The notes below the pieces were generated by a model. That model saw only the letters and a program-made list of their open reading frames with translations, was not told the DNA's origin and ran no database searches. DNA of 34,324 nt from Nanobdellota archaeon (GTDB lineage: Archaea > Nanobdellota > Nanobdellia > Woesearchaeales > GCA-2686295). The translations under genes were made by a program, and so were the position numbers. The stretch covers positions 1 through 34,324 of the forward strand of contig JAHJQL010000050.1 of assembly GCA_018819065.1 (NCBI GenBank), read 5' to 3'. Of the stretch, positions 1 to 34,324 are shown in pieces (position 1 is the first letter of the stretch; every line of letters begins with the position of its first letter).

Positions 1-1
1 A

Positions 2-166
2 ATTGTTGGAGAAACAGCAGCAGTAATTGCAGTGATTAACTTCATCACCTGGGCTGCAAGCATCACTCCAAGCTGGACTCTTTGGATATGGATAATCTTT
101 GGCATAATATTCATAATCGACTGGATGCTTGGAGGCGTTGCAGATAAATGGTTATATGATATTTAG
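2..166 (+). CDS. C-terminal end of a membrane protein (5' partial)
   Basis: An open frame enters from the left edge and ends at TAG 164-166, giving 54 residues. The stretch is hydrophobic and Trp/Ile-rich (ending MLGGVADKWLYDI), with about two membrane-spanning segments separated by a short polar turn (SITPSW). No catalytic motif is visible in this fragment, so no function is assigned. The upstream part lies outside the window. Confidence 0.6.
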   Translation: MVGETAAVIAVINFITWAASITPSWTLWIWIIFGIIFIIDWMLGGVADKWLYDI

Positions 167-262
167 GAATTAAAGAAACCACTAGAAAACTGCATTATCT
201 AAGCACTGCACTGGACATACGAGCGCAGGGTATAATAATTGGGTGAGTTGTTCAATAATGAA

Positions 263-520
263 ATGGTGAAAAAACAAGAAGATGATATCCCTACAAAATT
301 CTGGAATGAGTGGCTTGATGGCGAAGAAGAAAAACGAATTGAACTCTTAAAGAAAACTTTTTTAGTCCGTAAATTGTCAGAATCTTTGAAACTAAAACTT
401 AAGAATTCAAAAACAAAGAAACGAATTATCGATGAATTGGCGGCGAGAACTGTCAACGATTTTTTATGTGATTTTGAACAAGTCTTATTGTCGAGAATAT
501 CTTCTCAATCTCTCAAATAG
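263..520 (+). CDS. Small charged hypothetical protein, 85 aa
   Basis: Not recognised. The ORF encodes a Lys/Glu-rich, probably all-helical soluble protein (starts MVKKQEDDIPTKFWNEWL). I chose ATG 263 because a TATA-like stretch (GTATAATAATT, 230-240) lies about 27 nt upstream, which fits a leaderless archaeal transcript. An in-frame TTG at 239 would add eight residues. It sits between a membrane-protein tail and the AbrB/nucleotidyltransferase gene and has no transmembrane segment or Cys cluster. It could be a spurious ORF; promoter spacing and lysine-rich composition are the only support. Confidence 0.4.
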   Translation: MVKKQEDDIPTKFWNEWLDGEEEKRIELLKKTFLVRKLSESLKLKLKNSKTKKRIIDELAARTVNDFLCDFEQVLLSRISSQSLK

Positions 521-527
521 CAAAACA

Positions 528-557
528 TTTAAATATTATTACGTATTTTTACGTAAT
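528..557 (+). promoter_or_regulatory. TATA box plus perfect palindrome at the start of the AbrB-NTase gene
   Basis: TTTAAATAT at 528-536 lies about 26 nt before ATG 558. Between them is a perfect inverted repeat, ATTACGTA (538-545), spacer TTTT, then TACGTAAT (550-557), which would cover the predicted transcription start. An operator at this spot would block initiation. The downstream protein has an AbrB-like N-terminus, so autoregulation is a reasonable inference. Confidence 0.55.
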
Positions 558-1337
558 ATGGTAGAATTGATAAGTAAGATTAGTAAAGGAACAAAGATGG
601 ATCAGATATACATTCCAAAAACAAGAGAAAGCTTTCAGGTAGGTACCTACGTAGTTATCAAGCCGTTAGAAACACAGGAACAAACGATAAAACCAATCCT
701 CTACAACATTGATTACCTTGAACCAATAAAAGTAAGCATAATCACAGAAATATTCAAAAATATAGATAAACAAATAAAAACAGAAAACATCATCATAACA
801 GGCTCATTCCTGGATAAAGGATTCAAATTCAATGACATAGACGTAATAATAGTTAGCAACAGCAATATAAGCAGCACCCGAATAGAAGAAGAACTAAGAA
901 AAAATGTGGGTGCAAAGTTTCACCTAATACCAATAGACAACAAGACATTAACCAAAGGATTATCAACAGACCCACTATACATAAGTATGTTAAGCAGGTG
1001 CGTATCAAAAAAAAGATTCATTTATAGATATAGACGCGAAGTAAACTACAAACTTTTGGACCTACAACTGCTAAAAAGCCAACAACTAATAGACAACTTT
1101 GATTTTTCAACAGGAGATGAGAAATACAATTATACAAGAAACCTCATCGCAATAAAACTATTCATCGAGAACAAAGAGATAACCATGAACAACATAAATG
1201 GTGAGATTTCCACCCTCTTTGAAAATGATGCTCTCGAAGATATAAAAAACAACATCCCGCCTGAAGGTTTTCTAAAAGAATACAAAAAAATCTATAATAA
1301 CTTAAAAAAAATAATACTAAAAAGAATTAGAACATGA
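558..1337 (+). CDS. AbrB-like domain fused to a MNT-type nucleotidyltransferase, 259 aa
   Basis: Residues 1-38 (ISKGTKMDQIYIPKTRE, then VGTYVVIKPLE) resemble the SpoVT/AbrB swapped-hairpin DNA-binding fold. Residues about 50-110 carry a nucleotidyltransferase signature: TGSF followed after about ten residues by NDIDVIIV, the GS...DxD metal-binding pattern of the MNT/pol-beta family. The C-terminal half is helical and Lys/Asn-rich. ATG 558 is chosen over a longer upstream frame because TATA and palindrome sit immediately before it. The downstream gene overlaps by an ATGA, so the two are translationally coupled. A regulator/toxin-antitoxin type role is plausible (MNT proteins are often antitoxins that AMPylate HEPN toxins), but this is inference. 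Confidence 0.6.
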   Translation: MVELISKISKGTKMDQIYIPKTRESFQVGTYVVIKPLETQEQTIKPILYNIDYLEPIKVSIITEIFKNIDKQIKTENIIITGSFLDKGFKFNDIDVIIVSNSNISSTRIEEELRKNVGAKFHLIPIDNKTLTKGLSTDPLYISMLSRCVSKKRFIYRYRREVNYKLLDLQLLKSQQLIDNFDFSTGDEKYNYTRNLIAIKLFIENKEITMNNINGEISTLFENDALEDIKNNIPPEGFLKEYKKIYNNLKKIILKRIRT

Positions 1338-1672
1338 GCCGGAAAAATAAGCTTATGAACCTGTTCATAGGAAACGTCTCAAATGCAGCCACACACATCA
1401 TCTTGGAGCAGGCAATCGAAGATGAAAATATCAGAAAGCATTATGACAAAGAATCCTTGACGAGCCTTAACATAGCAAAGAGGTACAGGGAAAAAATAAA
1501 CCCTAAAAACAAGGCAATCCCTGACAAAGACCTCCTTGATGTAAAAAACCGGATAAAGAGAAAGGTCGGTGCAGAATTAAATCTAAGAATATCAAAAGGA
1601 TATAAAAATATTAATCTCGAACTCGTAGAACCAATAATTAACCATCTTTTAAAAGAAGTAAATATGAAATAA
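1334..1672 (+). CDS. Hypothetical helical protein coupled to the AbrB-NTase, 112 aa
   Basis: Start ATG 1334 overlaps the previous stop (ATGA), so this is the second gene of a two-gene operon. The product is basic and predicted all-helical, with no transmembrane segment. I looked for the HEPN RX4-6H motif expected of an MNT partner and did not find it; the only R-H pair is RKH in ENIRKHYDKE. Function is unknown; the tight coupling suggests it acts with the nucleotidyltransferase, for example as the other half of an uncharacterised toxin-antitoxin pair. Confidence 0.6.
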   Translation: MSRKNKLMNLFIGNVSNAATHIILEQAIEDENIRKHYDKESLTSLNIAKRYREKINPKNKAIPDKDLLDVKNRIKRKVGAELNLRISKGYKNINLELVEPIINHLLKEVNMK

Positions 1673-1805
1673 GCAAAAGCCACTGGTGTAGCGTTTCTAC
1701 AATTCAGTTCATGTTTTTTGACAAGGATTTTTCCAAAATTCTTTGGATTTTCTTCGGATAATTGTTTATGAGAATAATAAATCCAAGAAATAAAGTGGGA
1801 CTGAA

Positions 1806-1988
1806 TGCGTCGGCCGGGATTCGAATTTCCGAATGTCCAGTCCCTTGACATTTCCCAGATAGGCGGCTTGGAAGGCCACAGTCATTTACGGCAACCTTTT
1901 TTTTAGTGGGCTTGACGAACATAGTGAGGAAACCCACAGTTTTGGTCAAGCTTTTCCTAAAAGATTGTAGCCGTTAGACCACCGACGC
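1806..1988 (-). tRNA. tRNA-Gly(UCC) with two non-canonical introns
   Basis: Acceptor strands GCGTCGG (1988-1982) and CCGACGC (1813-1807) pair perfectly, followed by discriminator A and no encoded CCA. The anticodon arm is GTGGC-CTTCCAA-GCCGC (1879-1863), anticodon TCC at 1872-1870. The T loop is TTCGAAT (1825-1819) with 3' stem CCCGG. Removing 1886-1968 (83 nt, at 20a/21 in the D loop) and 1826-1853 (28 nt, between 53 and 54) leaves exactly 72 nt with D stem GTC:GAC and T stem CTGGG:CCCGG. Both introns fold as bulge-helix-bulge. Intron 1: inner CAATC:GGTTG, bulge CTA, central ACGG:CCGT, bulge AAA. Intron 2: inner AATGTC:GACATT, bulge GGA, central TCTG:CGGA, bulge AAT. No intron sits at the usual 37/38 site. 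Confidence 0.9.
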
Positions 1989-2012
1989 ACTTGTTAATAG
2001 TAGATTTTAGTT

Positions 2013-2023
2013 TTTTTATAAAC
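2013..2023 (-). promoter_or_regulatory. TATA box of the tRNA-Gly gene
   Basis: On the minus strand the sequence reads TTTATAAAAA, centred about 30 nt upstream of the tRNA 5' end at 1988. This is the usual archaeal TATA spacing. Confidence 0.55.
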
Positions 2024-2100
2024 ATTTCGAAGTTTTAGCTTCAAATCAGCAAGAACTTATAACAAAATTTAAAAAACAAGTCTTTTTGTCTTGTTTAATT

Positions 2101-3045
2101 ATGATTTGTATCATAGCTTTATTTGTTTTTGGCATCTTAGGAGTTTTTAGCGCTAAATACAGGTTGATTGCAAAGGAAGCATTTGACTGTGTTTTTAGAA
2201 AACTAACTTTTAGAAGATGTGATTCTAGACTTGACTCGAGGTTAAAGGCTCAGATAACAGGAAAACTAATGAAGAGACATCAGGGTTTAGGAAGACAGAT
2301 ATACAAGAATTTTGAAATCATCTCATGGATATTCACAATATTACTTTTTGTAAGCTTGTTTTACTCAGGGCAAGGAATATACTACTTTGCAAAGTATGGC
2401 AACTGCAATGGACCTGATAACAACGGTTTTTGCATCTTTGATCCATTAAACAATTTTGGAAATAATAATGAGTCAGAAACCTTGTGTCACTCTCCAGAGT
2501 TGCAGAGCAATAAGACTCTTTCTTTCTCAGGCTCAATTGATAATAATCCTTTCATCGGAAACAAAAACGCTTCAATTACTATTGTGGAGTTTGGATGTTT
2601 TTCTTGTCCAAACACTAAAACGGCAGTTCCTGAAGTCAAGAAACTAATTGACAAGTACAACGACTCTATAATGTTTGTCTACTTGGATTTCCCACTTCCT
2701 AACCACGCGTTGTCTTATGAATCTTCTCTAGCTGCAAGCTGCATCTGGATTAACAATCCTGATAAGTACTGGGATTACAACTTTAAGATTTTTGACAACC
2801 AAGAAAAACTATCATTAAATCTTTTAAGACAACTAACTATAAACGTTGGTGCAGACATTGAGAAATTTGACTCCTGCTTGTTAAACAACGAGTCAAAAGC
2901 ATTAGTTGATTCAGACTACCAAGCGGGCTTAGATTCAAATGTTTATGGAACGCCGACATTTTTTATTAACAACAAGCCTTATGTTGGTGTTATTTCATTT
3001 AAGAAATTCAAAGAAATAATTGAATCAGAGCAAAAAAAAGAGTAA
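2101..3045 (+). CDS. Membrane-anchored DsbA-like thioredoxin-fold oxidoreductase, 314 aa
   Basis: The N-terminus has two hydrophobic segments (about residues 1-20 and 80-105) separated by a basic cytoplasmic loop. An extracytoplasmic DsbA/BdbD-like domain follows: ASITIVEFGCFSCPNTK carries the CxxC redox pair (CFSC), and VYGTPTFFINN carries the cis-Pro loop facing the active site. Family knowledge: such proteins oxidise or isomerise disulfides in exported proteins. Start ATG 2101 is preferred to TTG 2086 because ATTTAAAAA (2067-2075) lies 26-34 nt before it. The next gene encodes another exported thioredoxin-fold protein 50 nt downstream, so the two likely work together on secreted Cys-rich proteins. 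Confidence 0.8.
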   Translation: MICIIALFVFGILGVFSAKYRLIAKEAFDCVFRKLTFRRCDSRLDSRLKAQITGKLMKRHQGLGRQIYKNFEIISWIFTILLFVSLFYSGQGIYYFAKYGNCNGPDNNGFCIFDPLNNFGNNNESETLCHSPELQSNKTLSFSGSIDNNPFIGNKNASITIVEFGCFSCPNTKTAVPEVKKLIDKYNDSIMFVYLDFPLPNHALSYESSLAASCIWINNPDKYWDYNFKIFDNQEKLSLNLLRQLTINVGADIEKFDSCLLNNESKALVDSDYQAGLDSNVYGTPTFFINNKPYVGVISFKKFKEIIESEQKKE

Positions 3046-3095
3046 TATTTAAAAAGGATTTTAGAAAATTAAATTGGTAAGGGGTGTATATTAAA

Positions 3096-4799
3096 ATGGT
3101 TAGAAAGAAAACAAAACGTTCTGAGAAGAAGACTCGTTCAAAGAAAACTGTTCATCAAGAAAAAGCTGCTTCAGACAGCAAAAACGTGGTTAGAATAAAC
3201 AAGCATCTGTTGATAGGGTTAGGAGTGCTGGCAGTCGCGCTTATAGCGTGGTTTTTATTATCGCCAATAAAAGGTGGCAGCCCAACAACCACTCCGTCAG
3301 ACCAGAAGTCTTATTTTGACATGTATGTCATGAGCCAATGCCCATATGGAGCACAAGCTGAGGATGAAGCGATAAAAGCAATTAAGAAGTTTAATGGCGT
3401 CGTAGGCTTAAACATATATTATATAGTAGACTCTCAGGGCACAGGCTTTGGAAGTCTGCACGGACAACCTGAAGTTGATGAGAATATAAGGCAGCTTTGC
3501 ATAAAAGAATTGTACCCTAAGTTATTCTATGATTATCTTTTGTGCTTTAACGAGAATTACGCAGCAGGACAAACACAGTATGTGTCTTGTGCAAACAAGC
3601 TAGGGATAGATACAAAGAAAGTCGCTGATTATGCAGATAAAAAAGGTGCTGAATTATTAAGAGCAAGCGAAGCACAATCAAAGAAAGTTGGAGCTTCAGG
3701 AAGCCCAACAATTTACCTTGATGGAGCGCCATACCAAAGTGGAAGATCAGAGCTTGACTTTGCAAGAGCAGTGTGCGACAAGTACAATTACGAGTTAGAA
3801 GGATGCACAGGCATTCCAAAACCAGTAGTGTTTGAAGTCATCATAGTCTCAGACCAGAACTGTCCATCATGCGACACTTCAAGAATAAGATCAGTTACAA
3901 AGCAGTTATTCCCAGGAGCAACCTTTAAGACTGTACAGTTTGACAGTGCAGAAGGAAAACAATTAGTGCAAGCAAACTCACTAGAATACCTGCCAGCCTA
4001 TCTCTTTGATGAAAAAGTAGTTGAGACAAACACTTGGAAGACAAACCCACAGATAACATCCTCTTTTGAAAAGTTAGACACTGGCTACAAACTGCTAGAC
4101 CAGGCGAGTGGTGCAACATGGTTTGTTGATGAGAACAAAAGAAAAGAGTATCAACAGTTAATGACGACTTACCCTAAGAGAAACCTTGAAGCTTTAGGAT
4201 ACACTTCAGACAAGCCAAGGCTTGACTACTTTGTCATGTCATTTTGCCCATACGGCAACCCAGCAGATGAAGCAGCATCACAAGTATACAGTTTGCTAGG
4301 TGATAGCGTGGTCATTGTTCCACACTACATAATGGGAGTTTCAAACGGCCAGTTAAACGCTCTTCACGGAGTGCAAGAGGCAAACCAAAACGTAAGAGAG
4401 CTATGCGTACTAAAAGAATTTGGCATGCAAAAATTCTTTGACTTCACATTAAAATCAAACCAGCTATGCACCTCTGCAAACGCAGATAGTTGCTGGGAGA
4501 GTGCAGCAACCCAGAGTGGTGTTGACGCTGCAAAAGTCAAAGCATGCGAGAGCAGCCAAAAGCTAGCCATTGCACAGCAGGAAAGTGATTTGATTAATAG
4601 CCTGGTGTCCCTATACAACGGACAGTTAGTCTCGCCATCAGCATCCCCAACGTTTTTGATAAACGGAGAAACCTACTCAGGCGGAAGGGATGGTGAAAGC
4701 CTAAAGAACGCGTTGTGCGCCAAGTTTACAGGAGAGCTACCTGCAGAGTGCTCACAAGTAATAACTGCACAGGTAGCAGCGCCTCAAGGCAACTGCTAA
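3096..4799 (+). CDS. Exported protein with three thioredoxin-like domains, 567 aa
   Basis: A Lys/Arg-rich N-terminus precedes one transmembrane segment (LLIGLGVLAVALIAWFLL), so the rest is probably outside. Domain 1 begins YFDMYVMSQCPYGAQ and ends with a GSPTIYLDG loop; domain 2 has DQNCPSCDTSR (CxxC); domain 3 begins YFVMSFCPYGNPAD and ends with SASPTFLINGE. Domains 1 and 3 are clear paralogues, each with a single Cys in CPYG plus several further Cys, reminiscent of DsbA/GILT-like folds. Start ATG 3096 follows GGGGTG (3081-3086) at normal spacing; GTG 3084 lies inside that site. Probable role: thiol-disulfide exchange outside the membrane. Substrate unknown. Confidence 0.75.
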   Translation: MVRKKTKRSEKKTRSKKTVHQEKAASDSKNVVRINKHLLIGLGVLAVALIAWFLLSPIKGGSPTTTPSDQKSYFDMYVMSQCPYGAQAEDEAIKAIKKFNGVVGLNIYYIVDSQGTGFGSLHGQPEVDENIRQLCIKELYPKLFYDYLLCFNENYAAGQTQYVSCANKLGIDTKKVADYADKKGAELLRASEAQSKKVGASGSPTIYLDGAPYQSGRSELDFARAVCDKYNYELEGCTGIPKPVVFEVIIVSDQNCPSCDTSRIRSVTKQLFPGATFKTVQFDSAEGKQLVQANSLEYLPAYLFDEKVVETNTWKTNPQITSSFEKLDTGYKLLDQASGATWFVDENKRKEYQQLMTTYPKRNLEALGYTSDKPRLDYFVMSFCPYGNPADEAASQVYSLLGDSVVIVPHYIMGVSNGQLNALHGVQEANQNVRELCVLKEFGMQKFFDFTLKSNQLCTSANADSCWESAATQSGVDAAKVKACESSQKLAIAQQESDLINSLVSLYNGQLVSPSASPTFLINGETYSGGRDGESLKNALCAKFTGELPAECSQVITAQVAAPQGNC

Positions 4800-4838
4800 T
4801 TTTTTTTTAATTCTTTATTTCTTTCTTTTTTTTCAAAA
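4800..4838 (+). terminator. T-rich terminator after the three-domain thioredoxin gene
   Basis: Directly after the stop codon the plus strand has successive T-tracts (runs of nine, three, three and eight or more T) over about 35 nt. Archaeal RNA polymerase typically terminates at such U-tracts without a hairpin. The next promoter (TATATAAAC, 4841-4849) starts immediately after. Confidence 0.5.
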
Positions 4839-4840
4839 AC

Positions 4841-4849
4841 TATATAAAC
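4841..4849 (+). promoter_or_regulatory. TATA box of the sufS-hyp operon
   Basis: TATATAAAC sits about 27 nt before ATG 4872, with no ribosome site between, so the operon is probably transcribed as a leaderless mRNA. Confidence 0.5.
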
Positions 4850-4871
4850 AATAATTCTATTTTTATTCTCC

Positions 4872-6068
4872 ATGGGGTTGAATGTTGAAAAAATAAGGGG
4901 AGACTTTCTAGTACTGCAAAAAAGAATAGTCTACTTTGACAACTCATGCGTTACTCTTAGGCCAAGACAAGTAGTTGAAGCGATGAATAAGTATTACTAC
5001 GAGTTCTCAGGTTGCGCAGGCAGAAGCATGCACCAATTTGGAAACCGGACGACGCAAGAAGTCGATTTGTCAAGAAAACAGTTAAGAAAGTTCATAGATG
5101 CAAAGAAAGATGAAGAAGTAATATTTACAAGAAACACAACAGAAGGAATAAACTTAGTTGCAAACTCTTTTAACTTCAAGAAAGGCGACAAAGTCTTAAT
5201 AACTGATAAAGAACACAACTCAAACCTCTTACCATGGCAGCTGCTTGCAGAAAAAGGAACTATAAAACTAGAAGTGATAAACTCAAAACCTGACAACACG
5301 TTTAGCATGGAAGAATTTGAAGAAAAAGTCAAAGATGCAAAGCTAGTCTCAATCGTTCACACATCAAACCTTGACGGTGTGACCAATCCTGCAAGAGAAA
5401 TAATCAAGACAGCGCGTAAGAACGGAGTGCTAGTAATGCTTGACGCTGCCCAATCAGCGCCTCACAAAGAGTTGAGTGTCAGAGACTTAGATGTTGACTT
5501 CTTGGCTTTTTCAGGCCATAAAATGCTTGGACCATCAGGAATGGGAGCCTTATATGGCAAGAAAGAACTTCTTGAAGAACTAAACCCATTCCTCGTAGGA
5601 GGAGAAACAGTAAAAGACACAACCTATACATCAAGGGAATGGGAAAACTTGCCAGAACGATTCGAAGCAGGACTTCAAAACTACGCTGGAATAATGGGCT
5701 TTGCAGAGGCAACACGCTACCTTGAAAAAATAGGCTTGAAAAACATAGAAAAACACGAAGAGAAACTAAACAGTCAATTAACAGATGGATTAAATAAGTA
5801 TGGTGATGTAAAGATAATAGGCCCATCACCTGATAAGAGAGGCGGCATAACAAGCTTTACAATAGGAAAAAGCGACCCGCACCAAATAGCAATGCTCCTT
5901 GACCACTCAGCAAACATAATGATAAGAAGCGGGGCACACTGTGTACATTCATGGTTTAACAAGCACAAAATAAGTGGAACTGCGAGAGCATCGCTGTACT
6001 TGTATAACACTCCTCAAGAAGTTGATTACTTTCTTGAAAACATAAAAAAAATAAGAAAACTACTCTAA
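4872..6068 (+). CDS. sufS: Cysteine desulfurase, SufS/CsdA type
   Basis: A PLP enzyme of 398 residues, normal for group II cysteine desulfurases, that converts L-Cys to L-Ala and enzyme-bound persulfide. Visible motifs: IVYFDNSCVTLRP near the N-terminus, the PLP-stacking His in TDKEHNSNLLPWQ, Asp in VMLDAAQSAPH, the Schiff-base Lys in FLAFSGHKMLGPSG, and the catalytic Cys in MIRSGAHCVHSWFN (SufS-type RSGxHC loop). No sufB/C/D lies in the window. The gene is followed 11 nt later by hypA and then hypC, so its local job is probably supplying sulfur for the Fe-S clusters of the hydrogenase. Class certain; physiological partner inferred. Confidence 0.92.
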   Translation: MGLNVEKIRGDFLVLQKRIVYFDNSCVTLRPRQVVEAMNKYYYEFSGCAGRSMHQFGNRTTQEVDLSRKQLRKFIDAKKDEEVIFTRNTTEGINLVANSFNFKKGDKVLITDKEHNSNLLPWQLLAEKGTIKLEVINSKPDNTFSMEEFEEKVKDAKLVSIVHTSNLDGVTNPAREIIKTARKNGVLVMLDAAQSAPHKELSVRDLDVDFLAFSGHKMLGPSGMGALYGKKELLEELNPFLVGGETVKDTTYTSREWENLPERFEAGLQNYAGIMGFAEATRYLEKIGLKNIEKHEEKLNSQLTDGLNKYGDVKIIGPSPDKRGGITSFTIGKSDPHQIAMLLDHSANIMIRSGAHCVHSWFNKHKISGTARASLYLYNTPQEVDYFLENIKKIRKLL

Positions 6069-6079
6069 AACTAAATAAA

Positions 6080-6409
6080 ATGCACGAACAAACAATAGCA
6101 AAAGCAATAATACAAGAAGCAACAAAGCACGGCCAAGTAGTTGGAATAACAGTTGAAGTCGGAGACCTAGGACACCTTCCAGCGCGAGAAGTAGAACAAG
6201 TGCTAAAAAGCTTAACTGAGTGGAATATAAAAATTTTAAAAAAGAAAGCGACAGTCAAATGCGAAGTATGCGGATACAAAGGAACCCCAGAAATAATAGA
6301 AAAAGGACATGACCACAACGTTTTCAAATGCCCAAAATGCAAAGCCATGATGCCAAGAATAATTGATGGCGACAAGATAATATTAATTGATGTTGAGGTT
6401 GAAGACTAA
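6080..6409 (+). CDS. hypA: Hydrogenase nickel-insertion protein HypA
   Basis: 109 residues beginning MHEQ; the N-terminal Met-His-Glu is the nickel site of HypA. The zinc domain has two CxxC pairs: VKCEVCGYKG and FKCPKCKAMM. HypA delivers Ni to the large subunit of [NiFe] hydrogenase together with HypB, which is not in this window. The gene lies in an operon with sufS upstream (11-nt gap) and hypC downstream (2-nt gap), and shows no ribosome site, suggesting coupling to its neighbours. Its client is presumably HydA at 13028-14317. Confidence 0.93.
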   Translation: MHEQTIAKAIIQEATKHGQVVGITVEVGDLGHLPAREVEQVLKSLTEWNIKILKKKATVKCEVCGYKGTPEIIEKGHDHNVFKCPKCKAMMPRIIDGDKIILIDVEVED

Positions 6410-6411
6410 AC

Positions 6412-6627
6412 ATGTGCCTCTCAATACCAGGAAAAGTTGTGAAGATAAAAGGTGACAAGGCAACAATAGATTATCAAGGCGAAAAAAGAGAGGCATCAAT
6501 AACGCTTAAAAAAGAAGTCAAAGTAGGAGACTACGTCATAGTTAGTGCAAGGTTTGTAATGGAGATAATACCAAAAGATGAAGCTAGAAGAACAATTGAG
6601 GTTTGGAATGAAACAGATAAGCCCTGA
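6412..6627 (+). CDS. hypC: Hydrogenase maturation chaperone HypC
   Basis: 71 residues starting MCLSIPGKVV. The Cys at position 2 is the conserved residue through which HypC carries the Fe(CN)2CO unit with HypD and binds the hydrogenase large-subunit precursor. The rest is the compact OB-like HypC/HupF fold (VGDYVIV...FVMEII). It starts 2 nt after hypA, and its 3' end overlaps the next gene, which encodes a second HypC-like domain. HypD, HypE and HypF are not in the window. Confidence 0.93.
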   Translation: MCLSIPGKVVKIKGDKATIDYQGEKREASITLKKEVKVGDYVIVSARFVMEIIPKDEARRTIEVWNETDKP

Positions 6628-7090
6628 ACAATACTTCTTAAAATATTCATTCCCATGCTCATACACATTGGTTGAAATGGGACAAATCGATGAGAAAAAG
6701 TTTGAAGAATTAAAAGAAAACACTCTAAAAAACAAAGCTATGGACAGGGACGAGCTTATGAGAATATACCCTGCTGCTTTTAGAAGGATAAAAGAAGTTG
6801 CTGAGCAGATGAACAAAAACATCTGGGACCTTGATGTGATAAGAAAGTATTTTCTTGAAGAACACAACAAGTACATAGATGCAAAAGATGGCAACTATAA
6901 AAAATTCCCTCAAAGCTTTAGAGACTTTTGCAAAGTCTACAAAGGAAAAGTGATATACAAAGAAAAAAACATGCTGACAGTACAGTATGGTGAAAAGCAA
7001 CGAAACGTATTATCAGAGCTGCTGCCAAATGCAAAAGTAGGAGACACTGTGACTATTCATCAAGGCTTCGCAGTTGAAAAACTAGAATAG
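6608..7090 (+). CDS. Two-domain protein with a C-terminal HypC-like domain
   Basis: 160 residues from ATG 6608, which overlaps hypC by 20 nt; an in-frame ATG at 6578 would lengthen it by 10 residues. The first ~105 residues form an unrecognised helical domain (YFLKYSFPCSYTLVEMG, then a charged helical stretch). The last ~55 residues align with the neighbouring HypC: GKVI, MLTVQYG, then AKVGDTVTIHQGFAVEKL against VKVGDYVIVSARFVMEII. The Cys in DFCKVYKGKV sits five residues before the Gly, exactly as Cys2 does in MCLSIPGKV, so the key residue is kept internally. Likely a hydrogenase-maturation factor; the N-terminal domain's role is unknown. Confidence 0.7.
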   Translation: MKQISPEQYFLKYSFPCSYTLVEMGQIDEKKFEELKENTLKNKAMDRDELMRIYPAAFRRIKEVAEQMNKNIWDLDVIRKYFLEEHNKYIDAKDGNYKKFPQSFRDFCKVYKGKVIYKEKNMLTVQYGEKQRNVLSELLPNAKVGDTVTIHQGFAVEKLE

Positions 7091-7965
7091 ATTTTTCTAA
7101 AAGTTTCTGCGTTTAGAATAAAAAATCCAACTCCTACAATTAGCAGTATTAATCCAATCACCTGATTAATGGTTAGAATTTTTTCTAAAAAGACCAAGTC
7201 AAGAATTGATGTAATAACTGATCCAACAGCTAAGACTGCAGTTGCAGTGCTTGCATTAACAAGTTTTAAGCCGTTATAAAAAGTCATCACGTAGCCAATC
7301 AAGAAAACTGATGTTACCAATATCCAAGTCCACTGAGCATTGCTCAAAGAAAGAATTGTTCCTGTTTGGTCTGTGAATAACAAGAATAAGAGTATGAATC
7401 CTGCGCCAAAAAACATCCTGCCAAAAGCAACGACGTTTCCAGACAACTCCTTAAGAAGCTTTTTTGAAATTATGATTTCAAAAGACCAAAATACTGTTGC
7501 AGCAAACACTAATAATGTGCCTGTTGAGAAATCGAATGAAACAATCTTTAAGAGCAAAAAGTTTCCAGCTAACAGCAACAATGCTCCAACAACGATTTTT
7601 TTATCAAGTTTCTCTTTTAGAAAAAAGATGCTTAGAACAACAACCCACAAAACCATCGTCTTGTGAATAAACGATCCTTGAGCAGCGTTTGACATTTGCA
7701 ATCCCTTAAAAAACAGCAGAAAAGGAATGCTTCCGCCAACAAGACCAATTAACACCAACCTATTCCAATGGTTCATCTTGAGTTTTTTTAACTCTTTAAA
7801 ATTCTTCAGCAAAAGAATGACTGAGAAAAGAAAAACACCTACTATGACATTCTTCATACCAGTAAAGACGTAAGGGTTAATCCCTTTAACACCAAAAACA
7901 TTCAAGAATATTGAAACCCCTGAAATAACAGCAGTCAAGAATACTAGTAACAACCCCTTCTTCAT
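7060..7965 (-). CDS. EamA/DMT-family transporter, 301 aa
   Basis: About ten hydrophobic helices in two homologous halves, the usual length and layout of drug/metabolite transporters with two EamA repeats. Typical signatures are the small-residue helix starts (AAQGSFIHKTMVLWVV; STATAVLAVGSVITSILDLVFLEK) and the Glu/Lys pair after helix 4 (FFLKEKL). The substrate cannot be told from sequence. It runs opposite to the hyp operon, and its 3' end overlaps the preceding gene's end by 31 nt. TATA AAATATATAAAG on the minus strand about 27 nt before its ATG indicates its own leaderless promoter. Confidence 0.85.
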   Translation of the reverse strand: MKKGLLLVFLTAVISGVSIFLNVFGVKGINPYVFTGMKNVIVGVFLFSVILLLKNFKELKKLKMNHWNRLVLIGLVGGSIPFLLFFKGLQMSNAAQGSFIHKTMVLWVVVLSIFFLKEKLDKKIVVGALLLLAGNFLLLKIVSFDFSTGTLLVFAATVFWSFEIIISKKLLKELSGNVVAFGRMFFGAGFILLFLLFTDQTGTILSLSNAQWTWILVTSVFLIGYVMTFYNGLKLVNASTATAVLAVGSVITSILDLVFLEKILTINQVIGLILLIVGVGFFILNAETFRKIYSSFSTAKP

Positions 7966-8002
7966 AACATTTTAAAACTGTGTTAGCTTTATATATTTTA
8001 TT
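7966..8002. promoter_or_regulatory. Compact divergent promoter region (transporter / maturation protease)
   Basis: A 37-bp gap separates two divergent ATGs. TTTTAAAA around 7970-7977 is positioned for the plus-strand gene at 8003. The TATATATTTTA stretch (about 7989-8000) reads as a TATA box on the minus strand, about 27 nt before the transporter ATG at 7965. The two promoters therefore interleave and may compete. Confidence 0.45.
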
Positions 8003-8371
8003 ATGAGAGTTTTAGTATTTGGTAATCCATACTTAAAATACGACTCACTCGCCGTCGAGATAGCTAAAGAATTACAGCTGCAAGGCGTGGAGTTTGTAAT
8101 GTGTGATTCACCAGAGCAGATAATGCAGGAAAAATTTGACTACATAATGGATGTCGTTGAAGGAATTAATGAAATCAAGGTTTTTGACAATCTAAAACTC
8201 TTAAACCCTCATAGGATGTTTTCACTCCACGACTTTGACGTAACATTCTTTCTAGGCTTAATGGAGCGGCTTGGAAAACTCAACAAGGTAAGCATCATAG
8301 GAATACCTACAAATTATGATAAGGAAAAAGCGAAGAAGAAAGTAAAGGCTATTTTAGAAAAATTTAAATAG
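8003..8371 (+). CDS. [NiFe] hydrogenase maturation protease (HycI/HybD family)
   Basis: 122 residues, short for the family (usually 140-170). Family marks: N-terminal GNPYLKYDSLAVEIAKEL (compare GNxLxxDDGxG), Asp in YIMDVVEG, and His in FSLHDFDVTFFLGLMERLG. The acidic residue and the His correspond to the Ni-sensing ligands. The enzyme removes the C-terminal tail of the large subunit after Ni insertion; the target should be HydA (DPCFSCSAH, then FLKVNWNKK). The first motif has KYDS rather than the usual acidic pair, so its metal ligand set is partly degenerate. The gene lies 2.4 kb from hydBGDA. Confidence 0.8.
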   Translation: MRVLVFGNPYLKYDSLAVEIAKELQLQGVEFVMCDSPEQIMQEKFDYIMDVVEGINEIKVFDNLKLLNPHRMFSLHDFDVTFFLGLMERLGKLNKVSIIGIPTNYDKEKAKKKVKAILEKFK

Positions 8372-8394
8372 CTTTGAATATTACTTTGTATCAT

Positions 8395-8670
8395 ATGAAT
8401 CAATACTTGTTAGAAAATAAGAGGTTTTATCCAACTCTCAGAACAGTTTTAATTGTGGAGAAATTTCTTTCAGATAACCATTCAGAATTATTTTCAAAAG
8501 CAGGAATAATTCGTGGTTTGAATGGAAAGATAAACAACAAAAGCCTAACAACCATACTTGACTATTTAGAATCTTCAAATAAGATAATGCAAGGAGATAA
8601 GGGAATACAATGGATTTTTTCAAATAGCAAAAAATCAAAAAAACTTATGAAAGAAGCGTTAGTATTCTAG
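8395..8670 (+). CDS. Small winged-helix-like protein, 91 aa
   Basis: Starts MNQYLLENKRFYPTLRTV. The helix-rich N-terminus followed by GINNK-like turn and a DKGIQWIFSNSKK hairpin looks like a winged-helix DNA-binding fold, but no family is recognised. ATG 8395 was chosen because ATTTAAATAG (8362-8371) lies about 27 nt upstream; TTG 8374 would be too close to it. The stop overlaps the stop of the antisense toxin-like pseudogene (shared CTAG, 8667-8670). A transcriptional regulator is possible but unproven. Confidence 0.5.
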   Translation: MNQYLLENKRFYPTLRTVLIVEKFLSDNHSELFSKAGIIRGLNGKINNKSLTTILDYLESSNKIMQGDKGIQWIFSNSKKSKKLMKEALVF

Positions 8671-9047
8671 TTTTTTTTATAGCCAAATATTTCGTCATAT
8701 TTTTTGTGGTCGATAATGTCTACGACAAAACTGACAATTTTAACTTTGCTTAATCCATCTATCCAGTAAATCATCCTCCAAAAGTGTGCTAAATCACATT
8801 TCCACAAGTTTTTTACATCAAATTGTTCTGTATATTTCTTTGGAATCTGTTTCTTTCTTATGTGAACTCCATACTGAGGATTATCTTTTAATCTCCTAAT
8901 GGTCTCTTCTATAGATCTTTAAATTATTTGGTTGTCTGTTTTAGTTTTTCCTGATTCTAACTCCTCTTTAACTATCTCTTTTAATAAAAGATAAGTTTTT
9001 TTAGCATCTCCGATTAATGCTACATAAACCTCTTTTCCTTTAAACAT
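8667..9047 (-). pseudogene. RelE-like mRNA-interferase toxin gene with an in-frame TAA
   Basis: Reading the minus strand from ATG 9047 gives MFKGKEVYVALIGDAKKTY... to DNQII, then TAA (8921-8919). The same frame continues RSIEETIRRLKDNPQYGVHI, then LWKCDLAHFWRMIYWIDG and DIIDHKKYDEIFGYKKN to TAG at 8667. The whole 127-codon frame resembles archaeal RelE/ParE-type toxins (NPQYG.., LWK..L..FWRM.Y, DHKKYD..FGYKK). One stop codon near residue 43 is the only lesion, so inactivation looks recent. No clear cognate antitoxin is adjacent; the convergent small gene ending at 8670 is a weak candidate. Confidence 0.7.
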
Positions 9048-9123
9048 AGTCAAAAAACAATATATCTAATTAATAAAGCTGCTTTAGAAAAAACGAAAAT
9101 ATTTCGGATCGCACTAGACATTC

Positions 9124-9146
9124 AGGGGTTAAACATAAAAACCCCT
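9124..9146 (+). promoter_or_regulatory. Inverted repeat before the RecB-like nuclease gene
   Basis: AGGGGTT (9124-9130) and AACCCCT (9140-9146) form a perfect 7-bp inverted repeat with a 9-nt loop, ending 17 nt before ATG 9164. It could be an operator or an mRNA hairpin over the ribosome-binding region. There is no T-run after it, so it is not an obvious terminator. Confidence 0.35.
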
Positions 9147-9163
9147 AATGCTTCTTAACTGAA

Positions 9164-10342
9164 ATGACAGTATATTCTCATTCCAGAATATCAACTTTTG
9201 AGCAGTGCAAACTAAAATTTAAGTATAAATACATAGACAAGATAGAACCGCTTGTAAAAGACACTGTAGAGACTTTTCTTGGAAGCAGGGTTCACGAGGC
9301 ACTTGAAAAACTCTACCAAGACTTAAAGTTTCAGAAAAATCCGACAAAAGAAGAGTTACTTGTCTTTTTAGAAACAAACTGGCATGAAAAATGGAATGAT
9401 GAAATCCTAATAGTTCGAAAAGAATACACTAAAGAGAACTATCTTGAAATGGCAAAAAAGTTTGTTTCAAACTACTACGATCATTACCATCCTTTTGACC
9501 AAGCAGTAACTATAGGCACAGAGATGTACATAAGCATAAAACTTGACGAAGAAGGAACATACCAATTACAAGGGTACGTTGATAGACTGGACAGTAATGG
9601 AGAGACTTATGAAATACACGATTACAAAACTGCAAACAGCCTGCCAATCCAAGAGTATCTTGACAAAGACAGACAACTAGCACTCTACGCAATAGCAATC
9701 AAGGAACAGTACAATGATGCCAAAGCCGTCAAGCTTGTGTGGCACTACTTAGCTTTTGACAAGGAACTTCAAAGCCAGAGAACAGATGATGAACTTGAAA
9801 AATTAAGATACACAATCATAGAGGTTATACAAGAAATCGAAGCTTGTAAGGAATTTTCATCCAAAGTCTCAGCTCTTTGCGACTGGTGCGAGTACAAAAA
9901 CATCTGTCCAGAATGGAAGCATCTATACGAGTTAGAGAAAAAAGAAGATCCAACCAATGATGACGGGGTAAAGTTTGTTGATGAATACTCAAAGCTGAAA
10001 ATGGATGAGTCAAAAATTCAAAGAAGAATAGAAGAACTGAGAAATAAAATACTTTCATTTGCAGAAAAGAAAGGCATCAACGCAGTTTTTGGAACAGAGC
10101 AAAGAGCAAAGATTTGGAGTCGCGAATGCGACAAGTTCCCAAAAACAACAGACTTTAACTATAAAGACTTTGTAGAAACTGTGAAGAAACTAGGCTTGTG
10201 GAATGAATTCTCAAGGATAGACAGCTTCAAATTAGAAAAAGCTTTTGAGAACAAAGAATTATTCGGAGAAATCCACGATGTTTTGAAAATGTTTTCAAGG
10301 AAAGAACAAGTTGAGAGGATATACTTGGGGAAAAAACAATAA
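9164..10342 (+). CDS. RecB/Cas4-like PD-(D/E)XK nuclease with Fe-S cysteines, 392 aa
   Basis: Opens MTVYSHSRISTFEQCKLKFKY, the typical start of Cas4/AddB-type nuclease domains with a first Cys (residue 15). The nuclease core is QGYVDRLD...YEIHDYKT (Asp, then DxK). The remaining Fe-S cysteines are SALCDWCEYKNICPEW (C-x2-C-x5-C). The last ~130 residues are a helical, coiled-coil-like extension (LKMDESKIQRRIEELRNKI). Likely an Fe-S exonuclease in DNA repair or end processing. No CRISPR array or cas genes are nearby, so a Cas4 role is not supported. It ends just before the hydB promoter. Confidence 0.82.
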   Translation: MTVYSHSRISTFEQCKLKFKYKYIDKIEPLVKDTVETFLGSRVHEALEKLYQDLKFQKNPTKEELLVFLETNWHEKWNDEILIVRKEYTKENYLEMAKKFVSNYYDHYHPFDQAVTIGTEMYISIKLDEEGTYQLQGYVDRLDSNGETYEIHDYKTANSLPIQEYLDKDRQLALYAIAIKEQYNDAKAVKLVWHYLAFDKELQSQRTDDELEKLRYTIIEVIQEIEACKEFSSKVSALCDWCEYKNICPEWKHLYELEKKEDPTNDDGVKFVDEYSKLKMDESKIQRRIEELRNKILSFAEKKGINAVFGTEQRAKIWSRECDKFPKTTDFNYKDFVETVKKLGLWNEFSRIDSFKLEKAFENKELFGEIHDVLKMFSRKEQVERIYLGKKQ

Positions 10343-10353
10343 TATTTATATAA
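10343..10353 (+). promoter_or_regulatory. TATA box of the hydBGDA operon
   Basis: ATTTATATAAG lies about 30 nt before ATG 10379, immediately after the nuclease stop codon. The transcript would start at or just before the hydB ATG. Confidence 0.5.
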
Positions 10354-10378
10354 GTTTAAACACAAGTTTTTTTTACAG

Positions 10379-11329
10379 ATGGGACGGTTTTTGAAAAAAG
10401 AGGGTCACAAGGATTTTCTAGGCAGGCTAAAGGAACATGCTGAGCTAATAGCGCCCGTTACTAGAGACTTGACACGCTTCGAAGTAATAAAGGATATCAA
10501 CGATATAAACCTAAAAGGCAAAAATCCATTCTTTCCGATAAAGAAATACTTCTTACCAAATCAGGAAAACCTATTGCATATAAGGAAAGGATTGACCAAA
10601 GCTGTAAAAGAACACTCTGACAAAAGAATAATATTTGGAGCGAGGCTTTGTGATATAAACGCATTGTCTGTGCTTGACAAGTTGTTTTTAAACAGCGATT
10701 ACCCCGACCAATCTTATAAACAAAGGAGAGAAAACACTATTATAGTTGGAGTAAACTGCATAACACCTCCTTCAGAATACTGCTTCTGCGGCTCAATGGA
10801 TTTAAAGAAGGAATCATACGACTTGTTACTGCATGAAAACGAGAATGATTACTACATAGATGTCTTAACAAAGAAAGGAGAAGAACTAGTAAAGTACTTA
10901 CCAGAAGAAGAGTCAGACTTCCCTCTTCCAAGAACAGATAAAAAACTCGAAGAAAAGAATTTGGAACTGTATTTTGACAATCAGTATTGGGAAAATGATT
11001 CAAATCTTTGTGTCAGCTGCCAGAGATGTACAACACTGTGTCCTTCATGTTTTTGTTTTGATGTGCATGATAGTGTAAATTCTGCAACGAAAAATGGTGA
11101 GAGAATCAGGACTATAGATTCTTGTCATTCAAAGGATTTTACACAAGTTGCAGGCGGCCACGTATTTCGAGACACAAGACTTAAAAGATATAGGCACAGA
11201 GTGCTTCATAAGATACAATTTTTCAAAGAGAAATTCGGAAGAAGCATGTGCACTGGTTGTGGAAGATGCATAGAATATTGTCACTCAAAGATAGATTTTG
11301 TTAAAACTATAAATGAAAACTTCACATAA
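10379..11329 (+). CDS. hydB: Group 3b [NiFe] hydrogenase beta subunit (Fe-S electron transfer)
   Basis: 316 residues, close to the length of sulfhydrogenase beta subunits. Two 4Fe-4S ligand sets lie in the C-terminal half: LCVSCQRCTTLCPSCFC and SMCTGCGRCIEYC. The N-terminal part carries FGARLCDINAL and GVNCITPPSEYCFCGSMD, also family-typical. Role: passes electrons between the HydD/HydA module and the flavin subunit HydG. It is the first gene of hydB-hydG-hydD-hydA, the same order as in Pyrococcus. The enzyme is cytosolic, with no signal peptide or membrane segments. Confidence 0.92.
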   Translation: MGRFLKKEGHKDFLGRLKEHAELIAPVTRDLTRFEVIKDINDINLKGKNPFFPIKKYFLPNQENLLHIRKGLTKAVKEHSDKRIIFGARLCDINALSVLDKLFLNSDYPDQSYKQRRENTIIVGVNCITPPSEYCFCGSMDLKKESYDLLLHENENDYYIDVLTKKGEELVKYLPEEESDFPLPRTDKKLEEKNLELYFDNQYWENDSNLCVSCQRCTTLCPSCFCFDVHDSVNSATKNGERIRTIDSCHSKDFTQVAGGHVFRDTRLKRYRHRVLHKIQFFKEKFGRSMCTGCGRCIEYCHSKIDFVKTINENFT

Positions 11330-11357
11330 AAAAGTTATTTTTAGGAGGATGTAATTT

Positions 11358-12146
11358 TTGATATACGAAGCGAAAAAATACAAGATAAAAGATGTGTGGC
11401 CTGAAACAAGCGACAACTTTCTTTTCAAAATAAAGACTAGAATAAATCCTCAGCCAGGACAATTTGTGGAGGTAAGTATACCAGGAATAGGTGAGGCGCC
11501 AATTTCAGGTGCATCATACAATAAGCACGAACTTGATTTGAATGTCAGAGTTGTGGGAAACGTAACAAACGCACTTATAAACTTGAAGAAAGGAGACAAG
11601 GTACACTTAAGAGGACCTTATGGGCATGGATATCCCATGGGTGACTTCAAAGGACAAGATTTAATATTAATAGGAGGAGGATGCGGAGTTGCTCCGTTAA
11701 GAGGAATAATAGAGTTTATTGATAAACACCGTATGGACTATGGTGAGATTCATCTTTTTTTTGGATTTAGGACTCCTGAAGACGTCCTTTTCAAAGAGGA
11801 AATGGATAAGTGGAGTTCAAAATACCACTTAAACCTTTCAGTTGACAAGACAGAAGGAAGCAATCCTTTCAACTGCCCAGTAGGATTTGTGACTGAGATT
11901 TTGAAAAAAGCAGAGTTACCAACGCATAACAGCGTCATAATGATTTGTGGGCCGCCGATAATGATGGACAAAACAATTGTCATACTCGAAAGCAAAGGAT
12001 TTAATGACAAGCAGATTTGGGTGAGCTTGGAGAGGCATATGAAGTGTTCAAACGGTAAGTGCGGTCATTGCATGGTTAATGGAAAATATGTGTGCATAGA
12101 TGGACCAGTCTTTCGATACGATGAGGTGAAGGGAATAGATGAGTAG
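11358..12146 (+). CDS. hydG: Group 3b [NiFe] hydrogenase gamma subunit (flavin reductase)
   Basis: 262 residues with ferredoxin-NADP+ reductase architecture: FAD-binding barrel, nucleotide loop IGGGCGVAPLRGIIEF, FFGFRTPEDVLFKEEM, MICGPPIMMDKT, and a C-terminal [2Fe-2S] site KCSNGKCGHCMVNGKYVC. It exchanges electrons with NAD(P)H. The start is TTG 11358: GGAGG (11344-11348) is 9 nt upstream, and the nearer ATG (11349) runs straight into TAA. The 3' end overlaps hydD by 8 nt. Not to be confused with the radical SAM HydG of [FeFe] hydrogenases. Confidence 0.92.
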   Translation: MIYEAKKYKIKDVWPETSDNFLFKIKTRINPQPGQFVEVSIPGIGEAPISGASYNKHELDLNVRVVGNVTNALINLKKGDKVHLRGPYGHGYPMGDFKGQDLILIGGGCGVAPLRGIIEFIDKHRMDYGEIHLFFGFRTPEDVLFKEEMDKWSSKYHLNLSVDKTEGSNPFNCPVGFVTEILKKAELPTHNSVIMICGPPIMMDKTIVILESKGFNDKQIWVSLERHMKCSNGKCGHCMVNGKYVCIDGPVFRYDEVKGIDE

Positions 12147-12930
12147 TCTGCCAATCTTTGAAAAGAGAAAGCCAAAAGTCGCCATACACTCAATTACTGG
12201 TTGTGCTGGTTGTCAGTTAGTAATATATTTTATCAGAGACAAATTACTTGATTTGCTCGGAGAGATTGACCTTGTCGCTGCTCCAATGATAAAAAGTAAG
12301 AATGATGAAGGCCCATACGATATTTGCTTTGTTGAAGGCATGGTTGCAAATGACAAAGACATTGAAAACGTAAAAGAATGGAGAGAACAATCTAAGTTTT
12401 TAGTTGCCTTTGGAACTTGTGCAACACATGGAAACGTTCCAGGAATAAAAGTTTTTTGTGATGAGAAAAAAGTAGAAAACATAGTCTATGGAGATAATAC
12501 AGAGGTATTGGCAGATTGTCAGCGAGTCAAGCCAACACCTATAGAAAAACACGTGAAGGTTGATTACTCAATTAGTGGTTGTCCACCTGAAGAGATAGAA
12601 TTTCTAAGAATGATTCAACACTTTCTCATGGGCATGAAGCCTATAATATATAATGAGCCTGTCTGCGTGGAGTGTACGTTAAAAGAAAACCGTTGCTTGT
12701 TAGATGGTGGAGAGGAGTGCCTTGGTCCTATGATAAGAGGAGGTTGTGACGCTCTATGCCCTTCAATAAACCATGCCTGTACAGGATGCCACGGACCCCT
12801 TGAAGATGCAAACATACTCCAAGTATTAAAGCTGCTTGAGAATAACGGTGTTTCAAAAGAGCTTGTAAAACAACGATTGCAAAAATATGCTGGCTTAAAA
12901 TTTGAAGAATTAGGAGTAATATTAAGATGA
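12139..12930 (+). CDS. hydD: Group 3b [NiFe] hydrogenase small subunit (delta)
   Basis: 263 residues. Proximal cluster ligands ITGCAGCQL, FGTCATHGN and SISGCPPEE are followed by eight or more Cys in CVECTLKENRC through HACTGCHG for the medial and distal clusters. No Tat signal, so cytoplasmic. It conducts electrons from the Ni-Fe site in HydA to HydB/HydG. ATG 12139 overlaps the hydG stop, indicating translational coupling. Confidence 0.93.
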   Translation: MSSLPIFEKRKPKVAIHSITGCAGCQLVIYFIRDKLLDLLGEIDLVAAPMIKSKNDEGPYDICFVEGMVANDKDIENVKEWREQSKFLVAFGTCATHGNVPGIKVFCDEKKVENIVYGDNTEVLADCQRVKPTPIEKHVKVDYSISGCPPEEIEFLRMIQHFLMGMKPIIYNEPVCVECTLKENRCLLDGGEECLGPMIRGGCDALCPSINHACTGCHGPLEDANILQVLKLLENNGVSKELVKQRLQKYAGLKFEELGVILR

Positions 12931-12941
12931 CTAAAATAAAA

Positions 12942-12960
12942 TTTTTGAAATATTCAAAAA
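12942..12960 (+). promoter_or_regulatory. Inverted repeat between hydD and hydA
   Basis: TTTTTGAA, spacer ATA, TTCAAAAA: a perfect 8-bp inverted repeat 11 nt after the hydD stop. In RNA it would be a small hairpin ahead of the hydA leader, possibly a processing or stability element that lets hydA be expressed differently from hydBGD. Function inferred only from position. Confidence 0.35.
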
Positions 12961-12961
12961 C

Positions 12962-13065
12962 AGGTGTTTTTGAGTATGACTAAGAAAATAACACTAAATC
13001 ATACAACAAAAACGGAGGTTTTTGAGTATGACTAAGAAAATTACTCTTAATCATATAACGAAAGT
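12962..13065 (+). repeat. 52-bp tandem duplication of the hydA translation start
   Basis: Two copies of a ribosome site, TTTTTGAGT spacer and the first ~12 hydA codons lie 52 bp apart (ATG 12976 and ATG 13028). Both read M-T-K-K-I-T-L-N-H, but with several synonymous differences (ATA/ATT, ACA/ACT, CTA/CTT). The 52-bp offset puts copy 1 out of frame with hydA. Confidence 0.8.
12976..13035 (+). CDS. Upstream mini-ORF from the duplicated hydA start, 19 aa
   Basis: From ATG 12976 the frame reads MTKKITLNHTTKTEVFEYD and stops at TAA 13033-13035, six nt inside hydA, overlapping its ATG 13028. It has its own AGGTG ribosome site (12962-12966) at the same spacing as hydA's GGAGG (13014-13018). If translated, terminating ribosomes would land on the hydA start and could couple or tune its translation. 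It may equally be a decayed duplication product with no role. Confidence 0.4.
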   Translation: MTKKITLNHTTKTEVFEYD

Positions 13066-14317
13066 AGAAGGACATGCACAACTAGACTTAGAAATAGAAG
13101 CCGGAAAACTTGTTAAGTGCGAACTTGGAGCAGTTGAAGGCTCAAGATTCTTCGAAGGAATAGTAGTTGGCAGAAAATATGATGAGATAAAAGAAATCAC
13201 GAGCAGAATATGCGGGATATGCAGCGTCGGACACTGCATGACATCACTAAAAGCAACTGAGAACGCGTTTGGAATAAAAGTAAGCAAACAAACAAGACTG
13301 CTAAGAGAACTAATGAGCATAGGTGAGAGGATAAGAAGCCATGCTACACACCTATATTTCTTAGCGCTGCCAGATTATCTTGGTTATGAATCAGCAATAG
13401 AGATGGCTCCAAAGTACAAAAAAGAGATAGAGAGAGCATTGCACCTAATGAAAACAGGAAATGAAATAGTAAGAGTTGTTGGAGGAAGACAAATGCACCC
13501 AGTATCATCAGTTGTTGGAGGATTTACACATGTGCCTTCAAAAAAAGATTTTGATGAACTGCTATTATTCCTTAAAGAAAGCAAACCACACGCCTTGGAG
13601 ACTCTTAATCTTTTTTGTAAGTTAAAATATCCACTTCTAGAACTTGAATCAGAGAATATCGCTTTAAAGTCAGATGACGGACAACCACTTCTTAACGGAC
13701 CAATAATCTCAAACAAAGGACTAAACACAACTGAGAATAGCTACACTCAATTCATAGAAGAGCGCATAGAAAAATATTCAACAGCAAAATTCGCAGTCAA
13801 AGATGGAAAAAGCTACGTTACAGGTGCAATTGCAAGGATGAATCTAAACTATCAAAACCTAAGCGTTGAAATAAAAGATTTGCTGACCAAAAACAATATT
13901 GAGTTTCCAAGCAACAACGTATTTTACAACAATGTTGCACAAGCAATAGAACTAGTTCACTGGACAAATAATGCAATAAGAATAATTGAAGAGAACAACT
14001 TTTATTATGAACCAATAGACTCATTCAAACCACGAGCAGGGATTGGACGAGCAGCAACAGAAGTTCCAAGAGGAATACTATTTCACGAATACGAGTTTGA
14101 CGAGAATGGATACGTGAAGAGTTGTAATATAATTACGCCAACAGTGCAAAACCTTCGAAACATGGAAGACCAAATAAGGCTTTACGTTTCTAACATGCTA
14201 AAAGAAGAAAGGAATGAAAATTATATAACTTTAGAAGTTGAAAAACTAATAAGAGCATATGACCCTTGCTTTAGCTGCTCAGCACACTTTCTAAAAGTTA
14301 ACTGGAATAAAAAATAG
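13028..14317 (+). CDS. hydA: Group 3b [NiFe] hydrogenase large (catalytic) subunit
   Basis: 430 codons including the stop. Ni-Fe ligand motifs are complete: SRICGICSVGHCM near residue 60 (L1) and DPCFSCSAH near the C-terminus (L2). The nine residues after that His (FLKVNWNKK) are the tail normally removed by the maturation protease, so this is an unprocessed precursor needing HypA/HypC and the protease at 8003. ATG 13028 is chosen over TTG 13022 because GGAGG (13014-13018) is 9 nt before it. Reaction: reversible H2 oxidation with NAD(P)+; family members can also reduce sulfur. Confidence 0.94.
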   Translation: MTKKITLNHITKVEGHAQLDLEIEAGKLVKCELGAVEGSRFFEGIVVGRKYDEIKEITSRICGICSVGHCMTSLKATENAFGIKVSKQTRLLRELMSIGERIRSHATHLYFLALPDYLGYESAIEMAPKYKKEIERALHLMKTGNEIVRVVGGRQMHPVSSVVGGFTHVPSKKDFDELLLFLKESKPHALETLNLFCKLKYPLLELESENIALKSDDGQPLLNGPIISNKGLNTTENSYTQFIEERIEKYSTAKFAVKDGKSYVTGAIARMNLNYQNLSVEIKDLLTKNNIEFPSNNVFYNNVAQAIELVHWTNNAIRIIEENNFYYEPIDSFKPRAGIGRAATEVPRGILFHEYEFDENGYVKSCNIITPTVQNLRNMEDQIRLYVSNMLKEERNENYITLEVEKLIRAYDPCFSCSAHFLKVNWNKK

Positions 14318-14328
14318 AAAGAAAATAT

Positions 14329-14943
14329 TTAGTTTTTCAAAGTTGCCAAATAGTTTTTCTCAACCTGCTGCCAGTTTACAACATTCCAAAAAGCTGTGAT
14401 GTATTCAGCCCTTCTGTTTTGGTATCTTAAATAATAGGCGTGTTCCCAAACATCAATTGCAAGAATTGGTTTTTTTCCAATGCTTAATGGTGAGTTCTGA
14501 TTTGAAGTACTCATAATTTCAAGTTTGCCTTCTTTGTTTACTACAAGCCAAGCCCATCCTGAGCCAAATTGCTCGGCTGCTGCTTTGCCGAATTCTTCTT
14601 TAAACTTTTCAAAGCTCCCAAACTTTTTGTCAATGGCTTTTGCAATCTCTCCACTAATTTTCACGTCTTTTTTTAAGACTTTCCAGAAAAATGTGTGGTT
14701 CCATGTTCCTCCTCCATGGTTCTTCACAGCCGTTCTTATGTCTTGAGGAACTTTGTTAAGATCTTTTAACAGTTCAATCACTGTTTTATTCTGCAAATCA
14801 GGATGTTTTTCTAATGCAGCGTTTAATTTGTCAACATATGCTTGGTGGTGTTTGTCATGGTGAATCTTCATCGTTTGTTCATCAATGTATGGTTCTAATG
14901 CGTTGTAGCTGTATGGTAATTGTTCAAGTTCATATTTTGTCAT
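14329..14943 (-). CDS. sod: Fe/Mn superoxide dismutase
   Basis: 204 residues, full length. Metal ligands are visible: His in [14 protein letters not shown], His in [11 protein letters not shown], and Asp plus His in [19 protein letters not shown]. Whether Fe or Mn is used cannot be decided from sequence. It converts superoxide to H2O2 and O2; the peroxiredoxin gene 35 nt upstream on the same strand would remove the peroxide. The ribosome site AGGAGG lies 9-10 nt before its ATG. It is convergent with hydA. Confidence 0.95.
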
Positions 14944-14978
14944 GTTAATTATCCTCCTATTTTTTTATTTTTTTGTGT

Positions 14979-15539
14979 TTATATTTTTCCAACCAGGTCA
15001 AGCCCTGGCTTTATTGTCTTCTTTCCTGGCCTCCAGCTTGCAGGGCATACTTCTCCATGTTCTCTTACAAATTGTGCAGCCTGTATCTTTCTTATCAGTT
15101 CATCAGCGCTTCTACCTATTGAGTTGTCGTGAACTTCAAATGCCTTAAGAATTCCTTCTGGGTCTATTATGAATGTTCCTCTAAGTGACAGTCCTTCATT
15201 CTCAATGTATGTGCCGTAGTCTCTTGTTATCTTTCCGGTTGGGTCTGCTATCATTGGAAATTTTATCTTCTTTATAGTTTCAGAGTTGTCATGCCATGCT
15301 TTGTGCACAAACACGGTGTCTGTTGACACGCTTAAAACTTCAACGCCTAATTTTTGCAGCTCGCTGTATTTGTCTGCCAGTTCGCCTAGTTCTGTTGGGC
15401 ATACAAACGTGAAGTCTGCAGGGTAAAAAAATAAGACAACCCACTTGTTCTTATAATCACCTAGCTTTATTTTCTTAATTTCGTTGTTGTAATAAGCATC
15501 AGTTGTGAATTCTGGTGCTTTTTCATTTATCTTAACCAT
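14979..15539 (-). CDS. prx: Typical 2-Cys peroxiredoxin (AhpC/Prx1 type)
   Basis: 186 residues. Peroxidatic Cys in YPADFTFVCPTELGE; resolving Cys in HGEVCPASWRPG; substrate-pocket Thr and later Arg (SLRGTFIIDPEG) are present. ATG 15539 is chosen over ATG 15554 because the upstream ATG is part of the GGAGG ribosome site itself (ATGGAGGATAAAAAAATGG). It reduces H2O2 and organic hydroperoxides; the reductant is probably a thioredoxin-like protein. It forms a unit with sod downstream and lies behind the Fur-family gene and a palindromic operator candidate. Confidence 0.94.
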   Translation of the reverse strand: MVKINEKAPEFTTDAYYNNEIKKIKLGDYKNKWVVLFFYPADFTFVCPTELGELADKYSELQKLGVEVLSVSTDTVFVHKAWHDNSETIKKIKFPMIADPTGKITRDYGTYIENEGLSLRGTFIIDPEGILKAFEVHDNSIGRSADELIRKIQAAQFVREHGEVCPASWRPGKKTIKPGLDLVGKI

Positions 15540-15562
15540 TTTTTTATCCTCCATTTTTTTTA

Positions 15563-15596
15563 AAATAGCTGAAGCTATTTGTAATTTCGTTTAAAG
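15563..15596 (-). promoter_or_regulatory. Promoter and palindromic operator of prx-sod
   Basis: On the minus strand, CTTTAAAC (15589-15596) is a TATA candidate. AAATAGCT (15563-15570), spacer GA, AGCTATTT (15573-15580) is a perfect 8-2-8 palindrome located where transcription would start, just before the prx ribosome site. The site has a different sequence from the palindrome at the Fur-type gene (16062-16080), so the same regulator may not bind both. Confidence 0.5.
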
Positions 15597-15610
15597 AATT
15601 GTTTATTCAA

Positions 15611-15658
15611 TTATTTCTTTTTTACTTTTTTGCTTGTTCCGCAACAGCCACATCCCAT
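15611..15658 (-). CDS. 15-residue Cys-rich peptide
   Basis: Minus-strand ATG 15658 lies 1 nt after the stop of the Fur-type gene and opens MGCGCCGTSKKVKKK, ending TAA at 15611. Three Cys in the first six residues followed by a basic tail suggest binding of a metal or Fe-S cluster, or a redox-active tag. Position in a Fur/peroxiredoxin/SOD block fits a metal or peroxide role. The fur gene's last codons (GAGG) supply a ribosome site at normal spacing. Too short to judge by composition, so reality is uncertain. Confidence 0.45.
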   Translation of the reverse strand: MGCGCCGTSKKVKKK

Positions 15659-15659
15659 T

Positions 15660-16073
15660 TTATTTTACCTCTGAGCATTTATTGCAAATTCCTTTGAATG
15701 TTATATTAACTTTGTTGACTTTAAAATTTTTTGATTGAATGTTTTGAAGAGCGTATTTTGATATTTTTTCCTGAAACGAATCAGTGACTCGTCCACATTC
15801 TTCACATATAAAGTGTTGGTGTGTATCTATACATGCATCGTAGCGATATTCTTTGTTTACCTCAAGTCTAAGTATTTCTCCTTGCTCTGCAAGTGTGTTT
15901 AGGTTTCGATAGACTGTGGCGAGAGTTATTGTTGGTATTTGTTTGATAACTTCTTTGTACACTGCTTCTGCTGTTGGGTGAGACTTGACACTTCTTAAGT
16001 ATTCTAATATTTTTAATTTTTGAAAAGTGTTTCTCGTATGTTTAATATCAAAAACTTGTTTATTAATAATCAT
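15660..16073 (-). CDS. fur: Fur/PerR-family metal-dependent regulator, 137 aa
   Basis: N-terminal winged helix (TRNTFQKLKILEYLRS...TITLATVYRNLNTLAEQGEI, the classic Fur recognition helix). The dimerisation domain has the metal/His cluster THQHFICEECG and a second CxxC, GICNKCSEVK, forming the structural Zn site. Family members sense Fe2+ or peroxide; placement directly upstream of prx-sod makes a PerR-like peroxide sensor the best guess. The gene is preceded by its own promoter with a 9-1-9 palindrome over its start codon, suggesting autoregulation. Confidence 0.9.
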   Translation of the reverse strand: MIINKQVFDIKHTRNTFQKLKILEYLRSVKSHPTAEAVYKEVIKQIPTITLATVYRNLNTLAEQGEILRLEVNKEYRYDACIDTHQHFICEECGRVTDSFQEKISKYALQNIQSKNFKVNKVNITFKGICNKCSEVK

Positions 16074-16105
16074 TATTAATAGAGAATGATTACTAGTATT
16101 TAAAT
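16062..16105 (-). promoter_or_regulatory. Fur-box-like 19-bp palindrome and TATA box at the fur start
   Basis: Plus-strand ATTAATAAT-C-ATTATTAAT (16062-16080) is a perfect 9-1-9 palindrome, the same layout as the bacterial Fur box, and its centre is inside the ATG (16073-16071). TATTTAAAT (16097-16105) is the TATA box about 28 nt before the start, so the palindrome covers the transcription start and a bound dimer would repress. Confidence 0.65.
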
Positions 16106-16115
16106 GTTTCTATTC

Positions 16116-16132
16116 TCACAAATTTCTTGTGA
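16116..16132. promoter_or_regulatory. Second inverted repeat in the fur-pta intergenic region
   Basis: TCACAA, spacer ATTTC, TTGTGA: a perfect 6-bp inverted repeat between the divergent fur and pta promoters. It lies upstream of both TATA boxes, a position suited to an activator or shared regulator. No factor can be named. Confidence 0.3.
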
Positions 16133-16165
16133 AAAAAGATTTATCAGTCTTTCGTCATAACAAAC

Positions 16166-16178
16166 ATTTAAATATATA
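16166..16178 (+). promoter_or_regulatory. TATA box of pta-ackA
   Basis: ATTTAAATATATA is centred about 30 nt before ATG 16202, with no ribosome site, indicating a leaderless transcript. Confidence 0.55.
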
Positions 16179-16201
16179 ACACTCCATTTTTTATTATTAA
16201 C

Positions 16202-17155
16202 ATGAACTTGTTAAAAACACTTGAGGAGAAAGCCAAGAAACTTAACAAAAGAATAGTCTTTCCAGAGTTTGACGATGTAAGAGTTTTAAAAGCAGCATCA
16301 ATGTTGTCAAAGAAGAAAATTGTTAAGCCAATAATAATCGGAGACAAAAAGATAGTGCAGTCTATTGCAAAGAAAAACAGGATAAACCTTCAAAGAGTTG
16401 AAATAATTGAGCCTGATAATAAATATACTGAGAAACTATTTAAAATTAGAAAAAATAAAGGCTTAACTCTAATCGATGCAAAGAATCTGTTAAAAGAACC
16501 AATCTACTACGCAGTCATGATGGTAAATGAAGGAGATGCAGATGGTGTGGTGTCTGGAGCAAGCCACCCGACTGCACACACACTAAAACCTGCCTTTCAG
16601 ATACTAAAAACAGATGTAATAGCTTCAAGTCACATGCTAATTATTAACAAGGGAAAGACATACTTATTCGCAGATTGCGCTGTAAATCCAAAACCAACAT
16701 CTGAAGAGCTTGCGCAAATAGCAATCTCAACAGCGCAGAGTGCGAAGCTTTACAAATTAAAGCCAAGAGTTGCGATGCTGTCATTCTCAACCAAAGGATC
16801 TGCAAAACACGAGGAAGTTGATAGAGTTGTGGCAGCGACAAATATAGTGAAAAATAAAAAGCCAAACTTGATAATTGACGGAGAGCTACAGGTAGACGCT
16901 GCACTTGTACCTGATGTTGCAAAGATGAAAGCTCCAAACTCACCAATTAAAGGAGACGCTAACATTTTGATATTCCCAGACTTAGGAGCAGGAAACATAG
17001 GACACAAACTCGTTGAAAGAATTGGAGGTGCTAAAGCTATTGGCCCAATAATTCAAGGACTAAGAAAACCAGTTAATGACCTAAGCAGAGGATGCAGTGT
17101 AAATGATATAATAATGGTTGCTGTAATAACAGCCATCCAATCACAAAAGAATTAA
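16202..17155 (+). CDS. pta: Phosphate acetyltransferase
   Basis: 317 residues, the short single-domain Pta class. It shares the PTA/PTB fold: NKRIVFPEFDDVRVLKAA, the acetyl-CoA/phosphate site DGVVSGASHPTAHTLKPAF, MLSFSTKGSAKH, and FPDLGAGNIGHKLVERIGG. Reaction: acetyl-CoA + Pi to acetyl phosphate + CoA. ackA follows 26 nt later, so the pair makes ATP and acetate from acetyl-CoA. Most archaea use ADP-forming acetyl-CoA synthetase instead; the bacterial-type pair suggests old transfer, as seen in Methanosarcina and several DPANN groups. Confidence 0.95.
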   Translation: MNLLKTLEEKAKKLNKRIVFPEFDDVRVLKAASMLSKKKIVKPIIIGDKKIVQSIAKKNRINLQRVEIIEPDNKYTEKLFKIRKNKGLTLIDAKNLLKEPIYYAVMMVNEGDADGVVSGASHPTAHTLKPAFQILKTDVIASSHMLIINKGKTYLFADCAVNPKPTSEELAQIAISTAQSAKLYKLKPRVAMLSFSTKGSAKHEEVDRVVAATNIVKNKKPNLIIDGELQVDAALVPDVAKMKAPNSPIKGDANILIFPDLGAGNIGHKLVERIGGAKAIGPIIQGLRKPVNDLSRGCSVNDIIMVAVITAIQSQKN

Positions 17156-17181
17156 ATAAAATTCAAGAACTAAACTATAAA

Positions 17182-18351
17182 ATGAAGATACTAGCTCTAA
17201 ACTCTGGAAGCAACTCTTTGAAATACAAACTCATAAATATGTATACAAAGAAAACACTGATGACAGGGCACATCGACGCAATTGGCCTTGACAGATGCGA
17301 GATAAGAATTGAAATAGGCGCTAATAAGATAACAAAAAAAGCGCTTGTCAAAGATCACCTAGACGCAGTGATGATGGCTCTTCGCTCATTAAAGCAGGAA
17401 GAAGTCATAAAGAGCTATAACGAGATAGACGCAGTAGGCCACAGGGTTGTACATGGAGGAGAATACTATAATCACGCAGTCCTAGTAAACCAGCACGTGA
17501 TAAACAACATAAAAAAACTCTCTGAACTAGCACCACTTCACAACCCCCACAACCTAGCAGGAATACTCGCATGCAAAAAGATAATTCCTCACACAAAGCA
17601 ATTCGCCATCTTTGACACAGCGTTTCACCAGACAATACCAAAATATGCTTTTATGTATGGTATACCATTTGAGTTCTACGTGAAATACGGTATAAGAAAG
17701 TACGGCTTTCACGGTACAAATCACAAATATATGAGCGAGCAAGCAGCAAAACTACTTGGAAAAAAAAGCCATGAAATGATAACCTGTCACCTTGGAAATG
17801 GCTCATCAATAACAGCCATAAAGAACGGGAAATCAATAGATACAACTATGGGCTTTACACCACTTGACGGACTCATAATGGGTACGCGCTCAGGAGACAT
17901 CAACCCAGAAATACCACTTTACTTGATAAAAAAAGGGCACTACAAGATAGAGGAGATAGAAGACATCCTAAACAACAAGTCAGGGCTCCTTGGAATCACT
18001 CACAAGTCATTTGACGTTAGAGACATAAGAGCAATGGCGCTAAAAGGAGACGAAAAAGCAAAACTTGCTCTTCACATGCTTTCATACAAGATATCATTCT
18101 ACATCGGAGGATTCTCAACAATACTTGGAGACCTAGACTGCCTAGTATTCTCAGGTGGAATAGGAGAAAACGCTTGGTATATAAGAGAAAAAGTCTTAGA
18201 CTCGATAAAACACATAGGCGTCAAGTATGACAAAACAAAGAATAAAAATAATGATATAATAATATCAACACCAGACTCAAAAGTTAAAGTCTTCATCATA
18301 CCTGCAAACGAAGAATTAGAAATTGCAAAAGAAGTTGCTTTGCTTTTATGA
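17182..18351 (+). CDS. ackA: Acetate kinase
   Basis: 389 residues, full length. ASKHA-fold motifs: LALNSGSNSLKYKL (N-terminal phosphate loop), AVGHRVVHGGEYY, AIFDTAFHQTIP, YGFHGTNHKYMS, CHLGNGSSI and FSGGIGENAWYIR. Reaction: acetyl phosphate + ADP to acetate + ATP. Cotranscribed with pta; terminates against the convergent DUF192 gene at a shared hairpin. This is probably a main substrate-level ATP source of the cell. Confidence 0.96.
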   Translation: MKILALNSGSNSLKYKLINMYTKKTLMTGHIDAIGLDRCEIRIEIGANKITKKALVKDHLDAVMMALRSLKQEEVIKSYNEIDAVGHRVVHGGEYYNHAVLVNQHVINNIKKLSELAPLHNPHNLAGILACKKIIPHTKQFAIFDTAFHQTIPKYAFMYGIPFEFYVKYGIRKYGFHGTNHKYMSEQAAKLLGKKSHEMITCHLGNGSSITAIKNGKSIDTTMGFTPLDGLIMGTRSGDINPEIPLYLIKKGHYKIEEIEDILNNKSGLLGITHKSFDVRDIRAMALKGDEKAKLALHMLSYKISFYIGGFSTILGDLDCLVFSGGIGENAWYIREKVLDSIKHIGVKYDKTKNKNNDIIISTPDSKVKVFIIPANEELEIAKEVALLL

Positions 18352-18795
18352 CTAGTAGAGCAACTCTACTTTCATACCTTCAATTATGTTGTTTTTCTCA
18401 GCAAAACCTGCGTTGACCTCAACAACGTACTTAGATGAGTTTATGGAGCTATAAGTAGGACAGGAATCCTCCTTGCAAGGAACAGCGTGTTGAATCTTAA
18501 CTATGTCAAAGCTAGAGTTAATGAATATTATATCAAGAGGAATTAGTGTGTTCTTCATCCAAAAATCTCTCACAACTTCATCATCAAAGATAAAAAGCAT
18601 GCCTTGGAATTCTCCAAGCGATTCTTGATGCATCAAACCAGTCATCCTTTTTTCAAAAGTATCAGCGACCTCAACATCAACAGTCATAGCTCCAAACCTC
18701 GCTTGACCTTTTTTGTAATTTACAGGTACATCTTTTTTCTCAGAACAACCGCTAATAAGAATAACTATGCAAAAAATTAAAAACCACAACTTCAT
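18352..18795 (-). CDS. DUF192-family lipoprotein, 147 aa
   Basis: The N-terminus MKLWFLIFCIVILISGCSEKK is a signal peptide with a lipobox-like ISGC, so the mature protein is probably lipid-anchored outside the membrane. The rest matches DUF192: EKRMTGLMHQESLGEFQGMLFIFDDE, then FWMKNTLIPLDIIFI and a C-terminal VVEVNAGFAEKNNI. The family is widespread and its function is unsettled. A minus-strand TATA (CTTTATAAAC, near 18818-18828) lies about 28 nt before the ATG. Confidence 0.85.
   Translation of the reverse strand: MKLWFLIFCIVILISGCSEKKDVPVNYKKGQARFGAMTVDVEVADTFEKRMTGLMHQESLGEFQGMLFIFDDEVVRDFWMKNTLIPLDIIFINSSFDIVKIQHAVPCKEDSCPTYSSINSSKYVVEVNAGFAEKNNIIEGMKVELLY
18354..18370. terminator. Hairpin at the convergent ackA / DUF192 ends
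   Basis: AGTAGAG, loop CAA, CTCTACT: perfect 7-bp stem starting just after the ackA stop and lying in the last codons of the opposite gene. It has no long T-run, so it may serve as a 3'-end stabiliser or weak bidirectional terminator. Confidence 0.4.
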
Positions 18796-18974
18796 AGATA
18801 ACTCTAAATTGCTCTTGTTTATAAAGATTTTTTGTTCAGTAGTTGAAACTGGTGATGTTTTATGGAATAGTTTTTAGATTTTTTTATTATTTTAGAGCTG
18901 TTTCTTTTGTACTGATGTTGTTTTTGTGTGATATTTAGTTAAAATTTGAGAAGTAGTTGCTTATTTTTAAAATA

Positions 18975-20096
18975 TTATTCTTCATCTCCAGGAAATATTT
19001 TTGCGTTATCTCCAACACCTGGATGTACATTTAATGTTGTGCATGTTGCATATTTGTCCAATATTTGTAGCATTGCTGGGCCATCTCTTTCAGAACTGAC
19101 TATGCTTAATGTTGGCATTGCAAGTCTTGCTAATGCATATATTAGTTCGTCAAATTTTTCATAATCTTCTGCTTTTAATAATTTGCTTCTTCCTTGACTA
19201 TATTTTCCTCTTTTTAAGAAAAATGGGATTGTCACACCAATATTTGCTAATTCATTTGCACTTGGCAAACACACTCTTGAAGGTTTGAAGTTATACTTTT
19301 TTTTGAGTGAATTTGCATGTCTTCTTAGTCCTTCAATTTCTTCTATAGGATATTGATGTAAACCGAATAATGCTCCCAGTCCAACATTGTCAAATCCTGC
19401 TTCTATTGCTCTTGCTTGCGATTGTATTCTGAAATTATAATCGGCTTTAGGTCCTCTGGGATGCATTTTTTTATATGTCTTCTTATTATAGGTCTCCTGA
19501 AACACTCTAAATTGTAATGAAGTATGTTTGACTGCCAATCGTAATTTTTTTAATCCTTCTAAAGTCGGTGGTTCTGTGTTTAAGATAATCTCTTTCAAAC
19601 CTAATTTATCAATTTCAATAAGATAAGGTACTAATTTGTCAGGTAATCTTTCTCTTCCAGGAGCACTTCCTGTTAAATAACATATGTGTTTGTGTCCATC
19701 CTTCATGACTGCTTTTGTATCAAGAACTGTTTGTGCAACAGTTAACTCTCTTAAAGGGTATGCTCTTCCTTCTTTCAATGCTTTTTGCCTATTAGGCACA
19801 CTTCCAGGACAATATTGACAATAATTGACACATGCATCCCATATGTAACAGACACCATAAAAATGCATATCTTTTCCGAACACTAATTCACGAATTTCTT
19901 GTGCTTTATCAAAAATCTTTCTTCGTTTTGCTTCGTTATATACGAGTGTAATACTTTTAGGATTTTTTAAATTAAGTTTTTTTATATAATCTTTCTTAAA
20001 CCGCAGATATGTTTTTTTGCTTTCATCTAATTTTTTTTTAACCAAAACATTATTAACATCTACTTTGTATTCTGAATATATAGAATATTTTTGCAT
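18975..20096 (-). CDS. Radical SAM enzyme of the ThiH/HydG (aromatic amino-acid lyase) clade, C-terminally short
   Basis: 373 residues. The 4Fe-4S/SAM motif is YIWDACVNYCQYCPGS (CX3CX2C, preceded by the hydrophobic strand seen in HydG). Further family marks: FRVFQETYNKKTY, HPRGPKADYNFRIQSQARAIEAGFDNVGLGALFGLH, and SIVSSERDGPAML near the C-terminus. ThiH and HydG cleave tyrosine; NosL acts on tryptophan. The protein stops at NVHPGVGDNAKIFPGDEE, about 33 residues earlier than its paralogue at 21378, so it lacks the final D-R-S...GY.P segment of the clade; no auxiliary-cluster Cys are present. It is 15 nt behind the Lrp gene (ribosome site GGAGTG), in one operon. Substrate unknown. Confidence 0.82.
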   Translation of the reverse strand: MQKYSIYSEYKVDVNNVLVKKKLDESKKTYLRFKKDYIKKLNLKNPKSITLVYNEAKRRKIFDKAQEIRELVFGKDMHFYGVCYIWDACVNYCQYCPGSVPNRQKALKEGRAYPLRELTVAQTVLDTKAVMKDGHKHICYLTGSAPGRERLPDKLVPYLIEIDKLGLKEIILNTEPPTLEGLKKLRLAVKHTSLQFRVFQETYNKKTYKKMHPRGPKADYNFRIQSQARAIEAGFDNVGLGALFGLHQYPIEEIEGLRRHANSLKKKYNFKPSRVCLPSANELANIGVTIPFFLKRGKYSQGRSKLLKAEDYEKFDELIYALARLAMPTLSIVSSERDGPAMLQILDKYATCTTLNVHPGVGDNAKIFPGDEE

Positions 20097-20111
20097 GTTT
20101 TCACTCCGTAT

Positions 20112-21116
20112 TTATTTATTGGATAATTTATCTATAAAATTATCTTTTTTATTTTGTACTTTTATTTTTGGAAAAAATCTTTCTTGATGTAGTCTATAAT
20201 ATGTTAATAATTCATATTCCTTAATTATTGTGGAGAACTTTCTGCGCATATCATCTATGAAATTTCTTATTTGGTCTGGTGTTTGTGCTTCAAACTCAAA
20301 TTCTATGTCGTATCCTCCAATTAACTGATCTTCATAAATAATATTCGGGTTTTCTCTAATGTGTTGAATTAATTGATGTTTTTTTTCTATTGTTGAATTA
20401 AACAAAGTAATGTGAATTTTGTAATAGATGTAATTTAACTTATCAAGACCTAATGTAAGTCTGTATCCTGTGATTATATTCTCTTTTTCTAACTTTTTTA
20501 TTCGTTCAATGACTGTTTTTGAAGTTAATCCTGTTTCTTGAGACATTTTCAAAATTGTTGTTCTTGCATCTCCTCCTAGGAGAGAAAGAATTATTGTGTC
20601 TTTTTCGTCAATATCGATAGGCACACTATTTTCATATATTATGAATGGTGTGCGTTCGAGTTGTTTATCCAAATAATCTCGAGAATATGCCTTAATTTGA
20701 TGATATATGCTGAAATTTTTGTTTTCTATATAATTACTATATTTATCTATAAATGTTTGATAGAATAAGTGCATTTGATTGATATCCTTAAAATAAAAGT
20801 ATGTGTTTATATCCCAATATCCTTCTACTGAAACAACCCATCCGAGACTTGGTTCATCCAATAAATAATTTATTATTTCTTGTTCTTTTTCAGGAGAAAC
20901 TTGATATAATTTTACTAATAGACGCATCCCTATATATCCGAGTTTTCCCACATTTATCGAAGCATGAAATCCTTTTATTATGCCTTGCTTTTTTAAATTT
21001 TCAATACGATAATTTACGGTGTCCTTACTTAAATTAATCTTCTTTGCAATTTGCTGGAAGGGAATTCTGCTATTTTTATCTAATTCCTTTAAAATTGTAA
21101 TATCTCGTGCATCCAT
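20112..21116 (-). CDS. Double Lrp/AsnC-type transcription regulator, 334 aa
   Basis: Two Lrp units in tandem. Unit 1: helix-turn-helix DITILKELDKNSRIPFQQIA...TVNYRIENLKKQGII, then a RAM-like ligand domain to about residue 150. Unit 2: IDEKDTIILSLLGGDARTTI...SKTVIERIKKLEKENII, then a second RAM domain. Single-unit Lrp proteins are about 150 residues, so this is an in-line duplication that could act as a built-in dimer. RAM domains often bind amino acids, which would fit control of ThiH/HydG-like enzymes. It heads the operon with the radical SAM gene and is divergent from the second such enzyme. Confidence 0.85.
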   Translation of the reverse strand: MDARDITILKELDKNSRIPFQQIAKKINLSKDTVNYRIENLKKQGIIKGFHASINVGKLGYIGMRLLVKLYQVSPEKEQEIINYLLDEPSLGWVVSVEGYWDINTYFYFKDINQMHLFYQTFIDKYSNYIENKNFSIYHQIKAYSRDYLDKQLERTPFIIYENSVPIDIDEKDTIILSLLGGDARTTILKMSQETGLTSKTVIERIKKLEKENIITGYRLTLGLDKLNYIYYKIHITLFNSTIEKKHQLIQHIRENPNIIYEDQLIGGYDIEFEFEAQTPDQIRNFIDDMRRKFSTIIKEYELLTYYRLHQERFFPKIKVQNKKDNFIDKLSNK

Positions 21117-21230
21117 TCTTACTTTATAGTATGTTTGTTTATAAATATTACTATAAAATCGTAAAAAATAGTCAGAAGTTTAATATATTTATATTACTAT
21201 TATGTAGTGATAACAAAAGAGGTGCTTAAC
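21117..21230. promoter_or_regulatory. Divergent promoter region between the Lrp gene and the 40-aa peptide gene
   Basis: 114 bp of very AT-rich DNA. The minus-strand TATA (TTTATAAAC, about 21139-21147) is roughly 27 nt before the Lrp ATG. Plus-strand TATA candidates are TTTAATATATTTATATT (21180-21196). ATATTACTAT occurs as two direct copies, and TTACTA...TAGTGA (21194-21210) is a near-perfect inverted repeat, the sort of dyad Lrp proteins bind. The peptide gene has ribosome site GAGGTG (21219-21224). Confidence 0.5.
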
Positions 21231-21353
21231 ATGACAAAAACAAACCAAACAAAAAAAGACATTCATTTCGAACAGGCAACTGTTTTTCCAAGAGAACCAA
21301 CAAGTACAATCAGTGAAATGATTTCAAGAGGATACAACCCTATAATCGGGTAA
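21231..21353 (+). CDS. 40-residue peptide resembling the C-terminal tail of ThiH/HydG-type enzymes
   Basis: ATG 21231 has a good ribosome site (GAGGTG, spacing 6) and lies 24 nt before the second radical SAM gene, in the same orientation. The sequence opens MTKTNQTKKDIHFEQ and continues ATVFPREPTSTISEMISRGY, ending NPIIG. Its last 26 residues match the tail of the downstream enzyme: TVFPREPTSTISEMISRGY versus TVHPTDPESTKKEYESRGY (T, V, P, P, S, T, E, S, R, G, Y shared). The pattern also recalls the ThiH/HydG end segment. It could be a split enzyme tail acting in trans, a regulator or a substrate; a gene-duplication remnant is the dull alternative. Confidence 0.65.
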   Translation: MTKTNQTKKDIHFEQATVFPREPTSTISEMISRGYNPIIG

Positions 21354-21377
21354 GAACAAGTATAATAGGTGACTTTC

Positions 21378-22535
21378 ATGAATAAATACGATCCAAAAAC
21401 AGAGTATAAAATAGACATTCAAAAACCAGAAATTCAACAAAAAATAGTAGAATCAAAACAATTGTATAACAATTTTGTTAGTGAGTTTAAAAGCATTGAT
21501 TTCAGAGATGAATCTTCAATAGAAAAAGTATATGAAGTAGCACAAAAGAGAGGTATCTTTGATAAAGCAACTGAAATCAGAGAACTTATTTTTGGAAAAG
21601 ATATGACCACTTATGGAGTGAGTTATATATCTGATTCTTGTGTAAGTGGATGTACTTATTGTCCCATAAGAAGGGATTCTATAGATGTTGAAACAGGAAA
21701 ACCGATTAAAAGAAAAAGACTTTCAATTGAAGAGTTCATTAAAGATACACAAGAAATAATTAAAGACGGTCATAGTCATATTTGCTTTCTTGTAGGAGAT
21801 GGAGATTTAACCACCCATCATCCTGAAAAAATGATTCCTTACTTACAAGCACTCGACCAGATTGGGGGAATTGATGAAATAATTCTAAATGTTACACCTC
21901 AAACAACAGAAACTTTCAAAACATGGAGATCTAATGTGAGGAATAAATCACTACAGTTTAGAGTTTTTCAAGAAACATACAATAAAGAAATATATGCACA
22001 AAAACATCCATTCGGTCCAAAAGCAGATTATAAATTTAGAAAAGAATCCCAATCCAGAGCAATGGATGCAGAGTTTGATAATTATGGTTTAGGAGTCTTG
22101 CTTGGATTAAACCCTAATCTTATTCAGGAGATAGATGATTTAGTTAAACATGCACAAGATATGACTACAAAATACAGTACGCCCCCTGCCAGAGTTTGTT
22201 TACCAACAGCAAATACACTTAATGGAGTAAACAATGTCGAGAAACAACATCATGTATCTTCAAAAGCAAACGAACTTGCATATGCTTTAACGAGATTAGC
22301 AATGCCAGAAGTATCAATAGTTAGTTCGGAAAGAGACACTCCTGAAATGCTCAAAAGATTAGATAACTATGCCACAAACAGAACTGTGGATGTTCGGCCA
22401 TCAGTAGGCGGAAATCTTGAACAAGTACTTAATAAGGAATCACTATTAAAACAAACAACAGTTCATCCAACAGATCCAGAATCTACAAAAAAAGAGTATG
22501 AATCAAGAGGATATAGATTAGTATTCAAATATTAA
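21378..22535 (+). CDS. Radical SAM enzyme of the ThiH/HydG clade, full-length paralogue
   Basis: 385 residues from ATG 21378; ribosome site AGGTGA (21367-21372) supports this start over GTG 21369. SAM-cluster motif YISDSCVSGCTYCPIRR (CX3CX2C). Shared with the paralogue at 18975: GIFDKATEIRELIFGKDM, LQFRVFQETYNKEIY, HPFGPKADYKFRKESQSRAMDAEFDNYGLGVLLGL, EVSIVSSERDTPEML. It keeps the C-terminal segment VHPTDPESTKKEYESRGYRLVFKY-like end that the other lacks, but no tail Cys for a HydG-type second cluster. A ThiH- or NosL-like lyase is the best family guess; substrate unknown, and no thiamine or [FeFe]-hydrogenase genes are in the window. Confidence 0.82.
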   Translation: MNKYDPKTEYKIDIQKPEIQQKIVESKQLYNNFVSEFKSIDFRDESSIEKVYEVAQKRGIFDKATEIRELIFGKDMTTYGVSYISDSCVSGCTYCPIRRDSIDVETGKPIKRKRLSIEEFIKDTQEIIKDGHSHICFLVGDGDLTTHHPEKMIPYLQALDQIGGIDEIILNVTPQTTETFKTWRSNVRNKSLQFRVFQETYNKEIYAQKHPFGPKADYKFRKESQSRAMDAEFDNYGLGVLLGLNPNLIQEIDDLVKHAQDMTTKYSTPPARVCLPTANTLNGVNNVEKQHHVSSKANELAYALTRLAMPEVSIVSSERDTPEMLKRLDNYATNRTVDVRPSVGGNLEQVLNKESLLKQTTVHPTDPESTKKEYESRGYRLVFKY

Positions 22536-22562
22536 TCTAATTATGTGTAACTCTTTCTACAC

Positions 22563-22652
22563 TTTTGCACAAAAACTATTGCTCAAATGCAGAATTTGCT
22601 ACTTTCAGATCTTATAAACACTTTTTGTGCAAAACGACTTAAATGTGCAAAG
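22563..22652. repeat. Inverted pair of TTTTTGTGCAAAA elements upstream of ppsA
   Basis: TTTTGCACAAAAA (22563-22575) and TTTTTGTGCAAAA (22622-22634) are exact reverse complements, 46 bp apart; a partial third copy (AAATGTGCAAAG) lies at 22641-22652. They sit 75-215 bp upstream of the ppsA start in a 240-bp gap that otherwise contains only the promoter, so they look like binding sites for a dimeric regulator. They could equally form a long stem in RNA. Confidence 0.45.
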
Positions 22653-22727
22653 AATTCAAAGCAAAAGCTTATAAAAGATATATTCGTCAATTTGAACATT
22701 TCCAAACAAACTCTTGTTCATCGAAAA

Positions 22728-22770
22728 CTTTATATAGGTTATTCACAATTTTTTCTATCAAAAAGAGGTA
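22728..22770 (+). promoter_or_regulatory. ppsA promoter and ribosome site
   Basis: CTTTATATAGG (22728-22738) is a TATA candidate; transcription would start near 22760. GAGGTA (22765-22770) lies 6 nt before ATG 22777, so this gene has a short leader with a ribosome site rather than a leaderless start. Confidence 0.5.
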
Positions 22771-22776
22771 AGTTTC

Positions 22777-25700
22777 ATGGTGGATAAGAATACTGCATTT
22801 ATTCTATGGTTTGACCAATTAGGAATTGAAGACATCAAATACGTCGGTGGAAAAAACGCATCTTTAGGGGAGATGTACATCAATCTAACCCCGCGAGGAG
22901 TAAGAATACCAAACGGGTTTGCAGTCACAGCAACGGCTTATCACTATCTTTTAGACAAGGCAGGGGTTAGAGACAAAATAAAAAAAATTCTATCAGACTT
23001 AAACACTCATAACATTAAAAATTTGCAGGAAAGAGGATACAAAGTTAGAGAAATCATAAAAAACACTGAGTTTCCACCAGAACTAAGAAGTGTAATAGTC
23101 GAAGCATATGGTCACTTGTGTAAGCAGTACGGAGAAAACACTGATGTCGCGGTCAGAAGCAGCGCAACAGCAGAAGACCTGCCAGATGCAAGTTTTGCAG
23201 GACAGCAAGAAACATACCTTAACATCAAGGGAGAAGAGCAGCTAATAGATGCTTGCAAGAGGTGTTTTGCCTCATTATTCACAAACAGAGCTATAAGCTA
23301 CAGGGTGGATAAGGGATTTGACCACTTCTCAATTGGGCTAAGCATTGGAGTGCAAAAAATGGTGCGCTCAGATATGGCCTGCTCAGGAGTAATGTTCTCA
23401 ATAGATACAGAGTCAGGATTTAAAGACGCGATATTTGTCACAGGAGCATATGGACTTGGAGAAAACGTTGTCCAAGGAGCAGTCAACCCAGACGAGTTCT
23501 ACGTTCACAAACCAACACTAAGACAGGGTTTTAAGCCAATAATTATGAGGAAGATTGGTGAAAAAGCAATAAAGATGATATACACAACCGACAGCAAGCA
23601 CCCAACAAAGAACGTCAACGTCTCACCTGAAAACAGGAAAGTGTTCTGCATAAACGATGATGAGGTTTTATCACTTGCGAGAATGGCCCAGACAATAGAA
23701 GATCATTACTCCTGGAAAGCTGGACACTTCAAACCAATGGATATGGAATGGGCCAAAGACGGTCAAAGTGGAGAATTATTCATAGTCCAGGCAAGACCAG
23801 AAACTGTCCACTCACAAAAAGATGTCAATGTACTGGAGAACTATGAGCTAAAAGAAAAAGGAGAGGTAATAATCACCGGAAAATCAGTTGGTTCAAAGAT
23901 AGGAAGTGGAAAAGCACACATAATAAAAGATGCTCACAGAATAAGTGAGTTTGAAAAAGGAGAAGTGTTAATCACAGACATGACTGACCCTGACTGGGAG
24001 CCAATTATGAAGATAGCATCAGCCATAGTGACTAATAGAGGGGGTAGGACGTGTTTTTCAGGAGATACAAAGCTTCTGACAAATGAAGGATTTAAAACCT
24101 TTGAGAATGTTTTTAATGGCTACGAAGGCCTTAAAGTGCCGTCTCTTAATAGAGTAACTCTTAAGATTGAATGGAAAGAAGTAAAAGCAGTTATGAAGAA
24201 ACAATCAAGGCTTATTAAAACTCAATGTTCACAAACAGGGCGAATGAATGGAAACTTTCTAAGAATTACTCCCGACCACAAGATGCTCAATATAAGAGGC
24301 GCAGAACTAGTGGATACTGAAATGTCAGCTGTTTTAGCAGATAATGAATGTTTATTAGTCGCTCAGAGATTACCAAGCCTGAAAGAATCAACAACAAAAG
24401 AGCAGATGCTTGCATATTTCTTAGGAGGAATTATGACTGATGGGCACATATACCAATCAAAGACTCATGGAGAAGTTGCATTCATACAAAAACCTACTCT
24501 TGATAAGCAAAGATTTATCCTTAAGATGAATGACTGTCTAAACCAGGTGTATGGTGAAAAGTTTAAGGAAACAAAGAAAAAAGAATCAAGCGGAGAAATT
24601 AGAGGAAAAACAGTGGTTGGAAATGCTAATTCATACAGGTGTTATTCAAAATTATTGGCAAGAGAAGTTCAGCTTGAATCTGAAGCAATGGTTCAAAGCC
24701 TCTTAACATCTGATGAGCTGCTATCTTACAACTTCTTGGCAGGTGTGATTGATGGTGATGGAACGTATAGCAACGGACGAGTCAACATTTACGTGTCAAA
24801 ACAAGAATTATTAGAGCCAATAATAGTGTCTTGTTTAAGGGTTGGAATTGTTCCCCAAGTAACAACTAATAGAAGTATTTACAACGTCCAGATAGTTGAA
24901 CAGCTTGATAGAATAGGAGAATTCACTAACAGAGTTAAATGCAAGGATAAAAGAAAAACTGAAAACAGGTTTTTTAATGCAAAACAACTATTTAAACCAA
25001 ATGTTAGCTCTGACATAAACAATAGAGTAAATAAAAACTTGTTAATAGGAACAAGTAACTTACGTAAAAACACTGCTTTGTTTAGTTCAGATTTAAAACA
25101 ACGAATAACTAATCTTTTAAATTCTGATATGAGACAAACAAGAGTTTCATTCGTTGAAGAATTAGGATTTGACGATGTGTATAACATAACAGTTGAGGAT
25201 AACCATAATTACATCGTGTTTACAGATAGATACACGCCCGTGTTAGCAAATAATTGTCACGCGGCAATCATCAGCCGAGAGCTTGGAATACCTTGTGTTG
25301 TTGGAACAAATAATGCGACAGAATTGGTTAAGCCAGATCAGAAAGTAACAGTTGACTGTTCACAAGGCGCCGAAGGATATGTGTATGACGGGCTCTTAAA
25401 GTTTGATATTAAAAAAACAACTCTTGACCAGATACCAAAAACAAAGACTAAAATAATGATGAACCTCGCATCGCCTGAACAAGCGTTTGAGCAGAGCTTT
25501 ATACCAAATGACGGTGTAGGACTTGCAAGAGAAGAATTCATCATCAACTCATACATCAAAGTCCATCCATTAGCACTCTTAAAATTTGACCAACTAAAGG
25601 ATGAAGAAGTAAAAAACCAAATTAGAGAAATAACTTACGGATACAAAAACAGAGAAGATTTCTTCGTAGATAAATTAGCAGAAGGAGTTGGAATGATTGC

Positions 25701-26400
25701 AGCAGCTTTCTACCCAAAAAAAGTTATTGTTCGACTTTCAGACTTTAAGTCAAACGAATACGCAAACTTGATAGGTGGAGCTCAGTTTGAGCCAAAAGAA
25801 GACAATCCGATGATAGGCTGGAGAGGCGCTTCAAGGTACTATAGTGAAAACTATAAAGAAGCGTTTGGATTAGAATGCAAAGCCATGCTAAAAGTTAGAA
25901 AAGAAATGGGGCTAAAAAACCTTGAAATAATGATACCATTCCCAAGAACGGTTGAAGAGACGAAGAAAGTCATAGCGACGATGGCTCAGTACGGCTTAAA
26001 ACAGGGAGAAGACGGCCTTAGAATAATAGGTATGTGTGAGATTCCTTCAAACGTAATCCTTGCAGATGAATTCTTGGATGTTCTTGATGGTTTCTCAATA
26101 GGAACAAACGATTTGACCCAGCTAACACTTGGAGTTGACAGGGATTCAGAACTCGTAGCACACGTCTATGATGAACGAAACGAAGCAGTCAAGAGACTCG
26201 TAAAACAAGTAATTGAGGTTGCCAACAAGAAAGGTAAATATATAGGTATATGTGGCCAAAGCGTGAGTGATTATGTTGAATTTGCAGAATATGTTGTTCA
26301 ATGTGGAATTCAAACCATGTCCTTAAATCCCGATACTGTGATAAAGACAACCATTGCTGTTGCGAAGTTGGAAAAAAAGCTTGGTATCAGTACTGATTAA
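22777..26400 (+). CDS. ppsA: Phosphoenolpyruvate synthase containing an intein
   Basis: 1207 residues as translated; removing the 401-residue intein leaves 806, normal for PEP synthase (pyruvate, water dikinase). N-terminal ATP-binding domain: KYVGGKNASLGEMY, VAVRSSATAEDLPDASFAGQQ. Swivelling phospho-His domain: IVTNRGGRT then CHAAIISRELGIPCVVGT, with the catalytic His next to the splice site. C-terminal PEP/pyruvate barrel: DGVGLAREEF, MIPFPRTVEE, FSIGTNDLTQLTLGVDRDS and GICGQSVSDYVEF. Reaction: pyruvate + ATP + H2O to PEP + AMP + Pi, for gluconeogenesis. Activity requires intein splicing. Confidence 0.95.
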   Translation: MVDKNTAFILWFDQLGIEDIKYVGGKNASLGEMYINLTPRGVRIPNGFAVTATAYHYLLDKAGVRDKIKKILSDLNTHNIKNLQERGYKVREIIKNTEFPPELRSVIVEAYGHLCKQYGENTDVAVRSSATAEDLPDASFAGQQETYLNIKGEEQLIDACKRCFASLFTNRAISYRVDKGFDHFSIGLSIGVQKMVRSDMACSGVMFSIDTESGFKDAIFVTGAYGLGENVVQGAVNPDEFYVHKPTLRQGFKPIIMRKIGEKAIKMIYTTDSKHPTKNVNVSPENRKVFCINDDEVLSLARMAQTIEDHYSWKAGHFKPMDMEWAKDGQSGELFIVQARPETVHSQKDVNVLENYELKEKGEVIITGKSVGSKIGSGKAHIIKDAHRISEFEKGEVLITDMTDPDWEPIMKIASAIVTNRGGRTCFSGDTKLLTNEGFKTFENVFNGYEGLKVPSLNRVTLKIEWKEVKAVMKKQSRLIKTQCSQTGRMNGNFLRITPDHKMLNIRGAELVDTEMSAVLADNECLLVAQRLPSLKESTTKEQMLAYFLGGIMTDGHIYQSKTHGEVAFIQKPTLDKQRFILKMNDCLNQVYGEKFKETKKKESSGEIRGKTVVGNANSYRCYSKLLAREVQLESEAMVQSLLTSDELLSYNFLAGVIDGDGTYSNGRVNIYVSKQELLEPIIVSCLRVGIVPQVTTNRSIYNVQIVEQLDRIGEFTNRVKCKDKRKTENRFFNAKQLFKPNVSSDINNRVNKNLLIGTSNLRKNTALFSSDLKQRITNLLNSDMRQTRVSFVEELGFDDVYNITVEDNHNYIVFTDRYTPVLANNCHAAIISRELGIPCVVGTNNATELVKPDQKVTVDCSQGAEGYVYDGLLKFDIKKTTLDQIPKTKTKIMMNLASPEQAFEQSFIPNDGVGLAREEFIINSYIKVHPLALLKFDQLKDEEVKNQIREITYGYKNREDFFVDKLAEGVGMIAAAFYPKKVIVRLSDFKSNEYANLIGGAQFEPKEDNPMIGWRGASRYYSENYKEAFGLECKAMLKVRKEMGLKNLEIMIPFPRTVEETKKVIATMAQYGLKQGEDGLRIIGMCEIPSNVILADEFLDVLDGFSIGTNDLTQLTLGVDRDSELVAHVYDERNEAVKRLVKQVIEVANKKGKYIGICGQSVSDYVEFAEYVVQCGIQTMSLNPDTVIKTTIAVAKLEKKLGISTD
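24052..25254 (+). mobile_element. Intein with LAGLIDADG homing endonuclease inside ppsA
   Basis: 401 residues. Block A begins at Cys 24052 (CFSGDTKLLTNEG); block B is NFLRITPDHKML; LAGLIDADG helices are YFLGGIMTDGH and NFLAGVIDGDG, so the homing endonuclease looks intact (each ends in an acidic residue). Block F is VYNITVEDNHNYIV; block G is VLANN followed by the +1 Cys of the host (25255). The terminal Asn is present, but the penultimate residue is Asn rather than the usual His. The insertion splits GGRT from CHAAI, directly before the catalytic His, a highly conserved site typical for inteins. Confidence 0.95.
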
Positions 26401-26422
26401 TCTTAATCATTGAATAGATTTT

Positions 26423-26440
26423 TGCAATTTTTTTTTATTC
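26423..26440 (+). terminator. T-run after ppsA
   Basis: A run of nine T (26428-26436) begins 28 nt after the ppsA stop and overlaps the stop codon of the convergent giant gene. It is a plausible U-tract terminator for ppsA. Confidence 0.4.
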
Positions 26441-29400
26441 TATGTCTAGGTAGAAGTAGTATGTGACTGTTCCGCTTTGTCCGCTGTTGTTGATTGCTAC
26501 TATTAGTTCGTAGTCGGTGTTTGTCGTGTTTTTGTAGTCTTTTTGGTTTGGGTTGATTTTGGCTGCGAATGCGAAGTTGTTTAGTGTGCTTGGGCTTGTG
26601 TTGTCTTGGAATAGTCCTGCTTTGAATAGTATTTTGTTTAGTGTTCCTTCTTGTGTGTATCCTCTCAGTTCTACTGTTGGTACGTTTTCTATTTGTGCTA
26701 TTGTGTTGTTTGTGTTGTATGTGTTTGTTGCGCTGTCTTGGTCTGTTGTGGTCCAGTTGTTTATTTGGTCTAGTGTTGTGGTGTCGTTTATTGCTTGTAG
26801 ATTTGAGAAGTCAAAGTTGTTGTTGGTGGTTGCGAATGCTGTTTTTATTTGATCTTTTGGAACGTTTCCGAAGTTGTATAATTTGTTGTTGCCGATTCCT
26901 ATGCTTAGGTTTCCGCTTACGCTTCCGTGATATCCTTGCCATTTGATTGTGTTTCCGGTTGTGATTGTTAGGTTTACTTCTGTTGTTTGGCTGCCTATTG
27001 CGGTTTGTGTTTCAGGGGCTGGTGTTGCTATTCGTTCTGTTGCGCCTATTGTTATTGTTGCGCCTGTTATTGCTGCTTCTTTGTTGGTTATTTTTAGTAT
27101 TGTTAGATCGTTGTATGTGCTGGTGTTTACGGTGATGTTTGCTTCGTCAGCAGCGAAAAATTTGTAATTGTGGTTGCCGGCTCCGATTGTTGTGCCGCTA
27201 ATCGTTGCAATGTATAGTTTTCCGTTTGTGACGTCTGTATCGCCTACGTCGTTTTCGCTCATCGTGTAGTTGTTGGTGCTATCAATTTCTACTTTGACCC
27301 ATTGTGCTGCGTCGTTTTCGGCGTCTGTGTAGTTGACGCTGAATTGGTATGATTGTATTGTTGTGCCGGTGTTTGGCGTCACGTTTCCTTGTGTTAGGCT
27401 TGGTGGTCCTCCTTCTCCTCCTCCTGTGCCTGTGATTCCGTTTACGACGTAGTATTTTGTTCCGTCTATTGTGTCATATGTGAAGCTCATTCCGCTTATT
27501 GTTTTGTTTTCGTGTAGGGTTACTTTGTTTGCACAGTTATAGGTTGTTTCTTCTAGGTTGGTTGCTCCTGGGCAGATGTAGATTTCGCCGGTTGCTGTGT
27601 CTGTGTATGGTATGTATAGTGTTTTTGATGTGTTGATTCTTGAATCATAGTTTGTTCTGTGGAACACTGCTTTTTTTAGTGTTATGTTGTTGTCTATTGT
27701 TAGTCCTGTTAGGTCTAGGTCTCCTGGTGTTTCGTTGAATCGTACGTGTATCTTGGCTATTATTCGTCCCGTGTTTTGGTCTTTTATATATACGTCTTTT
27801 GGTGTTGTTATTCTAGTGTTTGTGAGGTTTGTTGTTGCGTTGTCTGCTAGTTCTATTTTTATGTTTGTGTTGTTTATTATTATTAGTGCTCCTTCGTTTT
27901 GTATGTTTAGGTTGTTTGTGGTGTTGCTTGCGGTGTAGTTAATGGTTGCTGTGTTGTTGCATTTGTAGTTGTATGTTCCTATGTTTAGTGTTGAAATGTC
28001 TGGGTTGCTTACTGGTATGTTGTTCTTGTATAATAGTGGTGTGACTTCTTCGTTGTTGGCTGTGCATGTGACTGTTGATTGTGTTGGGTATGGTAGTGTA
28101 GTGTTTGGTGTGATGTTTAGTGTTAGTGTTGTGGTTGTTGCGTTACTGATTGTATAATTGCTGAATCCGTTTACTGTGAATAGTACTTGATTATTAGCGT
28201 ATGATATTAGTTGGCAGGTAGTACATAACTGGTTATCTCTAAGTATTGTTGGGTTTGTGTATTGTCCGTTTATTGTTAGGTTTGCGCTTGTGTTGAAGCT
28301 TGTGTGTAGGTTTGCGGTGTTGACGTATATCCAGTTTTGTCCGAATAAAATGTTGTTTGTGAGGTTTGCTGTGCTGGCGTTTATTGCGTTGTTCCAGTTG
28401 ATTGTTCCGTAACCAGTTTTTTGGATGATAAAATTGTTTACACTTTCAATGTTTTCAACAGCACCAAGGTTGGTGGTGTTGCCGTCAAATCCTGTTGTGT
28501 AGTAGCATTGTGATAAGCTGGTGGCACCTGTTGCTGAGCTGAAACTTGTTGGGCAGTTATATTGTACGCCTGTGATGCAGTATGTTGTGCTTGTGCATTG
28601 GCTTTGGCCTGTTCTCGTTGTTGATGTACCTCCAGTGCTGTAGTGTCCATTGCTCACACTGTTTTGTACTCCGTTTGTGCAATAATACTCGTTTCCGCCA
28701 CAAGCAGTTTGTCCAGTTCTAGTGGTGCTTGTGCCTCCTGTGGTATAGTATCCTGGTGTTGCTTGTGTACAACTACTAGCACCTGTGTTAGAATAATAAT
28801 CGTTAGAACCGCATGCATTGGCAGTGGCGCTGCTGCTTCCTGCGCTGCAGTAGTATCCTGCGTTGCATTGTCCGTTGCAGGTGTTTACATTGTTTGTTGT
28901 TGAGCTTCCGTAGTATCCTGCATCACACTGAGATCGACTGTTGCTTAATGTTGCGCTGTAGTATCCTGTTCCTGCTACGTTGCATGTTCCGCTTTCGCAG
29001 TTGTAGTATCCGCTGTTTCCTAGGCAGCTGCTTAGTGCTGTTCCTGATGTTGTGCTTGTGGTGTTTGAGTTTGTTGGGCAGCTTGTTGCGCTGCTGCTTC
29101 CTGCTGTGCAGTATTTTGCAAATCCACAAGCATTCTGTGTTGCACTTGTGCTTCCTGCTGTGCAGTAGTATCCTGCGTTGCATTGTCCGGTGCAGGTGTT
29201 TGTTGTTTGTCCGCTTGTTGATCCGTAGTATCCTGCGTTGCATTGTCCGTTGCATGTGCTTACGCTGTTTGTTGTTGATGATCCGTAGTATCCTGCATTG
29301 CATTGTGTTCTTGTATCACTATTATTTGTAGAATAATAGCCTGCGCCAGCAACAGTGCAAGTGTTTGTAACCTTGTAATACCCGCTATTGCATGCCCATG

Positions 29401-32400
29401 TTCCTCCTGCTTGACAATTATCATTGCTAACAGTTTGGCCGGCAGTATAACCATCGCCGCCTGATTGGCCACAAACCTTGCTTGAGTTAGTACAATACTT
29501 AGTTGCAGTATTAGGACCAGTAACACACTTATTAGAAGTACAATTATCATTAGCAGAACAGGATTCACCGTTATCCAAAAGAAGTCCTGAATTAATCCAT
29601 GTACCATTATTGCAAGAATCTGCTGCGAGAATACTGTTTTGTAGATAACATACACCTGATGATACACAACTAGAAGACGCATTGCAAAAAGTCCAATCTG
29701 TCGTGTTAGAACTACACGAGGCGTTGACTGCACAAGTCTTGCTAATATTGTAGAAACTAAGTGAGTTGTAAATTGGAAAGCTTCCTGAAACTAGTTTGCC
29801 TCCCAGTGCAAATGTGTAACTAGAAGAATTTGAGAAATTACTAATAAATACGCCGCCAGAATCAGTGCTGCCAGAATAAACTTGAGTCGAGCCTGATATG
29901 TTGATTTGTAGTGTTGTAAATGGAGTTGGGCTGCTGGTTCTGTTAAGAGACTTAACAACCAAGGTTGTGCCTGTCATACTTGTTGCAGGACTGGATGAAG
30001 TTGGAGCTGTGTAAGGTGTGCCCGCATGGAAACGCACTGTGCCATTTGCTCCATTGGTTCCTGAACAACTGCCGCCTGAGCATGAACCTTTTGTACCACC
30101 AAGCACGTTTATTGTCATGCCGGAATTATTGGATGAATATGATATTACAGTTAGGTTTCCGCCGTTTCCTCCTCCACCATTATTGCCGTTTGTGGATGGG
30201 TGTCCATTTCCTCCAATTGATGAAACTGTTCCAGAGAGTATTGCATTTTCTGAAAGAAGATTGATGCCTCCTCCACTGCCTGCGTATCCTCTGCTTCCCG
30301 CTGCTGCTGATGAACTGCTCGTAGCGTCGTTGGCGCCGTTGGAGGAAATTGAGCCTGCTACTGTCAGGTTGCCTGCTCGGAGTGAAATTAGACCGGCATT
30401 TCCACCCACTCCATACTTGCCTGGGACTTCACCAGAGTTTCCGCCTGTGGCTCCGTTTGAATTTAGTATTGAAGTTGCGCTAATTGTTAATGATGATTGC
30501 AGATTTATTGTTGAAATGTTTATTATTCCTCCGTTTCCTCCATTTCCGCCATATCCTTGTGTTGAAGAACCGACTCCTCCTGTGCCTCCTGTGGTTGTGA
30601 TGTTTCCAGTAATAACTCCGCTACTTAGATTTATTAAAATAGTATTTCCATTTCCTCCATTTCCTGCAGTACCGTATGCGCCGCTATTTGTTCCACTTCC
30701 ACCTCGGGATGATATTGTTCCTGTTATGTTTAACTCCCCTGTGGCTGAGATATTAATAATATTACCATTAGATCCTGTAGCGCCATTGCCCCAATTATTA
30801 GCGCCACTGCCACCCGTGCTTCCGCTGCTTGAGATGCTTCCTGAAATAACACCACTAATTGATCTTATGGATATGGCTCCTGAGCTTCCTCCTGTTCCTC
30901 CATTATCACTATTCGCACCGTTTCCACCTGTAGAAGATACTGAACCTGAAATATTAAGATTATTATTAGCTAAAATTATGACATTGTTGCCGTTGCCTCC
31001 GTTGGCACCATATGTTCCTGATCCTGTGCTTCCTCCACTACCTCCATTTCCACCGTTGCTTTTGAAAATGCCTGATAAGATTCCGCTGTTTAGACTTATT
31101 GATAGCATGCCAGAAGTTCCGCCTAATCCTCCTGTATTTCCGCTTGATGGTGTGCCGCCTGTTCCACCTTGGGATGATACTGTGCTAGATATGTTTAAAT
31201 CACCAGTGGCTGTGATATTAATGGCTCCGCTGTTTCCTGCGCTGCCGCCAGTTCCTCCGCCTCCAGAACCTCCAGTGCCTCCAGTGCCTCCAGTGCTTAG
31301 AATGTTTCCAGAGATAATTCCTCCTCCTAAAATTATGGATATGGCTTTTCCAACACCAGCTGCTCCTCCTGGTCGTCCGGCATTTGCACTGTTTCCGTTT
31401 CCACCCTGAGATGTAAGTGCACCGGAAATGATTAGATTATTTGTGGCGCTTATATTAATTGTATTACCATCGCCGCCAGCGCTGCCATCATAGGCAGAAG
31501 AAGCTCCGGCTGCGCTTCCAATACTTGAGATGCCTCCTGAAATAACACCGCTACTCAAATTTATAGATATGGCTCCTGAGTTTCCTCCTGTTCCTCCAGT
31601 GTAGCTGTTCGCAGCTGTTCCAGCCGAAGAAGATATTGCACTAGTTAAATTTAAAATTCCTGTGGCTGTGATGCGGACAGTATTACCATGTCCTCCGTTG
31701 CCCCCTGTATTTCCTGATACAGCGCCTCCGTTTCCTCCGCTACTAAGAAAAGTTCCAAGTATATTTCCATTGTTAAAGTTTAAGTATAGAATTCCAGCAG
31801 TTCCTCCAGCTCCGCCAGAGTATGAGCTGTGTGCGCTACCTCCGTTTCCACCTTGTACGGATATCCTGCTAGTGCTGGTTATGTTTAAATCACCTGTGGC
31901 TGAGATATTAATAGTGTTGCCATTACCACCTGCCTTGCCGGCTCCGTTAGGAGAATTACCAGGTATGCTTCCTTGGCTTGAGATGTTTCCAGAAATAACA
32001 CCACCACCTAATTTTACAGTTATAGCTCCTGAGCTTCCTGCATTTCCTCCTGTATAACCATCCTTACCATCTCCTCCTGAAGAAGATACTGTTCCTAAAA
32101 TATTCAAAGTATTGTTAACTGATATAAATACAATATTACCATTACCACCATTACCTCCAGTAGCTCCTGTTCCAGTACCCCCTGCACCTCCTACACTGTT
32201 GAAAGTTCCTAACATATTTCCATTGTCATTGGTTGAGTATATGTATATAGCGCCAGCGTTTCCACCATTACCTCCATTCTTTGCATTTCCACTATTCCTG
32301 CCAAGACCCCCATTTGAATTTATTGTGCCAGAAATATTTAGACTGTTGGTTGCAGTGATATTGATTGTGTTGCCGTTGCCACCTGCCCCTCCGTAGCCGT

Positions 32401-34324
32401 CTCCCCCTGAAATTGCTCCGCCGTCGCCTCCATTCGAACTTACAGTGCCTGAAATGGTTCCACTACCTAATTGTAATTTTATCGTGCCAGATGTGCTTCC
32501 ACCTTGACCACCAAATGTATAGATAGATGCTGTGCTTCCAGCTCCGCTAGCGATAGTTATTGTTCCCTGAGAATCTAAATAATTACTTATTATGTTAATG
32601 CTGCCGCCACTTCCACCATTATTACCACTATTATACTGGGCAGCCGTGCCACCTGTGCCTCCCATGGCTGTGATTGTTCCACTGTTGAAAATATTAGCCG
32701 CTTGAATTGTCAGAGAACCTCCTGGTGAGCCAGAACTGCCTGTGGCGCCATTTGCACCTTTGGCTGAGATGCTACCTCCTGATTGGATTGTGACGTTTCC
32801 AGTCATGTTTATTGTAAATGTTCCTCCTGCGAGGAGAATTGCGCCAGAACCAGTAACTACAAGATTTCCACTACCTTGAATAACTTCACTTGCAGAGGGA
32901 GTGTTTGTTCCACTAACAGTGCACGTTGTGCTTAATGTTCCTGAGTTGCATGCGAATGCTTGTATTGTGTATGTGTCGTTTGTATCGTTGTCTGTTGTGT
33001 ATTGTATGTTTTCTGGTGTGAAGTTGTTTGTTATGTTGTTTGTTATTGCGTTGTAGGCGTTTATTTGTGCGAAGTATCTGTTTGTGTTGTTTATTATTGT
33101 TCCTGTGTGTATTAGTTTGTTTTTTAGTTCTTCTATGTTGTTTGTTGTGTTGTATGTTATTGCTGCTGTTGCTGTTACGAATGGTACGCTCATGCTTGTT
33201 CCGCTTGCGTATATGTTGTTTCCGTTTTGGTCTTTTGTTTGTATGTTTTGTCCTGGTGCTACTAGTATTACTTGGTTGTTGTAGTTTGTGAATGTTGTTA
33301 TTGTTCCTTCTTTTGTGCTTGCTGCTACTGGTAGTGCTTTGCTTGCGCAAGCGGGGCTTGTTATTCCTGTGTTGTTTGCGTTGTTTCCGGTTGCTGCTAT
33401 TGTTAGTATTCCTGTGTTGTATAGTTCGTTGATTTTTTGTGCTACTTGGTTGTTGTCGCAGTATCCGTTGTATGTTCCGCTTCCTATGCTTATGCTTATG
33501 ATGTTTGTTTCTTGTTCTTGGCAGTATTCTAGTGCTGCTATTATGTCTGATGTGTATCCGTTTCCGTTTTCGTTTATTGCTTTTGCTATTATTAGGTTGC
33601 TGTTTGGTGTTGCTTTGTGTATTGGGTATGTTGTTTTTGTTCCGTGTCCGTTGTCGTCTGCGTAGTTTGTTGTGCCGTCTAGTATGTTTTTGCCTGTTAT
33701 TTTGTTTTGTGGTATTTCTGCTTGGTTGTGGTTTAGTCCTGTGTCTATGATGCATATTTTGGTGTTTGCCCCGTTGTATCCTAGGTTTTGTGCGTCGTTT
33801 ATTCTTGTTATGTTTATTGTTTCTATTGTTAGTGTGTTGTATGTTTCGTCTTCTGTGATGCTTATTATGTTTTCGTTGTTTAGTAGGTCTATTGCTTTGT
33901 TTTTGTTGATTATTATTGCTTGGTATTCTTTTGTTTCTTGTTTTAGTTCTATTGTTTCTTTTAGGTTTCCTGTTAGTAGTTTTTTGTTTTTTAGGTTTTC
34001 TATGTTTTGGTTTTTGTCTAGTTTTTTGGTGTGTTTTTGTAGTTGTGTTGTTGTTCTTATTTTGTCGTCTATTTTGATGTTTGGGATTTTTTTGTTTGTT
34101 TTGATTATTACTCTTACTTCTTCTCCTTGTTCTAGTTTGTTTTTTAGTTCGTTGTTTAGTTGGTTTAGTACTGTTTTGTCTTGTGTTTCTGTTGTTGTTC
34201 CTTGGATGTAGTTGTATGTTGGTTCTTTTGTTTGTTGTTTGTTGTTTGTTTCTGTGTTTGTTTCTTGGTTGTTTTCTGTGTTTGTTTCTTGGTTGTTTTC
34301 TGTGTTTGTTTCTGTTGTTGTCGT
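26435..34324 (-). CDS. Giant secreted subtilase with Gly-rich repeat and Cys-rich domains (5' partial)
   Basis: The minus-strand frame is open from the window edge (34324) to TAA at 26435: 2,629 visible residues, N-terminus missing. In protein order: a Thr/Asn/Glu linker with 8-residue repeats; an I9-like propeptide (AIIINKNKAIDLL...); a peptidase S8 domain with Asp in ICIIDTGLN (33743-33745), His in DDNGHGTKT (33644-33646), oxyanion Asn in TIAATGNN, and Ser in YASGTSMSVP (33194-33196). About 960 Gly/Ser/Asn-rich residues follow (30020-32890), alternating INISATG-LNISGTISS and ISINLSSGVISG units, beta-helix-like. Next comes a Cys-rich CNAGYYG array (28490-29720) and a Thr/Asn-rich beta domain with very many N-X-T/S sequons. 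No C-terminal anchor is seen. Likely a surface or secreted adhesin-protease. An internal Met at 33193 is inside the catalytic GTSMS motif and is not the start. Confidence 0.85.
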   Translation of the reverse strand, partial: TTTTETNTENNQETNTENNQETNTETNNKQQTKEPTYNYIQGTTTETQDKTVLNQLNNELKNKLEQGEEVRVIIKTNKKIPNIKIDDKIRTTTQLQKHTKKLDKNQNIENLKNKKLLTGNLKETIELKQETKEYQAIIINKNKAIDLLNNENIISITEDETYNTLTIETINITRINDAQNLGYNGANTKICIIDTGLNHNQAEIPQNKITGKNILDGTTNYADDNGHGTKTTYPIHKATPNSNLIIAKAINENGNGYTSDIIAALEYCQEQETNIISISIGSGTYNGYCDNNQVAQKINELYNTGILTIAATGNNANNTGITSPACASKALPVAASTKEGTITTFTNYNNQVILVAPGQNIQTKDQNGNNIYASGTSMSVPFVTATAAITYNTTNNIEELKNKLIHTGTIINNTNRYFAQINAYNAITNNITNNFTPENIQYTTDNDTNDTYTIQAFACNSGTLSTTCTVSGTNTPSASEVIQGSGNLVVTGSGAILLAGGTFTINMTGNVTIQSGGSISAKGANGATGSSGSPGGSLTIQAANIFNSGTITAMGGTGGTAAQYNSGNNGGSGGSINIISNYLDSQGTITIASGAGSTASIYTFGGQGGSTSGTIKLQLGSGTISGTVSSNGGDGGAISGGDGYGGAGGNGNTINITATNSLNISGTINSNGGLGRNSGNAKNGGNGGNAGAIYIYSTNDNGNMLGTFNSVGGAGGTGTGATGGNGGNGNIVFISVNNTLNILGTVSSSGGDGKDGYTGGNAGSSGAITVKLGGGVISGNISSQGSIPGNSPNGAGKAGGNGNTINISATGDLNITSTSRISVQGGNGGSAHSSYSGGAGGTAGILYLNFNNGNILGTFLSSGGNGGAVSGNTGGNGGHGNTVRITATGILNLTSAISSSAGTAANSYTGGTGGNSGAISINLSSGVISGGISSIGSAAGASSAYDGSAGGDGNTINISATNNLIISGALTSQGGNGNSANAGRPGGAAGVGKAISIILGGGIISGNILSTGGTGGTGGSGGGGTGGSAGNSGAINITATGDLNISSTVSSQGGTGGTPSSGNTGGLGGTSGMLSISLNSGILSGIFKSNGGNGGSGGSTGSGTYGANGGNGNNVIILANNNLNISGSVSSTGGNGANSDNGGTGGSSGAISIRSISGVISGSISSSGSTGGSGANNWGNGATGSNGNIINISATGELNITGTISSRGGSGTNSGAYGTAGNGGNGNTILINLSSGVITGNITTTGGTGGVGSSTQGYGGNGGNGGIINISTINLQSSLTISATSILNSNGATGGNSGEVPGKYGVGGNAGLISLRAGNLTVAGSISSNGANDATSSSSAAAGSRGYAGSGGGINLLSENAILSGTVSSIGGNGHPSTNGNNGGGGNGGNLTVISYSSNNSGMTINVLGGTKGSCSGGSCSGTNGANGTVRFHAGTPYTAPTSSSPATSMTGTTLVVKSLNRTSSPTPFTTLQINISGSTQVYSGSTDSGGVFISNFSNSSSYTFALGGKLVSGSFPIYNSLSFYNISKTCAVNASCSSNTTDWTFCNASSSCVSSGVCYLQNSILAADSCNNGTWINSGLLLDNGESCSANDNCTSNKCVTGPNTATKYCTNSSKVCGQSGGDGYTAGQTVSNDNCQAGGTWACNSGYYKVTNTCTVAGAGYYSTNNSDTRTQCNAGYYGSSTTNSVSTCNGQCNAGYYGSTSGQTTNTCTGQCNAGYYCTAGSTSATQNACGFAKYCTAGSSSATSCPTNSNTTSTTSGTALSSCLGNSGYYNCESGTCNVAGTGYYSATLSNSRSQCDAGYYGSSTTNNVNTCNGQCNAGYYCSAGSSSATANACGSNDYYSNTGASSCTQATPGYYTTGGTSTTRTGQTACGGNEYYCTNGVQNSVSNGHYSTGGTSTTRTGQSQCTSTTYCITGVQYNCPTSFSSATGATSLSQCYYTTGFDGNTTNLGAVENIESVNNFIIQKTGYGTINWNNAINASTANLTNNILFGQNWIYVNTANLHTSFNTSANLTINGQYTNPTILRDNQLCTTCQLISYANNQVLFTVNGFSNYTISNATTTTLTLNITPNTTLPYPTQSTVTCTANNEEVTPLLYKNNIPVSNPDISTLNIGTYNYKCNNTATINYTASNTTNNLNIQNEGALIIINNTNIKIELADNATTNLTNTRITTPKDVYIKDQNTGRIIAKIHVRFNETPGDLDLTGLTIDNNITLKKAVFHRTNYDSRINTSKTLYIPYTDTATGEIYICPGATNLEETTYNCANKVTLHENKTISGMSFTYDTIDGTKYYVVNGITGTGGGEGGPPSLTQGNVTPNTGTTIQSYQFSVNYTDAENDAAQWVKVEIDSTNNYTMSENDVGDTDVTNGKLYIATISGTTIGAGNHNYKFFAADEANITVNTSTYNDLTILKITNKEAAITGATITIGATERIATPAPETQTAIGSQTTEVNLTITTGNTIKWQGYHGSVSGNLSIGIGNNKLYNFGNVPKDQIKTAFATTNNNFDFSNLQAINDTTTLDQINNWTTTDQDSATNTYNTNNTIAQIENVPTVELRGYTQEGTLNKILFKAGLFQDNTSPSTLNNFAFAAKINPNQKDYKNTTNTDYELIVAINNSGQSGTVTYYFYLDIE
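28490..29720 (-). repeat. Cys-rich CNAGYY repeat array within the giant protein
   Basis: Encoded repeats such as TQCNAGYYGSSTTNSVSTCNG, QCNAGYYGSTSGQTTNTCTG, QCNAGYYCTAGSTSATQNACG recur about eight to ten times. At DNA level blocks around 28857-28930 and 29165-29310 are nearly identical (GTAGTATCCTGCGTTGCATT repeated). Paired Cys suggest a disulfide-stitched stalk, similar in pattern to eukaryotic GCC2/GCC3 or EGF-like surface modules. Confidence 0.7.
30020..32890 (-). repeat. Gly-rich beta-helix-like repeat region within the giant protein
   Basis: Roughly 960 residues built from alternating units of about 38-40 residues. Unit A: GNTINISATGDLNISGTISS, then a GG-rich turn. Unit B: GAISINLSSGVISGNISS, then another GG-rich turn, giving a super-period of about 75-80 residues. 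The alternating beta strands with Gly turns look like a long right-handed beta-helix or filament. The complementary plus strand is Pro-rich and gives only spurious frames. Confidence 0.7.
34252..34313 (-). repeat. 24-bp tandem repeat encoding an 8-residue unit
   Basis: Two identical 24-bp units (34252-34275, 34276-34299) and a partial third. On the minus strand they encode E-N-N-Q-E-T-N-T repeats just before the subtilase propeptide, and may continue beyond the window. Such exact in-frame repeats can expand or contract by slippage. Confidence 0.8.

Follow-up and report, generated by a model that had tools for sequence, protein, structure and literature searches.

A twice-interrupted tRNA-Gly(UCC) gene in a Woesearchaeota archaeon and the mobile-looking hairpin element in its larger intron

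The window analysed here, a stretch of 34,324 nt from a Woesearchaeota archaeon (DPANN), carries a tRNA-Gly(UCC) gene on the minus strand at 1806-1988 that is split by two introns, one of 83 nt at position 20a/21 and one of 28 nt at 53/54. Can such a gene be the working tRNA-Gly(UCC) of its cell, and where do its introns come from? We conclude that the gene is very probably functional and apparently the only one of its kind in this genome, with two bulge-helix-bulge (BHB) motifs that the endonuclease EndA would cut and a larger intron that is a copy of a mobile-looking hairpin element, here called E.

Structure and conservation of the tRNA-Gly(UCC) gene

All features of the gene lie on the minus strand. 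Exon 1 (1969-1988) comprises nucleotides 1-20a, that is the 5' strands of the acceptor stem and the D-stem and the D-loop up to GGCU, and ends in ...ACGGCU; the intronless orthologs L040, L046 and L054 share its frame. Exon 2 (1854-1885) covers nucleotides 21-53 from AUGAC to UCUGGG and holds the anticodon arm, with the anticodon TCC at 1872-1870. Exon 3 (1806-1825), UUCGAAUCCCGGCCGACGCA, contributes the T-loop, the 3' strands of T-stem and acceptor stem and the discriminator A73. Joined, the exons give a tRNA of 20+32+20 = 72 nt with an intact 7-bp acceptor stem and no encoded CCA. A putative TATA-like box, TGTTTATAAAAAAA, is located at 2011-2024, 23-36 nt upstream of G1.

Intron 1 (1886-1968) is of the BHB type. 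Its central helix of 4 bp, ACGG/CCGU, is flanked by the 3-nt bulges CU^A and AA^A, where the caret marks the predicted cut, and by the inner helix CAAUCUUUU/AAAAGGUUG; the D-stem serves as outer helix. The 3' half of this motif lies at 1888-1900, where AAAAGGTTG pairs with CAATCTTTT and CCGT pairs with the exon sequence ACGG (1974-1971), an assignment based on sequence and pair counts. Intron 2 (1826-1853) has a central helix UCUG/CGGA of 4 bp, 3-nt bulges GG^A and AA^U and the inner helix AAUGUC/GACAUU. It lacks a good outer helix and is therefore a relaxed BHB. The predicted cut follows the second nucleotide of the bulge in both motifs. The pre-tRNA folds better than its shuffles (z = -3.63).

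The unspliced gene is recognised neither by ARAGORN nor by Rfam. We enumerated every BHB-compatible intron, removed these singly and in combination, and scored the products with ARAGORN. The best solution is a tRNA-Gly(tcc) from which exactly the two introns have been removed, with a score of 117.8. For intron 1 a length of 81 nt scores equal to 83 nt; we assign 83 nt because the intronless orthologs fix the junction. With up to two BHB introns allowed, the same search yields no tRNA, either from 150 shuffles or from 240 segments of 260 bp taken elsewhere in the window. The sequence-only reading, which had proposed a tRNA-Gly(UCC) with two non-canonical BHB introns and a 72-nt product, was exact in its coordinates, and the splice search and the intronless orthologs agree with it.

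In the three intronless orthologs, the junctions read GGCT^ATGAC (or GGTT^ATGAC) and GGG^TTCGAA without gaps, as predicted. An intron at 20a/21 of tRNA-Gly(UCC) occurs in at least 13 genomes of the order, with lengths of 17-92 nt and wholly different interiors in a conserved frame; in this listing the ends given for L051 and L053 are off by one nucleotide. Over 13 genomes, 95.5% of the cells of the intron-1 BHB are paired, compared to 85.2% in shuffles, and 19 double-sided changes are found where 7.0 are expected, a number that none of 500 shuffles reaches. When the partner strand is slid, pairing falls to 22-48%. The 53/54 intron is present in at least 6 genomes, with introns at the same site in L027, L028, L033, L042 and L047; in L042 and L047 the gene contains three introns, the third at 59/60. 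Several families of the order share intron 2, which is small and of ordinary BHB type. The sequence-only reading had noted that such introns are much less known from DPANN genomes; the host does belong to DPANN, yet within its order introns of this kind are widespread.

Within the genus of the host, tRNA-Gly(UCC) is intronless in G003, carries only a 59/60 intron in G005 and has the 20a/21 and 53/54 introns in the window; the gene of G006, from the same family, has no intron. These differences within genus and family indicate rapid gain and loss of introns at this tRNA.

Failure of ARAGORN and Rfam on the unspliced gene and an assembly that is 95.5% complete would both fit a pseudogene or tRNA relic, with random debris as inserts and the true tRNA-Gly(UCC) elsewhere. 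Searching the host genome with the whole gene returns four matches, namely the gene itself and three copies of the intron-1 sequence without exons. A second intact tRNA-Gly(UCC), which the sequence-only reading had named as the sign of a pseudogene, was not found in this 95.5% complete assembly; since the same search recovers the ortholog exons in dozens of genomes, those of other families included, a second copy would have been detected. Together with the perfect BHB geometry of both inserts, the covariation across families, the exact junctions in the orthologs and the intact acceptor stem, this makes the pseudogene reading highly improbable. A group I or group II self-splicing intron was also considered and rejected, as no Rfam match is found in the window at gathering score and none up to E 1 at the window locus (L025).

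Host genome and splicing endonuclease

The host has a genome of 1.52 Mb, in which the tRNA model of Rfam clearly recognises 10 tRNA genes. Among the genomes G000-G059, the tRNA genes that are recognisable without an intron-aware search number 6 to 42 across the order and 6 to 29 in the genus of the host. Ten tRNAs are too few for a living cell, and from the loci that we read directly, which are those located by the search, it follows that the remaining tRNA genes of the host are interrupted.

Elsewhere in the window, a gene of the phosphoenolpyruvate synthase/PPDK type at 22777-26400 is split by an intein (PF14890, residues 434-814). The regions 10379-14317 and 16202-18351 hold a NiFe hydrogenase cluster (PF00374 large subunit) together with phosphotransacetylase and a likely acetate kinase, a fermentative content. 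Two related radical-SAM proteins are encoded at 18975-20096 (minus strand) and 21369-22535 (plus strand), on either side of a two-part Lrp/AsnC-like regulator gene (20112-21116). The minus strand at 26435-33193 encodes a repetitive protein of 2252 aa rich in Gly, Ser and Asn, probably a surface protein.

The host encodes one EndA, a single-domain-type protein of 212 aa (L023:188-826) with one N-terminal and one catalytic domain. Among solved structures, the closest is 3iey_A, the catalytic subunit of the N. equitans enzyme, followed by 1a79, the subunit of the M. jannaschii homotetramer. PF01974 has exactly one match in each of 24 related genomes, including the one-contig genome G017. We aligned the protein to 2cv8 (S. 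tokodaii) and 4fz2 (ARMAN-2), taking the loop positions of broad-specificity enzymes from PMC12397907, and found no insertion at the Crenarchaea-specific or the ARMAN-specific position. A beta-like paralog was not found in the host genome (G000), where a very diverged beta could escape the search. With no beta subunit found in that search and neither loop insertion seen in the alignments, the enzyme does not match the (alpha-beta)2 type of broad specificity.

According to the sequence-only reading, processing of these introns needs a splicing endonuclease of broad specificity, and the type of enzyme encoded in the genome should be checked. The requirement is a reasonable deduction and an EndA gene is present; the enzyme, a single-domain EndA, has none of the known loops, and no beta subunit was found. 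A broad specificity of this EndA is plausible, with the known structural basis missing, and the enzyme may not cut every relaxed BHB in this genome. In the pathway we propose, this single EndA-type endonuclease would cut the transcript at both BHB motifs, and the exons would then be ligated by RtcB, as is general in archaeal biology. A single-domain EndA without the broad-specificity loops, next to introns all over the tRNAs, presents a puzzle in enzymology.

Element E, its copies and their insertion sites

Sequences matching intron 1 occur at many sites besides tRNA-Gly genes. Common to these is a core of the form CAAYCTTTT-loop-AAAAGCTTGACCAAAA, which folds into hairpin H1. In the window H1 lies at 1947-1967 as CAATCTTTT-AGG-AAAAGCTTG, followed by ACCAAAAC (1946-1939); its loop stems covary. 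H1 is often followed by a second hairpin, H2 (GUGGG-UUUC...UCAAG-CCCAC), found at 1906-1937 in the window, and related copies change both of its arms (GTGAG/CTCAC, GTATG/CATAC, ATAGG/CCTAT). H1 loops of at least 7 nt form 2.55 extra base pairs compared to 0.62 in shuffles, so that the stem is extended. H1 is an imperfect hairpin with a conserved mismatch: of 136 copies, 124 have C or T at position 4. An alternative pairing of GTCAAGC (1916-1910) with GCTTGAC (1951-1945) is possible and is present in the minimum-energy fold. A fixed pseudoknot in intron 1 (AGGAAA/UUUCCU) was rejected, because copies alter one side only (in L055, AGT for AGG). Intron 1 and related copies match no known RNA family in Rfam.

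We found the core in 61 of 353 genomes of the order; a control with the reversed pattern gives zero in all of them. Among public genomes, it is found in Diapherotrites, Thermococcus, Methanosarcinales, Methanocellales and Methanomethylicales. A unit of E is mostly 50-150 bp long and non-coding, with no gene. In Clostridia, including many Ruminococcus (L104, L108, L114, L122, L139 and others), a repeat CCCGCAAGCTTTTTGAAAAAAGCTTGACCAAAAACTTT contains the E core, often at contig ends; it may belong to the family of archaeal E, with which it shares the core, but flanks and context differ.

Intron 1 of the window is 97% identical in local alignment to that of G045, although the two hosts belong to different families and the exons differ; G183 and G186, from a third family, also have an intron of this kind at 20a/21. 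Near-identical intron sequences are found in different tRNA genes or positions, as in the transposable tRNA introns of Thermoproteales type. In the 16S rRNA of two genomes (L239 in G172:C7 and L275 in G183:C3), E begins a BHB intron of the form GGATTAGAT^ACAACC...GTTGCTAATT^ACCCGAGTAGTCC with the central helix UUAG/CUAA. E is also found outside RNA genes, beside the starts and ends of protein genes.

An intact T-arm lies within -130 to +200 bases of E for 51 of 136 copies, compared to 4 of 325 control positions, and many other copies interrupt the T-loop itself at 59/60. At this site, in a sum of two tallies that pools element copies with other introns, the exon/intron pairs of the central helix are TTCG+CGAA in 14 cases, TTCA+TGAA in 16, TTCA+CGAA in none and others in 10. 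The flank 5' of E is repeated downstream in 34 of 136 copies; when flanks taken from different copies were paired as a control, the figure was 1%. The duplicated flanks are variable, from 17 to 110 bp, and in 32 of the 34 the repeat ends at most 8 nt from E. Most duplications involve the end of a tRNA or the start or end of a protein gene, and the distal copy is intact; a few of them are neighbouring similar tRNA genes (L127, L088) or tandem arrays (L061, L119), which do not count as insertions. With dispersed short copies and target duplication, E has features expected of a MITE-like element. We also spliced all 136 copies automatically; many matches result, and since the antisense ones are contaminated by adjacent intact tRNAs, these counts are not used.

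Two further arrangements were observed beside tRNA genes. In L057, L063, L066, L072 and L077 a reverse-oriented E abuts the 5' end of the tRNA. In two Methanomethylicales genomes (L147 and L151), H1 lies between the 3' end of a tRNA and a reading frame resembling an SSV-type integrase, as at an attachment site.

Origin of intron 1 and relation to known systems

E may be a non-autonomous mobile hairpin, and where enough of the flank is duplicated upon insertion the target gene would stay whole. In RNA genes, a copy would survive when its ends (CAAC...GUUG), helped by a few bases next to them, build a full BHB through which EndA can cut the copy out of the transcript. In the BHB of intron 1, the two ends of E form the pairing CAAUC/GGUUG between them and the pairing ACGG/CCGU with the exon of the D-loop. 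Since the ends of E fit into a BHB in tRNA and rRNA genes, EndA could remove the element from the RNA and the insertion would be tolerated. A short direct target duplication as the source of every BHB was considered and rejected: it fits palindromic targets such as TTCGAA and TGGCCA and fails at the D-loop site of the window, because there the end of the intron complements the exon rather than repeating it. In its general form, that tiny non-coding hairpins of a family widespread in archaea enter tRNA, rRNA and protein genes, duplicate long target stretches of variable length and are removed from RNA by the tRNA endonuclease through their BHB-forming ends, we regard this proposal as evenly balanced between right and wrong.

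The sharing of sequence among introns could also arise with no transposing DNA, if these were only vertically inherited BHB introns whose intron-1 sequence is kept by a function of the intronic RNA or by conversion between tRNA genes, a process described for Thermoproteales. The presence of 20a/21 introns in many families of the order is in line with such inheritance, as is the position of E in tRNAs, where it begins at, or within about 2 nucleotides of, the 5' splice site; transposition of introns between tRNA genes is reported by Fujishima 2010, as cited in PMC8450103. Copies of E outside RNA genes with 17-110 bp of duplicated flank do not agree with this explanation, nor do the opposite orientations at one and the same site of tRNA-Leu, antisense in L127 and sense in L164, and the turnover of introns within the genus of the host (G003, G005 and the window). 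We consider vertical inheritance a minority possibility, to be taken seriously. The small BHB introns of 20-49 nt found at 20a/21 in other families allow that E may have replaced, or grown from, an older intron.

Still less probable, and in our view unlikely, is that E represents a remnant of IS200/IS605-type elements, which use a Y1 transposase, or of REP-like palindromes. The imperfect hairpins with their conserved mismatch and the four Y1_Tnp loci of the host genome are reminiscent of such elements. The IS200/IS605 family is not known to leave target duplications, whereas those of E are long, and Y1_Tnp is present in 9 of 22 E-rich genomes and missing from 13. A reverse transcriptase (RVT_1) is found in 3 of 16 E-rich genomes. 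Of these two enzymes, neither is present consistently across E-rich genomes, and neither is favoured as the partner of E. The mobile hairpin remains our preferred origin of intron 1.

Known parallels exist for the introns themselves. Thermoproteales carry multiple non-canonical BHB tRNA introns at 0.84 introns per tRNA (PMC8450103), and Sugahara 2008 and Fujishima 2010, as summarised there, describe multiple tRNA introns in this order, for which transposition was proposed. In both systems the introns lie outside 37/38, one tRNA can hold as many as three, related intron sequences are dispersed and the intron load is high. They differ in the host, here a Woesearchaeota archaeon (DPANN), in the EndA, here of single-domain type without the Crenarchaea-specific loop, and in intron 1, which carries a conserved hairpin element that is also found outside RNA genes. 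The 16S rRNA of Thermoproteales contains BHB introns as well (PMC4496867); in contrast to these, both 16S introns from Woesearchaeota start with the hairpin element of the tRNA-Gly intron. At the tRNA-Thr(GGU) locus of Caldiarchaeum, a 1.87-kb insertion with an 813-bp ORF, next to a fragment of a tRNA, has been put forward as the event that created an intron (PMC3293823). There too the intron is non-canonical, a tRNA fragment lies beside the insertion and a mobile element is proposed for intron gain, but E is non-coding and far shorter. IStrons combine a group I intron with an insertion sequence (PMC4227781). Their logic is alike, as an insertion that is taken out of the RNA does the host gene no harm; IStrons self-splice and carry IS genes, whereas E has no gene and no match to catalytic introns and would depend on the EndA of its host.

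Archaeal tRNAs with several introns are already known in kind. The present gene adds a member from a DPANN lineage. The hairpin element, which links introns of tRNA and 16S genes to dispersed copies with duplicated flanks, is new as far as the open literature shows: our search of the open literature found no description of the E sequence, which may have been described earlier elsewhere, and no systematic treatment of tRNA introns in DPANN. Although this genome is 95.5% complete, standard tRNA finders see no more than about 10 of its tRNA genes, and annotation of such genomes will therefore be badly incomplete. Gain and loss of introns is visible here at one tRNA within a genus, which bears on the origin of the non-canonical tRNA introns of archaea. 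With its 83-nt intron copied from a dispersed element that has duplicated flanks, the gene makes the birth of introns by insertion testable. The repetition of E across archaeal tRNA and rRNA genes suggests how such introns may spread, and if the proposed mechanism is true, E would be the equivalent of an IStron built on a BHB, and new introns of tRNA and 16S genes would arise from it directly.

Follow-up and report, generated by a model that had tools for sequence, protein, structure and literature searches.

The short radical SAM enzyme S and the 40-residue peptide P, encoded on opposite strands of one divergent locus in the archaeal DNA analysed here (34,324 nucleotides, hereafter the window), are a split gene, as is confirmed by comparison with orthologues that carry both parts on a single chain. 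We think it probable that the two are pieces of one radical SAM enzyme produced by gene fission, with assembly in trans as the likeliest outcome. S would fold as a barrel as far as strand β8, P would hold helix α8 and the last strand, and the peptide, binding S non-covalently, would close the barrel and restore activity, which would in turn require expression from both of the divergent operons. The source genome is a draft assembly of 1.52 Mb in 93 contigs, 95.5% complete, in which S and its full-length paralogue Long (48% identical to S) are the only ThiH/HydG-like genes; its relatives within the order include a MAG titled Nanoarchaeota. All four open reading frames of the locus, namely S, an Lrp-type regulator, P and Long, lie where the original prediction had put them (Table 1). 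The regulator and S probably form one operon, and P and Long probably another.

Table 1. Features of the divergent locus and of the hydrogenase and HypA-like genes in the window.
Feature	Position	Strand	Remarks
Short radical SAM enzyme S	18975-20096	-	373 aa; C89/C93/C96 CX3CX2C; ends after predicted β8, without α8 and C-terminal strand
Two-domain Lrp/AsnC-type regulator	20112-21116	-	334 aa; 15 bp upstream of S
Divergent promoter region	21117-21230	.	TATA-like TTTATATT at 21188-21195; Shine-Dalgarno GAGGTG 21219-21224 ahead of P
Peptide P	21231-21353	+	40 aa; displaced S C-terminal segment, predicted α8 and terminal strand, ending GYNPIIG
Full-length paralogue Long	21378-22535	+	385 aa, own tail; 24 bp after P
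Left breakpoint, inferred from layout	18960-18980	.	End of S core
Right breakpoint, inferred from layout	21200-21262	.	Just upstream of P or within first P codons
Four-subunit sulfhydrogenase-like, group-3b-like [NiFe] hydrogenase	10379-14317	+	NF040832-NF040836 matches below cut-off
HypA-like protein	6080-6409	+	

That S is shortened and without its C-terminal segment, as had been proposed, is borne out by the alignment: the protein ends in ...NVHPGVGDNAKIFPGDEE, about 30 columns short of its relatives, and the DNA after the stop codon encodes nothing tail-like in any of the three frames. S retains 155 of the 168 core residues that are invariant among its fused relatives, and has a good Shine-Dalgarno site of its own. 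Both S and Long lie above the Pfam Radical_SAM cut-off (PF04055; for S, 32.1 bits against a gathering cut-off of 29.5), and the C89-C93-C96 motif of S is present.

The S family is very rare, and is related to ThiH and HydG. Among 288 genomes of the order, the sole other with an S orthologue is G032, whose protein is 64% identical to S, runs to 406 aa and ends in ...NVHPGVGDNAHVFPCNGHKQTHFEQATTFPRDPHKAVEDMKSRAYNPLIRV. A scan covering about 85,000 species, each represented by one genome, and based on two short peptide patterns that divergent members may escape, gives three S-type relatives, from a Nanoarchaeota MAG (G032/L017), a Kuenenbacteria MAG (L018) and a WOR-3 MAG (L019); profile searches of 327, 380 and 147 genomes returned no further S-type members. 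A short form occurring without the peptide had been named beforehand as the finding that would speak against completion by P; none was found, all three other members being fused. In all three the helix belongs to the one enzyme chain, so here a complete enzyme is probably assembled from two parts, in a split form found in only one genome, a draft assembly. In a phylogenetic tree, S, Long and the fused relatives form one clade (100/100), separated from the other rows by a branch of 2.44, within which the S-type subclade has support of 83/87. Viral contigs yielded no relatives, plasmid records gave matches only below 60% identity (the best among the matches listed at 27–29%), and a search of the literature for split enzymes of the radical SAM type found nothing relevant, as judged by title and abstract. 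A further ThiH-like clade exists in the same order (L006 and L007, in genomes G190 and G118); its members have 375–395 aa, a full tail and an ARPGVGGN motif, and the clade is separate from both HydG and the S family.

The sequence of P, MTKTNQTKKDIHFEQATVFPREPTSTISEMISRGYNPIIG, is identical to the fused tail of G032 at 18 of 31 positions (E = 2e-12). When the window was searched as all 918 of its stop-to-stop frames of at least 20 aa, P was the first match of each of the three independent fused tails (E = 1.7e-12, 4.3e-17 and 6.1e-9), a match far above chance. P retains each of the 11 residues that do not vary among the fused tails. Its identity to those tails is 53–63% and that of S to the fused cores is 56–65%, so that both pieces have diverged alike. 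Searched against 145 relatives, P matches itself and the fused tail of G032 only. The sequence GAGGTG stands 6 nt before the ATG of P, with a pairing energy of -9.5 kcal/mol against the anti-Shine-Dalgarno, a value reached by 2% of window ATGs. These data point to P as a gene that evolves under constraint, and the recency of fission could account in part for its conservation.

The expectation that this small open reading frame would resemble the segment missing from S holds for the tails of the S orthologues and fails for the tail of Long, with which P gives no BLAST alignment. An origin of P as a copy of the paralogue's tail was rejected for this reason, together with the match of P to the orthologues' tails. 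Judged by sequence comparison, P is the displaced C-terminus of S, and the pair has the homology expected of a naturally split enzyme, in that a separate fragment is homologous to the tail fused in the orthologues.

Structure prediction with AF2, on alignments of only five sequences, gives a fused orthologue (pLDDT 79, pTM 0.84) with β8 at residues 352–358, a linker at 359–384 with pLDDT <50, α8 at 388–397 and a short strand at 401–403. S alone (pLDDT 81, pTM 0.84) shows the identical order of elements and ends at β8. The models place the cut in the disordered loop between β8 and α8, such that P is predicted to supply α8 together with the barrel's terminal strand; a placement of the peptide away from the barrel end, which had been set out in advance as contrary evidence, was not seen. 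Foldseek puts both the fused orthologue and S on HydG, ThiH and NosL, and against ThiH (7pd1_A) the model that includes the tail reaches a target TM-score of 0.70 (397 columns), the one lacking it 0.62 (353 columns). The radical SAM domain of TcThiH forms a complete (βα)8 barrel that runs up to a GxxP motif, and the stretch from GxxP onward is mobile and covers the barrel in one crystal molecule (PMC9046217). The GYNP of P stands at the place matching this GxxP. Of the original claim that P completes S in trans, then, the homology (the fused tails pick out P) and the fit (the models of the fused orthologue and of tail-less S) are both upheld, the homology strongly, and action in trans is the probable reading.

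A single inversion with one end inside the linker would account for the whole layout. An ancestral operon in the order Lrp, full-length S and Long would have undergone inversion of the Lrp-plus-core segment (about 18975–21230), one end falling within the β8-α8 linker; the tail, left beside Long, would then have acquired a start codon and a Shine-Dalgarno site, and would now be co-transcribed with Long and divergent from Lrp and S. Re-inverting the Lrp-core segment puts Lrp, the S core, the tail and Long on one strand, with gaps of 15 bp (Lrp/S) and 24 bp (tail/Long). No S remnant was found upstream of P, no intermediate of the fission was encountered, and no relative showed the ancestral order of Lrp, S and Long. 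Between the two breakpoint regions, exact inverted matches extend to 10 nt at most, and the lack of longer inverted repeats at the ends speaks against a phase switch as well as against an assembler misjoin; an invertible phase switch was rejected on this ground.

A rearrangement of this kind could also simply have broken the gene, leaving S inactive or decaying and P a functionless leftover of the 3' end. That the case is single, that the fission may be recent, and that a full-length paralogue could cover some of the function would all sit well with such a loss, yet P has a start codon, an open frame, a Shine-Dalgarno site that ranks within the top 2% for ATGs of the window and the complete set of invariant tail residues, and S for its part keeps its core residues, the CX3CX2C motif and its own good Shine-Dalgarno site. 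We accordingly regard a broken gene as rather unlikely. Far less credible is an artefact of assembly, whereby a misjoin inverted the Lrp-core segment of a gene that is in truth intact. The contig is indeed a draft, and a single inversion would yield precisely this layout, but an inverted breakpoint match of 10 nt is shorter than a misjoin by an assembler would typically require, and only coincidence would then explain why a strong Shine-Dalgarno site stands exactly 6 nt ahead of the ATG of P.

Since P lies 24 bp upstream of Long and is probably co-transcribed with it, one might suppose that the peptide serves Long, or that S, Long and P form one heteromer, as was first considered. Long, however, has a tail of its own that P does not match, and a second copy was not found in the three fused genomes, so that a heteromer is not general in the family; nothing points to one here, and we give this pair of ideas very little credence. 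The reading that we prefer is still that of a single enzyme made in two pieces, S and P. A bolder version would see S as a naturally split barrel to which a 40-residue microprotein gives α8 in trans; the peptide, transcribed together with the paralogue from a divergent operon, would be a lid that can detach and so link the activities of both enzymes, a version that we consider rather improbable.

As for the chemistry, S and Long fall far below the curated models of the ThiH, HydG, PylB and NosL type: they score 120.6 and 133.9 bits, respectively, against a ThiH cut-off of 380 (TIGR02351), 108.1 and 121.9 against 312.15 for HydG (TIGR03955), and 30.3 and 32.2 against 400 for NosL / MIA synthase (TIGR04158), none of these cut-offs being reached. 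The tyrosine-binding residues of TcThiH are T299, R306 and E158 (PMC9046217). Mapped onto S by hand from HMMER alignments and the multiple alignment, these markers are replaced by E336, L343 and N173, respectively; R300 of ThiH is kept as R337, and the glutamate with which HydG compensates for E158 is L141. By the residue criteria of that study (PMC9046217), S is unlikely to be a tyrosine lyase of the ThiH/HydG type, and the tyrosine chemistry initially envisaged loses favour. No thiamine genes were recognised among the open reading frames read in the window.

ThiH (PDB 7pd1/7pd2) resembles S in its radical SAM (βα)8 barrel, CX3CX2C motif, N-terminal α domain and R300 equivalent, and in a C-terminal stretch from GxxP that is able to cover the barrel; unlike ThiH, S is far under the cut-off, has the tyrosine-binding residues replaced and has its C-terminal segment on a separate chain. 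HydG, the [FeFe]-hydrogenase maturase (PDB 4wcx/4rtb), is closest among solved structures in both fold and sequence, and has N at the position of ThiH E158, whereas S is under its cut-off and lacks both the compensating Glu and the C-terminal auxiliary-cluster domain. This domain is absent from Long as well, neither protein extending past the ThiH-like tail; the order's HydG homologues have about 80 further residues. NosL / 3-methylindolic acid synthase (PDB 4r33, 6htk) has the same fold and, as S, is without an R306 equivalent, but is a full-length single chain, and S reaches 30 bits against its cut-off of 400.

Gene neighbours differ among the fused relatives. That of L017 is a polyprenyl-synthetase-like gene, and the WOR-3 enzyme (L019, 3932–8971) comes last in a run of methyltransferase, carbamoyltransferase, glycosyltransferase and deacetylase-like genes, perhaps a natural-product or glycan cluster. 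Two-domain Lrp proteins occur in 47 of 118 genomes of the order and, being so common, say little on the substrate. The closest double-Lrp paralogue of the regulator (51% identical; L033, G000:C20, 896–3423) stands divergent beside a B12-type radical SAM-like gene, with a methyltransferase-like gene as well.

A [NiFe] hydrogenase of the type found in the window is common in the genus. A role for S as supplier of its CO or cyanide was rejected, since 27 of 60 relatives, four of the five same-genus genomes among them, have the hydrogenase without S, and G032 has S and no match to the window hydrogenase. Widespread as it is in relatives without S, the hydrogenase does not explain S. An acetate kinase gene (17182–18351, + strand) has no counterpart in any of the five further genomes searched within the genus, so the stretch may be accessory DNA. 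Beyond Long lie a PEP-synthase-like open reading frame (22777–26400, + strand) with what appears, from sequence only, to be an in-frame intein (CFSGDTKLLTNEG ... VLANNC before HAAIISREL) and a gene for a repetitive, surface-protein-like product of 2252 aa, rich in glycine and asparagine (26435–33193, - strand).

A radical enzyme served by a small separate protein has a precedent in YfiD (GrcA), a spare part of pyruvate formate-lyase that works in trans (PMC8683613). Here, too, a short polypeptide is proposed to stand in for the C-terminus of a radical enzyme in trans. YfiD, on the other hand, takes the place of a tail damaged by oxygen, in an enzyme that is otherwise complete, and bears a glycyl radical, whereas P is the sole copy of the tail and would contribute a structural helix; the resemblance is one of working principle, not of relationship.

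The locus brings to light a very rare, uncharacterised ThiH/HydG-like family with members in three unrelated phyla. If S and P do work together, they would offer a natural test of the extent to which a radical SAM barrel depends on its last helix and on its C-terminal lid, a mobile part that in crystals of ThiH adopts open and closed positions over the barrel. They would also represent a clean case of enzyme fission by one DNA inversion, and P would be a real gene of 40 codons, missed by ordinary annotation.
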